Of a stretch of DNA of 64,000 bases, positions 1-64,000 are shown in pieces. Made by a program: the position numbers and the translations under genes. Under the pieces are notes generated by a model that did not search any database, was not told the DNA's origin, and worked only from the letters and a program-made list of their open reading frames with translations. The stretch spans positions 193,170 to 257,169 of the forward strand of contig NZ_JABBHF010000001.1 of assembly GCF_012910715.1 (NCBI RefSeq). Reading direction: 5' to 3'. The first letter of the stretch is position 1, and the number at the start of each line of letters is the position of its first letter. This stretch comes from Flavivirga algicola (GTDB taxonomy: Bacteria; Bacteroidota; Bacteroidia; Flavobacteriales; Flavobacteriaceae).

Positions 1-691
1 TCATTGGTGTATTTTGTATAATAGTATTTCCCCTATCTGTATAATTTCCTGTTTCCTTATCAATTAACAAGTCTCGATTTTGATTTCCTATAAAGAAACC
101 CGGTGCTATAGCATTTACTCTGAGACCATCACCATATTTTAGCGCTAATTCAACAGATAACCATTTTGTAAAATTATCAATAGCCGCTTTTGAAGCAGAA
201 TACCCCACAACTCTTGTAATAGCTCTTTCGGCAGCCATAGAGGAAACATTTAAAATAACGCCTTTCTTATTTTTTGCCATTTCTTTTCCAAATACAATAG
301 ATGGTAAAATACTTCCAAATAGATTCAGGTCCACAACTTTTTTAAAATGTTCCATGTTCACATCAAAAACAGTTTGTGTTGGTCCAATTGTAGCCCCTGG
401 CATATTCCCTCCTGCTGCATTTATTAAAATATCTATCCGTCCATATTTTTCAACAATATCATCAGAAACCTTTTTCAAACTTTCTTCTTCTGTTACATTA
501 CAGAAAAAGCCATCCACCTGCTCGCTAATATTTTTAAATTTAGCTACTGCTTCTGCCAAAGGCGCTTCCTTGTAATGCAATAAAATTACAGTGGCACCTT
601 CCTTTAATAAATACTCGGCAATACCTCCACCCAATACTCCGCAACCTCCAGTTACGAGTACTACTCTGTCTTTTATGTTAAATAAATTCAT
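1..691 (-). CDS. SDR-family oxidoreductase, D-mannonate oxidoreductase-like (3' end cut by window)
   Basis: This gene begins at an ATG at 691 and runs off the left edge, leaving about 230 codons. The start reads MNLFNIKDRVVLVTGG, and the TGGCGVLG motif is the Rossmann NAD(P)-binding turn of short-chain dehydrogenases. Further along are NAAGG, a catalytic Ser in NVSSMAAE and the YSASK catalytic Tyr/Lys pair. The visible end (GNQNRDLL..DRGNTIIQNTPM) resembles the SDR D-mannonate oxidoreductases that act in hexuronate catabolism; this sub-family call is inference. The gene is divergent from a LacI regulator, and a palindrome lies in the shared promoter region. A generic sugar or alcohol SDR is the main alternative. 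Confidence 0.85.
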   Translation of the reverse strand, partial: MNLFNIKDRVVLVTGGCGVLGGGIAEYLLKEGATVILLHYKEAPLAEAVAKFKNISEQVDGFFCNVTEEESLKKVSDDIVEKYGRIDILINAAGGNMPGATIGPTQTVFDVNMEHFKKVVDLNLFGSILPSIVFGKEMAKNKKGVILNVSSMAAERAITRVVGYSASKAAIDNFTKWLSVELALKYGDGLRVNAIAPGFFIGNQNRDLLIDKETGNYTDRGNTIIQNTPM

Positions 692-758
692 ATTGTTAGT
701 TAGATTCTCCCTATATAATTAGCCTCTTTTTTTTAAGTACAATTATATTTTTATATTA

Positions 759-780
759 CGTGTGCGTACACGCAAATTTA
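759..780 (-). promoter_or_regulatory. Candidate operator and -7 box for the SDR gene
   Basis: The plus strand has CGTGT-GCGT-ACACG at 759-772, a 5-bp inverted repeat. Immediately beside it is CAAATTTA at 773-780, which on the minus strand reads TAAATTTG and fits the Bacteroidota -7 consensus TAnnTTTG. Transcription would start on or next to the palindrome and leave a leader of about 75 nt before the SDR start at 691. The layout is what a repressor site would look like, and the divergent LacI protein is the obvious candidate. No convincing -33 TTG was found at the usual spacing. Confidence 0.45.
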
Positions 781-931
781 AATGTTTTATTTGATTTCAT
801 TAAAAAAAACAAAGAAAATATTAAAGTAAAATAGCTTAGTATTTTATATTTTCGTTTATTGTTGCTTGTACTAACTTAGGGTAAGAAGCAAATTACTGTA
901 CTAAAAAGGGGCGTTTATCTAAAACCACGAA

Positions 932-1969
932 TTGAAAACAATTAAAGACATTGCTGCTTTAGCAAAAGTTTCTATTGGAACTGTAGATCGAGTGATTCAT
1001 AATAGGCCTGGTGTTTCTAAAAAGACAAAAGAGCGTATTGAAAAAATTATAAAAGAACATAACTTTCAAATTAATAAAACAGCCAGAGCACTTGCTTTAA
1101 ACAAGAAATACGATATTGCAGTTTTATTTCCTAGAATTGAATCTTCGTCCGATTTTTGGTTTCTCCCCAAAAAAGGTATTGAAAAGGCTTCTGAAGAAAT
1201 TGAAATTCATCGAACCTCGGTAAACTATTTTTACTATGATCCATTAGATTCTAATTCTTTTAAGAAAGCATTTGATAGGTTATTGGAAAATTCTTTTGAC
1301 GCCGCATTAATAGTCCCTATGTTTCTAAATGAAACCCAAGAAAGGCTTATACAACTGGATCAAAGACAGATTCCTTATATCTTTATAAATGTTGAAGTGC
1401 AAAATGCAAACAACATTTCTTATATAGGCGAACACTCTTTTGATAGCGGAACACTCGCTGCGAAACTTATGTCTTTACTTTTAAATGATGAAGGTGATAT
1501 TCTTATAGTAAAGGTTAGAAAGGATAGTAATCACCATTCTTCTATTGAAAACCGGGTTTCTGGCTTTAAATCTTATTTCAAGGCTCAAAATGCATCCATA
1601 AAAATGGATGAAATCATACTACCAAACTTTAAAGACCCAGCTTCTGTTGATCGTTTTATTTCCAAGCAACTAACCAATCACAAAATCAAAGGTTTATTTG
1701 TTCCCTCGAGTAAAGTGACCATTATTGCCAATTACATCGAAAAGCACAAATTAAAGCACCTAAAATTGATTGGCTACGATTTAAGTGAAGAAAATGCTAC
1801 TTTTATTGAAAATGAAACTATTGATTTTCTAATTGATCAGCATCCCTTTATACAAGGTTATGAAGGTACAAAAGCATTATTTAATTTTATTTTAAATGAT
1901 GTTGTTCCTGAAAAAAACAGTTATTTACCCATCAAATTACTTACAAAAGAAAACATTAAGTATTTATAG
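932..1969 (+). CDS. LacI-family transcriptional regulator
   Basis: This 345-residue protein starts with a LacI-type helix-turn-helix (KTIKDIAALAKVSIGTVDRV, then a hinge helix around NKTARALALN). A periplasmic-binding-protein-like effector domain follows, from about residue 60 to the end. The start is TTG at 932: an in-frame stop lies at 920-922, no ATG is available, and the protein beginning matches the family exactly. The effector domain is of the sugar-binding type; its ligand is not evident. The gene is divergent from the SDR gene and probably controls it and a sugar-acid or glycan pathway. It ends before a bidirectional terminator shared with the opposing sus operon. Confidence 0.9.
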   Translation: MKTIKDIAALAKVSIGTVDRVIHNRPGVSKKTKERIEKIIKEHNFQINKTARALALNKKYDIAVLFPRIESSSDFWFLPKKGIEKASEEIEIHRTSVNYFYYDPLDSNSFKKAFDRLLENSFDAALIVPMFLNETQERLIQLDQRQIPYIFINVEVQNANNISYIGEHSFDSGTLAAKLMSLLLNDEGDILIVKVRKDSNHHSSIENRVSGFKSYFKAQNASIKMDEIILPNFKDPASVDRFISKQLTNHKIKGLFVPSSKVTIIANYIEKHKLKHLKLIGYDLSEENATFIENETIDFLIDQHPFIQGYEGTKALFNFILNDVVPEKNSYLPIKLLTKENIKYL

Positions 1970-2080
1970 CTTCTATTAGTATCATAGTAGCTCTTTTATA
2001 TAAACCTATTATAGAACTTAACAGATTTTTTAAAATGGTTTACATGGCATTACAAACAAACGCCTATATTTCAAAAAAAA

Positions 2081-2108
2081 GAGCTGTCTATTGACAGCTC
2101 CTCTTTTT
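2081..2108. terminator. Bidirectional rho-independent terminator
   Basis: GAGCTGTC at 2081-2088, loop TATT and GACAGCTC at 2093-2100 form a perfect 8-bp stem. An A-run on the left (2073-2080) and a T-rich run on the right (to 2108) make it work in both directions. It separates the convergent lacI-type gene and the glycan-binding lipoprotein gene. Confidence 0.85.
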
Positions 2109-2128
2109 AATCATCCCCTCAATTATAA

Positions 2129-3790
2129 TCATCTTCCGTCATCTACAGCTCTAAGCTCTACCTGATCTATGAAGATTTTACCGTTACCTGTAATAGCTCC
2201 ATTTACAACTCTAACAAGGGCTCGTAAATCGCCCCCAGCAGCTATGTTTCTTGTACCGCTTATTTTCACCCATTCTCCCGTAGGAAGGACATCTGCTTGT
2301 GCCCCTGTATTAAACTCTGCAAAATCCAACAGGAAAAACGTCACAAAAGTATTAGGTGCAGCACTCTCTACATATACCCAAAAAGACTGCACATACTCCC
2401 CTGGTATAGAAGTGGTTGGAAGTGTGCCAAAACCATTATGAACAACATTTGCTCCAATACCAAAATTATTTGGGAAGCCACTAAGAAGCGCTCCCATAGA
2501 ATTAAATAACATACTTGTTGTACCATCAAAGCTCACTTCGGTACTAAATTCCAACTCTGGAGTATCTACTGGATTTGGAAAAAAGAAGCCTCCACTTGAC
2601 CAAGTACTTTGGTCTTCGAAATAGGCTGCAGTTCCTAGTAAGTTTTCTCCTGTTTGGAAAACCGTTGAATTTAAGAAGAGTGAAATTTCTTCTCCCGATT
2701 GACTCGTTAACAATGTTGAAATAAAAGACAAACTAACATTATCCATTAATATTGATGGTACCGCTGAAGATAATGTCAATACCAAATTATTAGGGTTGCC
2801 AGCATCAATTGCAATACTAGACACACTAATATTATCAAAAATATTTCTTGAAGGAGCATCTGTAATTTCATCAGTTTCTATCGAAATCTCAAAATCGGCT
2901 GCACTAATTACAGAAATGTCTCCTATAGGCTCCTCATAGCCTACAACAATCCTATTGCCATCTGCAGATAACTTAATAGCGTCTTTACCTGGTCCTCTAT
3001 TAGGTGTTAGACCTGATACAACTATAACCGATCTTTGTGCGACGCTGGTAGATTGTAAAGGGTAATTTCTTGTAAGGGTTAGCGTAATCTGCTCTCCATT
3101 AATATCTGTTGGAGTATCAAAAATTACATTGAAACTCTGATTTACATTAGAACTAACGACTGTGCTAACTGGCCCCGCAGGAGTTTCAATAAAACCAGCT
3201 CCAAAATCCCACTCTAAAACAACTTGTCCTTCTCCATTTAAATCGGTAGAAGCCAATCCCATTTCCGCAGCACTTAATGCTTGAATAGTGGTTGGTACAT
3301 TTATGGTCGCTACACTTGGCGCTATGATACCTGCAGTGACTTGCTCCCGTACCTGAATTTGAGTTTCGTACCTATTAATATCTCCATTGGTAAGCGTTTC
3401 TGTTAATACAATTGGAATACCAGTTTGTTCTCCAAGATTCGTTGTATTATTAGCTCTGCTAAAACTTGTGGTAACTGGCCCCATATCGACTATGTCTTCA
3501 AAATCTAATGAAGATACCGAAAGAAGCTGAGGAATACTCCAAATTCTTTCTGCAACATTCTCATCGGGTGTACTTGATGATAATGTCACTGTATTCCCTA
3601 CAAATGTTGAATATGCAGATGCCAAACCTGAATTATCATTTGGATTGACACTTTGTTCATCTTGAAGCTCAACAACGATTGCTGAAATTTGATCTGCTGG
3701 TGTCAAACTCCTATCTAATGTCTCGTCACAACCAAGCATAAGTACAGCCAGTGCAACTAAACTTTTTATATAAATTAAACTTTTTTTCAT
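2129..3790 (-). CDS. Surface glycan-binding lipoprotein (SusE/SusF-position, third gene of sus operon)
   Basis: This 553-residue lipoprotein has a short signal peptide ending in a lipobox with Cys21 (LMLGCDE). It sits 12 bp downstream of susD, the position where surface glycan-binding proteins occur. The middle part contains an immunoglobulin/PKD-like segment (around VLEWDFGAGF) and a possible Ig-like domain (around GPGKDAIKLS). The C-terminal ~170 residues, with FWVYVESAAPNTFVTFFLLDF and a final GKIFIDQVELR strand, look like a jelly-roll carbohydrate-binding module. No catalytic signature is seen. It most likely helps capture the glycan at the cell surface for the adjacent SusCD transporter; the ligand is unknown. 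Confidence 0.7.
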   Translation of the reverse strand: MKKSLIYIKSLVALAVLMLGCDETLDRSLTPADQISAIVVELQDEQSVNPNDNSGLASAYSTFVGNTVTLSSSTPDENVAERIWSIPQLLSVSSLDFEDIVDMGPVTTSFSRANNTTNLGEQTGIPIVLTETLTNGDINRYETQIQVREQVTAGIIAPSVATINVPTTIQALSAAEMGLASTDLNGEGQVVLEWDFGAGFIETPAGPVSTVVSSNVNQSFNVIFDTPTDINGEQITLTLTRNYPLQSTSVAQRSVIVVSGLTPNRGPGKDAIKLSADGNRIVVGYEEPIGDISVISAADFEISIETDEITDAPSRNIFDNISVSSIAIDAGNPNNLVLTLSSAVPSILMDNVSLSFISTLLTSQSGEEISLFLNSTVFQTGENLLGTAAYFEDQSTWSSGGFFFPNPVDTPELEFSTEVSFDGTTSMLFNSMGALLSGFPNNFGIGANVVHNGFGTLPTTSIPGEYVQSFWVYVESAAPNTFVTFFLLDFAEFNTGAQADVLPTGEWVKISGTRNIAAGGDLRALVRVVNGAITGNGKIFIDQVELRAVDDGR

Positions 3791-3802
3791 AATAACATGT
3801 TT

Positions 3803-5728
3803 TTATTCGAAACAGCCAGCAGGAGAGCTTCCGTATTGGCAATTCTGTTGTAAATTAGGATTCAATATGATTTCTTCTTGCGGTATCGGCCAATGCGTAT
3901 GCTTTGCCAAATCAAATGCCTGTTTTATCGGAATTTGATTTCCTGTACCTGCATTCATAGAATTTACATGTAAGGCATCGATCATATCATCCAACCTCCC
4001 TGTTCTAATTAAATCATCCTTACGTTTGCCTTCAAAACATAATTCTTTATTTCGCTCTAATACTATGGCATCCAACATTTCATCTTGAGATAAACCATCT
4101 GGCAATAAATAGTTATCTGGGTCGGTACTCTCCAAGTTGTTATTTATAGCCGCATTAAGAATGCTTGCTGGTGTACCAGGCGCTGTTTGCGTTGGTATAA
4201 CGTAATTTACTGGAACCTGAGGACTGGCATTTGGATCAACGAATTCTGGGATACTAGTAAGAATTTGCGGTTTAATAGATCTTGCTATAACCATATTTAC
4301 ATAATCCTTTGCATCATCCGTTCTTCCTAAAGCATTTAGTGCTTCTGCTTCCATAAGCAATACATCTGCATAACGCAAATATGGAAAATCTATCGTGCCA
4401 TCACCTGGGCTGTTCGGATTTGGTATAGGCTTAATATATTTGTATGGACTCCATCTTGTCCAATTAAGATTTAGGTTAAACCTGTTCAATTCTGTATCTT
4501 CTCTATCACCTCTAAGTATCAAAGCCAAATCTGCAGGATTAAATCGTGCGATATTATGAGACCAACGTTCGTCACCAACAAAATGATCAGCACCTAATAA
4601 TAACACCTCATTTCTAAAATTTTGGTTACCAACATTAATAAAATCTGGGTTTCCAGCAGGCAAAAGATTCGTAGGCGATATGGTCGACCCGTCTCCGTCT
4701 GGATCTACGATACCGTCTGGTCGCAAAAATTCCAATACAAAATCTATATTTGCTCTATAAGCTGCAAAAGAACCTCCATCTCTAATGTTTCCTTCGCCTA
4801 AGAAATCTCCAAAATCACCACCAACCTGGTTATTAGGACCATCGTAGCCAACAGAGAATATAACTTCATTATTTCCTTCGTTTGAAAAGATATCTGAATA
4901 ATTTGGTTCTAAAGTAAAAGCACCAGATGTAATAACTTCACGCAACTCTCTTTCAGCCTGGGTAAAACGTTCAGTAACACTTACAGGGTTTCCACTGGCA
5001 TCAACACCTCCTTCTACACCACCAAATTCCTTTGTGGTTGTCATTTGTAAGTATACTTTACCTAAAAGTGCCTGAGCCGCTTCTCTTGATGCGACATCTG
5101 GATTTGAGCCCACTCTTGATGGCCCATTCGCTTTGGCAAATTCAAGGTCTTCAATAATTTGTAAATAAACTTCATCAGCAGGCGAATTTGGTAAACTCGC
5201 ATCTTGCCTAACAACATCTAACGTAATACCTTCATCAACAGCCAATGGTACATTTCCCCATATTTTAACTAAATCGAAATAAAAGAGCGCTCTTAAAAAT
5301 CTAGCTTCTGCTATTACTGGGTTTCTTTCTGCTTCAGTTGAAGAGCCTTCAAAAGTTCTTATCTGCCCTAAAAAAGTATTGATCTGCTTTATTGCAATGT
5401 AATATTCTGTCCAAGTCTGGCCTATAAGCAAGGAGCCTGAGCTATATGTGTAAGCATATAAAGGGTTATATTCAACTGGGAAAAGCGTTCCACTATGTGT
5501 ATCTATCCCAACATCACTCCAAGTTCCTAAAATACCTCCTTGTCTGTAAACCGCATTGGAACGTAATGTCGCATAAATACTTGACAAACGGCCTTGAACC
5601 AGCTCTTCAAAACTATTAAAAGAAGCTGTGGTCGTATTATTTTCAGTAGTTTCCCTTTCACAATTCGTAATGATAAAACTTAAACCAAGTAGCATCAAAA
5701 ATAATAAAGGTCTATTTAATATTTTCAT
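3803..5728 (-). CDS. SusD/RagB-family glycan-binding lipoprotein
   Basis: This 641-residue SusD homologue forms the lid of the outer-membrane SusCD importer. It has a signal peptide and lipobox at Cys23 (ITNCERE), the family helix FLRALFYFDLVKIWGNVPL in the N-terminal TPR-like part, the FPYLRYADVLLMEAEALNALGR segment, and the C-terminal IVLERNKELCFEGKRKDDLIRTGRL block. It lies 10 bp downstream of susC and 12 bp upstream of the glycan-binding lipoprotein gene, so the three are one operon. At 641 residues it is on the long side for the family, with inserts around residues 300-400. Confidence 0.95.
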   Translation of the reverse strand: MKILNRPLLFLMLLGLSFIITNCERETTENNTTTASFNSFEELVQGRLSSIYATLRSNAVYRQGGILGTWSDVGIDTHSGTLFPVEYNPLYAYTYSSGSLLIGQTWTEYYIAIKQINTFLGQIRTFEGSSTEAERNPVIAEARFLRALFYFDLVKIWGNVPLAVDEGITLDVVRQDASLPNSPADEVYLQIIEDLEFAKANGPSRVGSNPDVASREAAQALLGKVYLQMTTTKEFGGVEGGVDASGNPVSVTERFTQAERELREVITSGAFTLEPNYSDIFSNEGNNEVIFSVGYDGPNNQVGGDFGDFLGEGNIRDGGSFAAYRANIDFVLEFLRPDGIVDPDGDGSTISPTNLLPAGNPDFINVGNQNFRNEVLLLGADHFVGDERWSHNIARFNPADLALILRGDREDTELNRFNLNLNWTRWSPYKYIKPIPNPNSPGDGTIDFPYLRYADVLLMEAEALNALGRTDDAKDYVNMVIARSIKPQILTSIPEFVDPNASPQVPVNYVIPTQTAPGTPASILNAAINNNLESTDPDNYLLPDGLSQDEMLDAIVLERNKELCFEGKRKDDLIRTGRLDDMIDALHVNSMNAGTGNQIPIKQAFDLAKHTHWPIPQEEIILNPNLQQNCQYGSSPAGCFE

Positions 5729-5738
5729 AATTTTTTTT

Positions 5739-8700
5739 TTAAAAAGTTGCTTTTACTCCAAATCTAACTGTGATTGCCTTTGGGTAGGCATCAAAATCGA
5801 CTGCGGGAGTCAATGCTGAATTCGCCCCTCCAGCCACACTAACTTCTGGATCATACCCTGAATAGTTTGTCCAAACATAAACATTGTCTGCAGCCCCATA
5901 CATACGTAATTGAGCCAAACCTAATCTTTTGGTTACATCTGATGGAAAATTATAACCAACACTTATGTTTTGTAATCGTAGAAATGAACCATCTTCAATA
6001 AAATCAGAAACGTTGGCAAAACCAGTTTCTAAAACACGTCCATAAAGACTATGAACACGGGTATCTTGATTGTTTGGTGACCAACGATCTCTCGCCACAC
6101 CATATTTATTGGCGAAGTTGGTAACATTAAATCCTGGGAAGTTATTTTTATTGTATACATCTCCACCATATCTCCAGTTTAAAGAAACAGATAAATCCCA
6201 AGCCTTATATTTAAAAGTATTGGTCATACCTCCAAAATGATCTGGATTAGGGTCACCAATAATTGTCAAATCGCCTGTATCTACGACACCATCACCATTC
6301 AAATCAGCCAGTTTTTGCTGCCCTGGTCTGTTTCCACCTGCACCTGTACTTGGTACACCATCTTTTAACGTAAAGACACTAGCATTACTATCTCCTCCAG
6401 AAGCTCTTAATCTGCCAGTATTCGGATTAACTCTATATAATTCAACGGCTTCTGCATTAGTAAGCCCATCAAATTCCTCAAAATCAGAAAATTGATATAC
6501 GCCATCACTAACAAAACCATAAATTGATCCTATAGGAGCTCCTTCTCTTACAATAAAATCATTAGAAACACTAGAACCAGCAGATGCAGTAACAGTAAAC
6601 TCTTCCTGAACACCTCCTAAAGAAACAACCTCATTTTCCACAAAACTAATGTTAAAATTAGTAGTCCAAGTAAAGTCCCCTTTGTTTATATTAACACTTC
6701 TAAATGAAAGTTCGACCCCTTTATTTTCAACCTGTCCAGTGTTCTCTAAGACAAATGGAAAACCTGCCTGACTGGCTATTGGTCGTTCTAATAATAAATC
6801 GTCGGTAACTTTATTAAACCAATCTGCCGCTATGTTTATTCTATTTTTAAAAAGTCCTATTTCTGTACCAACATCATATTGAGTGGTCGTCTCCCATGTT
6901 AAATCTGGGTTGGATACTCTAGACAAAAAGAAACCATTATTTCTAGAACCATTTCTAACTGTAGCTGCATTTAAGGTATTACCTGCATTTCTAAAATCAA
7001 TAAATCTTGTACTATTAAATGCTAGTTGCGACTGAAAAACCCCTATTTTATCGTTTCCAGTTTGTCCAACACTTGCTTTGAACCTAAGATTGCTCAAAAA
7101 ATCAGAATCTTTAAGGAATGCTTCTTCACTTGCATTCCAGGTAACACCTACCGAAGGGAAAAAGCCCCATTGTGTAGAACCAGGGAAAAATCTAGAAGAT
7201 TTATCTGTTCTGGCAGTTACATTCAAAACATATCTGCCATCATATGAATAATTGATACGCCCAAAAATACCTAAAAGACCATTTTCTTGTCTTCCCGAAT
7301 CTATATCTATATTCGTTCCAGAACCGATATCATCAAGATTTACCAAATCACTTTGGAATTCTGTAGCACGGGTTACTTGTGTTCTAGTTTCATTAGACAA
7401 TAAACTAGTCCCTAATACCACATTGAATTTATGCTTTTCTGCGAGTAATTTATCAAATGTTAATGTGTTATTGGTTTGAAACCTAGATGTACTAAAAGAA
7501 CTCAACGTTGCAATACCTCGTTGTATTCGACCAAAACCAAATGTACTTGGTAAATACACTTGTCCAGTATTAGTATAAGAGTTAAATGATACGGAACTTC
7601 TAAATTTCAGGTCATCAGTTAGCTTATATTCGAGATAAGCAGAAATAAATCCAAAAAGCTCACTACTTTTACTTACTGTCTCATTAACCTGAGTCACAGG
7701 GTTTATAATAAATCTACCATTAATCTCAGTTACAAAGCCCGTTTCATCTCTTACAATATTGTTTCCAGCAAGACCGTTTCTTCCCGAATCAATACGACCT
7801 TGTACGGGCGGTGCTAAAGCCAAATTGGTAATGACACCAAAACCACCTCTACCTCCAGCATCTGGAGCCGCTGATATAATACCAGAACGATCACTTCTAC
7901 CTCCACTTGCTTGAACACCTACTTGTAGACGCGAAGAAACATTTCCTCCTACATTTATAGATGCCTGGACTCTTTCATAATCTGTATTTGTTACAATACC
8001 TTCTTGGTTCGTATAACTCATATTCCCACTAAACCAAGAATTATCGTTACCCGACCTTAGCCCTAAACTATATTTATTAATAATGGCCGACCTAAAAATC
8101 TCATCTCTAAAATCTCTAATAGGAAAACGAGGGTTGCCATCTGGCGTGATATCATTTAAAGGCAAATTGTTACCGTTATTATCTCTAAAAGCCAACTGCG
8201 AAAAACGCGTAGTGGTTTGTGTAGGATCCCAAGGAAAAGCATCTCTCATGAAATCAACATATTCTTGAGGTCCTAAGATGTCTATCTGATTAGAAATTGT
8301 CTGAACGCCTGTAGAGACATCTAAATCCAACGTTAATTTCCCCTCTTTTCCTCTACCACTTTTGGTTTTAATAATGACTACACCATTAGCACCACGAGAA
8401 CCGTAAATAGATGTGGCATTCGCATCTTTTAAAATGTCAATAGATTCGATATTATTAGGGTCTATTAAAGATAATGGGCTGGATGAAGCAACCGATCCTG
8501 TTTCTGTTGCTCCACTAGTACCAACAGCATCTCCATCTATTTCAACACCATCTATAACATATAAAGGCGCACTACTTGCATTAATAGAAGTAGCTCCCCT
8601 AATTTGAATTGAAGCTGCATCACCAGGTCCGCCCTGAGTGCTTGTAATTAATACACCTGCTGCTTTACCCTGCAATGCCTCCTCAAAGGAAACAGCCTGT

Positions 8701-9119
8701 ATTTTATTAATATCATCCGACTTTAAAGAAACCTGAGATCCTGTAAGCTCTTTTTTCTCTAAAGTACCGTAACCAACAACTACGACTTCATCTAATTCTT
8801 CTGTATCTTCTTGTAATGTAATCGACAATACTTCAGATGTAGAAGCTATCGTTTTTTTAACCGTCTTGAAACCTATATAGGACAAAACCAAAACATCTCC
8901 TGTAGATGCTCTAATATTAAAATTCCCATCAAAGTTAGTTGTTGCGCCAGTTGTGGTTCCCTCTATAAGTACAGTCACACCAGGCAATGGTACCCCCAAG
9001 TTGTCCTTGACTATACCTCTAACATTGCTACTTTGTGCATGTGTTTTTGACAAACAAAGGCTCAGAAAAATTAACGAGAGCGTTAATATTTTCCACCAAG
9101 AGTTTTTCATTTTTTTCAT
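5739..9119 (-). CDS. SusC/RagA-family TonB-dependent outer-membrane transporter
   Basis: This 1126-residue receptor has a signal peptide ending near THAQ, a carboxypeptidase-regulatory-like beta-sandwich at about residues 30-115 (VRGIVKDNLGVPLPGVTVLI), the TonB-box-type sequence DEVVVVGYG, a plug domain with the LYVIDGVEI motif, and a 22-strand barrel ending in an aromatic residue (VRFGVKATF). It is the first gene of a susC-susD-binding-protein operon. ATG at 9110 is an equally possible start, three codons inside. Energy comes from TonB-ExbBD; the substrate is probably an oligosaccharide. Regulation may involve one or both upstream AraC genes, but this is inference. Confidence 0.95.
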   Translation of the reverse strand: MKKMKNSWWKILTLSLIFLSLCLSKTHAQSSNVRGIVKDNLGVPLPGVTVLIEGTTTGATTNFDGNFNIRASTGDVLVLSYIGFKTVKKTIASTSEVLSITLQEDTEELDEVVVVGYGTLEKKELTGSQVSLKSDDINKIQAVSFEEALQGKAAGVLITSTQGGPGDAASIQIRGATSINASSAPLYVIDGVEIDGDAVGTSGATETGSVASSSPLSLIDPNNIESIDILKDANATSIYGSRGANGVVIIKTKSGRGKEGKLTLDLDVSTGVQTISNQIDILGPQEYVDFMRDAFPWDPTQTTTRFSQLAFRDNNGNNLPLNDITPDGNPRFPIRDFRDEIFRSAIINKYSLGLRSGNDNSWFSGNMSYTNQEGIVTNTDYERVQASINVGGNVSSRLQVGVQASGGRSDRSGIISAAPDAGGRGGFGVITNLALAPPVQGRIDSGRNGLAGNNIVRDETGFVTEINGRFIINPVTQVNETVSKSSELFGFISAYLEYKLTDDLKFRSSVSFNSYTNTGQVYLPSTFGFGRIQRGIATLSSFSTSRFQTNNTLTFDKLLAEKHKFNVVLGTSLLSNETRTQVTRATEFQSDLVNLDDIGSGTNIDIDSGRQENGLLGIFGRINYSYDGRYVLNVTARTDKSSRFFPGSTQWGFFPSVGVTWNASEEAFLKDSDFLSNLRFKASVGQTGNDKIGVFQSQLAFNSTRFIDFRNAGNTLNAATVRNGSRNNGFFLSRVSNPDLTWETTTQYDVGTEIGLFKNRINIAADWFNKVTDDLLLERPIASQAGFPFVLENTGQVENKGVELSFRSVNINKGDFTWTTNFNISFVENEVVSLGGVQEEFTVTASAGSSVSNDFIVREGAPIGSIYGFVSDGVYQFSDFEEFDGLTNAEAVELYRVNPNTGRLRASGGDSNASVFTLKDGVPSTGAGGNRPGQQKLADLNGDGVVDTGDLTIIGDPNPDHFGGMTNTFKYKAWDLSVSLNWRYGGDVYNKNNFPGFNVTNFANKYGVARDRWSPNNQDTRVHSLYGRVLETGFANVSDFIEDGSFLRLQNISVGYNFPSDVTKRLGLAQLRMYGAADNVYVWTNYSGYDPEVSVAGGANSALTPAVDFDAYPKAITVRFGVKATF

Positions 9120-9815
9120 AAAAAAGTTAGTTTTAAATTATTTAAAGTTTAGTTTGAAATATCAATATCACAAAATATGTAACACTATTTTGAGAATTAG
9201 ATATCACAACAGAGTAAAATTAGAAGATTTGATGTTTACAGTCCTTAAATATAACTTGACAAAAACTTTACTTTCTACTAGATTAACTTTTCGAATAGCA
9301 CTCATAGATTGAATATTTAAGAATTGGAACTTGATTTACTTGACTAAAAATTGATTTGCTTCATATCAACAGTATTTTCACTATTTACCATTTTTAACTT
9401 TGACTTGATATTCATGTTAAAAATTTTCATAATGTTTGTAGTTTTCTTTTAGCATCAAAATAGATACTATCACGACTAAATATCAACCAAGCTAATACAC
9501 ACAACTATATCATTTTGAAGGTGACGTTTTACATTTGGTCCCTTGTTAAATGCCTGAAATCTTAATATTTTTTAGCTCACCTCATTTTTTATGCTGCAAA
9601 ACTCTATAAAAATAATATTTTTCCTTAATATAAAGTAAACCTAGTCGTACATTATTTATAATTTAGGTTGATTTTAAATTAAAATTGTAAGACAAAGTGT
9701 TATTACAACAACACCGTTAGTAGTAGAATTAGTTAACTTATTCCTAGATATTTTTAGATAAGTAAATATTTGCTGCTGTTATAATTAATAATTTCAAAAA
9801 ATTAAAAAGAAACAT
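9120..9815. other. Long intergenic region upstream of susC (promoter region)
   Basis: This AT-rich stretch of 696 bp has no convincing reading frame. It separates the first susC start from the end of the tandem AraC genes and should hold the sus promoter. One perfect 9-bp inverted repeat is visible (ATTTTTAAC at 9390-9398 and GTTAAAAAT at 9416-9424). It has no T-tract, so it is more likely an operator or chance than a terminator. No exact TAnnTTTG box was found close to the susC start. Confidence 0.5.
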
Positions 9816-10679
9816 TTAAACAATCATACGCTCCTTCCTAAATTCAGCAGGGGTTTTTCCGATACGTTCCTTAAAGTATCTTAAAAAATATGTGTAGTTT
9901 TCAAACCCTATTTTATGAGCTATCTCTCTAACCGAATAATTTGTAGTTATTAACAAGAGTAAGAATCTTTCTAAACGTCTATTCTGAATATATTTGGTTG
10001 GCCTTAAACCATAATATTTTTTAAAGCTCCTAGAAAAATGGTCCTTGCTCATATTGCAATAATCAGCCAAAATTGTTAAAGTTAAGTTTTCATGTAAATT
10101 CTCTGAAATATAATATAATACGCGATCTAGATTAGCATTATTCAGTTTACCTGATAATGTATTTGTATCAATAAACTTAGACATTAATAATTTTATAATA
10201 CCATGTGTCTCTAAATAATTACTGGCAGACAATTCGGTATTCTTTTTCTCAAAACTCAAAAGTACGGGGTAATTATCATAATGTTCGGGATCATAATTAA
10301 TTAAATGCCTATTTGAATTTAAGGCCACAAGCCTTTCAAAACAAACTTTATCAAGTTCAGATGCTTTAACTTCATATTTAAAATTCATGAAATTATAAAT
10401 AGATAATCCACTACCTAATTCCTCAAAAAAACTTATATAGTATTGTTCATGTTTTAAATGGCATTTATAACTGCTATAGGTGTAGCTGGGGATGAGATAC
10501 ATATTATTAGGCCGCAAATGAAACTTTCTTTTATTGTGATAAACATAGGCATCACCTTTGGTTATTAAATAAAGCCGCGTAAAGGGGCTAATAACATTAT
10601 CAAAATTCCAATTATGATCAAGTTTGTTATAACCGACATTAATTAATTTTAATTTTAAAGATTGAAATTGGTTTGACAT
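9816..10679 (-). CDS. AraC-family transcriptional regulator (tandem copy 2)
   Basis: This 287-residue protein has an N-terminal cupin-like sensor domain (SPFTRLYLITKGDAYVYHNKRKFHLRP..MYLIPSYTYSSY) and a C-terminal double helix-turn-helix of the AraC type. Visible landmarks are LTILADYCNMSKDHFSRSFKKYYG, then YSVREIAHKIGFENYTYFLRYFKERIGKTPAEFRK. It lies 4 bp after another gene of the same length and layout, clearly a tandem duplicate, and both are probably co-transcribed. The cupin part suggests sensing of a sugar. Likely targets are the susC operon downstream or the divergent cytochrome operon; the sequence does not show which. Confidence 0.9.
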   Translation of the reverse strand: MSNQFQSLKLKLINVGYNKLDHNWNFDNVISPFTRLYLITKGDAYVYHNKRKFHLRPNNMYLIPSYTYSSYKCHLKHEQYYISFFEELGSGLSIYNFMNFKYEVKASELDKVCFERLVALNSNRHLINYDPEHYDNYPVLLSFEKKNTELSASNYLETHGIIKLLMSKFIDTNTLSGKLNNANLDRVLYYISENLHENLTLTILADYCNMSKDHFSRSFKKYYGLRPTKYIQNRRLERFLLLLITTNYSVREIAHKIGFENYTYFLRYFKERIGKTPAEFRKERMIV

Positions 10680-10683
10680 TACC

Positions 10684-11547
10684 TTACAAATTAAGTTGTT
10701 GCTTCCTAAATTTTGCTGGACTTACACCTGTTATTTCCGTGAACTTTCTTGAGAAATAAGACAAGTTATTCAACCCAACCTTTTCTGCTATCTGCTTTAA
10801 AGAATCACTGGTGGAAAGCAACAAAAATTGAGCACGTTCAACACGCTTTAATTGAATATACTTGCTAGGCTTTATATTAAACTTGGCATAAAAACTTCTT
10901 GAAAAATGATCTGAACTCAAATTACAATACTCAGCCAGATGTGATACTGTAATTTCTTCATCAAGATGCTTGGCAATGTACACTAACACCTTATTTAGAT
11001 CCCCTTTAAAGCTACCTTTATTGGAAAAAACATCAGACGACTTAATAAATCTGGATAATAATATTGATAGTATACCCTGAGTTTCTATATCGTGGCTTAA
11101 AGCGATTGACTCAGGATTATTATAATTAGATAAGGTATTATTTATATGAGCTTGAGGGTTGCTTTCTAAAACAGATTTATTGGGATTAATTTCTATTAAA
11201 CGTTTAAACAAATCATAATCAGCCGCACTCGCCTCAACTTCATATTCAAACCTTTTTATATTAAAAACAGACATACCCAACTTTATTTCTTCAAAAAAAC
11301 CAGTGTAATATTGTTCATGATACATATCACAACTATAACTATTATAGGTAAAGCTAGGAATTAAATACATATACCCTTTTTTTAAATCAAAAGACTGATT
11401 TGTATAATACGCCTTCGCCCCCCCTTTAGTTACTAAAAATAATCTTACAAAAGGACTTATTACATTTTTATAGCACCAATTATCATCAAGTTTAGCATAC
11501 CCAGCATGCAACATACTTAGCTTTAGAAACGGCAACAACTCATTCAT
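10684..11547 (-). CDS. AraC-family transcriptional regulator (tandem copy 1)
   Basis: This 287-residue protein has the same architecture as its downstream neighbour: a cupin-like N-terminus (SPFVRLFLVTKGGAKAYYTNQSFDLKKGYMYLIPSFTYNSY) and an AraC DNA-binding C-terminus (VSHLAEYCNLSSDHFSRSFYAKFNIKPSKYIQ; LKQIAEKVGLNNLSYFSRKFTEITGVSPAKFRKQ). Both copies share KLDxNWxxxNVISPF near residue 20, so they are paralogues. It is divergent from the DUF1549/DUF1553 operon, with 180 bp between starts. That region contains a 6-bp inverted repeat, TATGTT (11605-11610) and AACATA (11618-11623), a possible regulatory site. Confidence 0.9.
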   Translation of the reverse strand: MNELLPFLKLSMLHAGYAKLDDNWCYKNVISPFVRLFLVTKGGAKAYYTNQSFDLKKGYMYLIPSFTYNSYSCDMYHEQYYTGFFEEIKLGMSVFNIKRFEYEVEASAADYDLFKRLIEINPNKSVLESNPQAHINNTLSNYNNPESIALSHDIETQGILSILLSRFIKSSDVFSNKGSFKGDLNKVLVYIAKHLDEEITVSHLAEYCNLSSDHFSRSFYAKFNIKPSKYIQLKRVERAQFLLLSTSDSLKQIAEKVGLNNLSYFSRKFTEITGVSPAKFRKQQLNL

Positions 11548-11685
11548 ACAAACACGATAATTATTTTTAAATTTTATATTGACTGCAATAAAATTAGGCT
11601 TTTATATGTTCACATGAAACATAAAATATCGGAAATGTACATTTTTTAGTCTGATTTCAATAGGTAAGTTTATATCGATTACCAC

Positions 11686-11693
11686 TAATTTTG
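11686..11693 (+). promoter_or_regulatory. Candidate -7 promoter box for the DUF1549/DUF1501 operon
   Basis: TAATTTTG matches the TAnnTTTG consensus exactly and lies 35 bp before the ATG at 11728. A start site near 11700 would give a leader of under 30 nt. No clear -33 TTG is seen, which would suit a promoter dependent on an activator such as the divergent AraC protein. Confidence 0.45.
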
Positions 11694-11727
11694 TAGTCAT
11701 AGCAACAAAACAGAGTCAAAATAAGGT

Positions 11728-14700
11728 ATGAGATATTGTTTCCTTTTAATTGGAATGGTACTTTTCTATGCTTGTGGTGGACCAGATTTACCAAAAAGCG
11801 TTTATATAGAATATGAAAAACTTCCTAAAAAAATAGATTTTAATCAACATGTAAAGCCCATTTTATCGGATAAGTGTTTTTTATGCCATGGTCCAGACAA
11901 GGACAATATTGAAGGTGGCTTACAGTTACATACCGCAGATTTAGCCTATTCTGAACTCTCAGAAAGTCCAGGTAAATATGCTATAAAACCCAAAAACCTA
12001 GAAAAAAGCGAGTTTTTCCATCGTATCATGACCGATGACCCTAAACTTGTTATGCCTGAACCTAGCTCACATTTAACATTAACCGATTATGAAAAAGCGG
12101 TACTTGTAAAATGGATCGAAGATGGTGCAGAATACAAAGACCATTGGGCATTTATAAAACCTGAAAAGTATGAAATACCGAAGGTCAAAAATGAAAATCA
12201 AATCGCTAATCCTATAGATAATTTCGTTTTAGAGGAATTAGAGCAAATAGATTTAAAACTATCCCAAAAAGCAGATAAGGAATTATTACTACGTAGGGCT
12301 TCTCTTGACTTAACAGGTCTGCCTCCTACCATTGAAGAACTGGATGCTTTTTTAAATGACACCTCTGAGAATGCTTATGAAAAACAAATCGACAGACTTC
12401 TAGCATCTACCGCTTATGGAGAACAACGCACGTTAGACTGGATGGACTTAGCACGTTATGCAGATACTCATGGTTATAGCGTGGATTGGTTTAGAGACGT
12501 ATCCCCATGGAGAGATTGGGTTATAAAATCCTTTAATGAAAATATGCCCTACGACCAATTCGTTTTATGGCAAATGGCAGGAGACATGCTTCCTAATGCG
12601 ACCAGGGAGCAAAGGTTAGCAACAACTTTTAACAGGCTACACCCACAAAATCTTGAAGGTGGTATTATAGATGAAGAATTCCGTTCAGAATATGTTTCAG
12701 ATAGAACAGCAACAGTAGGCCAAGCATTTTTGGGCCTAACAGTCGCTTGCGCCAAATGCCATGACCATAAATATGATCCTATCTCTCAAAAAGATCATTT
12801 TGAAATGTATAGTTTCTTTAATAATGTAAATGAAACGGGACTTATTCCTTGGGATTTAGCTACACCTGTTCCTACCATGCTATTGCCTACCGAAGAAGAA
12901 GAAAAACTTATCACTTATTTAGAGAAATTAGTTGACGATAAAGAAAAAGTAGTCGAAAAAGTGGTTATTTCAGAATCTGAAAAAGCTTCAAATTGGATTT
13001 CAAAAGAGGGCTATAAAAGTATCAATACAAATAGAAAGCCTTCCGGTTTGGTCGCTGATTTTGACTTTAATCAAAAAAACTTAATAAATAAAATTCCGAA
13101 TACATCGAATAAAAACATTAGAATGCGTCTACAGTTTGCCGATAACCAAAAGCAAATTTTTAAAGAAGGTGCTTCTGGTCATGGTCTTTATATGGATGGT
13201 GATACCTGGATGGACATGGATAAAATTGGTATCTACAAAAGAAACGAAGCTTTTAGTATTGGCATTCGTGTATTTATACCTAAAGATCTTGAAAATGGTG
13301 TGATTTTCCATAAAATGCAGGGTCCCGAACTACACAGTTATCGTGGTTATCATTTAAATATTAAAGACAATAAAATTGAAGCCCTTTTAGCCCATGTATG
13401 GCCAGATAATGCAATTGTTACACAGTCTTTAATAGATGTTCCAAAAGAAAGATGGGTTCAATTAACCATGACTTACGATGGATCCAGCAAAGCAAGTGGT
13501 GTTAATATTTATCTTGATGGAAAAAAGTTAAAAACCGAAACCGTCGTAGATAATCTTTATAAAGACATCGTATTTAATAATCAATCAATTGGGATTTATG
13601 CAGGAAAAACAGAGCCAGGTTTAAGAATTGGAGCTATTTGGAGAGGGAAAGGTTTAAGAAATGGTATTGTAGATGATTTATTAGTTTTTAATCGTGAATT
13701 AACCGCGCTTGAAGTGCTTCAAATTACCGACAAGGGGCAGTTAAAGCAATTAACCTCGAAGTCTAGTAGTGAGCTTTCCAATTCAGAAAAAAAGCTTCTC
13801 GAAGAATTTTTTGTTGAAACAAAATCTTCAAACTATAAAGACTCTTTAAAAAAGCTACAAAAAAGCAGAGCGCAATATGTAGATAGCATAGAGCCTATTA
13901 AAGAAATTATGGTGATGAAGGAAATGGAAAAACCAAGACAAGCTTATGTTCTGGATAGAGGGCAATACGATTCGCCTACCGATTCGGTTTTCCCAGATAC
14001 ACCAGAGCGTATTTTTGCATTTCCAGACAGTTTGCCTAAAAACAGAATTGGTTTATCTAAATGGTTAACACACCCAGACAACCCGCTTACAGCCAGAGTA
14101 ACCGTTAACCGTTATTGGCAAAATATTTTTGGTAGAGGTATTGTAAAAACTTCTGAAGATTTTGGAAACCAAGGGGAACTACCTAGTCACCCCAAGTTAT
14201 TAGATTGGTTAGCTATTGAGTTTATAGAATCTGGATGGGACGTAAAAAAACTGCATAAATTAATTATGATGTCCAACACATATCAACAAAGCAGTATTGC
14301 CAATGAATCACTATTAAGCTTTGATAAGGAAAATAAATTTTTAGCTCGAGGACCTTCTAAACGTTTGTCGGGTGAAATGCTTCGAGATAATGCGTTATTT
14401 GCATCAGGACTGCTAAGTGAAAAAATTGGTGGAAAAAGTGTGAGCCCTTACCAACCTCCTGGTCTGTGGAAAGTAAATGGAGATACTTATCATGTAGGAG
14501 CAGGTGAAGAATTGTACAGAAGAAGTATGTATACTGTTTGGAAACGTACCGTACCACACCCCACTATTGCAACTTTTGATGCTCCTACAAGAGATTTGTG
14601 TACCACGAGAAGGCAAGAAACCAATACACCACTTCAAGCATTGGTATTATTGAATGACCCTACTTTCATTGAAGCCGCAAGGGTTTTAGGTAAAAAAATG

Positions 14701-14967
14701 ACAACGTATAAAGATTTAGATGAAGGGATCTCTAAAGCATTTAGAAAGCTTACAGGAAGAACCATAAATGCTAATGAACTTGAAATCCTAAAGAGTTTAC
14801 AGAAATCTGAGTTAGAAAAATTCAGAAAAAATGGAGCAAAAGCAGAAGGTTGGATCAGTCTTGGCGAGCACAAACTAGCACAAAATGACGATAAAGCCTT
14901 AGTGGCTGCAAATGCAGTTATAGCATCAACGATTATAAACTCGGATGCTTTTATAACAAAACGATAA
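11728..14967 (+). CDS. PSCyt1-DUF1549-LamG-DUF1553 lipoprotein with two haem c motifs
   Basis: This 1079-residue exported protein has a lipobox at Cys16 (LFYACGG). A planctomycete-type cytochrome c domain follows, with CFLCH at residues 50-54. DUF1549 (about 150-360) carries a second CxxCH (CAKCH, residues 341-345). A concanavalin/LamG-type sandwich occupies about 440-670 (GLYMDGDTWMDMDKIG, VNIYLDGKKL, GIVDDLLVFNRELT). DUF1553 is C-terminal (NRYWQNIFGRGIVKTSEDFGNQGELPSHP; TRRQETNTPLQALVLLNDPTF). The family is abundant in Planctomycetes and Verrucomicrobia and its activity is unknown; the haem motifs imply electron transfer. It is the first of four genes with gaps of 25, 11 and 19 bp, in a glycan-utilisation region. 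Confidence 0.9.
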   Translation: MRYCFLLIGMVLFYACGGPDLPKSVYIEYEKLPKKIDFNQHVKPILSDKCFLCHGPDKDNIEGGLQLHTADLAYSELSESPGKYAIKPKNLEKSEFFHRIMTDDPKLVMPEPSSHLTLTDYEKAVLVKWIEDGAEYKDHWAFIKPEKYEIPKVKNENQIANPIDNFVLEELEQIDLKLSQKADKELLLRRASLDLTGLPPTIEELDAFLNDTSENAYEKQIDRLLASTAYGEQRTLDWMDLARYADTHGYSVDWFRDVSPWRDWVIKSFNENMPYDQFVLWQMAGDMLPNATREQRLATTFNRLHPQNLEGGIIDEEFRSEYVSDRTATVGQAFLGLTVACAKCHDHKYDPISQKDHFEMYSFFNNVNETGLIPWDLATPVPTMLLPTEEEEKLITYLEKLVDDKEKVVEKVVISESEKASNWISKEGYKSINTNRKPSGLVADFDFNQKNLINKIPNTSNKNIRMRLQFADNQKQIFKEGASGHGLYMDGDTWMDMDKIGIYKRNEAFSIGIRVFIPKDLENGVIFHKMQGPELHSYRGYHLNIKDNKIEALLAHVWPDNAIVTQSLIDVPKERWVQLTMTYDGSSKASGVNIYLDGKKLKTETVVDNLYKDIVFNNQSIGIYAGKTEPGLRIGAIWRGKGLRNGIVDDLLVFNRELTALEVLQITDKGQLKQLTSKSSSELSNSEKKLLEEFFVETKSSNYKDSLKKLQKSRAQYVDSIEPIKEIMVMKEMEKPRQAYVLDRGQYDSPTDSVFPDTPERIFAFPDSLPKNRIGLSKWLTHPDNPLTARVTVNRYWQNIFGRGIVKTSEDFGNQGELPSHPKLLDWLAIEFIESGWDVKKLHKLIMMSNTYQQSSIANESLLSFDKENKFLARGPSKRLSGEMLRDNALFASGLLSEKIGGKSVSPYQPPGLWKVNGDTYHVGAGEELYRRSMYTVWKRTVPHPTIATFDAPTRDLCTTRRQETNTPLQALVLLNDPTFIEAARVLGKKMTTYKDLDEGISKAFRKLTGRTINANELEILKSLQKSELEKFRKNGAKAEGWISLGEHKLAQNDDKALVAANAVIASTIINSDAFITKR

Positions 14968-14992
14968 TATTGAATTCAAAAAACATTGAGCC

Positions 14993-16504
14993 ATGTGTGA
15001 TCATCATGATATATTAAAATCTAATAACAAAGATTTACAAAGTGTTGAAAAACAAATAGACCGAAGGTATTTTTTAAAGAAAACATCTTTGGGTTTAGGT
15101 GCATTGGCATTGGGAAGTTTATTAAATACCGAAAAGGCCTGGAGTTCTATAGGTACCCCAGAAAGCACTGAAGCTATTTTAGCTAATTATAATAAAAACC
15201 GCTTAGGATTACCACATCATTTGCCAAAAGCAAAACGTATTATTTACTTATTTCAAAGTGGTGGACCTTCACAAATGGATTTATTTGATTATAAACCTAA
15301 GTTGGTAGATATGTTTGGGCAGGATTTGCCTAAATCTGTTATTGGCGGACAAAGACTTACGGGAATGAGTGGGAGCCAATCTACATTGCCTATTGCGCCT
15401 TCGTTGTTCAAATTCAAACAATATGGCGAATCGAGGACCTGGGTAAGTGAGCTTATGCCACACTTGTCTGAAGTCGTTGATGATTTATGTTTTATGAAAG
15501 GCATGCAAACCGATCAAATAAATCACACTCCAGCAATTACCTTTTTCCAAACAGGACATCAATTACCAGGCAGACCTTCTATAGGTTCTTGGTTAAGTTA
15601 TGGTTTAGGCTCCGATAATGAAAACTTACCTACTTTCATTACCTTGGTTTCAAAAAATGGAAAAGGGCAACCTTTAAAAGCAAGTTTATGGGGCAATGGT
15701 TTTTTACCTACAGAACATCAAGGCGTACAATTTAGATCTGGAAAAGACCCTGTTTTATATTTGAATAATCCTGATAATTATGATGGTAACGACCGTAAAA
15801 AAATGCTGGATTATTTAGACAAACTAAATACCATTCAGCATGATGCTTATGGCGATCCGGAAATTCAAGCAAGAATGGCACAATATGAAATGGCATACAA
15901 AATGCAGACCTCTGTTCCTGAAGTTACCGATACATCGGACGAACCTGATCATATTTTTGAAATGTATGGAAAAGACAGTAGAGACCCCGGAACATATGCT
16001 GCCAATTGCCTTATGGCTAGAAAGCTATTAGAAAAGGGGGTAAAATTTGTACAATTATACCATCAAGGATGGGATCAACATATTTTCTGCCCTGGTGGTT
16101 TAAGAAACCAGTGCCAAAAGACCGATCAAGGTACTGCTGCACTAATTAAAGATTTGAAACAACGCGGTATGTTAGATGACACGCTCGTTATTTGGGGTGG
16201 TGAATTTGGAAGAACCGTATATTCCCAAGGACAATTAACTGATCAAAATTATGGTAGAGACCACCATCCAAAAGCATTTACCATGTGGATGGCAGGAGCT
16301 GGTGTTAAACCTGGTTTTTCTTATGGTGAAACAGACGATTTTAGCTATAACGTAACCAAAGATCCGCTTCATGTACATGATTTTCATGCAACGTTGTTAC
16401 ACCTTTTTGGAATAGACCATGAAAGACTCACTTTTAAGCACCAGGGACGTCGTTACCGACTAACCGACGTTCACGGCCATGTAGTCAAAGATTTATTAAC
16501 CTAA
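14993..16504 (+). CDS. DUF1501 protein with Tat signal (alkaline-phosphatase/sulfatase-like fold)
   Basis: This 503-residue protein has a twin-arginine signal (DRRYFLKKTSLGLGALALGS, Arg24-Arg25), so it is predicted to be exported folded. The mature part follows the DUF1501 family: YLFQSGGPSQMDLFDYKP near the N-terminus, DxCFMKGMQTDQINHTPA, LLEKGVKFVQLYHQGWDQH, and a C-terminal VIWGGEFGRT with a His-rich DHHPKAFTMWMAGAG. These conserved Asp/His sites are those expected for a metal centre of the alkaline-phosphatase superfamily, but no family member known to me has an assigned reaction. DUF1501 genes regularly pair with DUF1549/DUF1553 genes, as here, which suggests a joint periplasmic function. 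Confidence 0.88.
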   Translation: MCDHHDILKSNNKDLQSVEKQIDRRYFLKKTSLGLGALALGSLLNTEKAWSSIGTPESTEAILANYNKNRLGLPHHLPKAKRIIYLFQSGGPSQMDLFDYKPKLVDMFGQDLPKSVIGGQRLTGMSGSQSTLPIAPSLFKFKQYGESRTWVSELMPHLSEVVDDLCFMKGMQTDQINHTPAITFFQTGHQLPGRPSIGSWLSYGLGSDNENLPTFITLVSKNGKGQPLKASLWGNGFLPTEHQGVQFRSGKDPVLYLNNPDNYDGNDRKKMLDYLDKLNTIQHDAYGDPEIQARMAQYEMAYKMQTSVPEVTDTSDEPDHIFEMYGKDSRDPGTYAANCLMARKLLEKGVKFVQLYHQGWDQHIFCPGGLRNQCQKTDQGTAALIKDLKQRGMLDDTLVIWGGEFGRTVYSQGQLTDQNYGRDHHPKAFTMWMAGAGVKPGFSYGETDDFSYNVTKDPLHVHDFHATLLHLFGIDHERLTFKHQGRRYRLTDVHGHVVKDLLT

Positions 16505-16515
16505 CCTTTTAAATT

Positions 16516-17625
16516 ATGTCGTCAAGAAGAAATTTTATAAAAAAAACTGGCTTAGCTAGTGCTGCTCTAGCCTCTACGCCTTCATTTGCCATTAATATCT
16601 TGAAAAAAAGTAAACCCGCAAAAGATGTCATATTGGGACATGGAGACTACACATATAAAGTTGTAAACGATTGGGCACAATTAAGTTCTGTTAGAACGCC
16701 ATTATTAAACTGCCATGAAATGCAAATGGACAGTAAAGGGCGCTTAATAATGATTGGAGACCACCCTCAAAACAACGTGTTAATTTTTGATAAATCTGGA
16801 AAATTATTAGACTATTGGGGTACTGCGTATCCTGGTGGACATGGCTTGACCATTTCGAATGAAGGTGGTGAAGATTATTTATTTTTAGCAGATTCTGGAT
16901 GGTATTTAAATAAAGCTGGAAAATGGACCAAACATAATGGCCGTATCTCTAAAACCACTACAGACGGCCGTGTTGTTTTTGATATAGGTCATCCACAAAC
17001 TATAGGTGTTTACAAACCAGGCGATCATTTTTGCCCTACCGAAACAGCCATAGGACCTAATGGCGATATATATGTTGCTGATGGTTATGGTATGGATTAT
17101 ATTATTCAATACGATTCAAAAGGTCAATATATAAGACATTGGGGCGGTAAAGATAATCCTAATGAAAATTATAAATTATCTAATGCCCATGGTGTTGCTA
17201 TAGATTATCGAGATAAAAACAATCCTTTAGTCGTTTGTACATCTAGAAATGAACAGTCTTTTAAATGGTATACCCTGGATGGAAAGTATGTAAAAACGCT
17301 ACATCTTCCCAATATGCAAGTTTGTCGCCCTGTTTTAGATGATAATAATTTATATGCAGGTGTGTGCTGGTCGCAACCAAAAATTGGTAAAACGACCTGG
17401 AAAGAACATACTGGCTTTGTAACGGTTTTAGATGGTGATAAAGTCGTTTCAAATCCTGGAGGTACAGCACCTGAATATAAAGGTGATGAGCTTCAAAAAT
17501 CTTATCAGTTACCTAACAAACCCATTTTACATGGGCATGATGTGTGCGTTGATGAGGATAAAAACTTATATATCTGCCAATGGAATGCTAATAAAACGGC
17601 ACCTATAAAATTAGAACGCGTATAA
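16516..17625 (+). CDS. Tat-exported six-bladed beta-propeller (NHL-like) protein
   Basis: This 369-residue protein has a twin-arginine signal (SSRRNFIKKTGLASAALAS). The rest is a chain of NHL-type blades, for example MQMDSKGRLIMIGD..NNVLIFDKSGKLLDYWG, TAIGPNGDIYVADGYGMDYIIQYDSKGQYIRHWG and DVCVDEDKNLYICQWN. The fold resembles the lyase domain of peptidyl-glycine alpha-amidating enzymes and sugar-processing propellers, but the catalytic assignment is open. It is third in the cytochrome operon, 11 bp after DUF1501 and 19 bp before the membrane cytochrome. The shared Tat route with its neighbour suggests a cofactor- or metal-containing partner in the periplasm. Confidence 0.8.
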   Translation: MSSRRNFIKKTGLASAALASTPSFAINILKKSKPAKDVILGHGDYTYKVVNDWAQLSSVRTPLLNCHEMQMDSKGRLIMIGDHPQNNVLIFDKSGKLLDYWGTAYPGGHGLTISNEGGEDYLFLADSGWYLNKAGKWTKHNGRISKTTTDGRVVFDIGHPQTIGVYKPGDHFCPTETAIGPNGDIYVADGYGMDYIIQYDSKGQYIRHWGGKDNPNENYKLSNAHGVAIDYRDKNNPLVVCTSRNEQSFKWYTLDGKYVKTLHLPNMQVCRPVLDDNNLYAGVCWSQPKIGKTTWKEHTGFVTVLDGDKVVSNPGGTAPEYKGDELQKSYQLPNKPILHGHDVCVDEDKNLYICQWNANKTAPIKLERV

Positions 17626-17644
17626 ATTATTTACAATTTATTTT

Positions 17645-19030
17645 ATGAATGAAACGACAGACTTTATCCTATTTTTAGGAAGGTTTCACCCACTTGTAGT
17701 TCACTTACCCATCGGTTTTTTATTTTTTGCTTTTCTTCTCGAGCTTTATGGCAAGTGGAAAAACACCCCTGCACTAACAGCAGCTATTCCTTTAGCTTTG
17801 TTAAGTGGAGTAATAAGTGCTGCAGTGGCATGTATTTTAGGATATATGCTATCCTTAGGTGGAGACTATTCCGAAAGTACATTAGACATTCACTTCTGGT
17901 TTGGCATTGCTACTACAATTATCACATTTTTAGCCTGGTTAATCCGTGTTGAAAAAATAAATATTTCGAAACCAAATAGTATAAAATCTAATATTTCTTT
18001 ATTGACTCTAATTGTTGTTTTACTAAGTATTACGGGACATTACGGAGGAAATCTTACCCATGGCAGTGATTATTTAACAAAATACGCGCCTTTTGGTAAA
18101 GTAAAAAAACAGGCTCTAGCACCTCTAGCTAAAGTTGAAGACGCAAACATTTATAGCTATTTGGTCAACCCTATTTTAGAAAACAAATGCACAAGTTGTC
18201 ACAATACCGATAAAAAGAAAGGTGGTTTGATGCTGCACGATAGTATATCCATATTAAAAGGTGGTAAAAATGGAGAAGTCTTAATAGCTGGAAATGCCTC
18301 TAAATCGGAACTTATACGTCGCGTTTTGTTGGAACCCCATCATGACGATTTTATGCCCCCAGAGGGAAAAACACCATTAACAGAAGAAGAGATTACCATC
18401 TTATCTTATTGGATTGACAATGCCAATGCCGATTTTAATAGTAACGTTGGTACTGTTAAAACCCCAGAAACTGTACTGGAAATTGCATCAAATATGTTAG
18501 GCCTTGGTGAAAAGGAAAAAGGGGAAATCGATTTACCAACCATGGGTGCTATTGATGATGTCGTTTTAAACGATATTTTATCTGAAGGCTTTAATCTTCG
18601 AGAGCTGGTATACGAATCTAACTTATATGAAGTTCTGTTACCCCCAAATACAATTATTGAGTCAAATACTAATCAACTTGACGTGAAACTTCAAAAACTA
18701 TCAAAAATTAAAGATCATATCCTCTGGTTGTATATAGAAGATAACCTGTTGAATGACTCACATATGAAAGTTATAAATCAGTTTCAAAATTTACAAAAAA
18801 TCGTTATTAGCAAAAATCATATAACAGATGCAGGTATTTCAGAGATTAAAAATCTTTCAAACCTTAGTAGTATCAATCTTTATAAAACGGCTATCTCAAA
18901 AAAGAGTTTAGACTATTTTTCAAAAATGAAAAACCTAAAAAAGGTTTATGCTTGGCAAACTAATATTTCAGAAAAAGACCTGGAAACATCTAAATCTGAA
19001 CGCTTTTTTGAAGTGATTGTTAAGCCTTAG
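17645..19030 (+). CDS. DUF2231 membrane protein fused to cytochrome c and leucine-rich segment
   Basis: This 461-residue protein has four predicted membrane helices (about residues 20-36, 45-70, 85-101, 117-132). Conserved histidines at their ends (HPLVVHLP at 15-22, GHYGGNLTHG at 131-140) are typical of DUF2231. A periplasmic PSCyt1-type cytochrome follows, with CTSCH at residues 182-186 and FMPPEGKTPLTEEEI. The last ~140 residues look like leucine-rich repeats (LQKIVISKNHITDAGISEIKNLSNLSSINL). It is last in the operon, so it could link the soluble DUF1549/DUF1501 proteins to the membrane electron chain; that link is inference. Confidence 0.85.
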   Translation: MNETTDFILFLGRFHPLVVHLPIGFLFFAFLLELYGKWKNTPALTAAIPLALLSGVISAAVACILGYMLSLGGDYSESTLDIHFWFGIATTIITFLAWLIRVEKINISKPNSIKSNISLLTLIVVLLSITGHYGGNLTHGSDYLTKYAPFGKVKKQALAPLAKVEDANIYSYLVNPILENKCTSCHNTDKKKGGLMLHDSISILKGGKNGEVLIAGNASKSELIRRVLLEPHHDDFMPPEGKTPLTEEEITILSYWIDNANADFNSNVGTVKTPETVLEIASNMLGLGEKEKGEIDLPTMGAIDDVVLNDILSEGFNLRELVYESNLYEVLLPPNTIIESNTNQLDVKLQKLSKIKDHILWLYIEDNLLNDSHMKVINQFQNLQKIVISKNHITDAGISEIKNLSNLSSINLYKTAISKKSLDYFSKMKNLKKVYAWQTNISEKDLETSKSERFFEVIVKP

Positions 19031-19133
19031 GTTTAAATTTTTATCTCTATTATTTAGTGGGTGCATACTTTTAAATTGAAAACCTACACAAAATACCTTT
19101 TTCATTTTTGATGAAAGAGGTTTTGGCCTATCT

Positions 19134-19165
19134 ACCCTATCAAATATAGGGTTTTGGTTTTCATT
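19134..19165 (+). terminator. Possible terminator of the cytochrome operon
   Basis: ACCCTAT (19134-19140), loop CAAAT and ATAGGGT (19146-19152) make a 7-bp stem followed by a T-rich stretch. It lies about 100 bp after the last operon gene and 65 bp before the hybrid regulator. The T-run is interrupted, so strength is uncertain. Confidence 0.45.
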
Positions 19166-19215
19166 TAGTCACAATAAAATCGTAACTTTTTCCCCTCTAA
19201 CTTCACATACATTTA

Positions 19216-22200
19216 ATGAGAATAAAGTTTGTTATAATTTCCGTCTTTTTTTTTCTATTTAATTTTATACCTCATGCCCAAAGCCAATTTTCTATATTAG
19301 AAAATAATACATTAAAATTTGAAAAATTAAAACCAAAAGAAGGTTTGTTTCATAATTCTGTAACGACCATTTTTCAAGATTCTAAAGGCTATATGTGGTT
19401 TGGGTCTTTTAATGGCCTTTATAAATATGACGGATATCGTTTTCAGCTATACAAAAAAAACATCGATGATGATTCTTCATTAATAGGCAACGATATTCTA
19501 AGCATACATGAAGACCATAATGGCAAACTTTGGATCGGCACTAAAAATGGACTATGCTGGTATGATAGAAACACAGATAATTTTTTCACCAACATCCCAC
19601 TTACAGATGCTTCTAATTTCTTTTCCATAAGCAATGTCCCAAATTGTATCTACGAAGATAGTTATAAAACACTATGGGTTGGTACCAACACTGGGCTATA
19701 CCAACTAATTAAAAATGGAAAAGGATATAATATTGCACATTATAAGAATAATGATAAGAAAGGGAGCTTATCGCACAATGTTGTTAAGTCCATAACGGAA
19801 GATAAAAATAATAATCTCTGGATAGCGACTAAAAACGGATTAAACAAAGTATCGATAAATAGACAGGGGAAATTACATTTTGAACATTTTAAGAAAAACA
19901 ATAATCAAAAGGAGGCTATAAGTAATAATTATGTAACCAAATTGTTTACAGACAGTAATGATAATATATGGATAGGCACTAAAAATGGTTTGAACAAACT
20001 TACTATTGATGAAACGAATACCTCTAAATTCATAAAATATTTTCACAAAGACAATAATCAAAATAGCTTACCAGACAATTATATCACGGCCTTATCTGAA
20101 GACAGCAATGGTAACCTTTGGATTGGTACCAGGTATGGAGGTTTAAGCAAATTAGACAAGTCGGAAAATACTTTTACCAATTATAAAAAGAACTTAAGGG
20201 ATGAAAATAGTTTAAGCAGCAATGAAGTATCAAGTATTTTTGAAGATCATTCTGGCACACTATGGATTGGGGCTATATCTGGTGCGCTCAATAAAGTTAT
20301 ATTAACTAAAAAAAATATAGCCCATTTTAAATTTAATGCTGCAGACAATAAGAGTTTAAGTGATAATATTATTAATAATATTTATGAAGATCGCTTTGGC
20401 TCCATTTGGATTGGAACTCACAATGGTGGTTTAAATAAGCTAATACTTAAAGGCGGGAATGTCTCATTTGTGAGATACAAACATGATAACAATAATAAAA
20501 ATAGTATTAGTGGTGATAATGTTTTTTCTATCTGCGAAGATAATCACGGTAATTTATGGGTAGGAACAGAAGATAACGGCCTAAACCAAATTAAACATCA
20601 AAAAAACTCAGAAGCTATAGAAGTTATTAGCTATGCAAAAGAGACCAGCGATTTACCCAGTAACAATATTTCTATCATGCTAAAAGATAAAACTGGAGAC
20701 ATTTGGATGGGCTCATTTGATGGAGATGGGCTTATGAAGTTTTCACCTAAGGAGTTTGGGGCAAAACTTCCCAAAATAGAACATTTTGAAACCAATCCAA
20801 CCAGCAGCAAAGGATTAAGTTCCAATAATATCTCATATTTATTTGAAGACAGTAAAGGAAATTTATGGGTAGGGACTTATGGAGGCGGCTTGATAAGAAT
20901 TATTAGAAATTCAAACAACTCACCCATAAAATACATCACCATAAAAAACAAACCCAAAGACATCAATAGCCTTAGCAATAATAATGTCTTTTCAATACAT
21001 GAAGATATAAAAGGAAATATATGGGTCGCAACTTTTGGTGGTGGGCTAAACAAAATTCCAAGTAAAGAACTAAAACAAGAACATCCAAAAATAGTTAGAT
21101 TTAATAGCAAACACGGATTGACAAATGACGAACTATATGGTATTTTGGATGATAAAAAAGGGGATTTATGGATTAGTTCCAATAATGGTATTTATAGATT
21201 TAATCCAGAAAAGGAAACTTTCATAAACTATAATACTTATGATGGGCTTCAAGCCTTCAATTATAGAAAGTTTGCATTTTGTAAAGGAAGTAATGGCCTT
21301 ATGTATTTTGGAGGTATAAACGGCTTTAATGCTTTCGACCCAAGTAGTTTTAGCCCTAATAGATTTCTTCCAAAAGTAGAAATAGTAGATTTTAAAATCT
21401 TTAACGAATCCATAAAAGCAGGAGAAGAGATTGAGGGACATTTAATCCTTAATAAATCTATTTCGGAAACTAGTGAAATTGTTTTAAACTATAGCCTTAA
21501 TGCCTTTTCTTTTGAATTTTCTGGACTGCATTATGCCTCCCCAGATCAAAATAAATACCTCTATAAGCTCGAAGGGTTCGACAAAACCTGGAACAAGACA
21601 GATTCAAAAAGACGTTATGCAGCATATTCTAATTTAGACCCTGGTAATTATATCTTTAAAGTCAAAGCTTCAAATAATGACAATATTTGGAATGAAACAA
21701 TCAAAGAGTTAAAAATAAAAGTACTTCCTCTCTGGTGGAAAACTTGGTGGGCGTATACTATATACGGACTTATGACTATTGGACTTATGTTACTCTTCAG
21801 ACATTTCATAGTTGTCAATCAGGATTATCAAAATAAGTTAAAAATTGAAAAATTAGAGCAAGAAAACATAAAAAGAATTAATACGGTAAAATTAGAATTC
21901 TTCACCAATATTTCTCATGAATTTAAAACACCTCTCACCCTTATTTTAGGGCCTCTACAACATTTAATTTCCTCAAAGCGAGTTGATGGTAAGGTAAAAA
22001 ACATGCTAGTATCTATAGAACGAAATGCCAATAACCTATACAACCTTATTAATCAAGTACTGGAATTTAGAAAAATTGACACCAATGAAGTCAAGATAAA
22101 TGCAACAAAGGGAGACCTCATAAGCTTTATAAAAGAAATAGTAAATTCTTTTTATTTTTTGGCAGAAAACCAGAATATTAAATTGACATTCCAAAGTGAT

Positions 22201-23484
22201 GCGTCCGATCTGGAGTCATTTTTTGATTGGGACAAGCTGGAAAAAATTATTAATAATTTGATTTCAAACTGTATTAAATATACTCCTGAAGGAGGAAATG
22301 TTGACGTAAACCTTCAAGTTGAAACTACTAAAAACAAAAATGATAATTCTATTAAAATTGTGGTTAAAGACACAGGGGTTGGAATTCCCAAAAACCAGGT
22401 AGCCTTTATTTTTAACAGATTTTATCAAATTGACAGTTCCAACCGATCAAGTTCTATGGGGTCTGGTATTGGTTTAGCCTATACGAAGGCCTTAGTAGAA
22501 CTTCACAACGGTAACATACGTGTTAAAAGTAAAGAACATGTGGGAAGTGAATTTATCGTTACGCTTCCTTTGGTTAAAAGTTATTCCAAATCCAGATCAA
22601 CTCCAAACCCTGTTAAAAATGACTTTATAGATATTCCTGAACCTAAATATAAACAACCGCCTGTTTTAGAAAAAGGAAAAGAAACAACAAAAGAAAACTC
22701 AAAAATAAAGCACTCAAACACCTCTGTTTTATTGGTAGTTGAAGATAATTTAGAATTGCAGAATTTTATAAAACAATCATTGGGAAAAGATTTTAAAATT
22801 TTACAAGCTTATGATGGAAATGAAGGCTTAAAAAAAGCGTTGGATCATGTGCCAGATATTATTTTAAGCGATGTAATGATGCCTGTTAAAGATGGTATTC
22901 AATTTTGTGATGACATTAAAAGAAATCATGTTACCAATCACATTCCTATTGTTTTACTAACTGCCAGAGCATCTATAGAACATCGAATCGAAGGTTTGGA
23001 AGTAGGTGCAGATGCATACATTGCAAAACCATTTCATGTAAAACATTTGCTGGTTACACTAAACAACCTATTAGAACAGAGACGCCTTTTAAAAGAAAAA
23101 TTCTCGGTTTCTATAATACAAAATAAAGAGTCCAACCCTCAAGTTAGTAAGTTTGAGCATGAATTTTTAAGTAAAATTGAAGCCATCATATCAGAGAATT
23201 TACAAAACCCTCAATTTGGTGTTGAAGAGTTAGGGCATAGTTTAAACTTTAGTAGAATGCAACTTTACAGGAAACTAAAATCAATTAGTGGAATGTCTGC
23301 AAACGAGTTTATTCGTGAATATCGAATCAAAAAAGCAGCGCAATATATGATTGAAAAGGACTTAAACATTTCTCAGATTGCTTTTGATGTTGGATTTAAC
23401 AACTTATCATATTTCACAAAATGCTTTAAAAAAGTTTATAACATATCCCCTTCTGAATATTTAAAAGAAAATAGGCCAACCTGA
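19216..23484 (+). CDS. Hybrid two-component system (sensor kinase, response regulator and AraC domain in one protein)
   Basis: This 1422-residue protein is a typical Bacteroidota HTCS. After a signal peptide come about a dozen propeller repeats (GNLWIGT-type) and a Y_Y_Y domain around residues 755-830, which together form the periplasmic sensor. A membrane segment lies near 838-865 (WWAYTIYGLMTIGLMLLF). The cytoplasmic part has the phospho-acceptor His901 (NISHEFKTPL), an ATPase with the N-box near 1013 and DTGVGIP near 1052, a receiver with Asp1219 (ILSDVMMP), and a C-terminal AraC helix-turn-helix. Such proteins sense an oligosaccharide directly and activate the neighbouring sus operon, here the convergent susC-susD pair. 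Confidence 0.96.
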   Translation: MRIKFVIISVFFFLFNFIPHAQSQFSILENNTLKFEKLKPKEGLFHNSVTTIFQDSKGYMWFGSFNGLYKYDGYRFQLYKKNIDDDSSLIGNDILSIHEDHNGKLWIGTKNGLCWYDRNTDNFFTNIPLTDASNFFSISNVPNCIYEDSYKTLWVGTNTGLYQLIKNGKGYNIAHYKNNDKKGSLSHNVVKSITEDKNNNLWIATKNGLNKVSINRQGKLHFEHFKKNNNQKEAISNNYVTKLFTDSNDNIWIGTKNGLNKLTIDETNTSKFIKYFHKDNNQNSLPDNYITALSEDSNGNLWIGTRYGGLSKLDKSENTFTNYKKNLRDENSLSSNEVSSIFEDHSGTLWIGAISGALNKVILTKKNIAHFKFNAADNKSLSDNIINNIYEDRFGSIWIGTHNGGLNKLILKGGNVSFVRYKHDNNNKNSISGDNVFSICEDNHGNLWVGTEDNGLNQIKHQKNSEAIEVISYAKETSDLPSNNISIMLKDKTGDIWMGSFDGDGLMKFSPKEFGAKLPKIEHFETNPTSSKGLSSNNISYLFEDSKGNLWVGTYGGGLIRIIRNSNNSPIKYITIKNKPKDINSLSNNNVFSIHEDIKGNIWVATFGGGLNKIPSKELKQEHPKIVRFNSKHGLTNDELYGILDDKKGDLWISSNNGIYRFNPEKETFINYNTYDGLQAFNYRKFAFCKGSNGLMYFGGINGFNAFDPSSFSPNRFLPKVEIVDFKIFNESIKAGEEIEGHLILNKSISETSEIVLNYSLNAFSFEFSGLHYASPDQNKYLYKLEGFDKTWNKTDSKRRYAAYSNLDPGNYIFKVKASNNDNIWNETIKELKIKVLPLWWKTWWAYTIYGLMTIGLMLLFRHFIVVNQDYQNKLKIEKLEQENIKRINTVKLEFFTNISHEFKTPLTLILGPLQHLISSKRVDGKVKNMLVSIERNANNLYNLINQVLEFRKIDTNEVKINATKGDLISFIKEIVNSFYFLAENQNIKLTFQSDASDLESFFDWDKLEKIINNLISNCIKYTPEGGNVDVNLQVETTKNKNDNSIKIVVKDTGVGIPKNQVAFIFNRFYQIDSSNRSSSMGSGIGLAYTKALVELHNGNIRVKSKEHVGSEFIVTLPLVKSYSKSRSTPNPVKNDFIDIPEPKYKQPPVLEKGKETTKENSKIKHSNTSVLLVVEDNLELQNFIKQSLGKDFKILQAYDGNEGLKKALDHVPDIILSDVMMPVKDGIQFCDDIKRNHVTNHIPIVLLTARASIEHRIEGLEVGADAYIAKPFHVKHLLVTLNNLLEQRRLLKEKFSVSIIQNKESNPQVSKFEHEFLSKIEAIISENLQNPQFGVEELGHSLNFSRMQLYRKLKSISGMSANEFIREYRIKKAAQYMIEKDLNISQIAFDVGFNNLSYFTKCFKKVYNISPSEYLKENRPT

Positions 23485-23710
23485 TTTAGACATAAACTAA
23501 ATTAAAAACAAATGAATAAGAACAACAATGTAGTGCATCTTAGCGAAAGAGAGCTACAATGTTTAAGTTTATCCACCTTTATACTCCCTTTCAAAAATAG
23601 AGAAACAGGTTCGATTCTGATTCGTTAGTCATATTCTATTTTTAATTTTGACCATAATTTTAACTATAAGATCAAAAGAAGACAGGTTTTTGTTATATAC
23701 CCTTTTATCT

Positions 23711-23738
23711 CAAGAATACACATTGTGTATCTTGTTTT
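23711..23738 (+). terminator. Candidate terminator downstream of the HTCS gene
   Basis: The segment CAAGAATACAC (23711-23721), a 3-nt loop and GTGTATCTTG form a stem with one bulged base. It is followed by TTTTT. It lies about 225 bp after the HTCS stop codon. Confidence 0.5.
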
Positions 23739-23825
23739 TACGCTTATAATATGTCCACTAAATACAATTTTATTCGGCACACAACTTCTGTATTTGATTT
23801 GAAATCAGGTTACTTAATATAAGCC

Positions 23826-23852
23826 AAAGAAAAAGCGGGATCTCTCCCGCTT
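23826..23852 (-). terminator. Rho-independent terminator of the second susCD operon
   Basis: AAGCGGGA (23833-23840), loop TCTC and TCCCGCTT (23845-23852) form a perfect 8-bp stem. On the minus strand the following bases are T-rich (complement of AAAGAAAA). It lies 33 bp beyond the end of susD. Confidence 0.8.
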
Positions 23853-23885
23853 CAACAACTAATTAAAAAACTAAACTAACTTCTG

Positions 23886-25397
23886 TTATAAATTTGGATT
23901 CACATCCTTTTCTGGTTGTGGTATTAGCCAATTGGTTTGTCCACCATAATTCAATCCAGCTGAAGTTAAATCTCCAAGATCCCCCCAACGTTTTAGGTCA
24001 AACCACCTGTGTCCTTCAAACATGAGTTCAGATCTTCTATCCTTTTTTATCTGCTCAAGTAACGCTGCTTGGTCACTATTACTAATTCCTGCCATCGATA
24101 ATCCTGCTCTTAATCTAATTTTTTCAAGCTCATTCCATGCCTCGGCTGTTTTACCCTGTAATACTAGTGCTTCTGCTTTATTCAGAATAACTTCAGAATA
24201 ACGAATAACAGGGATATTTATAGAAGTCCCTTGATTAAAAAATGCGCCACCTCTTTGCCAATTTGTTGTATCGTATGGTAAAAATTTACGCATTTGGTAA
24301 GCTCCATCTACCTGTAAATCCAGCCTAAAATCATTATGTATTGATAAATCTGGGAATACGCTAGTTTGATCGACAGAAGCATAATAAATTTGATCTTGAC
24401 CAGATATAAGAATTGAAGCCTCTCTTCTTATATCATTAGGTTCAAAAGCTTCAGCAACGACATCATAAGTAGCAGTTTGCCTTGGTATCATATAAACGGC
24501 CCATGAGATTCTTGGAAATATATGCATGATTAGTGAAGTTTCAGCTTTTTCATCATTCCAAAAATTGCCTCTTCCTGGTATTAATTGTACCTCAAAAACA
24601 GATTCCGAGCTGTTTTCCATTCTTCCATCAAAAAGCTTAACAAAATCCTCAGCTGCCACTAATTGGTACCCCAAGCTTTCCACTTGAGACGCTGCATTTT
24701 CTGCACCTTGGTAATCCTGTGTCCACAATTTAACACGAGATAAAAGTCCATAAGCTGCCCCACTAGTAGCTCTACCTACCTGGTCACTCGGATAAGATGC
24801 TGGTAACAGTTGTGCTGCACGTGTAAGATCTTCTTCCATTTGAGCCCAAACATCAGCCTCAGGCGATTTTTCGATAGTATTTAACTCAGCTGGGGTCAAC
24901 AAAGTTGTAACCAAAGGAATATCTCCAAAACCAGCCACAAGATTGTAATAATATAATGCTCTTAAAAATAAGGCCTGACCTTCTAATTCATCTCTTTTTC
25001 CACTAGAGAAATTAGTTACTTTATCTAAATTTCCAAGTACAAAATTAGCGCGTGCTATACCTTTATAACCTGCATTCCATCTAACATTAAAATATAAATT
25101 ATTAGAGTCCCAATTATAACTGTTTAATTTGATCATATCGGGTCCAAAATTTCCATCTCCATTTTCATTAATAATATTATCAGTAGGTATTTCTCCTAAA
25201 GTTAAAAATGTTAATTTGTACATCCCCAAATGATTCAAAGGATCATAAGCAGCTGTTGTAGCATCAATGGCTTGGCTTTCGGTCTGCATAAAATTATCGG
25301 AATTCAGACCATTCTTGTCAGTCAATTCTAAAATGTCCTCATCACAGGATAAAAAAGTGACGAACATTAAAATGAATAGGTATTTAATTTTTTTCAT
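23886..25397 (-). CDS. SusD/RagB-family glycan-binding lipoprotein (second pair)
   Basis: This 503-residue SusD homologue has a lipobox at Cys18 (FLSCDED), the family helix LFLRALYYYNLVAGFGDIPLV, the segment IPVIRYSEVILNKAEALVLQGK, and the C-terminal block IKKDRRSELMFEGHRWFDLKRWGDL. It is 16 bp downstream of the susC partner and closes with a strong hairpin terminator. It is more compact than the 641-residue SusD in the first operon, so the two pairs probably bind different glycans or chain lengths. The convergent HTCS is its likely regulator. Confidence 0.95.
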   Translation of the reverse strand: MKKIKYLFILMFVTFLSCDEDILELTDKNGLNSDNFMQTESQAIDATTAAYDPLNHLGMYKLTFLTLGEIPTDNIINENGDGNFGPDMIKLNSYNWDSNNLYFNVRWNAGYKGIARANFVLGNLDKVTNFSSGKRDELEGQALFLRALYYYNLVAGFGDIPLVTTLLTPAELNTIEKSPEADVWAQMEEDLTRAAQLLPASYPSDQVGRATSGAAYGLLSRVKLWTQDYQGAENAASQVESLGYQLVAAEDFVKLFDGRMENSSESVFEVQLIPGRGNFWNDEKAETSLIMHIFPRISWAVYMIPRQTATYDVVAEAFEPNDIRREASILISGQDQIYYASVDQTSVFPDLSIHNDFRLDLQVDGAYQMRKFLPYDTTNWQRGGAFFNQGTSINIPVIRYSEVILNKAEALVLQGKTAEAWNELEKIRLRAGLSMAGISNSDQAALLEQIKKDRRSELMFEGHRWFDLKRWGDLGDLTSAGLNYGGQTNWLIPQPEKDVNPNL

Positions 25398-25413
25398 AAT
25401 CTTTTTTTAACAA

Positions 25414-28400
25414 TTAAAATTTAGCATTTAAGCCTACCGAAAACACTCTAGCTATTGGATAAACAAAATTGTCTATTCCTGCAGCCAGGTTACTTCCGTT
25501 AGCATTTCCAACTTCTGGATCTGTTCCTGAATAATTGGTAAATGTAAATGGGTTCAATACATTACCATATAACCTTACTTGTGAAATACCAAGTTTATCC
25601 AACAAGTTGGTTGGTAATGAATATCCTAATTCAATCACTTTTATCCTCGTGAAAGAACCATCTTCAACATAAAAACTAGAATTTTGACTATTCCCTACGT
25701 CTTGTGCAATAGCTCTGGGATAAGAGGCGTTAGAGTTACTAGTAGACCACGGTGTGATATTCAACTTATTTTCACTTCTAGTATAATCTGTTAGCAAAAC
25801 TTTTGAAATATTGTATACATCATTACCAGACATACCTGTTCCTTGTAAAGAAAAATCAAAGTTTTTGTATTGCAAGTTTAAGTTAAAACCATAGATAAAA
25901 TCTGGTATCGGACTTCCAATAAATGTTCTATCATTGTCATCAATAATGCCATCTGGGGTTCCATCTGGTCCAGATATATCTTTATATCTTATATCACCAG
26001 GTGCATTATTTACATTTTGGGTAGCATGCGCTGTTACTTCTGCTTGCGTTTGAAAAATACCATCGGCTACCAGTCCATAAAATTCCCCTATGCTTCTTCC
26101 ATTCTCAGTACGTGTTAAATTTCCACCTCTAAAATTGTAGTTATTAATGGCTGCTGGAACATTGAGTATCTCATTTTGAATAGTGGTTAAATTAGCACCT
26201 ACACTAAATTCCAATTCACCAACCTTTCCTGCATAATTTGCAGAAAATTCAAAACCTTTATTTACCAACTCTCCTATGTTTTGTCTTTGACTCCCTTGAT
26301 TTTTACCATTCGAAATACCAGTTACTGCAGACTGCGGCACCCCTACCAATACATCTTCCTGTGTCTTGTTATAATACTCGGCTACAAGATTTAATCTATT
26401 ATCAAAAAAATCTGCATCAATACCTACACTGTATTGTGTAACGGTTTCCCATTTTAAATCTGGATTTGCGATACCTTGTGTAGCAGAACCTGAGAGCACG
26501 ACCCCATCTTGGTTACCAAACGGATAATTAAACCCTTGTACAACAACAGGAGAGAATAGATAATTCTGAATATTATCAGCGCCTACCTGCCCCCAACCAG
26601 CTCTTAGTTTTAAACCAGATAATGCTGTTTCTTTAGGCATGAAGTTTTCATCTGAAATTCTCCATCCCAATGATAGCGAAGGAAAAGTACCCCATCTATT
26701 ATTTCGTCCAAATTTTGATGATGCATCACGTCTTACAATAGCTGTCATTAAATATTTACCCATATAGCTATAATTTACTTTTCCAAAATAAGATAACAGG
26801 CTCTCCTCTGAAATGAAATCAGTGATTTGTAAATTTTGAGTCAAATTTGTAACAACTAATGGTTCACCTTCATTAGCATTTTCGCCAGAAACTGCTAGTC
26901 TTTGAAACCTACTACGTTGTAAACTATGGCCTGCTAAAAGTCCAATTGAATGACTGTTAGCATTTATAGTATAGTTTAAAGTATTTTCAATCAAGAAGGT
27001 ACTGCTTGTTACTTGAGATTTAGCTATTGATTGCTCAGTAGAAGCAGCAGCCCCTAAATCAAATATTCTTCCGTAATTTTCAGATACTGTATTATTGAAA
27101 GTATAGAAGCCAGAGGTTTTAAACTCCAAATTTGGTATAATTTTATATTGCGCATAAATATTTCCTTGGAAATTATTTCTAATTGGCGGTGTTGTTGGTC
27201 CTTCAGCCGTAAATAAAGGATTTACCTGTGGTTTATAAAAACCATTAGCAGGCGTTGGAGCATAATTTCCATTAGCATCATAAACAGGAATTGTCGGGTA
27301 AAACAAGGTCGCCAAAGACAGTACTGTGTTAGTCCCTCTAGAAGCTCCCAGACCATCTTGTTTTGACCTTGTGAAACCAATGCTAGCTCCTACTTTTAAT
27401 TTTTCAGAAATTCTTTTATCAGCATTTATACGTGTTGAAATTCTTTCGAAAGAAGAGCCTTTAACAATACCTTCTTGTTTAAAGCGCCCTAAAGACAAAA
27501 AGAAGTTACTAGTTTCAGACCCTCCAGAAAATGACGCCTGAATATCAGACATTTGTGCTGTTTGTGTAATGGTATCGATCCAATCGGTACCAACTCCAAA
27601 AGATTCAGGATTGTCAAAACCTGGAGCAATAGCTCTTCCTGCATTTTGATAAGCTAAATTTGTTGTTCTCACAAAAGTTTGTGCATCCATCAAATCCAGT
27701 GTATTTGCCACTCTTTGAAAACCTGTTCTTGTATTTATACTTACAACACCTTTTTGACTTGTACGTCCTCGTTTTGTTGTAATCAAAACAACACCATTAG
27801 CCGCTCTAGTTCCATAAATGGCGGCTGATGCAGCATCCTTTAAAACCGTTATCGATTTAATATCTTGCGGATTGATAGATGATAAAGGACTACTGTTTTC
27901 ATTCCCCCCTACAGAGATGGGAAATCCATCTATAACATATAAAGGTTCACTTCCATTTACACCTCCAGCACCTCTAATACGAACAGATACACCTCCTCCA
28001 GGCGTCGCATTATTAGACGTTACAGAAACCCCAGCAGCTAATCCTTGAAGGGCATTATCAATTGAAGCAGTATTGGTTCTTGTAAGTGCCTCTGTATCGA
28101 TCGTTTCAACTGCTCCCGTAATCTGAGAACGCTTTTGAGATCCATAACCTACTACGACAACTTGATCTAAGGTTGCTAGATCCTCTTCTAGTTGTACACT
28201 TAAAGTCGTTTGACCATTAACAGGTATTTCTTTAGTCTTATACCCCACATAAGATATAATAATTATACCATTTGTATCTACATCGGTCAGAGTATAACTA
28301 CCATCAAAATCGGCTGTAGCACCTTTTGAGGTTCCTTTTACAATTATTGACGCCCCAGTTAATGGTACCCCCTGGTTGTCTGTTATTGTTCCTTTTACGT

Positions 28401-28503
28401 TTACACTTTGCGCATTAGAAATATTGCAAAATGCCATAGCAAAAAAGCAAAAAAGCACTAATTGTAATGGTTTAAATAGTAATTTGTTTTTAGTTTGTTT
28501 CAT
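25414..28503 (-). CDS. SusC/RagA-family TonB-dependent outer-membrane transporter (second pair)
   Basis: This 1029-residue receptor has a signal peptide ending near NISNAQS, a carboxypeptidase-regulatory-like domain (VNVKGTITDNQGVPLTGAS, about residues 33-115), the DQVVVVGYG TonB-box region, a plug with EPLYVIDGFPI, and a barrel ending VFSVGLNAKF. It forms an operon with the following susD. A -7 box (TACATTTG on the minus strand) lies 29-36 bp before the ATG. It imports the oligosaccharide released by secreted enzymes of the locus; the nearby sulfatase and GH2/GH3 genes suggest a sulfated beta-glycan. Confidence 0.96.
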   Translation of the reverse strand: MKQTKNKLLFKPLQLVLFCFFAMAFCNISNAQSVNVKGTITDNQGVPLTGASIIVKGTSKGATADFDGSYTLTDVDTNGIIIISYVGYKTKEIPVNGQTTLSVQLEEDLATLDQVVVVGYGSQKRSQITGAVETIDTEALTRTNTASIDNALQGLAAGVSVTSNNATPGGGVSVRIRGAGGVNGSEPLYVIDGFPISVGGNENSSPLSSINPQDIKSITVLKDAASAAIYGTRAANGVVLITTKRGRTSQKGVVSINTRTGFQRVANTLDLMDAQTFVRTTNLAYQNAGRAIAPGFDNPESFGVGTDWIDTITQTAQMSDIQASFSGGSETSNFFLSLGRFKQEGIVKGSSFERISTRINADKRISEKLKVGASIGFTRSKQDGLGASRGTNTVLSLATLFYPTIPVYDANGNYAPTPANGFYKPQVNPLFTAEGPTTPPIRNNFQGNIYAQYKIIPNLEFKTSGFYTFNNTVSENYGRIFDLGAAASTEQSIAKSQVTSSTFLIENTLNYTINANSHSIGLLAGHSLQRSRFQRLAVSGENANEGEPLVVTNLTQNLQITDFISEESLLSYFGKVNYSYMGKYLMTAIVRRDASSKFGRNNRWGTFPSLSLGWRISDENFMPKETALSGLKLRAGWGQVGADNIQNYLFSPVVVQGFNYPFGNQDGVVLSGSATQGIANPDLKWETVTQYSVGIDADFFDNRLNLVAEYYNKTQEDVLVGVPQSAVTGISNGKNQGSQRQNIGELVNKGFEFSANYAGKVGELEFSVGANLTTIQNEILNVPAAINNYNFRGGNLTRTENGRSIGEFYGLVADGIFQTQAEVTAHATQNVNNAPGDIRYKDISGPDGTPDGIIDDNDRTFIGSPIPDFIYGFNLNLQYKNFDFSLQGTGMSGNDVYNISKVLLTDYTRSENKLNITPWSTSNSNASYPRAIAQDVGNSQNSSFYVEDGSFTRIKVIELGYSLPTNLLDKLGISQVRLYGNVLNPFTFTNYSGTDPEVGNANGSNLAAGIDNFVYPIARVFSVGLNAKF

Positions 28504-29020
28504 ACGGTCATTATTTAGTTTATTCTATGGACAAATGTATTTTCAATAAACCTCATTTATTGACACAGATATTTCAAAATTTAAAAATTTTAGCACTCAA
28601 GTTTTAAATTTTTCATAATGACCAAAAGAGTAAGTAAGTGAGGTTTTCCTGTAAGAATTGTGTTAATATATCGAAAAACCACAATACAGTTTCACCATTA
28701 AAAAACCAAATAAACACCTAAAAACAAACAAGTTAATCCGATAAATATTTATAAAATGTTATATACTTTTATATCGTTTTCAAGTTAACAAATGTAACAT
28801 TTGTGTTAATCGACAACCCAATTTGTACCAAGTAAAATTCAATATATTATTGAGTAATCCAACCTCCCCTTTTCATTCAAAAAACAGTTTAAATGCACAA
28901 AAAAAGGAGATATAAAAATTCAACCTGTGATAAAAATGTTATTATTCGCAAGAATTGTGATAACGAAATATAGATCGATGTAAGAAATTTGTTCCAACAA
29001 AAGCCATTATAAATTATCAC
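28504..29020. other. Divergent promoter region between susC and sulfatase
   Basis: This 517-bp AT-rich region has no gene. It carries the susC -7 box and, near the sulfatase, a nested inverted repeat at 28938-28964 (GTTAT..ATTC-GCAA-GAAT..ATAAC) plus two copies of TGTGATAA. These could bind a regulator. Confidence 0.45.
28532..28539 (-). promoter_or_regulatory. Candidate -7 promoter box of the second susC
   Basis: CAAATGTA on the plus strand reads TACATTTG on the minus strand, an exact TAnnTTTG match. The implied start site is about 20 nt before the ATG at 28503. A matching -33 TTG is not obvious, as expected for an HTCS-activated promoter. Confidence 0.45.
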
Positions 29021-30517
29021 ATGAAAAAAATTATTATTCTTTTTTTATTCACGATTACTTCAAGTTATTCTCAATCTGTAAATAATATTAAAAATCACAA
29101 AAACAAAGTATCCGAGGCATACCCCAACATTGTGCTGATTTATGTTGATGACCAAGGTACTTTAGATTTAGGCACCTATGGAGCGACAGATATAAAAACG
29201 CCCGTTTTAGATAATTTAGCACAAGAAGGCGTCAAGTTTACGCATGCCTATGCACATACAGTTTGCTGTCCCTCAAGAGCTTCCTTGCTTACTGGAAGGG
29301 CTCCACAACGAAGTGGTGTTAACAACTGGACATCATGTTCACCTAACGACAAGGTAGGCCGGGTTATGAATCTAAAGGAAATCACTATTGCTGAACATCT
29401 CAAAAATTATGGCTATAAAACAGGGATTATTGGTAAATGGCATTTAGGAGCCCTGATGGATCATGGTCCATTGGATCAAGGATTCGATACATTTTTTGGC
29501 TTCAGAGGTGGTTTTATTGATTATTATACCCATCGCTTTCTTCATGCGAAATGGCAACGCCCTCAATTTCATGATCTCTATGATGGTAAAAAAGAAATTT
29601 TTAGAGATGGTGAATATTTCCCAGATCTTCAAGTAGCAGAAGCCAAAAAGTTCATAGAAAAAAATGCTAATGAACCATTCTTTTTATATCTGCCTTTTAA
29701 TTTACCGCATTACCCAGAACAAGCAGATTCTATCTTTACAGAGCAGTACAAGCATTTAAAATGGCCAAGAAGCTCCTACGCCCCCATGATTTCTACAATG
29801 GATAAAAAAATTGGAGAGGTTTTGGATAAAATTGAAAAAACCGGGATAAAGGATAACACCATCGTTATTTATATGAGTGATAATGGACATTCCACCGAAG
29901 ATTACTATAATTGGGATGTAAGCTATGGCGGCAATGGCGGTGGCGGTTATACTGGTAAATGGCGTGGCGCCAAAGGAAGTTTTTTTGAAGGAGGCATACG
30001 GGTTCCTGCAATAATAAGCTACCCAAAAAAGTTTCCAAAAGGAGAAGTTAGAGACCAGACTATTATTAATTTAGATATTCTTCCTACAATTTGTGATATA
30101 TTGGATATTCCTACTCCAAAAAACAAACTTGATGGCAAAAGTGCATTGCCCATCATTCTCCATAAAGAGGCACCTACAGAACATAAAGCGCTTCATTGGA
30201 TGTGGCAGCATATGTGGGCTGTAAAAGAAGGACCTTGGAAACTTATTTACAAAGGATATGATACTACTGGCAAATACTCCAATCATCCTGAAAAAGAATT
30301 TGAAATGCCAGAATACTATTTAGCAAATTTAGATGATGAAAATCCAGAAGAAATCAATTATGCCAAGAAATATCCGAGGGTCGTTAAAAAACTGAAGAAA
30401 CTTCACAACAAATGGGCCGAAGATGTGTTTAAAGATTCGGGAGATACAGACCCTAATTTATCGAATGCTTCCTTGACTAAGGATGAAGCCCAAGGGAAGT
30501 CGTCCAAGAAACTGTAA
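29021..30517 (+). CDS. Secreted type I (formylglycine) sulfatase
   Basis: This 498-residue enzyme has a signal peptide (cleavage near SSYSQS), the metal-binding YVDDQG at residues 41-46, and the sulfatase signature CCPSRASLLTGR. Cys82 is the residue converted to formylglycine and Arg86 completes CxPxR. KWHLG and YMSDNGH follow as further active-site motifs. It should hydrolyse sulfate esters on a sugar in the periplasm, and needs a formylglycine-generating enzyme or anSME encoded elsewhere. It is divergent from susC and convergent with the GH3 gene. Substrate position cannot be assigned without subfamily classification. Confidence 0.95.
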   Translation: MKKIIILFLFTITSSYSQSVNNIKNHKNKVSEAYPNIVLIYVDDQGTLDLGTYGATDIKTPVLDNLAQEGVKFTHAYAHTVCCPSRASLLTGRAPQRSGVNNWTSCSPNDKVGRVMNLKEITIAEHLKNYGYKTGIIGKWHLGALMDHGPLDQGFDTFFGFRGGFIDYYTHRFLHAKWQRPQFHDLYDGKKEIFRDGEYFPDLQVAEAKKFIEKNANEPFFLYLPFNLPHYPEQADSIFTEQYKHLKWPRSSYAPMISTMDKKIGEVLDKIEKTGIKDNTIVIYMSDNGHSTEDYYNWDVSYGGNGGGGYTGKWRGAKGSFFEGGIRVPAIISYPKKFPKGEVRDQTIINLDILPTICDILDIPTPKNKLDGKSALPIILHKEAPTEHKALHWMWQHMWAVKEGPWKLIYKGYDTTGKYSNHPEKEFEMPEYYLANLDDENPEEINYAKKYPRVVKKLKKLHNKWAEDVFKDSGDTDPNLSNASLTKDEAQGKSSKKL

Positions 30518-30538
30518 AATTAATGTGATAGATATAAA

Positions 30539-30588
30539 AACAGCTATTTACTTTCTTTTTAACAAAAGTAAATAGCTGTTATTTTTTT
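30539..30588. terminator. Strong bidirectional terminator
   Basis: A perfect 16-bp stem (30539-30554 with 30565-30580) and a 10-nt loop are followed by TTTTTTT on the plus strand and preceded by an A-run that gives a U-tract on the minus strand. It separates the convergent sulfatase and GH3 genes. Confidence 0.9.
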
Positions 30589-30628
30589 ACTCAAATGTAA
30601 AGCTAATGGTTGGTAGCTTTTTGTCAAA

Positions 30629-32797
30629 CTACTTAACCTTGAACGTTGTTAAAACAGGTTTAGATGCTCCCAAATCTAAACTACGCTGAGAAGGCAACGA
30701 ACCTCCTATATAGATTGTATAATCTCCTTTTCTTAAAACTTCCTTCCCTTCTTGATTAAATTGGTTAAACGTTTCTTTAGATAAATTAAAAGATATTGTT
30801 TTTGTCTCGCCAGATTTTAGTTGCACTCTTTTAAATGCTTTTAAATCGTAAATTGGATCTTCTTTTCCTGCTAAAGGAGAACTTATATAGAGCTGTACCA
30901 CTTCCTGAGCGTCATAACCCCCAGTATTAGTAACGGCAACCGAGACATTATATTTACGATCAATTGTTAAGTTCTTATATGTAAAGGTTGTGTAAGACAG
31001 CCCAAACCCAAACGGATACAGCGGTTCTTTTTCCATGTATTTATAAGTCCTGCCTGTCATATTATAATCATCGTAAGCAGGTAATTGGTCAATGGATTTT
31101 GGAAACGTTATAGGTAATTTTCCCGAAGGAGCAACATCACCGAACAGAATGTTAGCGACAGCATTACCGCCCTCTTCGCCAGGATACCAAGCAAACACAA
31201 CAGCATCAACCAAGTCATGAAGTTCTGGAATTGCTATTGGACTTCCTCCTGTTAACACCAAAACCAATGGTTTTTTAGATTTCTTCCTAATCTTTTTTAT
31301 GAAATTAATTTGATTTTCAGGAAGTTTTAAATCTTTTTTATCACCTTTAAAAGTAGACGCTAGCGCTTCGCCCTCTTCACCTTCAAATAATCCAGAAATC
31401 CCCATCACAGCTATAGTCACATCTGATTTTGCTGCATCACCTGTTGCCCAATCTATTGGGTTTAAATTATCTCTAAATGGTAGAATACCATATTTATAAT
31501 TAATACTTGTACCTACACTCACTTTGTTTACAATACCATCTAAAATGGTTTGAGAACTGCCCGTTAACCCATAATAGTTCCCTAATAAAACTTCTTCACT
31601 TGATGCATTGGGTCCTAATACATAGACTGTTCTAGCATCTTTTTTTAAGGGAAGAATATTATTTTTATTCTTTAAAAGTACTACAGATTTTTCGGCTACC
31701 TCCCTAGCTAGAGCACGATGTTTTTCCGAATTAACAACCTCCGAAGTTATTTGATCATAAGGATTTGTTCCAATTGGGTCGAACATACCTAATTTGAAAC
31801 GTGTTAAAAAACTCTCCTTTAATCGTTTATCGATTAATTTTTCAGTGATTAACTTTTGTTCTAGGGCAGATTTTAAAACTTTATAAACATTTCCACAGTT
31901 AATAGTCGTACCGTTTATTAAAGCTAATGCAGCTGATTCTTCTGGCGTTTTTGTTACTTTATGAAACTTATGAAAGTCACTTATGGCCCCGCAATCTGAA
32001 ACAATATATCCTTTAAAACCCCATTGATCTCTCAAAATATCCTGCAATAGATAAGGACTTCCTGTACATGGCTCTCCCAACGTACGGTTATAAGCGCCCA
32101 TAACACCTTCCACTTTAGCTTCCTGTACCAGAGCTTTAAAAGCTGGCAAATAGGTTTCAAACAGGTCTTTCTTATTAACTATTGCATCAAACTCATGCCT
32201 TAATTCTTCTGGACCAGAATGAACCGCATAGTGCTTGGCACAAGCGGCAGCTTTCATATACTCTGGATGATCACCTTGTAAACCTTTAACAAAATTCACG
32301 CCTATTCTACTCGTTAAAAACGGATCTTCTCCATAAGTTTCTTGGCCACGCCCCCATCGAGCATCTCTAAAAATATTGACATTAGGAGACCAAAATGTCA
32401 AACCAGCATATCTACCTCTGTTATTGATCTTAATTGCTTCGTTATATTTTGCTCTAGCTTCATCTGAAATAGCCGTTCCTACGCGATAAATTAAATCTTC
32501 GTCGAAAGTAGCTCCAAATGCAATGGCTTGAGGAAAAACTGTTGCTCGACCATTTCTTGCTACACCGTGTAATGCCTCATTCCACCAATTGTATTCGGGT
32601 ATATTTAAGCGTTCAATGGGCGGGCAAACATCCAATAGCTGGGATGTTTTTTCCTCTAAAGTCATAGACTTAATTAAATGATCTATTCGTTCCTCATGGC
32701 TTAATGTCGTATCAAACCATTTTTGATTGGATGTTTGACTGTTGATAGAAATAGGTACTAACAAAAGTGCTAGCATGATAAACTTATACATTTGCAT
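30629..32797 (-). CDS. Glycoside hydrolase family 3 (beta-xylosidase/beta-glucosidase type)
   Basis: This 722-residue secreted enzyme has an N-terminal signal peptide (ends near INSQ) and a GH3 barrel containing YNWWNEALHGVAR, RDARWGRGQETYGEDPF and AKHYAVHSGPE. The nucleophile Asp268 is in GYIVSDCGAI. The second alpha/beta domain starts near residue 360 (VVLLKNKNNILPL) and a fibronectin-III-like tail lies at about 640-715. These motifs are those of the xylosidase-like branch, though activity on glucosides or other beta-linked sugars is possible. It is 49 bp downstream of a GH2 gene and probably shares its transcript. Acting in the periplasm, it would trim non-reducing ends of imported oligosaccharides. 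Confidence 0.95.
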   Translation of the reverse strand: MQMYKFIMLALLLVPISINSQTSNQKWFDTTLSHEERIDHLIKSMTLEEKTSQLLDVCPPIERLNIPEYNWWNEALHGVARNGRATVFPQAIAFGATFDEDLIYRVGTAISDEARAKYNEAIKINNRGRYAGLTFWSPNVNIFRDARWGRGQETYGEDPFLTSRIGVNFVKGLQGDHPEYMKAAACAKHYAVHSGPEELRHEFDAIVNKKDLFETYLPAFKALVQEAKVEGVMGAYNRTLGEPCTGSPYLLQDILRDQWGFKGYIVSDCGAISDFHKFHKVTKTPEESAALALINGTTINCGNVYKVLKSALEQKLITEKLIDKRLKESFLTRFKLGMFDPIGTNPYDQITSEVVNSEKHRALAREVAEKSVVLLKNKNNILPLKKDARTVYVLGPNASSEEVLLGNYYGLTGSSQTILDGIVNKVSVGTSINYKYGILPFRDNLNPIDWATGDAAKSDVTIAVMGISGLFEGEEGEALASTFKGDKKDLKLPENQINFIKKIRKKSKKPLVLVLTGGSPIAIPELHDLVDAVVFAWYPGEEGGNAVANILFGDVAPSGKLPITFPKSIDQLPAYDDYNMTGRTYKYMEKEPLYPFGFGLSYTTFTYKNLTIDRKYNVSVAVTNTGGYDAQEVVQLYISSPLAGKEDPIYDLKAFKRVQLKSGETKTISFNLSKETFNQFNQEGKEVLRKGDYTIYIGGSLPSQRSLDLGASKPVLTTFKVK

Positions 32798-32846
32798 ATA
32801 ATTTTTTATAGGTTATAAATTATTAATTTTAATTGAGATTTAAATT

Positions 32847-35312
32847 TTATTTTGTTTGGATGGTAATCTGACTCGATTTTAATTTTTTTGATTTTGCTAT
32901 TAATTTTATTTCTCCACTTTTTTCAGATGACTTTAAAATAGCTAAGCACATCCCGCTGAAAGCTTTTCTATGATCTGCTTGAAATGACTCCAAACTAGTT
33001 TGATTGCCATTATCAACCGCAAGTAATTCGCCAACACCCTTTACTGAGAAACTTACAAGATTGTCTGCGTCTGGGCATAAGTTTCCGTTTTTATCTTCTA
33101 TTCTTACTGTGACATAAGCCAAATCTTCTCCATCTGATTTTATCATACTTCTATCAACAGATAAGTTTATTTTAGCTGGTTTGCCTGCTGTAAAAATTTG
33201 CTTTTCTTGAATTGCCTTACCGTCTTTGTAACCAACAACTTTAATATTTCCTGATTCATAAGGCACCTCCCAAGACAATCTATATTTAGATTTAAAAGTT
33301 TTAGGCTCGTATCTTAAGAAATCAACTTTCAATTCTGTTAAATCTTTACCTTTCACCCTTCTACCCATTGATTTTCCATTAACAAAAAGTTCAGCACTAT
33401 CACAATTGGTATAACAATACACAGGGATGTTTTTCCCTTCCATACCTTTCCAATTCCAGTGAGGTAATAAGTGAATCATAGGTTTAGTAGTCCACTGACT
33501 TTGATACAAGTAAAATCTATCTTTAGGAAATCCACACAAATCTACAGTACCAAAGTAAGAACTATGGGATGGCCAATCATCATTCCAATACCCATTGGTA
33601 GAATTGTCCCTTCCTCCGTAAGGTGTTGGTTCTCCTAAATAGTCGAATCCAGTCCAAACAAACTCTCCCATGACGTGCGGGTTTTGTTCTTGAAAATGAA
33701 ACTCAATATCTGGTGGATACGCCCAAACCGGGCCTATTAAATCATAACTTGTAACATGCTTGGATGCATGCGTTTTATATTTTTCAATTGGTAGGTGGTA
33801 AACGCCACGGCTACTGGTACAACTGGAAGTTTCAGAACCAACTATAGCCAATTCTGGATATTTATTTCGAATATTACTATATCTTGTTGGTTTGTAGTTG
33901 ACACCAGCTATATCAACTTGTTGTGCCATATTATTATCGTACGGTCCTGAATAATGATTAAACCCTGCAGAAGTTGGCCTTGTAGGGTCTATTTCTTTAC
34001 AGTAATCATTTAGTCGCTTCGCAACCTTCCAACCATTTCTTTTATCTTTTTGCTCAATAATTTCGTTACCAATACTCCACATGACTATGGATGGATGATT
34101 ACGATCTCTTAAAATCATATCTTTTAAATCTCTCTCCCCCCACGCATCAAAATATTTATTGTAACCGTTAGGCACTTTTTGCATTTTCCAAACATCAAAC
34201 GCTTCATCCTGTACCATAAGCCCCAATTCATCACAAAGTTCCAAAAGTTCTCTTGAGGGAGGATTATGGCTCGTGCGAATGGCGTTTACACCCATGCGCT
34301 TCATAATTTGTAACTTTCTTTCGTCTGCTCTTCGATAAACAGCAGCCCCCAAAGCACCATTGTCATGATGCAAACACACACCATTAAAACGTACCAACTT
34401 ACCATTTAAGAAAAATCCATCTTTAGTATATCTTATAGACCTTAATCCTATCCTACTTTTATAGGTATCTACAACGTTTCCATTTTGTGTCACTGTGGTC
34501 ACAACATCATATAAATTGGGGGTATCCGTATCCCAACGTTGTGGATTGTCAATATTGCAAAATAATGCAGAAGTACTCGAAGCGTTAGCAGAAACAGAAA
34601 TGGTTTCGTCAACAGATGTTACCAATTTGCCTTCTGGTGAAAAATATTCTTGTTTTACATTTACTTTAATGTCATTATTACCTTTGTTTTCTATTACCGT
34701 TTCATTTTGAACCACTGCTAATGTTTTCGTGACAGTAGGTGTTGTAATATAAGTCCCCCATTGCCTAACATGGACAGGGTTATCAATCTTTAACCATACT
34801 GAACGGTATAAACCAGCTCCAGGATACCAGCGTGACGACAAGTCTTCTGGTTTCAAACGAACAGCTATAACATTATCAGAGCCATCGTACTTCAAGTATT
34901 TACTAATATCAAATTCAAAACCAATATATCCATAAGGGCGGTTTCCTATAAATTGGCCATTTATCCATACATGAGCATCATACATAGCCCCTTCGAACTC
35001 AATTCTTACTACTTTTCCTTTAGTGTTTGGATCTATTTTAAAATGCTTACGATACCAGCCTGTTCCATGAAACGGAAGCCCACCAGCGCGGGCATTGTAC
35101 TTGACATCAAAAGGACCTTCTATAGCCCAATCATGAGGTAGGTCTAAATGTCTCCATTCAGTATCGTTAAATGCTACTTTTTCTGCATCTTCAACTTCTG
35201 CATTGTAGAACTTCCAGGCATCATTGAAATTAATATCTTGAGCCCGTGCCCCACTATTAAAAATTCCTAAAATCAATATACATGATAGGAAAAGCTTTTT
35301 GGTTTTATTCAT
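32847..35312 (-). CDS. Glycoside hydrolase family 2 (beta-galactosidase-like), copy A
   Basis: This 821-residue secreted enzyme has a signal peptide (to about residue 24, ARAQ) and the family layout: N-terminal sugar-binding sandwich with LPHDWAIEGPFD and RWYPGAGLYR, Ig-like domain, and TIM barrel starting near GVCLHHDNGALG. The predicted acid/base is Glu417 (SIGNEI) and the nucleophile Glu494 (VGSETSS). Additional C-terminal domains (DUF4982-type and Ig-like, ENIPVYCYTNCDSAELFVNG onward) are typical of Bacteroidota GH2 enzymes. It is upstream of the GH3 gene. Beta-galactosidase is the most common activity, but beta-glucuronidase and other specificities exist in the family. Confidence 0.94.
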   Translation of the reverse strand: MNKTKKLFLSCILILGIFNSGARAQDINFNDAWKFYNAEVEDAEKVAFNDTEWRHLDLPHDWAIEGPFDVKYNARAGGLPFHGTGWYRKHFKIDPNTKGKVVRIEFEGAMYDAHVWINGQFIGNRPYGYIGFEFDISKYLKYDGSDNVIAVRLKPEDLSSRWYPGAGLYRSVWLKIDNPVHVRQWGTYITTPTVTKTLAVVQNETVIENKGNNDIKVNVKQEYFSPEGKLVTSVDETISVSANASSTSALFCNIDNPQRWDTDTPNLYDVVTTVTQNGNVVDTYKSRIGLRSIRYTKDGFFLNGKLVRFNGVCLHHDNGALGAAVYRRADERKLQIMKRMGVNAIRTSHNPPSRELLELCDELGLMVQDEAFDVWKMQKVPNGYNKYFDAWGERDLKDMILRDRNHPSIVMWSIGNEIIEQKDKRNGWKVAKRLNDYCKEIDPTRPTSAGFNHYSGPYDNNMAQQVDIAGVNYKPTRYSNIRNKYPELAIVGSETSSCTSSRGVYHLPIEKYKTHASKHVTSYDLIGPVWAYPPDIEFHFQEQNPHVMGEFVWTGFDYLGEPTPYGGRDNSTNGYWNDDWPSHSSYFGTVDLCGFPKDRFYLYQSQWTTKPMIHLLPHWNWKGMEGKNIPVYCYTNCDSAELFVNGKSMGRRVKGKDLTELKVDFLRYEPKTFKSKYRLSWEVPYESGNIKVVGYKDGKAIQEKQIFTAGKPAKINLSVDRSMIKSDGEDLAYVTVRIEDKNGNLCPDADNLVSFSVKGVGELLAVDNGNQTSLESFQADHRKAFSGMCLAILKSSEKSGEIKLIAKSKKLKSSQITIQTK

Positions 35313-35626
35313 TTGTTAATCATTTTTATTTCTTCTTAACCTCTTCTCATAAACCCAATAAAATATGATGCTGGTATACTTATATATACCTAATATTCTG
35401 AATTCTATGAAACTAAATAATTTTTATGAAAAAAATTGAAGGGCGTACTTCGCAAACCTAAATTTGCGTATTTATTTACCACAAAAATATTTAAAATTCC
35501 AGCTAGTTATTATACCTCTTGTTACAAATAGTAACACAAATGTTTCAATTTGTACCATTAATCGACTTTTATATTTTTTGGAGGAGTAGAAATTATTCGA
35601 AATACGCTAACCACGTTATTAAATAA
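35313..35626. other. Promoter region of the GH2(A)-GH3 operon
   Basis: These 314 bp contain no gene. CGCAAA (35451-35456) and TTTGCG (35463-35468) form an inverted repeat. On the minus strand its left part reads TAGGTTTG, a -7-like box; on the plus strand TAAATTTG also fits the box. A second small repeat, GGTATA..TATACC, lies near 35372-35389. Confidence 0.45.
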
Positions 35627-38077
35627 TTACTCTAAAGTTAAATTTTCAGTTTTAATTTGTGTTCTGGCTGGTTTTAATCCATTACCTGTAACGGTCAAAG
35701 ATATATCACCCGATCTTTTTGTGGACTGAACCAATACAACCAATTTACCACTGAATAATTTCATAGTTGGTTTATGAAACATTTCTAATGATGTTGCATC
35801 GCCATTACATGCGGCTCTAAAAATTCCATCGCCTTTCACTTTAAATTTTAGTTGATTTGTTGCAGTAGGACAAGGATTCCCTTTTTTATCCAATACAGAC
35901 ACTTCCACGTATGAAATATCTTTACCATCTGCTTTAATGGTTTTTCTATCTGGGCTTAAAACTAATCTATATGGTTTCTCGGCAGTTATAATTTCTTTAA
36001 CAGCTTTTTGATTTCCGTCATCATCATAAGCCACGATTTTTAGAGTTCCTGGTTCGTATTTTACATCCATCCACATTAATCGGTATCTATTTTGCGGTGT
36101 GGAAGTGTTCTTTTTTTGAATGCCCATACTTTTTCCATTAATAAAAAGCTCTGCACTATTATAGTTGGTGTATACGAAAACAGGTGTTATTTTTCCTTCT
36201 CTACCATTCCAATTCCAATGTGGCAAAACATGAAGTGTCTCACTTGTCGTATTCCACCTGCTTCTATATAGATAATACCTATCTTTAGGTAAACCTGCTA
36301 AATCTGATATTCCAAAATACGAACTTCTTGAAGGCCATTTTTTATCATAAGGCGTTGGTTCACCTAAATAGTCAAAACCAGTCCAAACAAACTCACCTAT
36401 TACCCATGGTTTGTCATCTTGCAAGACAAAATCTTCATCTGGTACATTAGACCAATTACATGATTCTAAATCGTACGAAGAGCATTGCAAATCATCGTGT
36501 TGCGTCATTTTTCCTTGCACCACAGGAAACTTATAAATGCCTCTTGAACTTATAGTTGAAGCTGTTTCAGATCCCAGAATGAATCCCTGAGGAAATTTTT
36601 CATAAGCTTCTTCATATAAATGTACTCTGTAATTAAGACCTGGAACATCTAAAATAGAACCAAAACCAGATTCCATAACCGATTTCACTTGATCCATTCC
36701 AACAGTCACAGGTCTTGTTGGATCTTCTCTATGAAAAATATCTTGTAAATATTTTGCACGCTTTACACCTTCCGAACCAGCCTGATCAGGCACCTCGTTT
36801 CCAGAACTCCACATGACAATGCAGGGATGATTTCTGGTTGCCTGAACAAGGTTTACCACATCTTTTTCGGCATATGCTTCAAAAAATCTGTTATATCCAT
36901 TTTTTACTTTTGGTTTTGCCCATTCATCAAAGCTTTCTGCCAAAAACATAAAGCCCATTTCATCACAAAGTTCTAATTGCTCCAAAGAAGGCATATTATG
37001 TGAGCTTCTTATAGCATTACACCCCATATCTTTAAGAATGGTTAATTGCCTTTTTAATGCAGCCTTATTTATCGCTGCTCCCAAAGGCCCTAAATCATGG
37101 TGAAGACAGACACCTTTAAACTTTGTTACTTTTCCATTTAAACTAAAACCCGTTTTAGAATCAAATTTGATACTTCTAACTCCAAAGCGTGTTGATTGTT
37201 CATCTTTTAATTGGTTATCTACAAAAACCTGAGACACTGCTGTATATAAATATGGGCTGGTAGGACTCCAGAGGTTAGGGTGCTCAATTTTTATATTTTG
37301 CTCAAACTCATTACCAAAATGTTCTGTGGTACTATTCGAATTAACTTTACTTCCTTTAGCATCAAATATGGTGGTTACCAATTTAATTTGATCTCCAGTA
37401 ACTTTAGTTTTAATAGTTACTTTTGCTTCTTTTTCAGAAATATAAGGTGTCTCAATAAAAGTTCCCCATTGGTCAATACTTTCCCTGTTCTTAACAATTA
37501 GACTAACCTTTCTGTAAATACCAGCTCCTGGATACCAACGTGATGCAAAGGCTTTATTCGATGCTTTAACTGCCAATATATTTTTTCCGTCCAGAATCTT
37601 ATCTGAAATATCAAAATAGAAATAACCGTAGCCATATTTCCACTCTCCAATTTTATGACCGTTTAGAAACACTTCTGGTTCGCTCATAACACCTTCAAAA
37701 AGGAGGATCGCTTTTTTATCTTTTTCAAACTCAGGCACACTAAAGGTTTTTCTATACCATGCTGTACCAATATGCGGCAAAGCCCCTGTTCTGCCTGTTT
37801 TTTCTGTAGCTACTTTTTCCCCATTTTGAAATATAGCCACTGTTTGTTTATCTACATCCTTATTAAAAGGTCCATAAATAGCCCAATCATGTGGCACTGT
37901 TACGGTTTCCCAGTTCCTATCATTAAAATCAACCTGATGAGCATCACTTATATTTCCTTTTTGAAATTTCCAATGCCCTTCTAAATTTTTAACAAACCTA
38001 GCTTGAGCATATGTTAATTGACTCAATATTGTAATTGCAATCATTAAAGCGCATACTACTTTACTATTCATTTTCAT
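35627..38077 (-). CDS. Glycoside hydrolase family 2 (beta-galactosidase-like), copy B
   Basis: This 816-residue secreted enzyme is a paralogue of the neighbouring GH2. I place the start at the ATG at 38077, because the next residues (MKMNSKVVCALMIAITILSQLTYAQA) form a clean signal peptide; an upstream ATG at 38137 would add 20 non-signal residues. Landmarks are VPHDWAIYGPF, SRWYPGAGIYR, GVCLHHDLGPLG, the acid/base Glu428 in SSGNEV and the nucleophile Glu504 in LGSETAS. C-terminal accessory domains follow. It has its own 314-bp gap before the other GH2, so it may be transcribed separately. Two GH2 copies suggest two different linkages or sugars in the target glycan. Confidence 0.93.
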   Translation of the reverse strand: MKMNSKVVCALMIAITILSQLTYAQARFVKNLEGHWKFQKGNISDAHQVDFNDRNWETVTVPHDWAIYGPFNKDVDKQTVAIFQNGEKVATEKTGRTGALPHIGTAWYRKTFSVPEFEKDKKAILLFEGVMSEPEVFLNGHKIGEWKYGYGYFYFDISDKILDGKNILAVKASNKAFASRWYPGAGIYRKVSLIVKNRESIDQWGTFIETPYISEKEAKVTIKTKVTGDQIKLVTTIFDAKGSKVNSNSTTEHFGNEFEQNIKIEHPNLWSPTSPYLYTAVSQVFVDNQLKDEQSTRFGVRSIKFDSKTGFSLNGKVTKFKGVCLHHDLGPLGAAINKAALKRQLTILKDMGCNAIRSSHNMPSLEQLELCDEMGFMFLAESFDEWAKPKVKNGYNRFFEAYAEKDVVNLVQATRNHPCIVMWSSGNEVPDQAGSEGVKRAKYLQDIFHREDPTRPVTVGMDQVKSVMESGFGSILDVPGLNYRVHLYEEAYEKFPQGFILGSETASTISSRGIYKFPVVQGKMTQHDDLQCSSYDLESCNWSNVPDEDFVLQDDKPWVIGEFVWTGFDYLGEPTPYDKKWPSRSSYFGISDLAGLPKDRYYLYRSRWNTTSETLHVLPHWNWNGREGKITPVFVYTNYNSAELFINGKSMGIQKKNTSTPQNRYRLMWMDVKYEPGTLKIVAYDDDGNQKAVKEIITAEKPYRLVLSPDRKTIKADGKDISYVEVSVLDKKGNPCPTATNQLKFKVKGDGIFRAACNGDATSLEMFHKPTMKLFSGKLVVLVQSTKRSGDISLTVTGNGLKPARTQIKTENLTLE

Positions 38078-38406
38078 TGTTTCATTTATTTTTTTAATCC
38101 GAATTTGCCACAAGATTTTCTTGGTTATTATTACCAAACTTTTCTATAAAAATATTGACCACAGCATAGCTTTTAGTACTATATTTTGGAACTTTTATTT
38201 TTTGAATCATATGAGTTATTTATACCTCCAAATATCTATAGAATAAGACATAAAGTTGTTTCTATGGGTAACTTGGATATCTCTCATAGTAAATTATTTT
38301 CGCTTAATAAAACAAGAAGTTTTTATACATCTTCGTTTTAAAACTGAATTTGAAACAAAAAAACAGATAATTAAATGGTAATCAAACCTCTAATACATTT
38401 TTCAAT
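38078..38406. other. Intergenic region upstream of GH2 copy B
   Basis: AT-rich, with no gene or convincing terminator seen. It should contain the promoter of GH2 copy B, but no exact TAnnTTTG box on the minus strand was found. Confidence 0.4.
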
Positions 38407-38805
38407 TCAAAATTCTTTTACTTCACTTTTAGACAAAGGTGATTTGATTTGAAACAGATATTTTTCCAATGACTGTTCTTCTCCATTTATGCTTAAATAA
38501 AATTGTTCCTCGGAAACCCATTGGAGCTGAAAGTTTTTTTCACAGAATAAATTAACACCATCATTATGAATCTCTATTTCTTCCGATAAAAAATAGTCTT
38601 GACCACTTTTGAGAGATTCAATTTTAACTTGAATATATTGTGGCGCGAAAGCGGCTGCAGAAGTTTTATTTATTTCTAAAACAGAAACGATATACCCATT
38701 GTTTGTATAACTACAGATAGTTGTGTTTTTTTCCTGGGAACAACTAAAAATGAAAACAAAAAAAACAAAAGAAATCCTATAAAGTGAAGATTCAAAAGAC
38801 AACAT
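38407..38805 (-). CDS. Small lipoprotein of unknown function
   Basis: I do not recognise this protein. From the ATG at 38805 it has about 132 residues and begins MLSFESSLYRISFVFFVFIFSCSQEK, a signal peptide with a lipobox ending in Cys. A longer reading from 38886 would add 27 residues unlike a signal peptide. The mature part is polar and probably beta-rich (YIVSVLEINKTSAAAFAPQYIQVKIE). It lies just outside the left attachment site of the integrated element, so it is probably resident chromosome. No functional motif is visible. Confidence 0.5.
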   Translation of the reverse strand: MLSFESSLYRISFVFFVFIFSCSQEKNTTICSYTNNGYIVSVLEINKTSAAAFAPQYIQVKIESLKSGQDYFLSEEIEIHNDGVNLFCEKNFQLQWVSEEQFYLSINGEEQSLEKYLFQIKSPLSKSEVKEF

Positions 38806-39161
38806 ATTCAAGCTAATTTTAATCAAGGTTTGGGTTTGGATATGTAAAAATATGAAATCTATAAATAGAATAAAATTTGTAATCAAACTATTGAGAGTAA
38901 TATTTTAGTTCTATTATTTTATGATTTGCTATCAACTCCTTACGTATACCAATAGGATTCTTTTTATAGTTTTCCTTTTTAATTCAATCTGACTTAAAAT
39001 AATATGATTCGGTTAAAGAAAAAAGTTATTGAAAAATTCAAAGAATATTCAAAAAAGACAAGTCTAAATTATTTTGAAACACTTGACTGTATAAATACTT
39101 TTTTTGAAGACACTGTACTTTCGTACGACTTATGGATTCATTTGACATCAAATAAATGTAC
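38806..39161. other. Chromosomal flank left of the integrated element
   Basis: AT-rich sequence with no gene I can support. An open frame at 39004-39210 runs into the tRNA terminator repeat and is treated as chance. Confidence 0.4.
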
Positions 39162-39238
39162 AAAAACAAAAAACACTGAAAATCATATGATTAACAGTGT
39201 TTTGTTGTAACCTATTTCTAGGTTCGTCGGGGTGGCAG
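39162..39238. repeat. Left attachment repeat (attL-type, 77 bp)
   Basis: It is identical to 51309-51385 over 77 bp. It contains the tRNA terminator inverted repeat (AAAACACTG..CAGTGTTTT) and ends in the tRNA 3'-end sequence CGGGGTGGCAG, after which similarity stops. Weaker similarity extends about 20 bp further left. Confidence 0.9.
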
Positions 39239-39740
39239 ACTTAACCACCTCTTTATATCACACTGTTTTTCAGCACTTTATTTCATTATTTTAAAATATG
39301 CACACCTATTTGTACACTAAAACCATAAAAAGAACTTTGAAGATATAATTTGGTCTTCTTTAGTGTCATAAAGGTACAAATTATATAAATATTAATGAGC
39401 CTTACGCAGCATAAGATAAATTATAGTACATTTTACAAATAGGTTTACCCAGTGGATGAAGCTATTTATAACACAGATGGAGCGTTGGCGAAATTATGAT
39501 ATTACGACTAAGATCCATTTATAAAAAATGATAGCTATAGTGTAGTATTATGTAAAATATCCCAGAAACATTGTATTTCATTAGGTTAATTGGAACTTGG
39601 GTCATTAAACTAATTAGCGGTTTGCTTCGTAACATTAAAAAAAAGGAACTTTCAGATTTGCCCTATATGGATGATGGTTCATAATATATCTAATTTATTC
39701 AAGTTTCCTGAGGTCTCATGATTCTTATTTTAATACCACA
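39239..39740. other. Left end of the element, non-coding
   Basis: No gene is supported in these 502 bp. An arm-type site is at 39299-39319. A short open stretch at about 39576-39684 (LIGTWVIKLISGLLRNIKKK..) could be a gene remnant, but I do not recognise it. No clear terminator for the upstream operon is visible. Confidence 0.4.
39299..39319 (+). repeat. Putative integrase arm-type site, left end
   Basis: TGCACACCTATTTGTACAC matches, with few changes, the tandem TTGCACACC motif near the right end, in the same orientation. It lies 61 bp inside the left repeat. Confidence 0.55.
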
Positions 39741-41111
39741 TTAAGACTTGAACTTGAGCTTCTTTTCAATAGCTTCAATCATTACATTGGCAATATCTAG
39801 TCCAGTTGCACTTTCAATACCTTCAAGCCCAGGAGAGGAATTAACCTCTAATAACAAAGGCCCCTTATTAGATCGAATAATATCTACACCAGCGACTGGC
39901 AAATCTAAAATCTTAGCTGCCTTAATAGCTAGCTTACGTTCTTCTGAAGTAATCTTAATTTTAGATGCAGAACCACCTTGATGGATATTTGCTCTAAATT
40001 CTCCTTTAGCAGCTTGCCGCTGCATTGATGCAACCACTTTGCCATTAACTACAAAACAACGTATATCTTGTCCATTTGCTTCTTTAATATATTCTTGAAC
40101 CAAAATATTAGTTTTTACACTCTTAAACGCATTTATTACGCTTTCTGCTGCTTTTGTAGTTTCGGCTAACACAACGCCCTTTCCTTGGGTGCTTTCCAAT
40201 AATTTAATAATAAGTGGAGCACCATTAACCATCTTTATTAAGTCTTTTGTGTCTAACGGAGAATTCGCAAATCCAGTAATTGGTATATGCATATCGTTTT
40301 TAGCAAATAGCTGGGTTGCTAATAACTTATCTCTAGATTGTGTAATAGCATCTGCCGAATTTAAACAATAGGTATTCATAGCGTCAAACTGCCTTAACAA
40401 TGCACATGCATAAAAGGTTACAGATGGTTTTATTCTTGGTATAATTGCATCAAATTCATCAATAACATTGCCACCACGATAGCGTATTTGAGGCTCTTTA
40501 GCATCAAATTTCATATAAGCTTGTTGCACATTAAGAAAAATCATTTCATGTCCTCTTGCTTGTCCTGCTTCAATGAGACGTTTATTACTAAACAACTCTG
40601 GATTGCTTGCCAATAAGGCAATCTTTAATCCAGTCTTTTCTTTTCGAAAAGCCACATACTTTTCATCTAAATCTTCTTGTGAGAATTCAGGCAAAAGGTA
40701 AGTTGTCGATGGATTTACCAAATAGCGATTGTGTAATGCTTCTCTACCTAGTAACATTCTAAATTCCATAGAATCTCGGTTAGCTAGTGTTAATTCAATA
40801 TCAAAAATATCGTCTTCCAAAGTTATTGGGGCTTTTATAACAAGACGTTCTTCAGATATACCCATTGAACTCTTTACAGAACGTTTTGCATGAATCTTTG
40901 CCTCACAAATTATATCTATACTTCTATTGTCTTGAAGAGGATTGACATGAAAGCGCACCCACTCTTCAGTATCTTTATAGAAAACTTTAATCTTATTTGC
41001 TTGTATAGATGATGTTTTGGCACCTGAATCTACACGTGCTTTTATTGCAGAAATACCAAAGGCTTCAAATGAACACCATTCTTCACTTCCAATTATTTTT
41101 AAATCGTTCAA
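39741..41111 (-). CDS. Fused RimB-like retropepsin and RimK-like ATP-grasp amino-acid ligase
   Basis: This protein of about 456 residues has an N-terminal aspartic-protease-like domain of the ATP-dependent zinc protease/RimB type ([12 protein letters not shown] near the start, MLLGREAL later). It is followed by a RimK-type ATP-grasp ligase ([74 protein letters not shown]). RimK enzymes add glutamate or similar residues to a carboxyl group, classically on ribosomal protein S6. I favour the TTG at 41111, six bases after the DUF155 stop, because homologues begin at the KIIGSEEWC region. An ATG at 41183 would overlap the conserved end of DUF155 by 67 bp. It is last in the operon. Confidence 0.85.
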
Positions 41112-41116
41112 TGTAT

Positions 41117-41905
41117 TTATTTTATAATTTTTAAAATGACTAAATCTATTACCTCTATAACTATTAAAATGATAATAATCCATTCTAACCTACTACTTTC
41201 TTTATGGAACATTATGTCTTTAAATAGGTCAAGGTTTTCTTTTACAATATTTACCTGTTGATTGATAATTTGGTATCTATCTTTTAAATCGAATTTTTTC
41301 TTTAATTCTGAATTAAGCTTATTGAGGTTTTTATCATCCCAAGCGGCATCATGGGAGTCGAAAATATATAGGTTTTCAGAAATCTTATTTTTCACATTTA
41401 ACACTTTGCCTATATAGCATTTTAATTTTTTTCCACCAATATTTAACTTACCATGATTCTCTAGATAACTTGTATGTCTTCTAGTATCTTCTAATAACTG
41501 TTCTGCAATACTAGCGTAATAATCTAGTGCCAAAGAATGCGATAGATTAAGCATCACTAAACGAAGCTTTTCTGCATCATTGTCTGGTAAGGTTACGTTA
41601 TCAAAATCTGTACTAAAACAGTCTCCCCCTGTAACTATTTCAAGTGTTTCAGAGATTACTGAATTAATAACAACATCTCCTTTTAGGGTTATATTAATTT
41701 TCTTTTTTAGAACACTAATTTCAGTTGAAGTAAAATTATAAACACAGATAATCCCATATTTAAATGCATATAAATATTTGCCTTGGTCTAAACAAAAAAA
41801 TATTTCGTCGTTATCTGAAAATAAAGGGCGTTGATTAAAAATCGTTTTTAATGATTTAATATCAATATATTCTGCTACTTGAATAGCAATAGCTGTTGTT
41901 TTCAT
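41117..41905 (-). CDS. RMND1/Sif2-like DUF155 protein
   Basis: This 262-residue protein (start ATG at 41905, four bases after the VOC stop) fits the DUF155 family. It has an N-terminal soluble domain ([21 protein letters not shown]-like [14 protein letters not shown]) and a helical middle ([32 protein letters not shown]). The hallmark C-terminus is [18 protein letters not shown], a single membrane anchor. Eukaryotic members such as RMND1 act in mitochondrial translation; the bacterial role is unknown. It is next to a RimK-type ligase, itself linked to ribosomal protein modification, so a translation-related role is plausible inference. Confidence 0.85.
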
Positions 41906-41909
41906 TGTT

Positions 41910-42323
41910 TTATGAGGTAAAAACCTCAGTCTTGTCTTTAAAACTTTTAAACTCAATCATATACCCATTAGGATCTGTGATAAAAAAGGAAAGATGTTCT
42001 CCAACTTTATTTTCCATAAAAGTAGACTCAGTAGTTACTTCTTGGTTAGACCGTAATAGTTTTCTATATAATGTACCCCAGGTTTCTATACCGATAATAA
42101 CACCAAAGTGAAAGGAAGGTAGAACGTTATCATCAAGTTTGTAGTTTTTAAATTTAAAGTTAAAAGTTCCTGATTCGGTAAAAGTAAGCTGATTGTTGTA
42201 TAAATTTATATCAATCCATTTATCTGTTTGTCTACCTTGAGTAGCACCTAAAGTATCTATATAAAAAGTTTTTGTAACTTCTATACTCTCACAAGGCAAT
42301 GCTAAGTGAAATTGTGCTTTCAT
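41910..42323 (-). CDS. VOC (glyoxalase/dioxygenase superfamily) protein
   Basis: This 137-residue protein starts FHLALPCESIEVTKTFYIDTLGA and ends FFITDPNGYMIEFKSF, which are the paired beta-alpha-beta-beta-beta modules of the vicinal-oxygen-chelate fold. His6 and a C-terminal Glu (IEF) are in the places of usual metal ligands, and a central His (SFHFGV) is present. The actual reaction (lyase, dioxygenase or antibiotic-binding) cannot be inferred. Spacing is 10 bp from the NUDIX gene and 4 bp to the DUF155 gene, firmly within the operon. Confidence 0.85.
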   Translation of the reverse strand: MKAQFHLALPCESIEVTKTFYIDTLGATQGRQTDKWIDINLYNNQLTFTESGTFNFKFKNYKLDDNVLPSFHFGVIIGIETWGTLYRKLLRSNQEVTTESTFMENKVGEHLSFFITDPNGYMIEFKSFKDKTEVFTS

Positions 42324-42333
42324 AATTTCTGTT

Positions 42334-42747
42334 TTAATTTATTTGTTTCCTAAACTGGTCAAAATATAATGTTATTGCACTTCGGTCGTCTTTATCTAGA
42401 TATTCAAGTGCATCATACCAAGGAATCCATAATACTTTTTTAAACTTATGAAGCTCTAATACTTCAATATTTTTAAGAGGTTTTATTATGATAAAGTAAT
42501 GCTTATATATTTCTTGTCGTTCCTTGTTGGTGTTCTTTCTTGACAGAAAATAAGTCAAATCTTTCTTTTTTAACTTTAATCCTATTTCTTCAAAAGTTTC
42601 TCTTATTAATGATTGATAGTCTGTTTCATTTTTCTTCTTCACTCCACCAGCAAGAGAGTATTTTTTCTTAACACCTATCTTTTCAAGAACAAGAATCTTG
42701 TCCTTTTTAACTGCAATAAGTCTAGATTTATCAATTTTGTTTAACAT
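42334..42747 (-). CDS. NUDIX hydrolase
   Basis: This 137-residue protein carries a complete NUDIX box: GGVKKKNETDYQSLIRETFEEIGL fits GX5EX7REUXEEXGU in two adjacent parts, starting at GGV and ending EEIGL. It should hydrolyse a nucleoside diphosphate linked to another moiety, with Mg2+ bound by the box glutamates. The substrate is unknown. It starts two bases after the small acidic protein's stop codon, so translation is probably coupled. Adenylated products of ATP-grasp or polyamine chemistry are conceivable substrates, but that is speculation. Confidence 0.9.
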   Translation of the reverse strand: MLNKIDKSRLIAVKKDKILVLEKIGVKKKYSLAGGVKKKNETDYQSLIRETFEEIGLKLKKKDLTYFLSRKNTNKERQEIYKHYFIIIKPLKNIEVLELHKFKKVLWIPWYDALEYLDKDDRSAITLYFDQFRKQIN

Positions 42748-42749
42748 GA

Positions 42750-43028
42750 TTAATCTAAACCCTCTTCATTTAAAGCATCAATATCTAAACTTTCATTAGT
42801 AGAATTATCATCTTCTTCATATTCTTCCATCGCTTTCACTAATTTCGTACCAATTTTTACAAGATAAATAGTATCATCAGTTCTAACCTCTACCGCTTCA
42901 ATAAGTTCATTATTAGCATTTCTGAATGAAATAATATCGTCATCATCGTATCCATCTGGAAATTTCTCAACTAATAAATTTAAAATATCTTCATTCAGTT
43001 TTTGGTAATCTACAATTTTGCGTATCAT
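42750..43028 (-). CDS. Small acidic conserved protein of unknown function
   Basis: This 92-residue protein (MIRKIVDYQKLNEDILNLLVEKFPDGYDDDDIISF...) is strongly acidic, with a C-terminal run of Glu/Asp (MEEYEEDDN). From memory, similar proteins occur in flavobacteria, sometimes labelled 'DNA primase' without basis. It has no signal peptide or membrane segment. It sits between the deoxyhypusine synthase-like gene (12 bp) and the NUDIX gene (2 bp). A small acidic protein in this setting could be a carrier, inhibitor or modification target, but nothing in the sequence proves this. Confidence 0.7.
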   Translation of the reverse strand: MIRKIVDYQKLNEDILNLLVEKFPDGYDDDDIISFRNANNELIEAVEVRTDDTIYLVKIGTKLVKAMEEYEEDDNSTNESLDIDALNEEGLD

Positions 43029-43039
43029 TTCTTTTAGTG

Positions 43040-44014
43040 TTACATGCCTAACAGATAGGCAAAGATTAATGGAGCAACAATGGTAGCATCACTCTCTATT
43101 ATAAATTTTGGTGTATTAATATCTAATTTTCCCCACGTAATCTTTTCATTTGGCACAGCTCCTGAATACGAACCATAACTTGTAGTAGAATCACTTATTT
43201 GGCAGAAATAACTCCAAAAAGGTGTATCTGTGCGCTCCATATCTTGATATAGCATTGGTACTACACATATAGGAAAATCTCCAGCAATCCCCCCTCCAAT
43301 TTGAAAGAAACCTATTCCTTTTTCAGAGTTATCACTGTACCAATCTGCAAGAAAGGTCATATACTCGATTCCAGATTTCATCGTACTGGCTTTAAGCTCT
43401 CTTTTAAGAACATAACTTGCAAAGATATTCCCCATAGTACTATCTTCCCATCCTGGACAAATTATAGGTAGATTCTTTTCTGCTGCTGCATACATCCAAG
43501 AATCTTTTAAATCAATTTCATAGTAAGCTTCTAATACTCCAGATAAAAGTAACTTATACATATATTCATGAGGCAAGTATCGTTCGCCTTTATCATTAGC
43601 CTCTTTCCAGATGGCATAAATGTGTATTTGCAATCTTCTAAATGCTTCTTCTTCTGGAATGCAAGTATCTGTAACACGGTTAAGTCCTTGTTCCAATAAA
43701 TCCCATTCTTCTTCTGGTGTTAAGTCTCTGTAGTCAGGAATACGTTTATAATGAGAATGTGCCACTAAATTCATAATGTCTTCTTCTAAATTTGCTCCTG
43801 TACAAGAAATGATTTGCACCTTGTCTTGTCGTATCATTTCTGCAAAAATCTTTCCTATTTCTGCTGTACTCATTGCTCCTGCCAAAGACACTAACATCTT
43901 TGAGCCTTTATTTAATTGCTCTTCATAAGATTTTGCTGCATCAACAACAGTAGCAGCATTGAAATGTAAATAATATGTTTCTATAAAATTTGAAATTGCA
44001 CCTTTAGTAGTCAT
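43040..44014 (-). CDS. Deoxyhypusine synthase-family protein
   Basis: This 324-residue protein has the NAD-binding fold of deoxyhypusine synthase: SLAGAMSTAEIGKIFAEMI, SCTGANLEEDI, ICPGWEDSTMGNIFASYVL and FFQIGGGIAGDF. The C-terminal SGAVPNEKITWGK contains Lys296, aligned by motif with the catalytic lysine that forms the aminobutyl imine. Bacteria lack eIF5A, so the bacterial enzymes probably transfer aminobutyl groups between amines (homospermidine-synthase-like) or act on another acceptor. It overlaps the agmatinase gene by 11 bp, which implies coupled expression and supports a role downstream of putrescine. Confidence 0.92.
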   Translation of the reverse strand: MTTKGAISNFIETYYLHFNAATVVDAAKSYEEQLNKGSKMLVSLAGAMSTAEIGKIFAEMIRQDKVQIISCTGANLEEDIMNLVAHSHYKRIPDYRDLTPEEEWDLLEQGLNRVTDTCIPEEEAFRRLQIHIYAIWKEANDKGERYLPHEYMYKLLLSGVLEAYYEIDLKDSWMYAAAEKNLPIICPGWEDSTMGNIFASYVLKRELKASTMKSGIEYMTFLADWYSDNSEKGIGFFQIGGGIAGDFPICVVPMLYQDMERTDTPFWSYFCQISDSTTSYGSYSGAVPNEKITWGKLDINTPKFIIESDATIVAPLIFAYLLGM

Positions 44015-44942
44015 CTTCTTCTTTGAATTTTGATAAATTATTAGTTAATGATCTATCATTATAAGCACTGTCGTAATCGTCTTCTATTGTATCGTTTTGA
44101 AACTTATAGCTTAACATTTTGTAATACAATTTAGCAGCAAGAAAGTCTGAAGACTTATCTATTTCATTAGGGCATAATTCAACAATATCAAACCCAACAA
44201 CATTTTTTTCTGTAAATACTTGCTTTAGAAAATCCATGGTTTCATACCAAAGCAATCCCCCTGGTTCTGGTGTACCTGTACTTGGTAAAACAGAAGGGTC
44301 GAAGGCATCTAAATCGAATGTTATAAATACATTCTCTGTCATTTGATCTATGGCAGAATCCATCCAAGAATCGTCTATTGCCATATCGTGAGCAAAATAA
44401 GTTTTATCCAAATTCATAATAGATTTCTCTTTTATGTCCATAGAACGAATACCTACTTGAATTAAATTGGTGTTTTGACTCGCTTCATAAACTGCACAAG
44501 CATGATTACAAGAACTACCCTCATAACTTTTCCGTAAGTCTGCATGTGCATCAATATGCAAAACCGTTAAGCTTGGAAACATTTCGTTAAATGCTCTAAT
44601 TGTTCCAATAGATATAGAATGTTCACCGCCAAAAACAGTCACAAATTTATTTTTGTTAATGTATTTTTTCGTTACCTCATGTACTGCATCAACCATGTTT
44701 TCTGGAGATGTATTTTCTGTAACGGCATCAGCTAAGTAAATACCTTGTTTATAAATTTCTGAATCCGTCTCAATATCATAAAGTTCCATGTTTTCAGATG
44801 CTTCTAAAAAGGCTTTTGGTCCTTTATCTGCTCCTTTTTGCCATGTACTTGTTCCATCATAGGGAACAGGAATTAATACAATCTTTGCATGTTCTAATTT
44901 TGCAAATTCTTCTGGTATTCCAGCGTAAGTTTTAGTTTCCAT
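44004..44942 (-). CDS. speB: Agmatinase (arginase/ureohydrolase family)
   Basis: This 312-residue enzyme has all six manganese ligands of the ureohydrolase family: His108 (GGEHS), Asp131, His133 and Asp135 (DAHAD), and Asp210 and Asp212 (TFDLDAFDPS). It should convert agmatine to putrescine and urea; arginase or another guanidine hydrolase is less likely, because an arginine decarboxylase gene lies immediately upstream with a 2-bp gap. The extra C-terminal tail (NDTIEDDYDSAYNDRS..) is acidic. Its end overlaps the start of the deoxyhypusine synthase-like gene, completing an arginine-agmatine-putrescine-aminobutyl path. Confidence 0.93.
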   Translation of the reverse strand: METKTYAGIPEEFAKLEHAKIVLIPVPYDGTSTWQKGADKGPKAFLEASENMELYDIETDSEIYKQGIYLADAVTENTSPENMVDAVHEVTKKYINKNKFVTVFGGEHSISIGTIRAFNEMFPSLTVLHIDAHADLRKSYEGSSCNHACAVYEASQNTNLIQVGIRSMDIKEKSIMNLDKTYFAHDMAIDDSWMDSAIDQMTENVFITFDLDAFDPSVLPSTGTPEPGGLLWYETMDFLKQVFTEKNVVGFDIVELCPNEIDKSSDFLAAKLYYKMLSYKFQNDTIEDDYDSAYNDRSLTNNLSKFKEEDDY

Positions 44943-44944
44943 TT

Positions 44945-46405
44945 TTATTTATCTGCTAATTGTAATTCAGCACTTGTATTTAAATATTGAATTGTATGTG
45001 TTTCCGATTTTTTATCATAGCCTAAAATTTCGAGTAACTCTTGACTTTTTTGTTGTTCTCTAAATAACTGCGTTGAGATGTTTCCATGTTCATCTTTATC
45101 AATTAAAACATGTTTGGGGGCAGGGATTAAACAATGTTGCAATCCTCCATAACCACCTATAGATTCTTGATAAGCTCCTATATTGAAAAAACCTATATAT
45201 AATGGTTTGTCTTTGTTATATTTTGGCAAATAGATAGCGTTCATGTGTTGCTCGCTATTATAATAATCGTCACTATCACAGGTTAGGCCTCCAAGTAAAA
45301 CACGCTCGTAAGAATCATTCCAACGGTTTATAGGTAACATGATAAAGCGTTTATTAATCGCCCAAGTATCTGGAAGCGTAGTGATAAATGAAGAGTTTAT
45401 CATATTCCATTTTTCCCTATCATTTTGTTGTTTTTGATAAAGCACTTCATAAATTGCCCCACCACTCTCTCCAACTGTAAAACTTCCAAATTCTGTGAAA
45501 ATATTAGGTACATCAACACCTTCTTCTTCACAGGTAAGCTTAATTTGATTGATGATTTCATCTATGATGTATTCATAATCAAAATCAAAAGCTAATGAGT
45601 TTTTAATAGGGAAACCACCTCCAATATTTAAACTGTTTAGAGATGGGCATATTTTTTTTAAACTTGTATAAACTTTAAGACATTTTAAAAGCTCATTCCA
45701 ATAATAAGCATTATCTCTAATACCCGTGTTAATAAAGAAGTGAAGCATTTTAAGCTGTACTTTCGGATTGTCTTTAATTTGCTTGTTATAAAAAGGCACG
45801 ATGTTTTTATAACCAATTCCTAACCGAGAGGTGTAAAACTCAAATTTGGGTTCTTCTTCCGAAGCTATACGAATACCAATATTAAAATTGTCTTCGATTT
45901 CGTTAGAGAGCAAATCTATTTCTTCGTAGTTATCAATAATTGGAATACAATTTTGATGACCATTATTGATTAACCTCGCAATATTTGTTATGTATTGAGC
46001 ACGCTTGAAACCATTACTAATAACAAACGTATTGTCATTTATTTTTCCTTCTTCTTTTAAAGTTTCAATAATATCTATATCAAAAGCCGAAGAGGTTTCA
46101 ATATGTATGTCATTCTTCAAAGCTTCATTTAAAACATGTTTAAAATGTGAACTTTTTGTACAATAGCAATAGTTATAGTTACCATTGTAGTCATGTTTTT
46201 TAATAGCATTGTTAAACCATACTTTCGACTTATTTATATTATCGGAAATTTTAGGTAAGTATGTAAATTTTAAAGGTGCCCCATAAGTTTCAACCAATTT
46301 ATTTAGGTCTATATCATGGAAAAGTAAGTGGTCTTTCTCAAGAACGAATTCTTCTTGAGGAAAATCAAAAGTTTGATTGATTAAATCAATATATTTTGTA
46401 TTCAT
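44945..46405 (-). CDS. speA: Biosynthetic arginine decarboxylase (PLP, alanine-racemase fold)
   Basis: This 486-residue enzyme is of the compact Bacteroidota type. It starts KYIDLINQTFDFPQEEF and has the PLP lysine Lys84 in YCTKSSHF. Also visible are HFFINTGIRD, the glycine-rich phosphate site NIGGGFP, TEFGSFTVGESG, and the C-terminal GGLTCDSDD with the catalytic Cys/Asp and YIGFFNIGAYQ. It would make agmatine from arginine. It is first of the eight-gene operon in the integrated element. Because similar genes are core in flavobacteria, this may be a second copy or a relocated resident gene. A potentially structured leader lies upstream at 46567-46627. Confidence 0.93.
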   Translation of the reverse strand: MNTKYIDLINQTFDFPQEEFVLEKDHLLFHDIDLNKLVETYGAPLKFTYLPKISDNINKSKVWFNNAIKKHDYNGNYNYCYCTKSSHFKHVLNEALKNDIHIETSSAFDIDIIETLKEEGKINDNTFVISNGFKRAQYITNIARLINNGHQNCIPIIDNYEEIDLLSNEIEDNFNIGIRIASEEEPKFEFYTSRLGIGYKNIVPFYNKQIKDNPKVQLKMLHFFINTGIRDNAYYWNELLKCLKVYTSLKKICPSLNSLNIGGGFPIKNSLAFDFDYEYIIDEIINQIKLTCEEEGVDVPNIFTEFGSFTVGESGGAIYEVLYQKQQNDREKWNMINSSFITTLPDTWAINKRFIMLPINRWNDSYERVLLGGLTCDSDDYYNSEQHMNAIYLPKYNKDKPLYIGFFNIGAYQESIGGYGGLQHCLIPAPKHVLIDKDEHGNISTQLFREQQKSQELLEILGYDKKSETHTIQYLNTSAELQLADK

Positions 46406-46566
46406 TATAAATGTGATAAAAAGTTATTAAAACACGAAAGCAGGTACACCTTCCTAAAAAGAATTAATAACTTAAAATCAAATCATAATTTGATATTGTA
46501 TTTTGGGGACAAAACACAATTTATACCGTGTAGACACGATTTTTACTACGGAAGTTAGCTTTAAAT

Positions 46567-46627
46567 TTCGGTTACCTACTCCGTAAGCTTCTTTTGAATA
46601 TGACTTCCTAATTTTCAAAAGACCGAA
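46567..46627 (-). promoter_or_regulatory. Candidate structured leader upstream of speA
   Basis: Nested perfect inverted repeats are present: outer TTCGGT (46567-46572) with ACCGAA (46622-46627), and inner CTTTTGAA (46591-46598) with TTCAAAAG (46614-46621). ACTTCC in the inner loop (46603-46608) could alternatively pair with GGAAGT at 46550-46555. It lies about 160-220 nt before the speA ATG. No known riboswitch class is recognised. Confidence 0.35.
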
Positions 46628-47153
46628 CTTATAAACATGTTTCAATTTGTTCAGCTAAAAGCCCTTATGATAAAAGCTTTAGTGTTACAAATTAAATATA
46701 AAAAATTGAATAATTGTATTTTTTTAATTTATTTCCTTTCGACACACATTCCACTACTATCCTATCATCGCATAGTAAAAAGAGTATTCCTTTAATATTA
46801 TAGAGAAAACATTGTAGTTTAAACTTCGTCTTTACCAAGTCAAAAGCACATAACGCAAAACATTATAATACAAATACATTGTTATAATAATTTGCTTTAT
46901 ATTCTAACGAAGAAAACCCAGTACTTTTGATTCTGAAATATGCTCTCGAATACTTACGTGTCCATAAGAACACACAAATATATTATAGCAAGTTACTGGA
47001 GAAACCACAAACAATCTTTGTTTAATTAATTAGTTTTTTTTACAATTATAAAGGGTTTTCCCTAAAGAAAAGATTATTATTAATAGTTATCTATTCTAAT
47101 AAAAAACCTCTATGAAAAGCGTGTTCACTAAACTAAGGGGGAAAAGCAAGAGG

Positions 47154-47182
47154 GTAACACGCAGTGGCGTGTTACTGTTTTT
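47154..47182 (+). terminator. Hairpin terminator within the element
   Basis: GTAACACGC (47154-47162), loop AGTG and GCGTGTTAC (47167-47175) form a perfect 9-bp stem followed by TGTTTTTT. No gene on the plus strand ends here, so it may end a small transcript starting upstream. Confidence 0.6.
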
Positions 47183-47226
47183 TATTTAGTTGATTTTCAG
47201 CGCATTGAAAATATGTGCGTTTTGTT

Positions 47227-47301
47227 TTTTAGTAATTTTTACTTTAAAAAGTCTGGTATCCCAGTAAAATCAATGATTTTTTAAAGTAAAAATTACTAAA
47301 A
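47227..47301. repeat. 24-bp perfect inverted repeat with 27-nt spacer
   Basis: The arms at 47227-47250 and 47278-47301 are exact complements, and the spacer contains CTGG-TATC-CCAG. Both outer ends are AT-rich. It could form a long hairpin in RNA or a cruciform in DNA. Confidence 0.8.
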
Positions 47302-48119
47302 TCCTAAAATTTGATGCCATTTGTTCTTTTTTGAAAATGGAAATATCTTCTCAAAATATCGAAGACTACCGCACTCGCTTTGGGCGAGCTTGCTGCATTT
47401 TTAAACTTATGGATTCTCATCGCTCAATCCAGCCTCTAAATCCATAACTTTAAAAACGATTATTCTTTTCCCTTTTAAAACACTCTTTTTTATTTTGCGA
47501 CCTTCGGGAGCAAACAAGAATGTGCCCACAGACACACATCTTGAATTCCTACCCAATGGGCATAGAACTCTAATTTTAGATACACCTTACCTTGAATGAT
47601 GATTATCTGATTTTGAAATATTTTCTTTTAAGATACTTTTCATTATTTACAGCAAACTTTTTCAATGTTTACTGGTGTTCCGAAGGGTTTTACAGTAAAC
47701 TTTTATGTTTAAACTTATTATACAATCAATAAAAACCCATTATTTACAAGGCTTCACGAAGCAAATGGAAACTGTAGCATCGCCTTTGCGCGCTACCCTC
47801 TTGCTATTCATTTCCGCCCGCACACGGTCGAAAACAAATACACAGACAAGGTATTGGCTTAAAGAACGTAATCTGAGTAAAAGAGAGATTTTAAGAAAAA
47901 GATAAGACGGGTTTTATTAAATGTGCAGTTCTTAAATTATTTGTGGTTAAAATATTATGGGGAATTCAAAATAATATGAAGGCAGATTAAATGAGTATTT
48001 AGAATCCTTGATAAATAGTAACGCTTATATTTTATATGATATCAGTGTTATTTCTTTCAGGGATCGTTTTAACATTTAAACCCTAATTTTTCGTTCAATT
48101 CCTTTCCATGTAAAACAAG

Positions 48120-48647
48120 CTATCTCATTTTTAAAAAGCCAAGAATCTTTCTTAATTTGTGATAGGCTACTTTTTTATGATCCTTGACCGTATTGATAGA
48201 TATGGATAATTGCTCTGCGATCTCATTATTTGTAAAATCTTTTATACTCAATCTAATAACTTGAGCGGCTTTTTCTGGTAGTCCATTGATGGCGTTTTCT
48301 ATAACAACGGTAGTTTCTATAACTACGGCTTCAGACATATAGAATTCTTCAGTGTCATAAGCCTCTAACTTTGCAAGCTCATAACACTCTGTAACCCTAT
48401 AGGTTTTACTTTTTAAATAATTGAGGCATTTATTTTTTACGGCTTTATAAAAAAATCCAGTAGCATGGGTTTCATTTTCAAAAACGGTTTTAGATTCCCA
48501 TACTTTAATAAAAACATCCTGAACGATGTCTTTTGAAGTATCTAAATCACTAAGATATTTATATGCAAACACACAAAGTTGCGGATACAAGCCTTCAAAA
48601 TAGCTCTTATACTCCCTATGAGTGAAGTCTTTTCTATCCCCGCTCAT
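48120..48647 (-). CDS. ECF-type RNA polymerase sigma factor
   Basis: This 175-residue sigma factor has region 2 (YPQLCVFAYKYLSDLDTSKDIVQDVFIKVWE) and region 4 (LPEKAAQVIRLSIKDFTNNEIAEQLSISINTVKDHKKVAYHKLRKIL). Its form is that of the Bacteroidota family that normally works with a FecR-type anti-sigma factor and a SusC-like receptor. Neither partner is adjacent. It lies 18 bp downstream of a 110-residue protein of unknown function on the same strand and is probably co-transcribed with it. It is inside the integrated element and may control element genes. Confidence 0.9.
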   Translation of the reverse strand: MSGDRKDFTHREYKSYFEGLYPQLCVFAYKYLSDLDTSKDIVQDVFIKVWESKTVFENETHATGFFYKAVKNKCLNYLKSKTYRVTECYELAKLEAYDTEEFYMSEAVVIETTVVIENAINGLPEKAAQVIRLSIKDFTNNEIAEQLSISINTVKDHKKVAYHKLRKILGFLKMR

Positions 48648-48665
48648 AATTTTATTTTTTTTAAG

Positions 48666-48998
48666 CTACCAACCAGCATTTACAACCTCATTTGCTTTAG
48701 TGCACAACACTAGATTGGTGAAAATCATATCAACAGGAATCAATTCCCTATTGTTAATATAGTCCTTAGGAAAAAAGGCAAAGAACCCATCAAACTTTTT
48801 ATTAAATAAAAGATACGTACCCGAATTACAAGATAGACCAGTGTATATAATACCAATAACCTTTAAGCCCAATTTGCAATGTACTTTAACTTCATTAGTT
48901 AGGTTAGATCTGTCAAGCAACTCGATTAAGAGAGGTTCAGCGACATAATATAGACGAGTCAAGCTATATGGAATAGTTGGAGTTTTAGAATTAGACAT
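48666..48998 (-). CDS. Hypothetical protein, 110 residues, paired with ECF sigma factor
   Basis: I do not recognise this protein. It is soluble-looking, has no signal peptide, and contains LTRLYYVAEPLLIELLDRSNLTNEVKVHCKLGLKVIGIIYTG and a C-terminal PKDYINNRELIPVDMIFTNLVLC. The gene ends 18 bp before the sigma-factor gene, so the two are probably one transcript. A regulatory partner of the sigma factor is possible but unsupported by motif. Its start is about 175 nt downstream of the candidate structured RNA on the same strand. Confidence 0.6.
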   Translation of the reverse strand: MSNSKTPTIPYSLTRLYYVAEPLLIELLDRSNLTNEVKVHCKLGLKVIGIIYTGLSCNSGTYLLFNKKFDGFFAFFPKDYINNRELIPVDMIFTNLVLCTKANEVVNAGW

Positions 48999-49173
48999 GA
49001 AATAGATTTTAAGATTTTACCAGTAAACATATAACTGCGTACCAAAAGGCAGCAGGAAATAAAATAGTATTCCTATTTTAGATTAAATTATACGTATTTT
49101 ATAATGATCAATAGAGTTGAAGTTGGTTTGAAAAATGAGATAAATAAATCTCAAAACCTTAATGTATAGACAC

Positions 49174-49302
49174 AAAAAAGCGTGAAACTCAACCTACCTG
49201 TTAGGGGTACTGGTATACCTTGCACCGATAAGAGAGCTCACGCCTAGGTCGCGAGCTAATCTACTTATCATCTCAGGTGCAAAATTACCAGTTTTCTAAC
49301 AG
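49174..49302 (-). ncRNA. Candidate structured RNA with pseudoknot-like pairing and U-tract
   Basis: Five nested helices are visible: CTGTTAG/CTAACAG (49198-49204 with 49296-49302), ACTGGTA/TACCAGT (49209-49215 with 49286-49292), TTGCACC/GGTGCAA (49220-49226 with 49276-49282), GATAAG/CTTATC (49227-49232 with 49264-49269) and AGCTC/GAGCT (49235-49239 with 49253-49257). On the minus strand the apical GCGTGAGCTC can also pair with GAGTTTCACGC (49190-49180), just before six U residues (49179-49174). With the -7 box at 49347-49354, a transcript of about 165 nt is expected. It could instead be an attenuator for the downstream gene or a DNA recombination site. Confidence 0.55.
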
Positions 49303-49346
49303 AGAATCAAAGCGACAGCTTCAAATATTTTTAATACGAAGAATCG

Positions 49347-49354
49347 CAAATATA
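49347..49354 (-). promoter_or_regulatory. Candidate -7 box for the structured RNA
   Basis: CAAATATA reads TATATTTG on the minus strand, an exact TAnnTTTG match followed by C. Transcription would begin near 49340, about 40 nt before the first helix. The -33 element is unclear. Confidence 0.45.
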
Positions 49355-49441
49355 TATAATCAAAAACAAACTTAATAAAAAAAAATCAAACTGGCATTAT
49401 CGTGACAATTAAAATAAAAAAAATATTTTTCTTTTGTCTTT

Positions 49442-49768
49442 ATGTCAAAGAGTAAAAATAAAAAGAGTCATAAACAAGATGAATCTGGAAAAGTTTTTTT
49501 GTTGGATAAATTTGTTTGCAACTATATTACAACTGAATGGCTTTCCGACGGAGCTTCCAATCTTTCTCACAGCAAAAAATACGGTGTACATCGACACATT
49601 TTAACTAAAATAAAAAAGGAAGATGGGTATCGAATTCCTTTATCTTCGCTTGCAATAATGTGCTTCTACAAGAAAATAGCTCTATCCGATTTTTTCAAAA
49701 TGATTGAAAATAAATATGGTTCAAAAATTAATGATGATTTTGTAGTTAATACAAAAAAAGAAGAATAA
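49442..49768 (+). CDS. Small DNA-binding-like protein of the element
   Basis: This 108-residue protein is basic at the N-terminus (MSKSKNKKSHKQDESGK). Its helical middle (YITTEWLSDGASNLSHSKKYGVHRHILTKIKK, then IPLSSLAIMCFYKKIALSDFFKMIENKYG) looks like an XRE-like helix-turn-helix in which a short 'start-stop' segment precedes the last helix. Proteins of this size and style often lie near Bacteroidota tyrosine integrases and may act as element repressors or excision factors; this is inference. It is convergent with the integrase and ends in a palindromic terminator. Confidence 0.6.
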   Translation: MSKSKNKKSHKQDESGKVFLLDKFVCNYITTEWLSDGASNLSHSKKYGVHRHILTKIKKEDGYRIPLSSLAIMCFYKKIALSDFFKMIENKYGSKINDDFVVNTKKEE

Positions 49769-49798
49769 ACATCTTTTTTATTTAGAACCTGTCACCAT

Positions 49799-49825
49799 TC
49801 ATTAGTTTAAACTAATGATGTTTTT
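49799..49825 (+). terminator. Palindromic terminator after the small DNA-binding-like gene
   Basis: A perfect 20-bp palindrome (TCATTAGTTT and its complement, 49799-49818) is followed by TGTTTTT. It lies 30 bp past the stop codon. Confidence 0.7.
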
Positions 49826-49890
49826 ACCATCCTATAAACCCTACCTCATCAATCTCTAATATTGTATTGAAAGTAAACTCTATTTGAGTC

Positions 49891-51147
49891 TTAAAAATTG
49901 GCTTGCTCTTGGGATTGTTGCTTCTTGCTTTCAAATCGCATAAGTAGGTTTTGTATATCCTCACTTATTTTACTTTCTACTACCCTAGCATAAATTTGAG
50001 TTGTTGAGAGTTTGGTATGCCCTAAAAGTTTGGATACCGTTTCAATAGGCACTCCATTGGATAGCATCACGGTTGTTGCAAATGTATGTCGAGCAACATG
50101 AAAAGAAATGTTTTTTTGGATACCGCAAGCTTTAGCAATTTCTTTTAAATAGGTATTGGTCTTTTGATTGGAGCTTATCGGTAACAAATTGGTTATAAAA
50201 TCTTTTCCTTGGATAGCTCTATACTTTTCAAGTATTGCCCATGCTTTTGGGAGTATTGGCACTTTTACTTGCTCGTCCGTTTTTTCTCGTTTGGTATATA
50301 TCCAATTATTGTTGTCTATACCCTTAACAATATTGCTTTCCGTAAGTTCTTTAACATCTACATAGGATAACCCAGTATAACATGAAAACACAAAACAATC
50401 TTTGATTTTTTGTAAGCGCTCACTTGTAAAGTCTGTAGCTTCCAATAGATGCAATTCTCTTTCTGTTAAGTATTGCCTGTCGTATTTGTTATATTTTAAT
50501 TGAAATTGGCTAAATGGGTTTTTATGCATCCATTCTAGTTTGATGGCTAGGTTTATCATTTTTTTAAAACGCTCCAAATGTTTCATAACGCCATTATTAG
50601 ATAACATCAATTGTTTTTTGGTGTTTTTATAGGTTCTTAAATAGTGCTCGAAATCTGTGATAAATCTAAAATTCAATTGTTTTAGATAGATGTCTTTTAC
50701 TCTTTTCTTCTTCTGCAAGAACTTTTGTAAATAGCGTTCTGTGGTATAATAATTTTTCATCGTTCCCGCTTTGAGAACGTGGATCATATTCTCATTATGG
50801 TAAGTGATTAATTCTTTTAAGGTCTTACTGTTGTCATCCTCTCCCAAGTATCGCGACTTAATGGCATCCGAGGATATGATTTTATCTTCTTCTAAAAGGG
50901 CTTTATGACACTTTAGTAGTTTGTTATACACCTCATCTAAATAGGCGTTTAAAGCTCTTATTTTTTCGGTGTTTCCCCTACCCTTTGTTTTTGTACTGTC
51001 CCATTCATTTTGGTCAATACTTCTTTTCAAACTCATTTCTGCTCGTTTACCTTTTACGGTAATACGAACATAGATAGAAAGATGATTGAGATTGCTTCTA
51101 GATTTTCTAGTAAAGAAAATAACGGCAAAAGTGCTTTTTGTTTTCAT
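49891..51147 (-). CDS. Tyrosine recombinase/integrase (IntDOT-like)
   Basis: This 418-residue integrase has an N-terminal arm-binding domain (residues 1-100), a SAM-like core-binding domain (about 105-210) and a catalytic domain. Visible catalytic residues are Lys288, His350 and Arg353 (FHVARHTFA), His377 (LLGHT) and Tyr386 (TTQIYARV). The position of the first conserved Arg holds Ser261 (YTGLSYVDV), as in the Bacteroides CTnDOT integrase. It lies about 225 bp from the tRNA-Pro 3' end, within the element, and should recombine the 77-bp repeat. Length and order are typical of Bacteroidota mobile elements. Confidence 0.95.
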   Translation of the reverse strand: MKTKSTFAVIFFTRKSRSNLNHLSIYVRITVKGKRAEMSLKRSIDQNEWDSTKTKGRGNTEKIRALNAYLDEVYNKLLKCHKALLEEDKIISSDAIKSRYLGEDDNSKTLKELITYHNENMIHVLKAGTMKNYYTTERYLQKFLQKKKRVKDIYLKQLNFRFITDFEHYLRTYKNTKKQLMLSNNGVMKHLERFKKMINLAIKLEWMHKNPFSQFQLKYNKYDRQYLTERELHLLEATDFTSERLQKIKDCFVFSCYTGLSYVDVKELTESNIVKGIDNNNWIYTKREKTDEQVKVPILPKAWAILEKYRAIQGKDFITNLLPISSNQKTNTYLKEIAKACGIQKNISFHVARHTFATTVMLSNGVPIETVSKLLGHTKLSTTQIYARVVESKISEDIQNLLMRFESKKQQSQEQANF

Positions 51148-51240
51148 AACTCATTGACTTTAGTTAAACAATAATTTGTTAAGCAGAAAGTCAAATCACA
51201 CCCTAAAGTTCTTTAAAGTTAGCACTTTTTTGGTAAACAA

Positions 51241-51262
51241 TTGCACACCTAATTGCACACCT
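51241..51262 (+). repeat. Putative integrase arm-type sites, right end
   Basis: TTGCACACC occurs twice, at 51241-51249 and 51253-51261, separated by TAA, in the same orientation as the similar left-end site at 39299-39319. It lies 47 bp inside the right repeat. Confidence 0.6.
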
Positions 51263-51308
51263 TTTATATGGTTTTAGATGCTTTTATTTGATATCAAATA
51301 AAATGTGT

Positions 51309-51350
51309 AAAAACAAAAAACACTGAAAATCATATGATTAACAGTGTTTT
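51309..51350 (-). terminator. Terminator of the tRNA-Ser/tRNA-Pro transcript
   Basis: On the minus strand AAAACACTG (51350-51342) pairs with CAGTGTTTT (51325-51317), with an inner imperfect palindrome, followed by a T-rich run (to 51309). It is carried within the attachment repeat. Confidence 0.75.
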
Positions 51351-51385
51351 GTTGTAACCTATTTCTAGGTTCGTCGGGGTGGCAG
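51309..51385. repeat. Right attachment repeat (attR-type, 77 bp)
   Basis: It is identical to 39162-39238. It covers the terminator hairpin downstream of tRNA-Pro and the last 12 nt of the tRNA, so the tRNA remains intact after insertion. Confidence 0.9.
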
Positions 51386-51448
51386 GATTCGAACCTGCGA
51401 CCTCCGCGTCCCAAACGCGGCGCGATAACCGGGCTACGCTACACCCCG
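51374..51448 (-). tRNA. tRNA-Pro (anticodon TGG)
   Basis: The 75-nt minus-strand sequence folds into a cloverleaf: acceptor CGGGGTG/CACCCCG, anticodon stem CCGCG/CGCGG around loop TTTGGGA, and T-arm with GGTTCGAATCC. The anticodon is TGG. CCA is not encoded. Its 3' end is the insertion site of the element. Confidence 0.97.
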
Positions 51449-51468
51449 AATTGGTTATCTTAAAAATG

Positions 51469-51552
51469 CGGAGAGACCGGGATTCGAACCCGGGCAACAC
51501 TTACGCGTTGACAGATTAGCAATCTGCTCCATTACCACTCTGGCACCTCTCC
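51469..51552 (-). tRNA. tRNA-Ser (anticodon GCT)
   Basis: The 84-nt minus-strand sequence has acceptor GGAGAGG/TCTCTCC, anticodon stem CAGAT/ATCTG around TTGCTAA, a long variable arm (CAACGCGTAAGTGTTG) typical of class II tRNAs, and a GGTTCGAATCC T-arm. It is 20 bp upstream of tRNA-Pro and probably co-transcribed. Confidence 0.95.
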
Positions 51553-51647
51553 CAATTCTTAATAAGAACTTAGCAATAAAATTGCGGTGGCAAATGTACT
51601 AGATACTTAGATATAACGCAACTATTTTATTGACTTTTTTATAATTT

Positions 51648-53696
51648 TTATTCTGGGTATTCTATACGTAAATGATAAATATTTGCAAGCTTGTGCTTTA
51701 ACACCTTTTTTATAGATTCAATCTCTTTAAACGTAATATTTGCATTCAAAAATTGACCATCTTCAATTTGCTTATTTATTATATTTTCAACAAAAGCATC
51801 AATCTTTGTCGACGTAGGCTCTTTTAAACTTTTAGAAGCAGCTTCAATGCTGTCACACATCATCAATATTGCTGTTTCTTTACTAAACGGTTTGGGCCCT
51901 GGATAGCTAAAATCTAATTTATCAACCTCTTCAAAATCTTTCTTTTCTTGCATATAAAAATAATATACAACACTAGTGCCATGGTGCGTCCGTATAAAAT
52001 CTATAACCCTATCTGGTAAATTATTTTTTCTAGCTATCTCTATGCCATTTATAACATGATCGATAATAATTCGGGCACTTTCCTTTGATGATAACTCATC
52101 ATGAGGATTAATTCCTGTCGATTGGTTTTCGGTAAAATATGTGGGATTTTTCATTTTACCAATATCATGATACAATGCTCCTACCCTTACCAACATAGCA
52201 TTGGCGCCTATTTCATTAGCAGAAGCTTCTGCCAAATTAGCCACATTTAAAGAATGGTGAAATGTTCCAGGCGCTTTATCTGATAGTTCTTTAAGCAATT
52301 TTGAATTAGTATCTGACAATTCTAAAAGTGACACATCTGAAACTAAGCCAAAAAGCTTCTCATAAATATATATTAAAGGTTGCACAAATAGCGTAGCCAA
52401 TCCACTCAAAATAAACCATATAAATGTTTCCCATTTAATGGTTTTTACACTTCCCTCATGAATAACGATAAATGCAAAATAGGCTATAATATAAATAAGG
52501 GTAATTTGTCCTACCGAAATAAATAAATTGGCTCTTTTGTATAGTTCCGAAACAGTCAATATGGTGACGATTCCCGCTATGATTTGAAGAAACATATACT
52601 CATAGCTATTTGGTACTATAAAACCTATTAACAGTACGGTAAGTACGTGTGCAAACAACCCTAATCTGGCATCAAAAAACGCTTTAAAGATTAGGGGCAA
52701 AATGCAAATTGGAACAATATAAATATACTTTGAATTATAATTTACAACCATCGTTGTAATAAATATCAATAGAGAAATATTAAAGAAAATAAACGTAACT
52801 TTTGTATTATTTTCAAATACAAGTACCCTATACTTTCGTAAAAACAAAAGTAGCATTAATAAAGCTAATGCTACTAATAACGTATAGGCAAATAACACCC
52901 AGATATAGCTTGATTCACTCCAAACTTGAGATTCGTATTCAGATTGCAGTGATTTTAAAATCTGATACTTATCCCCTTCAACAACTTCTCCTTTAGAAAC
53001 AATTAAGGTTTCTTTTGCAATACTCCCCCTGGTATAAGCTATCTTACTAATTTCTTCTTGTAAAACTTTATCCGTAAAGGATTTATTGTACGTTAAATTG
53101 GGCTCAATTAAATCAAAAAACAAGGCTGTAAAACCTGTTTTATAATGCATCAATTCCCGTTTACTCAAAGTATTATCAATGACTTTTGAAACAGCATCTT
53201 GCTTTATTAAATTAGAAAAAGATCCTTTTTGTTTTTCAACTCTCCCATCGAGCACCACTATAGCTTTAGTATTTGAGAAGCTATAATCTTCTACTAAAAC
53301 TCCAAATAAATACAGCTTGTCTATAATTTCTTCTCCTGTTTTGTATAACTTATTAGATAAAGTTCTGGAAATAGAATCTGGAAATATATTTTTAAATTGG
53401 TTTTTGTATGAAGATTTTACTTTAATCTCTATAGTATTATCTAAATTAAAATATAGTGTTGAGTTCTTGGCCAAAGCATCTTTTTCGGAAGTTATTTCTG
53501 CATCGGTCTTTTTTATAGCAAAATCAAAAGGCGCATATAAATTTTCCGATTGCCAAGGTTTTTCATTTTCAAAATTATATTTAAACTTTCCTCCTTTGGG
53601 AAATAAATACACAATAAAAAAAGTGGTCGAGATGAATAAAAGTCCCTTATAAATTAAGGAATGGTTTCTATATAATTTATTTATAAAATCTTTCAT
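51648..53696 (-). CDS. 7TM-HD domain membrane phosphodiesterase (PgpH-like)
   Basis: This protein of about 682 residues has an N-terminal membrane helix (LLFISTTFFIVYLFP), a large extracytoplasmic region to about 260, and seven membrane helices at about 270-455. The cytoplasmic HD domain has HHSLNVANLAEASANEIG and LYHDIGKMKNP with metal-binding His/Asp. This is the 7TMR-HD architecture; characterised PgpH proteins degrade cyclic di-AMP to pApA. I place the start at the ATG at 53696 instead of an upstream TTG at 53717. It lies upstream of the two tRNA genes, in the same direction, and divergent from the thiolase. Confidence 0.9.
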   Translation of the reverse strand: MKDFINKLYRNHSLIYKGLLFISTTFFIVYLFPKGGKFKYNFENEKPWQSENLYAPFDFAIKKTDAEITSEKDALAKNSTLYFNLDNTIEIKVKSSYKNQFKNIFPDSISRTLSNKLYKTGEEIIDKLYLFGVLVEDYSFSNTKAIVVLDGRVEKQKGSFSNLIKQDAVSKVIDNTLSKRELMHYKTGFTALFFDLIEPNLTYNKSFTDKVLQEEISKIAYTRGSIAKETLIVSKGEVVEGDKYQILKSLQSEYESQVWSESSYIWVLFAYTLLVALALLMLLLFLRKYRVLVFENNTKVTFIFFNISLLIFITTMVVNYNSKYIYIVPICILPLIFKAFFDARLGLFAHVLTVLLIGFIVPNSYEYMFLQIIAGIVTILTVSELYKRANLFISVGQITLIYIIAYFAFIVIHEGSVKTIKWETFIWFILSGLATLFVQPLIYIYEKLFGLVSDVSLLELSDTNSKLLKELSDKAPGTFHHSLNVANLAEASANEIGANAMLVRVGALYHDIGKMKNPTYFTENQSTGINPHDELSSKESARIIIDHVINGIEIARKNNLPDRVIDFIRTHHGTSVVYYFYMQEKKDFEEVDKLDFSYPGPKPFSKETAILMMCDSIEAASKSLKEPTSTKIDAFVENIINKQIEDGQFLNANITFKEIESIKKVLKHKLANIYHLRIEYPE

Positions 53697-53822
53697 TAAA
53701 AAGTGTAATGGTTTCAAATGTAATAAAATTATAAGCTTTGACCATTTTTATAATAAATGAATCATTCACATTTCTACTAAAAAATTGTTATTTTCGCAAG
53801 TATAAACTAAAGCATCGAATTA

Positions 53823-55001
53823 ATGAATAAAGAAGTAGTAATTGTATCGGCTGCAAGAACTCCAATAGGTAGTTTTTTAGGCGCTTTGTCTACTATTCCT
53901 GCTCCTAAACTTGGGGCTATCGCTATAAAAGGGGCTTTAAATAAAATAAATTTAAATCCAGAATTAGTAGAGGAAGTACTAATGGGCAATGTAGTTCAGG
54001 CAGGAACAGGCCAAGCCCCTGCGAGACAAGCTGCTATTTATGCTGGTATTCCCAATACAGTTCCATGTACTACGGTAAACAAAGTATGCGCATCTGGGAT
54101 GAAATCAGTCATGCAAGCTGCACAGACTATAGCTCTTGGTGATGCCGAGATTATTGTTGCTGGAGGTATGGAAAACATGAGCTTAATCCCTCATTACCTA
54201 CATACTCGTACTGGAACCAAATTTGGACCTACTTCATTAATTGACGGCATGCAGAAAGATGGTCTAGTTGACGCTTATGACCAAAATGCCATGGGTGTAT
54301 GTGCCGATGCTTGTGCTACAGAATATAAATTTTCGAGAGAAGACCAGGATGCTTTTGCTATACAGTCTTATAAGCGCTCTGCAGCGGCTTGGGATGCAGG
54401 AAAATTTGATAATGAAGTAGTACCTGTTGAAGTACCTCAACGTCGTGGAGAACCTATTATAGTTAGTAAAGATGAGGAGTACACCAATGTGAAAATGGAT
54501 AAAATTCCCCATCTACGAGCTGCATTTACTAAAGATGGCACTGTTACTGCTGCGAATGCTTCAACTATAAACGATGGTGCTGGTGCTGTAGTTTTAATGA
54601 GTAAAGAAAAAGCTAATGAATTAGGATTACCCCCTTTAGCTACTATAAAAAGTTATGCTGATGCTGCACACGAGCCCGAATGGTTTACAACGGCCCCTGC
54701 TAAGGCCCTGCCGAAAGCTATAGACAAAGCTAGAATAAAAATTAGCGATGTAGAATATTTTGAATTTAACGAAGCCTTCTCTGTAGTAGGCTTAGCCAAT
54801 ATGAAAATTCTTGGGTTAAATGATAGCAATGTAAACGTAAATGGAGGTGCTGTATCATTAGGGCATCCACTAGGCTGTTCTGGTGTTAGAATTATAATCA
54901 CACTTTTAAATGTTTTAGAGCAAAACAATGCTAAAATTGGGGCGGCTGCTATTTGTAATGGAGGTGGCGGTGCATCTGCAATTGTTATAGAACGTAATTA
55001 A
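53823..55001 (+). CDS. Thiolase (acetyl-CoA C-acetyltransferase/acyltransferase)
   Basis: This 392-residue enzyme has the full thiolase active site: Cys89 (NKVCASGMK), His348 (SLGHPLGCSG) and Cys378 (CNGGGGAS). The beginning VVIVSAARTPIGSFLG is typical. It condenses or cleaves acyl-CoA in fatty-acid or ketone-body metabolism; size and start favour the biosynthetic acetoacetyl-CoA type, but this is not decisive. A -7-like TTATTTTCG lies about 30 bp upstream. The NlpC/P60 gene follows 9 bp later, so the two may be co-transcribed. Confidence 0.95.
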   Translation: MNKEVVIVSAARTPIGSFLGALSTIPAPKLGAIAIKGALNKINLNPELVEEVLMGNVVQAGTGQAPARQAAIYAGIPNTVPCTTVNKVCASGMKSVMQAAQTIALGDAEIIVAGGMENMSLIPHYLHTRTGTKFGPTSLIDGMQKDGLVDAYDQNAMGVCADACATEYKFSREDQDAFAIQSYKRSAAAWDAGKFDNEVVPVEVPQRRGEPIIVSKDEEYTNVKMDKIPHLRAAFTKDGTVTAANASTINDGAGAVVLMSKEKANELGLPPLATIKSYADAAHEPEWFTTAPAKALPKAIDKARIKISDVEYFEFNEAFSVVGLANMKILGLNDSNVNVNGGAVSLGHPLGCSGVRIIITLLNVLEQNNAKIGAAAICNGGGGASAIVIERN

Positions 55002-55010
55002 ACCTGTTTA

Positions 55011-55760
55011 ATGCAATACGGAATTTGTAATTTAAGCATTGTTCCCCTTAGAAATGAACCTACAGACACCAGTGAGCTCGTATCACAGGTAATCTATGGT
55101 GATTTTTTTAAAATCCTGGAGCAACGTAAAAACTGGAGTAAAATTCGCTTAGCATTTGATTCTTACGAGGGTTGGGTAGACAACAAGCAATATCTTGAAA
55201 TTACTGAAGATATATATAAATCTTTAAATAAAGAAACTCCTAAGCTCTCAACAGATTTAGTAGAGTTCATTGAAGACAACAATAACCAGCTTCACCCAAT
55301 TTTATTAGGATCTACATTAAATGGACTCTCCTACTTAGAGCATAAACATGAAGGTAATTATATCTCTGGAGAAGAAGCAAAAAACAACATCATTCAGACA
55401 GCATTTTTGTACCTAAACACGCCTTATCTTTGGGGCGGAAAAACACCTTTTGGTATAGATTGTTCTGGCTTAACTCAAATGGTTTATAAATTAAACGGCT
55501 ATAAACTATTACGTGATGCATCACAGCAAGCAACTCAAGGAGAGGCCTTAAGCTTTATTGAAGAAAGTGAACCTGGTGATTTGGCTTTCTTTGATAATAA
55601 CGAAGGCATTATAACACATGTTGGTATTATTATGAAAGACAACTACATTATACATGCACATGGTAAAGTTAGAATTGATAGATTAGATCACTCTGGTATT
55701 TATAATGTTGATAAAAAAATACACACACATAAGTTACGTGTCATCAAAAAAGTAATCTAA
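55011..55760 (+). CDS. NlpC/P60 cysteine peptidase with N-terminal SH3-like domain
   Basis: This 249-residue protein has an SH3-like N-terminal part (LRNEPTDTSELVSQVIYGDFFKILEQRKNWSKIRL) and an NlpC/P60 domain with catalytic Cys151 (GIDCSGLTQMVYKL) and His203 (ITHVGIIM), plus a third polar residue near NYIIHAHGK. It would cleave the D-gamma-glutamyl-meso-diaminopimelate bond or a related cell-wall link. No signal peptide is evident, so it may act on recycled muropeptides in the cytoplasm or be exported another way. It follows the thiolase gene closely. Confidence 0.93.
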   Translation: MQYGICNLSIVPLRNEPTDTSELVSQVIYGDFFKILEQRKNWSKIRLAFDSYEGWVDNKQYLEITEDIYKSLNKETPKLSTDLVEFIEDNNNQLHPILLGSTLNGLSYLEHKHEGNYISGEEAKNNIIQTAFLYLNTPYLWGGKTPFGIDCSGLTQMVYKLNGYKLLRDASQQATQGEALSFIEESEPGDLAFFDNNEGIITHVGIIMKDNYIIHAHGKVRIDRLDHSGIYNVDKKIHTHKLRVIKKVI

Positions 55761-55762
55761 TA

Positions 55763-55796
55763 AAAAAAGGAGCAAATTTAAATTTGCTCCTTTTTT
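55763..55796. terminator. Bidirectional terminator
   Basis: GGAGCAAATTT (55769-55779) and its complement (55780-55790) form a perfect 22-bp palindrome flanked by an A-run and a T-run. It separates the convergent NlpC/P60 and TPR genes. Confidence 0.9.
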
Positions 55797-55818
55797 CATA
55801 TCATCAAGTACATCTAAA

Positions 55819-57078
55819 CTAGTTGGCCCCTTCTGCTTCAAGAGCTTCAACTTTTTCTTTCATACTTTTATGTTTATCTGTTTCTCCAAGAATGCTATAA
55901 ATGTTCATCAATGTTTTTGCTGCACTAAGACTCTTAGAATCAATCTCAAGTGCCTTCGACAAATATGGTATCGCGTTTCTATAAAGGTTTTGTCTCTCTT
56001 CTCTTAACTCATCATAACGTTTATTATCTGCTCTAGAAGTTCCTAACCCATTCATTTCTTCGATAATTGCTTCTTCTTTCTTCAAAACCAAAGCTGATAA
56101 ATTTATATAGGCATTTATGTATTGTGGATCTAATTCTATAGCCTTTTCATAATAACCTTTTGCTTCTTCGACTTGATCAGACTCTGCCGCTATTACACCT
56201 AAATTATATTGTAATTCAGGATTAGTAGGATCCATTTTTGTTGCTTTTTGCAATAAGTTTTTAAACTCTTCTGTATTTCCCATTTTATAGTGAACGTTCG
56301 CTTCCGATAATATTAAATTAACATCATCAGGGCTTTCAGCTCTTGCTTCTTTCATAGCAGCAATTGCTTTTTCATTGTCACCTCTGTTCACATAAATAAG
56401 CGCCACATTTTTTACAATCTCTGGCTTTTTTGATTCAGTCATACGTTCAACCGGCTTAATGTGTGTCTTAGCTTTAACAGAAATATCACGCATTTCTTTA
56501 TTATTAAAAGCTTCCTCTTTCTGAGTTTCAATATTAGTAGCAAAGTATTGCTTTGCAATACCTGTATAACCTAATTTTTTAAGCTCTTCATACAACCCTA
56601 AAGCTCTATCATACTCACTAACATTAACAGCTGTAGCTGCAGCATAATAAAGAAATACTGTATCTCTTTCAGTTACCCTATAAGATTTTTCAAAATATAC
56701 CGAAGCATCCGAATATTCTTTTTTCTCGTAAGCAGCATTTCCTTTTAGCAACAAACTATTTGCTATTTCTTGCTTCATCAAATTAATTTCTGCTGAATAC
56801 CCTACATTTACTTTATTTAAATTAACAAGAGCCAGATCTGTTTCGGCTAACGATCCTTTACCTCCTGCATAAAAAGCTTTGGCACTTAAATAATGAAACT
56901 TCGATTTAGCTTTGTCATCCATGCTAGACATTAATGTCTCTGCTTGTTTTAAAGCTGCTTTGGCGTCCTCGAATTTCTCACCCTTTATAGCCTTGTCTGC
57001 TGTCTTCAATTCTTTTTTCTGTGCAAAGGTGAAAGCACCCATTGAAAGAGCTAAAGCTATGATTAACTGTTTTTTCAT
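55819..57078 (-). CDS. Periplasmic TPR protein
   Basis: From the ATG at 57078 this protein has 419 residues with a signal peptide (KKQLIIALALSMGAFTFAQ). A reading from 57171 would overlap gyrA and add residues unlike a signal. TPR motifs are visible: LLLKGNAAYEKKEYSDASVYFEKSY, VNLILSEANVHYKMGNTEEFKNLL, PELQYNLGVIAAESDQVEEAKGYYEKAIELDP and IPYLSKALEIDSKS. It is a scaffold for protein contacts; no enzymatic domain is present. It lies 13 bp downstream of gyrA and is probably co-transcribed with it, an arrangement I recall from flavobacterial genomes. Confidence 0.88.
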   Translation of the reverse strand: MKKQLIIALALSMGAFTFAQKKELKTADKAIKGEKFEDAKAALKQAETLMSSMDDKAKSKFHYLSAKAFYAGGKGSLAETDLALVNLNKVNVGYSAEINLMKQEIANSLLLKGNAAYEKKEYSDASVYFEKSYRVTERDTVFLYYAAATAVNVSEYDRALGLYEELKKLGYTGIAKQYFATNIETQKEEAFNNKEMRDISVKAKTHIKPVERMTESKKPEIVKNVALIYVNRGDNEKAIAAMKEARAESPDDVNLILSEANVHYKMGNTEEFKNLLQKATKMDPTNPELQYNLGVIAAESDQVEEAKGYYEKAIELDPQYINAYINLSALVLKKEEAIIEEMNGLGTSRADNKRYDELREERQNLYRNAIPYLSKALEIDSKSLSAAKTLMNIYSILGETDKHKSMKEKVEALEAEGAN

Positions 57079-57091
57079 TTTATAAAATATT

Positions 57092-59659
57092 TTAATTGTT
57101 TTTGGTATTATTATCTTCTGCATTGTTGTTATCAAGAGTTGTGCCATCCTCTGAAACATCAGTATTTTCAATTGTTTCAGGGTCTTCTACTTCATCTTCA
57201 TCATGCATAACTTTAGCAACTGCTGCTATAGAATCGTTTCCTTTTAAATTAATAAGCTTAACACCTTGGGTGGCTCTCCCCATAACTCGTAAATTTTCTA
57301 CAACCATACGTATAGCAATTCCAGATTTATTGATAATCATTAAATCATCATTATCTGTTACACTCTTTATAGCTACTAAATTTCCTGTTTTCTCTGTAAT
57401 AGAAATGGTTTTAACTCCTTTTCCACCTCTATTAGTAATTCTGTATACTGGCTCTCCATCTTCTGGATCATCAATATAAGTACGTTTGCCATAACCATTC
57501 TCTGAAACGACTAGTACAGACTCCTCTTGAGAATTTTCAATAGTAACCATTCCTATAACTTCATCGTTATCATGAGCGAGTCTAATACCTCTAACCCCAG
57601 AAGCGCCACGCCCCATAGGTCTGGTTTTTGCCTCTTCAAAGCGAATAGCCTTACCAGATTTAAGTGCTAACATAACCTGACTGTTTCCTGTAGTTAATTT
57701 TGCTTCTAATAGCTCATCATTATCCTTTATAGTAATGGCATTGATTCCATTCGTTCTAGGACGCGAATACTGCTCTAAAGATGTCTTCTTTACTTGGCCA
57801 TTCTTGGTAGCCATAATAACATAATGGCTATTTATGTAATCTTCATCTTTTAAATCTTGAGTACAAATGAAGGCCATAACCTTATCATCTTGCTCAATAT
57901 TTATCAGGTTTTGAATAGCACGCCCTTTTGAGGTTTTACTTCCTTCAGGGATCTCATAAACACGCATCCAAAAACATTTTCCTTTTTGTGTAAAGAACAG
58001 CATATATTGGTGATTAGTCCCAACAAATAGATGTTCTAAGAAATCTTCATTTCGAGTCGTTGATGCTTTTTGACCAACCCCTCCTCTATTCTGTGTTTTA
58101 TATTCTGTAAGTGATGTACGTTTAATATAACCTGCATGTGAAATGGTAATAACCACTTTTTCATCAGGAATCATATCTTCAATACTTAAATCACCGCCTG
58201 CATATTCAATAGTTGAACGACGCTCATCACCATATTTATCTCTTACAACTTCCAATTCATCCTTAATAATATCCATTCTGCGCTCTTTTCTCGCTAAGAT
58301 ATCTTTTAAGTCTTCAATGGTCTTCATAATATCCTCATACTCCGAACGTAATTTGTCCTGCTCCAGACCTGTTAATTGACGCAAACGCATTTCAACGATA
58401 GCCTTTGCCTGAATCTCAGAAAGCTCAAAACGCTTGATTAAATTCTCCCGGGCTTCGTCTGCATTTGAAGAAGCTCTAATAATGGCTATAACTTCATCAA
58501 TATTATCAGAAGCAATAATCAACCCTTCTAAAATGTGAGCTCGTTCTTCAGCTTTACGTAATTCGTATGTTGTTCTCCTGACAACAACTTCGTGTCTATG
58601 CTCTACGAAATAGTGAATAAGGTCTTTTAAGTTTAACAGTTGCGGACGCCCATCAACCAGTGCTATATTATTTACACTAAAAGATGATTGCAAAGCTGTA
58701 TACTTAAATAATTTATTTAATACGATATTAGGAATGGCATCACGCTTTAAAACGTATACAATACGCATACCGTTTCTATCGGATTCATCGCGAATTGTTG
58801 AAATACCTTCCAACTTCTTATCATTTACCAAGTCCGCAGTCTTTTTAATCATATCTGCTTTATTAACCTGATAAGGTATTTCTTCTACTACAATACACTC
58901 ACGTCCATTTACTTCCTCAATATTTGCTTTTCCCCGCATAACAATACGACCACGACCTGTATGAAAAGCTTCTTTAACCCCATCGTAACCATAAATAGTT
59001 CCTCCAGTTGGAAAATCCGGCGCTTTTATATGTGTAATAAGCTCGTCAATTTCAATATCATTATTATCTATATAAGCAATGGTTCCATTTACAACTTCAG
59101 TTATATTATGAGGCGGCATGTTAGTAGCCATACCTACTGCAATACCCGATGCTCCGTTAACTAAAAGTCCTGGAATACGCGTTGGAAGCACCGTTGGTTC
59201 TTGCAAGGTATCATCAAAATTCAATTTATGATCTACCGTTTCTTTTTCAATATCTGCCAACATGTCCTCAGATATCTTACGCATACGGGCTTCCGTATAA
59301 CGCATTGCTGCAGGACTATCTCCATCTATAGAACCAAAATTCCCTTGACCATCAACAAGCATATAGCGTAAACTCCATTCTTGAGCCATACGTACCATAG
59401 CATCATAAACAGATGTATCGCCGTGTGGATGGTATTTACCTAAAACTTCTCCAACTATTCTTGCGGATTTTTTATGCGCTGAATTTGCTCTAACACCTAG
59501 CTCGTGCATGCCGTAAAGCACACGTCTATGAACTGGTTTCAAGCCGTCCCTTACATCTGGTAAAGCACGTGACACAATGACCGACATTGAATAATCAATG
59601 TATGCCGATTTCATCTCATCTTCAATATTAATAGGGATCAATTTCTCTCCTTCTGCCAT
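57092..59659 (-). CDS. gyrA: DNA gyrase subunit A
   Basis: This 855-residue subunit has the winged-helix and tower breakage-reunion domain with catalytic Tyr121 (MRYTEARM), the quinolone-region [14 protein letters not shown] (residues 77-90), and the C-terminal beta-pinwheel with a GyrA box (QNRGGVGQK). An acidic tail ([15 protein letters not shown]) ends the protein. With GyrB it introduces negative supercoils. It is divergent from clpC across 260 bp and precedes a TPR gene. Nothing odd is seen apart from Thr82 at the position of the E. coli Ser83, which I take as normal for the group. Confidence 0.98.
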
Positions 59660-59919
59660 ATATAATTTTAATTAAGTTTTATCTATATTTCAAAACATGC
59701 TAATATAACTATTTCAACAGTCATGTTAAGTGTTTTCACACTATTTTTTCGTGTTTTTTATTAACAATTTTACATGCTTTTTTAGTTAATAAGTATACTT
59801 TAAAAAATTTTGATTTTATAAAGATTTTTTCGTCAATTAGCAACTTACTGACAATTTAAGGTACAGTTTTTGCCTTTAGTAAAATGTTTTAGTATTTTTA
59901 ATGCAGAAAGGACACGATT

Positions 59920-62469
59920 ATGGATGATAATTTTTCCCCAAGAGTAAAAGATGTAATTGCTTATAGCAAAGAAGAAGCACTAAGGTTAGGCCATGATTTT
60001 ATCGGCACTGAGCATTTAATGCTTGGGCTTTTGCGCGATGGTAGCGGCAAAGCCATTAACATATTAAACGCTTTAGATATTGATTTAAATCATTTAAGAC
60101 GCAAAGTTGAAATATTAAGCCCTGCGAACCCGAATATTGCTGTAACTTCCAACCAAAAAAAGAACTTACACCTTACTAGGCAAGCAGAACGCGCTTTAAA
60201 AACCACGTTTTTAGAGGCTAAATTATTTCAAAGCACCTCAATAAACACGGCACATTTACTGCTATGTATCTTGAGGAATGAAAATGACCCTACCACAAAG
60301 CTTTTAAATAAACTAAAAGTCGATTACGATAATGTTAAAGAACAATTTAAGCTTATGATAACAAACGACAATAACTATATAGAACCTAAATCTGAATCTT
60401 TTCAAGATGATGATATGAATGCAGAAGGTGATGCTTCAAAGGACAATATTTTTAATACACCTGCTGGAAAAACGAACAAGAAGTCCAAAACACCCGTTTT
60501 GGATAATTTTGGACGTGATTTAACCGCGTTAGCAGAAGAAGGCAAGCTTGATCCCGTTGTTGGTCGCGAAAAGGAAATACAACGTGTGTCACAGATTTTA
60601 AGTCGACGCAAAAAAAACAATCCACTTCTAATTGGTGAACCTGGCGTTGGTAAATCTGCCATTGCTGAAGGTTTAGCCCTTAGAATTGTAAAACGAAAAG
60701 TATCGCGTATTTTATTTAATAAACGTGTTGTCACATTAGATTTGGCAAGCTTAGTCGCTGGAACAAAATATCGAGGTCAGTTTGAAGAACGCATGAAAGC
60801 AGTGATGAATGAACTCGAAAAGAATGATGATGTTATTCTGTTTATTGATGAAATCCATACCATAGTTGGTGCCGGCGGTGCAACGGGAAGTTTAGATGCT
60901 TCCAATATGTTTAAACCTGCTTTAGCGCGTGGTGAAATTCAATGCATTGGAGCAACAACATTAGATGAATACAGACAGTATATTGAAAAAGATGGCGCTT
61001 TAGAACGTCGTTTTCAAAAAGTCATCGTGGAACCTACTTCGGTAGAAGAAACGATTGAAATCCTCAATAACATAAAAGGAAAATACGAAGAACACCATAA
61101 TGTTGATTATACGCCGGGAGCCATTGAAGCGTGTGTCAAGTTAACCAATAGGTATATGACAGAGCGCTTTTTACCAGACAAAGCTATTGATGCTTTAGAT
61201 GAAGCTGGATCTCGTGTACATATAACGAATATTGATGTTCCTCAGCAAATATTAGAACTTGAGAAACAACTGGAAGACATTAAGGAAACTAAAAATGCCG
61301 TTGTAAGAAAACAAAAATACGAGGAAGCTGCCAAACTTAGAGATGACGAAAAGCGCATTGAAAAAGAGTTAGCTATTGCTCAGGAAAAATGGGAAGAGGA
61401 CACTAAACAACATAGAGAAATTGTTACCGAAGATAATGTTGCTGATGTTGTCTCTATGATGACTGGAGTACCAGTAAACAGAATTGCACAGACCGAAATT
61501 AACAGACTTGCCGAACTTCCTAATCTTATAAAAGGAAAAGTAATTGGACAAGACGATGCTGTTGCTAAAGTCGTAAAAGCGATTCAGCGCAATCGCGCGG
61601 GGCTTAAAGATCCAAACAAACCAATTGGTTCATTTATCTTTTTAGGCCAGACAGGCGTTGGTAAAACTCAGTTGGCAAAAGTATTATCCAGAGAATTATT
61701 TGATAGCGAAGACTCTCTTGTAAGAATCGATATGAGTGAGTATATGGAAAAATTTGCTATTTCCAGATTAATTGGAGCACCTCCAGGATATGTTGGTTAT
61801 GAAGAAGGTGGACAATTGACCGAAAAAGTAAGACGTAAACCTTATGCTGTCATATTACTGGATGAAATAGAAAAAGCACATCCTGATGTTTTCAACATGC
61901 TACTTCAAGTACTTGATGATGGCTATTTAACAGATAGCTTAGGAAGAAAAATCGATTTTAGGAACACGATTATAATCATGACTTCCAACATAGGAGCCAG
62001 AAGGCTTAAAGATTTTGGAACAGGTATAGGATTTGGAACGGCATCGCAAAAAGCGCAAGAAGATGCCAATGCCAGAAGTGTTATTGAAAATGCACTGAAA
62101 AAATCGTTTGCTCCAGAGTTTTTAAATAGAATTGATGATGTGGTGGTATTTAATGCTTTAGAAAAAGAAGATATCAACAAAATTATCGATATTGAATTAG
62201 AAAAGCTTTTAGCAAGAATTAAAGGTTTAGGCTATATTTTAAAGCTTAGCAAAAGTGCCAAAGATTACATTGCCGAAAAAGGTTTTGATAAACAATATGG
62301 TGCTAGACCTTTAAAAAGGGCCATACAAAAGTATATTGAAGATGCCTTAGCTGAAGAAATTGTTGCCTCCCATCTTGAGGAGGGTGATAAAATTAAAATC
62401 GATTTAGATAAAACAACTCAAGAATTGAGCATCTCAATAGAAAAAACTGAAAATCCAGCAGAATCTTAA
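59920..62469 (+). CDS. clpC: ClpC-type AAA+ unfoldase
   Basis: This 849-residue protein has an N-terminal double Clp-N repeat (FSPRVKDVIAYSKEEALRLGHDFIGTEHLMLGLLRD) and two AAA+ modules. Their Walker A motifs are GEPGVGKSAIAEG (Lys245) and GQTGVGKTQLAK (Lys582), and Walker B motifs include FIDEIH and LLDEIEKAHPD. A UVR-like coiled middle segment (KQKYEEAAKLRDDEKRIEKEL, about residues 460-490) identifies ClpC over ClpB. It unfolds substrates for the ClpP protease. It stands alone on the plus strand, divergent from gyrA, and ends in a bidirectional terminator. Confidence 0.97.
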   Translation: MDDNFSPRVKDVIAYSKEEALRLGHDFIGTEHLMLGLLRDGSGKAINILNALDIDLNHLRRKVEILSPANPNIAVTSNQKKNLHLTRQAERALKTTFLEAKLFQSTSINTAHLLLCILRNENDPTTKLLNKLKVDYDNVKEQFKLMITNDNNYIEPKSESFQDDDMNAEGDASKDNIFNTPAGKTNKKSKTPVLDNFGRDLTALAEEGKLDPVVGREKEIQRVSQILSRRKKNNPLLIGEPGVGKSAIAEGLALRIVKRKVSRILFNKRVVTLDLASLVAGTKYRGQFEERMKAVMNELEKNDDVILFIDEIHTIVGAGGATGSLDASNMFKPALARGEIQCIGATTLDEYRQYIEKDGALERRFQKVIVEPTSVEETIEILNNIKGKYEEHHNVDYTPGAIEACVKLTNRYMTERFLPDKAIDALDEAGSRVHITNIDVPQQILELEKQLEDIKETKNAVVRKQKYEEAAKLRDDEKRIEKELAIAQEKWEEDTKQHREIVTEDNVADVVSMMTGVPVNRIAQTEINRLAELPNLIKGKVIGQDDAVAKVVKAIQRNRAGLKDPNKPIGSFIFLGQTGVGKTQLAKVLSRELFDSEDSLVRIDMSEYMEKFAISRLIGAPPGYVGYEEGGQLTEKVRRKPYAVILLDEIEKAHPDVFNMLLQVLDDGYLTDSLGRKIDFRNTIIIMTSNIGARRLKDFGTGIGFGTASQKAQEDANARSVIENALKKSFAPEFLNRIDDVVVFNALEKEDINKIIDIELEKLLARIKGLGYILKLSKSAKDYIAEKGFDKQYGARPLKRAIQKYIEDALAEEIVASHLEEGDKIKIDLDKTTQELSISIEKTENPAES

Positions 62470-62512
62470 AGATTCATTAAAGAAGTATTAAAAATTAAAA
62501 GACTTATTATTG

Positions 62513-62545
62513 AAAAAAACCTGAGACTCTACCTCAGGTTTTTTT
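62513..62545. terminator. Bidirectional terminator between clpC and Lrp/AsnC genes
   Basis: AACCTGAG (62518-62525), a 7-nt loop and CTCAGGTT (62533-62540) form a perfect 8-bp stem, extended by A/T pairs and flanked by A- and T-runs. Confidence 0.9.
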
Positions 62546-62548
62546 CAA

Positions 62549-63007
62549 TTAAATTGGTACCAAATAAGAGTTTTTAATTTCTCCCATCACAAAGGTACTG
62601 TGAGCACTTCCTATATTTTGTAATTCACCTAAATGATTTAAAACAAAGTTTTGATAATGCTTCATATCTTTTACCAAAACCTTCAATAAAAAATCGTAAT
62701 CGCCAGAAATATTATAACACTCTGTAACCTCATCCAAGGAAAGAATATCTTTAACAAACTGATTTCCAATTTTACGGGTATGTTCTTTGAGTCTTATATT
62801 GCAAAACACCATAAGTCCCCTATCCAACTTTTCAGCATCCAATACGGCTTTATATTTTTTAATATAGCCCTCCTTTTCTAATTTCTTCACCCTTTCAAAA
62901 ACTGGCGTTGTAGACAAATTTACCTTTGCCGCCAATTCCTTAGTGGTTAAATTAGAATTATGCTGAAGTATGTTTAATATGCGTAAATCTATTTTATCCA
63001 ATAGCAT
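62549..63007 (-). CDS. Lrp/AsnC-family transcriptional regulator
   Basis: This 152-residue regulator has an N-terminal helix-turn-helix (LDKIDLRILNILQHNSNLTTKELAAKVNLSTTPVFERVKKLEKEGYI) and a C-terminal RAM ligand/oligomerisation domain (LDEVTECYNISGDYDFLLKVLVKDMKHY). Lrp-type proteins sense amino acids. It is divergent from metE, with 162 bp between starts, which makes control of methionine synthesis a reasonable guess. It terminates at the hairpin shared with clpC. Confidence 0.95.
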   Translation of the reverse strand: MLLDKIDLRILNILQHNSNLTTKELAAKVNLSTTPVFERVKKLEKEGYIKKYKAVLDAEKLDRGLMVFCNIRLKEHTRKIGNQFVKDILSLDEVTECYNISGDYDFLLKVLVKDMKHYQNFVLNHLGELQNIGSAHSTFVMGEIKNSYLVPI

Positions 63008-63135
63008 CTATAGAATGATTTTCTGTTTAACTTGTCTTTAATCACTATTATAAGATTTTAAAACTACAAATAAACACAAAAACAGTTATTACGTCCAAAT
63101 AACACACCATTAACAGTATAAAAAATCCATAAAAC

Positions 63136-63143
63136 TAACTTTG
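63136..63143 (+). promoter_or_regulatory. Candidate -7 promoter box of metE
   Basis: TAACTTTG matches TAnnTTTG exactly and is followed by C. The implied start near 63150 leaves a leader of about 20 nt, too short for a SAM or cobalamin riboswitch, so control is more likely by a protein such as the divergent Lrp-type regulator. Confidence 0.5.
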
Positions 63144-63169
63144 CTCAGATATAAAGCAATAATATTTTT

Positions 63170-64000
63170 ATGAAAACTACAATTTTAGGATATCCAAGAA
63201 TCGGAAGTCAAAGAGAGCTAAAAAAAGCAAACGAAGCTTATTGGGCGGGTAAAATTAGCCAAAAAGAACTTTTAAAAGTGGGGAGCCATATTAGAAAGGA
63301 AAACTGGCTACTTCAAAAAAATACAGGAATAGATTATATGCCTTCAAATGATTTCTCTTTTTACGATCAGGTACTTGACACTTGTTTAAGCGTAGGCTGT
63401 ATACCCAAACGTTATAACAAACTAAAACATGAAAACCAGTTAGATTTATACTTTGCCATGGCTAGAGGTATCCAAAATGAAGACATTGACTGTACTGCCA
63501 TGGAAATGACTAAATGGTTTGACACCAACTACCATTATATAGTACCCGAATTTGAAAGAGAACAAAACTTTGAATTTTTCTCAAGCAAAATAATCGACGA
63601 ATACAAGGAGGCTCTAGAATTAGGTATTAAAACCAAACCCGTACTAATTGGCCCTGTAACGTTTCTTTTATTAGGAAAAGAAAAAGAAGCTGGCTTCCAC
63701 AAACTAAGCTTATTAGACAAATTATTGCCAGTCTATTTTGAAATTATTTCTAGATTGACTTCACTGGATGTTGAATACATTCAATTTGACGAACCTTGCC
63801 TGGCCTTGGATTTAAATGAACAAGAAAGACTTGCCATTAAATCTTCATATGAAAAAATAAACACCAAGTTCCCTAATCTAAAAATCTTTTTAGCCAACTA
63901 CTTCGATTGTTATGGCGATAATTTAGACACTGTTTTGCAGCTACCTATAAACACTTTGCATTTAGATTTGGTAAGGTGTCAATTACAATTAAACGATATT
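63170..64000 (+). CDS. metE: Cobalamin-independent methionine synthase (3' end cut by window)
   Basis: The first 277 codons are present. The start MKTTILGYPRIGSQRELKKANEAYWAGKISQKELL is the family N-terminus, followed by IPKRYNKLK, MEMTKWFDTNYHYIVPEF, and KPVLIGPVTFLLLGKEK of the N-terminal barrel. The enzyme transfers a methyl group from methyltetrahydrofolate polyglutamate to homocysteine. The zinc-binding C-terminal half lies beyond the window. It is divergent from an Lrp/AsnC regulator. Confidence 0.97.
   Translation, partial: MKTTILGYPRIGSQRELKKANEAYWAGKISQKELLKVGSHIRKENWLLQKNTGIDYMPSNDFSFYDQVLDTCLSVGCIPKRYNKLKHENQLDLYFAMARGIQNEDIDCTAMEMTKWFDTNYHYIVPEFEREQNFEFFSSKIIDEYKEALELGIKTKPVLIGPVTFLLLGKEKEAGFHKLSLLDKLLPVYFEIISRLTSLDVEYIQFDEPCLALDLNEQERLAIKSSYEKINTKFPNLKIFLANYFDCYGDNLDTVLQLPINTLHLDLVRCQLQLNDI

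Follow-up and report, generated by a model that had tools for sequence, protein, structure and literature searches.

In the 64,000-nucleotide window of Flavivirga algicola analysed here, genes for polyamine synthesis are packed together with a RimB-RimK fusion and a DUF155/RMND1-like gene. What does this set make, how is it controlled, and do its two halves belong together? On balance, the locus is probably an operon for homospermidine synthesis that has a regulatory leader and a set of modular accessory genes and sits, in this genome, on an element integrated at tRNA-Pro (Table 1).

Table 1. Features of the operon, its leader and the surrounding element (positions are those of the window).
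Feature	Position	Strand	Basis
attL-like copy of tRNA-Pro 3′ end and flank	39154..39238	.	85-nt direct repeat (98%), alignment with six congener sites
RimB-RimK fusion (retropepsin-like domain and ATP-grasp glutamate ligase)	39741..41183	-	Pfam/NCBIfam, PDB relatives, operon-linked subfamily
DUF155/RMND1-like protein, conserved hydrophobic C-terminus	41117..41956	-	Pfam and family alignment
VOC/glyoxalase-fold protein	41910..42323	-	Pfam Glyoxalase
NUDIX hydrolase	42334..42747	-	Pfam
Small acidic protein, 92 aa, common DHS neighbour	42750..43028	-	Family alignment, neighbourhood counts
DHS-like SpeY, predicted homospermidine synthase	43040..44014	-	Pfam DS, WGK motif aligned with solved DHS
Agmatinase SpeB	44004..44942	-	TIGR01230 above cut-off
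Arginine decarboxylase, SpeA-like short form	44945..46405	-	Pfam/NCBIfam
uORF of 55 codons from TTG to UGA, 72 nt upstream of speA	46478..46645	-	
Leader RNA with a five-helix structure that includes a pseudoknot	46546..46660	-	Covariation, model searches
ECF sigma factor, integrase-side module	48120..48647	-	Pfam
110-aa ORF, integrase-side module, no Pfam family	48666..48998	-	
108-aa ORF, integrase-side module, no Pfam family	49442..49768	+	
Tyrosine integrase	49891..51147	-	Pfam
attR-like repeat overlapping tRNA-Pro 3′ end	51301..51385	.	85-nt direct repeat, congener alignment
tRNA-Pro(TGG), integration target	51373..51448	-	

The polyamine genes and their neighbours

An earlier note on this DNA had described eight tightly packed genes of named families, and the coordinates, the Pfam/NCBIfam assignments and the gaps all agree with it. 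The eight minus-strand genes (39741-46405) belong to the families named, the 92-aa acidic protein excepted, for which no family was found in Pfam or NCBIfam. With relatives as guide, the likely start of the DUF155 gene is an inner ATG at 41905, and relatives suggest an inner TTG at 41111 for RimB-RimK; given these starts, the intergenic gaps are -11 to 11 nt. The eight genes form one operon, and its gene order is repeated in many genera. A defence system was also considered and rejected: PADLOC, run on ten proteins (integrase and sigma factor left out), returned one weak NUDIX match (PDC-S07, E 5.5e-5).

The first half of the operon (arginine decarboxylase, agmatinase and SpeY) very probably corresponds to a homospermidine pathway, judging from sequence families. 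SpeA would decarboxylate arginine to agmatine, SpeB would cut agmatine to putrescine, and SpeY would condense putrescine to homospermidine. The Pfam DS domain (PF01916) scores 147.4 bits in SpeY against a cut-off of 27, and the alignment with the solved DHS 7cmc places a retained WGK motif, the lysine of which is presumably catalytic. SpeY falls below the NCBIfam equivalog cut-off for the homospermidine biosynthesis protein (104.8 vs 450) and also below those of the deoxyhypusine synthase models; the arginine decarboxylase is likewise under the NCBIfam equivalog cut-offs. Homospermidine is made by a DHS-like SpeY (PMC9992855) and was reported as the major polyamine of two Flavobacterium species (PMC8570120). 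The polyamine therefore need not be unusual, as the earlier note had proposed. The bacterial SpeY pathway likewise has clustered genes for arginine decarboxylase, a putrescine route and a DHS-like synthase (PMC9992855). It uses agmatine deiminase and an amidohydrolase, whereas the operon here uses agmatinase and adds the acidic, VOC, NUDIX, DUF155 and RimB-RimK genes.

The two halves of the operon are linked well beyond this genome. DHS is present in 133 of 199 Flavobacteriaceae genomes and DUF155 in 37, all of which have DHS (chance ~5e-8 assuming independent genomes, which they are not). Both genes lie on the same strand, at most 7 kb apart, in 32 of the 36 DUF155 genomes other than the source genome; of the other four loci, one is a fragment and three have no same-strand DHS that close. 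Similarly, 68 of 80 named DUF155 loci show this arrangement. The 12 in which no DHS is seen, several of them short, include all five titled as families, genera or orders outside Flavobacteriaceae. Among the matches listed, the fused RimB-RimK at an identity of at least 69% adjoins DHS in 21/23 genomes, and a more distant fusion (60-67% identity) in 0/16. These counts leave out a partial match (G150, 74%, residues 134-479) and fusions at 45% (G037, which adjoins DHS) and 43% (G130, which does not). The suggestion that the NUDIX-to-RimK half is tied to speA-speB-dhs elsewhere therefore holds for DUF155 and RimB-RimK in other genera.

It is less likely, though a serious alternative, that the second half forms a module of its own that merely profits from the operon promoter and has no functional tie to polyamines. 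DUF155, VOC, NUDIX and RimB-RimK are gained or lost independently of each other, and the core is mostly retained at the 40 DHS loci fetched that lack DUF155 (speA in 39, speB in 38), as a separate module would predict. On the other hand, none of the 199 family genomes is DUF155-positive without DHS, and one RimB-RimK subfamily tracks DHS.

The speA leader and its open reading frame

A 115-nt leader with strong covariation and a pseudoknot was found upstream of speA; neither it nor its uORF appears in the earlier note. Double-sided changes affect 27 of its 30 base pairs (171 such cells vs 47.7 in shuffles, 0/500 as high), although the sequences are related and the shuffle and Fisher figures therefore overstate significance. 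The leader alignment (A5) leaves out two of 100 source sequences and was fitted to model R1, whose structure had no pseudoknot. The leader model matches in 96/199 family genomes. Blastn detected no leader at 57 of 142 speA loci; covariance model R1 recovered 36 of these, one only at E 0.032, and at the remaining 21, some of them cut near speA, model R2 gave no match. A search of 394 phylum genomes, with filters that lose weak matches, matched six, all Flavobacteriaceae. No Rfam match with an E of 1 or less fell on the leader (positions 38000-52000 of the window and loci L040, L214 and L067), and our literature search found no description of a polyamine-sensing leader in Bacteroidota. The leader is very probably cis-regulatory, a compact regulator, open to test, in many genera.

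Several further candidates were set aside. Leader matches before the DUF155 copies of two loci (L164, L165) had an E of 0.0048 and no clear uORF. A Bacteroidetes-type promoter box beside the leader was too weak (10/97, and 2/39 cluster representatives, vs a 4.7% shuffle rate). Visual inspection of the displayed leader sequences showed no common attenuator hairpin between uORF and speA.

The leader also overlaps a short open reading frame, and a purely protein-coding or a purely RNA reading explains only part of what is observed. The uORF starts in 97 leader rows are TTG (56), ATG (33) and GTG (7), with one unreadable and CTG in none, and the length is 50-60 codons in 90/96. The stop is UGA in 85/96, as compared with 109/1,153 for neighbouring genes, and in 28/38 after clustering. 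The uORF frame is stop-free in 54/54 rows, while the other frames contain stops in 54/54 and 50/54. Over codons 33-55 (43 uORFs) the codon-position entropies are 1.04/0.97/1.48, and the penultimate Arg of the peptide is written with six codons.

These features are compatible with an arrest peptide, a SpeFL/TnaC-like sensor of polyamine state, to which we give about an even chance. The ribosome on the uORF would pause at the conserved C-terminal [I/F]-[R/Q]-[I/V]-UGA in response to how much of one pathway metabolite, whether arginine, putrescine or homospermidine, is present. The pause would alter how the RNA overlapping the uORF folds, and thereby speA expression. As in SpeFL and TnaC, a conserved short uORF precedes the controlled gene, and its C-terminus and stop codon are conserved, except in copies before the acidic gene. 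The two such copies (L278, L279) have longer uORFs (76 and 80 codons) that lack the C-terminal motif, which is thus not needed everywhere.

SpeFL is encoded by a short uORF that lies, within a structured leader, ahead of a gene for a polyamine-making decarboxylase (PMC6386406); it is an arrest peptide that senses L-ornithine and blocks RF1-mediated release (PMC8429421). TnaC has a UGA stop and an Arg before its last residue, and RF2 release is inhibited (PMC8429421). This SpeFL/orf34 leader, which precedes speF in Salmonella and other gamma-proteobacteria, shares the short uORF, structured leader and decarboxylase gene with the system here, but the latter belongs to another phylum and has an arginine decarboxylase, ~55 codons, a UGA preference and a pseudoknotted fold. 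The likeness to TnaC lies in the Arg before the last residue and the UGA stop; TnaC, however, has 24 residues, senses tryptophan and ends in Pro, whereas the peptide here has Ile/Val as its usual last residue, and its reading frame overlaps an RNA with covariation.

The leader could instead be a metabolite-binding riboswitch with an incidental or secondary open frame, which we consider possible but less likely than an arrest peptide. The compact covarying fold with its pseudoknot would suit a riboswitch. The codon-position entropies are flat in the structured half, which is what constraint on the RNA alone would produce, and the two copies before the acidic gene retain the fold but not the peptide C-terminus. 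Against a riboswitch stand the missing CTG starts, the narrow length range, the third-position excess in the 3′ part of the uORF, the strong UGA preference and the six codons used for the penultimate Arg.

Accessory proteins

The RimK domain passes the NCBIfam model PRK10446 (RimK S6--L-glutamate ligase) with 376.5 vs 331 bits, and DUF155 scores 89.3 bits in Pfam against a cut-off of 27. RimK and RimB domains are common to this protein and to the RimABK (RimK S6 glutamate ligase) system. Unlike in that system, RimB-RimK is here fused, operon-linked and additional to a second, stand-alone RimK elsewhere in the genome, from which the operon sets the polyamine-linked form apart. The DUF155/RMND1 family is unexplained and is tied to mitochondrial disease in people. 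The DUF155 domain and hydrophobic C-terminus are shared with the RMND1/Sif2-Sif3 family, but the protein here is bacterial and lies inside a polyamine operon. A sequence search for a solved relative found none. The family thereby gains a bacterial genetic context open to deletion and assay.

We infer the roles of RimK and DUF155 from their context: the acidic protein, VOC/NUDIX, DUF155 and RimB-RimK would handle or respond to the polyamine. For example, an acidic partner might have its glutamate lengthened by RimK and trimmed by RimB, depending on the polyamine, an idea that we regard as rather improbable. Four acidic proteins beside RimB-RimK end in EEE, and a terminal Glu is common elsewhere too; the C-terminal tails showed no clear difference between loci with and without RimB-RimK and lend no support to the acidic protein as a RimK substrate. 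One locus (L046) has RimB-RimK and DUF155 but no acidic gene. A wider proposal, also doubtful, is that the speA leader represents a new sensor class, in which one short stretch would be both a covarying, pseudoknotted RNA and a UGA-ending arrest-peptide gene reading polyamine state. Its regulon would comprise homospermidine synthesis together with cytosolic and exported small acidic proteins, which would act as a polyamine buffer whose charge is tuned by RimB-RimK glutamate addition and removal.

The acidic protein might also be the substrate of the DHS-like enzyme, as a bacterial counterpart of hypusination. Its gene often adjoins DHS (33/40 DHS loci, 28/36 DUF155 loci), and a 26-sequence alignment contains invariant lysines, one in YLVK. 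Nevertheless, the gene is absent from 7/40 DHS loci, and one genome (G019) retains the acidic gene and leader yet has no DHS match, which makes such a modification very unlikely.

The tRNA-Pro element and the history of the operon

The operon is mobile in this genome. The 12.2-kb element that carries it is bounded by 85-nt repeats of the 3′ end of tRNA-Pro and includes an integrase beside this tRNA; such an integrase and flanking direct repeats are the features of a tRNA-integrated element. The transfer genes that an integrative conjugative element would carry were sought among the 12 ORFs of at least 80 aa between the repeats, and none was found. Nine of these have non-transfer Pfam families, the others being the acidic protein and two more. 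The ECF sigma factor has a 95% match at the same tRNA site in another genome (G203), where the operon is absent. An integrase match lies near tRNA-Pro in 7/10 congener loci, and no congener locus joins the tRNA to the left flank within 20 kb. Twelve plasmid records have 60-80% matches to portions of the query, and none covers 80% of it. Linkage plus mobility of the operon is, as a whole, highly probable from these comparisons.

The earlier claim of mobility stands for this genome, on the repeats, the patchy congeners and the tree, but not for many relatives, where the operon is plain chromosome between two recurrent flanking genes. These are presumably RluB-like and membrane glycosyltransferase-like. 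As a rule, the gene set belongs to the stable chromosome in many flavobacteria; here it is on a small mobile element. The earlier note had also raised a second speA or dhs copy; none was found in the genome, and the copy on the element is the sole one. That the integrase landed next to an old, immobile chromosomal operon would agree with the chromosomal operons of many relatives and with the lack of a clean empty site among congener loci, but is extremely improbable given that the repeat pair encloses the operon, that the corresponding locus in this genome is without it and that it is nearer to Neptunitalea than to congeners.

Mobility is further supported by the relatives. DHS is patchy among congeners (4/12), and in the SpeA-SpeB-DHS tree the four are placed so that at least three changes are needed; by this tree, the congeners' DHS come from several sources. 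Neptunitalea chrysea has 90.7% DNA identity to the operon region over 7,132 bp, while its 6.7-kb flank has only two matches in this genome, at 66% and 77%. The ancestral-type (native) locus of this genome retains the leader and acidic gene only, an example of a core metabolic pathway lost and then regained via a mobile element.

Operon, mobile element and loss of the native copy

The families of the operon, assigned from Pfam and NCBIfam, are a SpeA-like arginine decarboxylase, an agmatinase (SpeB), a deoxyhypusine synthase-like protein (SpeY, here DHS), a 92-aa acidic protein, NUDIX, VOC, DUF155 and a RimB-RimK fusion. The WGK motif of the DHS-like protein aligns to solved DHS chains, and we infer that the operon product would be homospermidine. 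sym-Homospermidine is the major polyamine of two Flavobacterium species, according to PMC8570120. No solved structure similar to DUF155 by sequence was found, and the same kind of search with the acidic family gave nothing better than E 0.14. DHS-like SpeY is also encoded on 19 IMG/VR contigs (L289-L307, candidate viral; 52-79% identity), where the other operon genes are absent except for distant agmatinase-like matches in two; PMC9992855 reports finding no SpeY in virus or phage genomes.

The element is bounded by an 85-nt direct repeat (98% identity between copies), the right copy of which overlaps the 3′ end of tRNA-Pro(TGG) and adjoins the integrase gene. Both copies could be aligned with the tRNA-Pro sites of six congeners, and the tRNA-Pro region was matched in 12/12 genomes of the genus. 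An integrase match lies near the tRNA in seven of the ten congener sites fetched. Moreover, the integrase, the sigma factor and two small ORFs of the element recur in the congener G203 (94-100% identity), which has no DHS. The tRNA-Pro site is therefore an integration hot spot and the operon its cargo. None of the ten sites showed a clean empty tRNA-Pro site continuing into the left flank of the element. Two adjacent large ORFs left of the element, which look like beta-galactosidases, have in common a 108-nt stretch that is 74% identical.

DHS is present in 4 of the 12 genomes of the genus, source genome included. A quick tree built from 89 concatenated SpeA-SpeB-DHS rows requires, on its supported branches, no fewer than three changes of genus label. 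Neptunitalea chrysea NBRC 110019 has the eight operon genes in identical order. The two loci are 90.7% identical in DNA across 7,132 bp, while the 6.7 kb beside the Neptunitalea operon gave just two matches in the source genome (77% and 66%). In Neptunitalea the block is flanked by direct repeats of 1,394 bp (99.9%), which suggests that it was mobilised as a unit in that genome as well. These repeats contain the 3′ portion of a large, apparently Cas13b-like ORF.

The native operon copy has been lost from the source genome. In many relatives the cluster occupies a usual chromosomal place between two recurring flanking genes, which we take to be pseudouridine-synthase-like and membrane glycosyltransferase-like. 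At this place in the source genome (L278), the two flank genes enclose, in this order, a small gene whose product has an apparent signal peptide, the leader RNA and a paralogue of the acidic protein; speA, speB and dhs are absent. The layout is equal on the stretch fetched from G019, a congener without a DHS match. The earlier note had left room for a second speA and dhs copy, but the source assembly (37 contigs, 5.02 Mb) holds a single DHS and a single speA. An extra stand-alone RimK is found elsewhere in it, at 49% identity.

Features and their coordinates (window unless a fetched locus is named)
Feature	Coordinates	Strand	Remark
Operon	39741-46405	minus	eight genes
uORF	46645-46478	minus	72 nt before speA
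Element	39154-51385		
Two large ORFs	32847-38137		
Neptunitalea repeats	L150:2838-4231 and 11695-13088		
GNAT-nitrilase fusion	L040:6737-8266		example
SET-domain protein	L037:7411-7995		example
Genes after small gene	L281:3278-6676		
Flavo-1 RNA (RF01705)	L040:3026-3105		43.4 bits, gathering score 42

Linkage of DUF155 and RimB-RimK to DHS

The proposal of the earlier note that DUF155 is linked to the polyamine genes was supported by its neighbourhoods. DUF155 occurs in 37 and DHS in 133 of the 199 family genomes, all 37 lying within the 133. Outside the source genome, 32 of the 36 DUF155 loci, one of which is only a fragment, have DHS no more than 7 kb away and on the same strand; the 36 also have the acidic gene (28), VOC (19) and RimB-RimK (6). 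The 40 DHS loci fetched from the 96 DHS-positive genomes without DUF155 carry speA (39), the acidic gene (33), VOC (15) and RimB-RimK (4). Among the best 80 of 391 named DUF155 loci, DHS is found in 68, the acidic gene in 66 and RimB-RimK in 35. The 12 without DHS, some of which span only 5-7 kb, include the five titled Schleiferiaceae, Cryomorphaceae, Flavihumibacter, Sphingobacteriales and Mucilaginibacter, from outside Flavobacteriaceae.

Family-wide, fused RimB-RimK genes fall into two groups, one linked to DHS and one never beside it. Among the matches listed, with positions compared by hand, DHS is adjacent in 21 of the 23 genomes (out of 199) whose fusion has at least 69% identity to that of the window (one of the 21 being ~6 kb away on the opposite strand), and in 0/16 at 60-67%. 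Fusions at 45% (G037, beside DHS) and 43% (G130) were excluded from both counts. A GNAT-nitrilase fusion is a further recurring operon member (24 ORFs), taking the DUF155 position before RimB-RimK in L075, L078, L080, L097, L134 and L136. In three loci the gene after RimB-RimK encodes a SET-domain protein.

A structured leader RNA with an overlapping uORF

The leader stretch upstream of speA was matched by blastn in 85 of the 142 searched loci that have speA. The leader model R1 recovered it in 36 of the 57 others (one only at E 0.032), and a further model, R2, found none in the remaining 21, where some loci are truncated near speA. With filters that drop weak matches, the leader was found in 96/199 family genomes; DHS is present in 94 of these, the exceptions being G019 and G170. 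Under similar filtering it was found in 6/394 phylum genomes, all six from Flavobacteriaceae. No Rfam match is listed over the leader in four scanned stretches. In L040, a Flavo-1 RNA lies shortly before the speA leader.

For 54 sequences, RNAalifold gave 18 pairs, 16 with a kept change on both sides, and a five-helix pseudoknot fold had 95.2% paired cells and 57 double-changed cells versus 10.4 in shuffles. With 97 sequences, this fold had 90.7% paired cells, 27/30 pairs changed on both sides and 171 double-changed cells versus 47.7 in shuffles; 0/500 shuffles were equally high and every slid control was lower. In the pseudoknot pairs, which are outside the model used for aligning the rows, both sides were changed in 20 cells.

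The uORF start column reads TTG in 56 leaders, ATG in 33 and GTG in 7, with one unreadable. The 96 readable frames have 55 codons in 43 cases and 50-60 in 90, and end in FRI (25), IQV (14), IRI (14), IQI (10) or others (33). Arg is encoded at the penultimate position in 53 (CGN 49, AGR 4) and Gln in 29. Most frames stop at TGA (85; 28/38 once clustered at 85% identity), the others at TAA (8) or TAG (3); by comparison, TGA ends 109 of 1,153 clustered ORFs of the fetched loci. Over the structured part the codon-position entropies are flat, and in codons 33-55 of the 43 equal-length uORFs they are 1.04/0.97/1.48.

The closest known parallels in mechanism are SpeFL/orf34 (PMC6386406) and TnaC (PMC8429421), where a ribosome that pauses within a short leader gene, or at its end, determines what becomes of the downstream message. 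The uORF resembles TnaC in its Arg just before the last residue and its UGA; Arg23-Pro24 of TnaC hinder RF2 (PMC8429421). Because of the genes controlled by the leader, its ligand may be arginine or a polyamine. In titles and abstract beginnings, with subscription papers mostly outside coverage, we found no description of the speA leader as riboswitch or leader peptide; literature searches of like coverage gave nothing joining agmatinase, arginine decarboxylase, DHS and Flavobacterium, or DUF155, RMND1 and bacteria.

Finally, the leader precedes the acidic gene in L278 and L279, and small genes with signal peptides apparent by eye in L154, L280 (the copy without a readable start codon) and L281. 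Downstream of the small gene in L281 lie genes for a 475-aa protein (no NCBIfam match), an ATP-grasp protein resembling glutathione synthase, and a deacylase-like protein. Judged by eye, the DHS clusters of three further loci (L067, L069 and L108) contain proteins similar to the 475-aa one.
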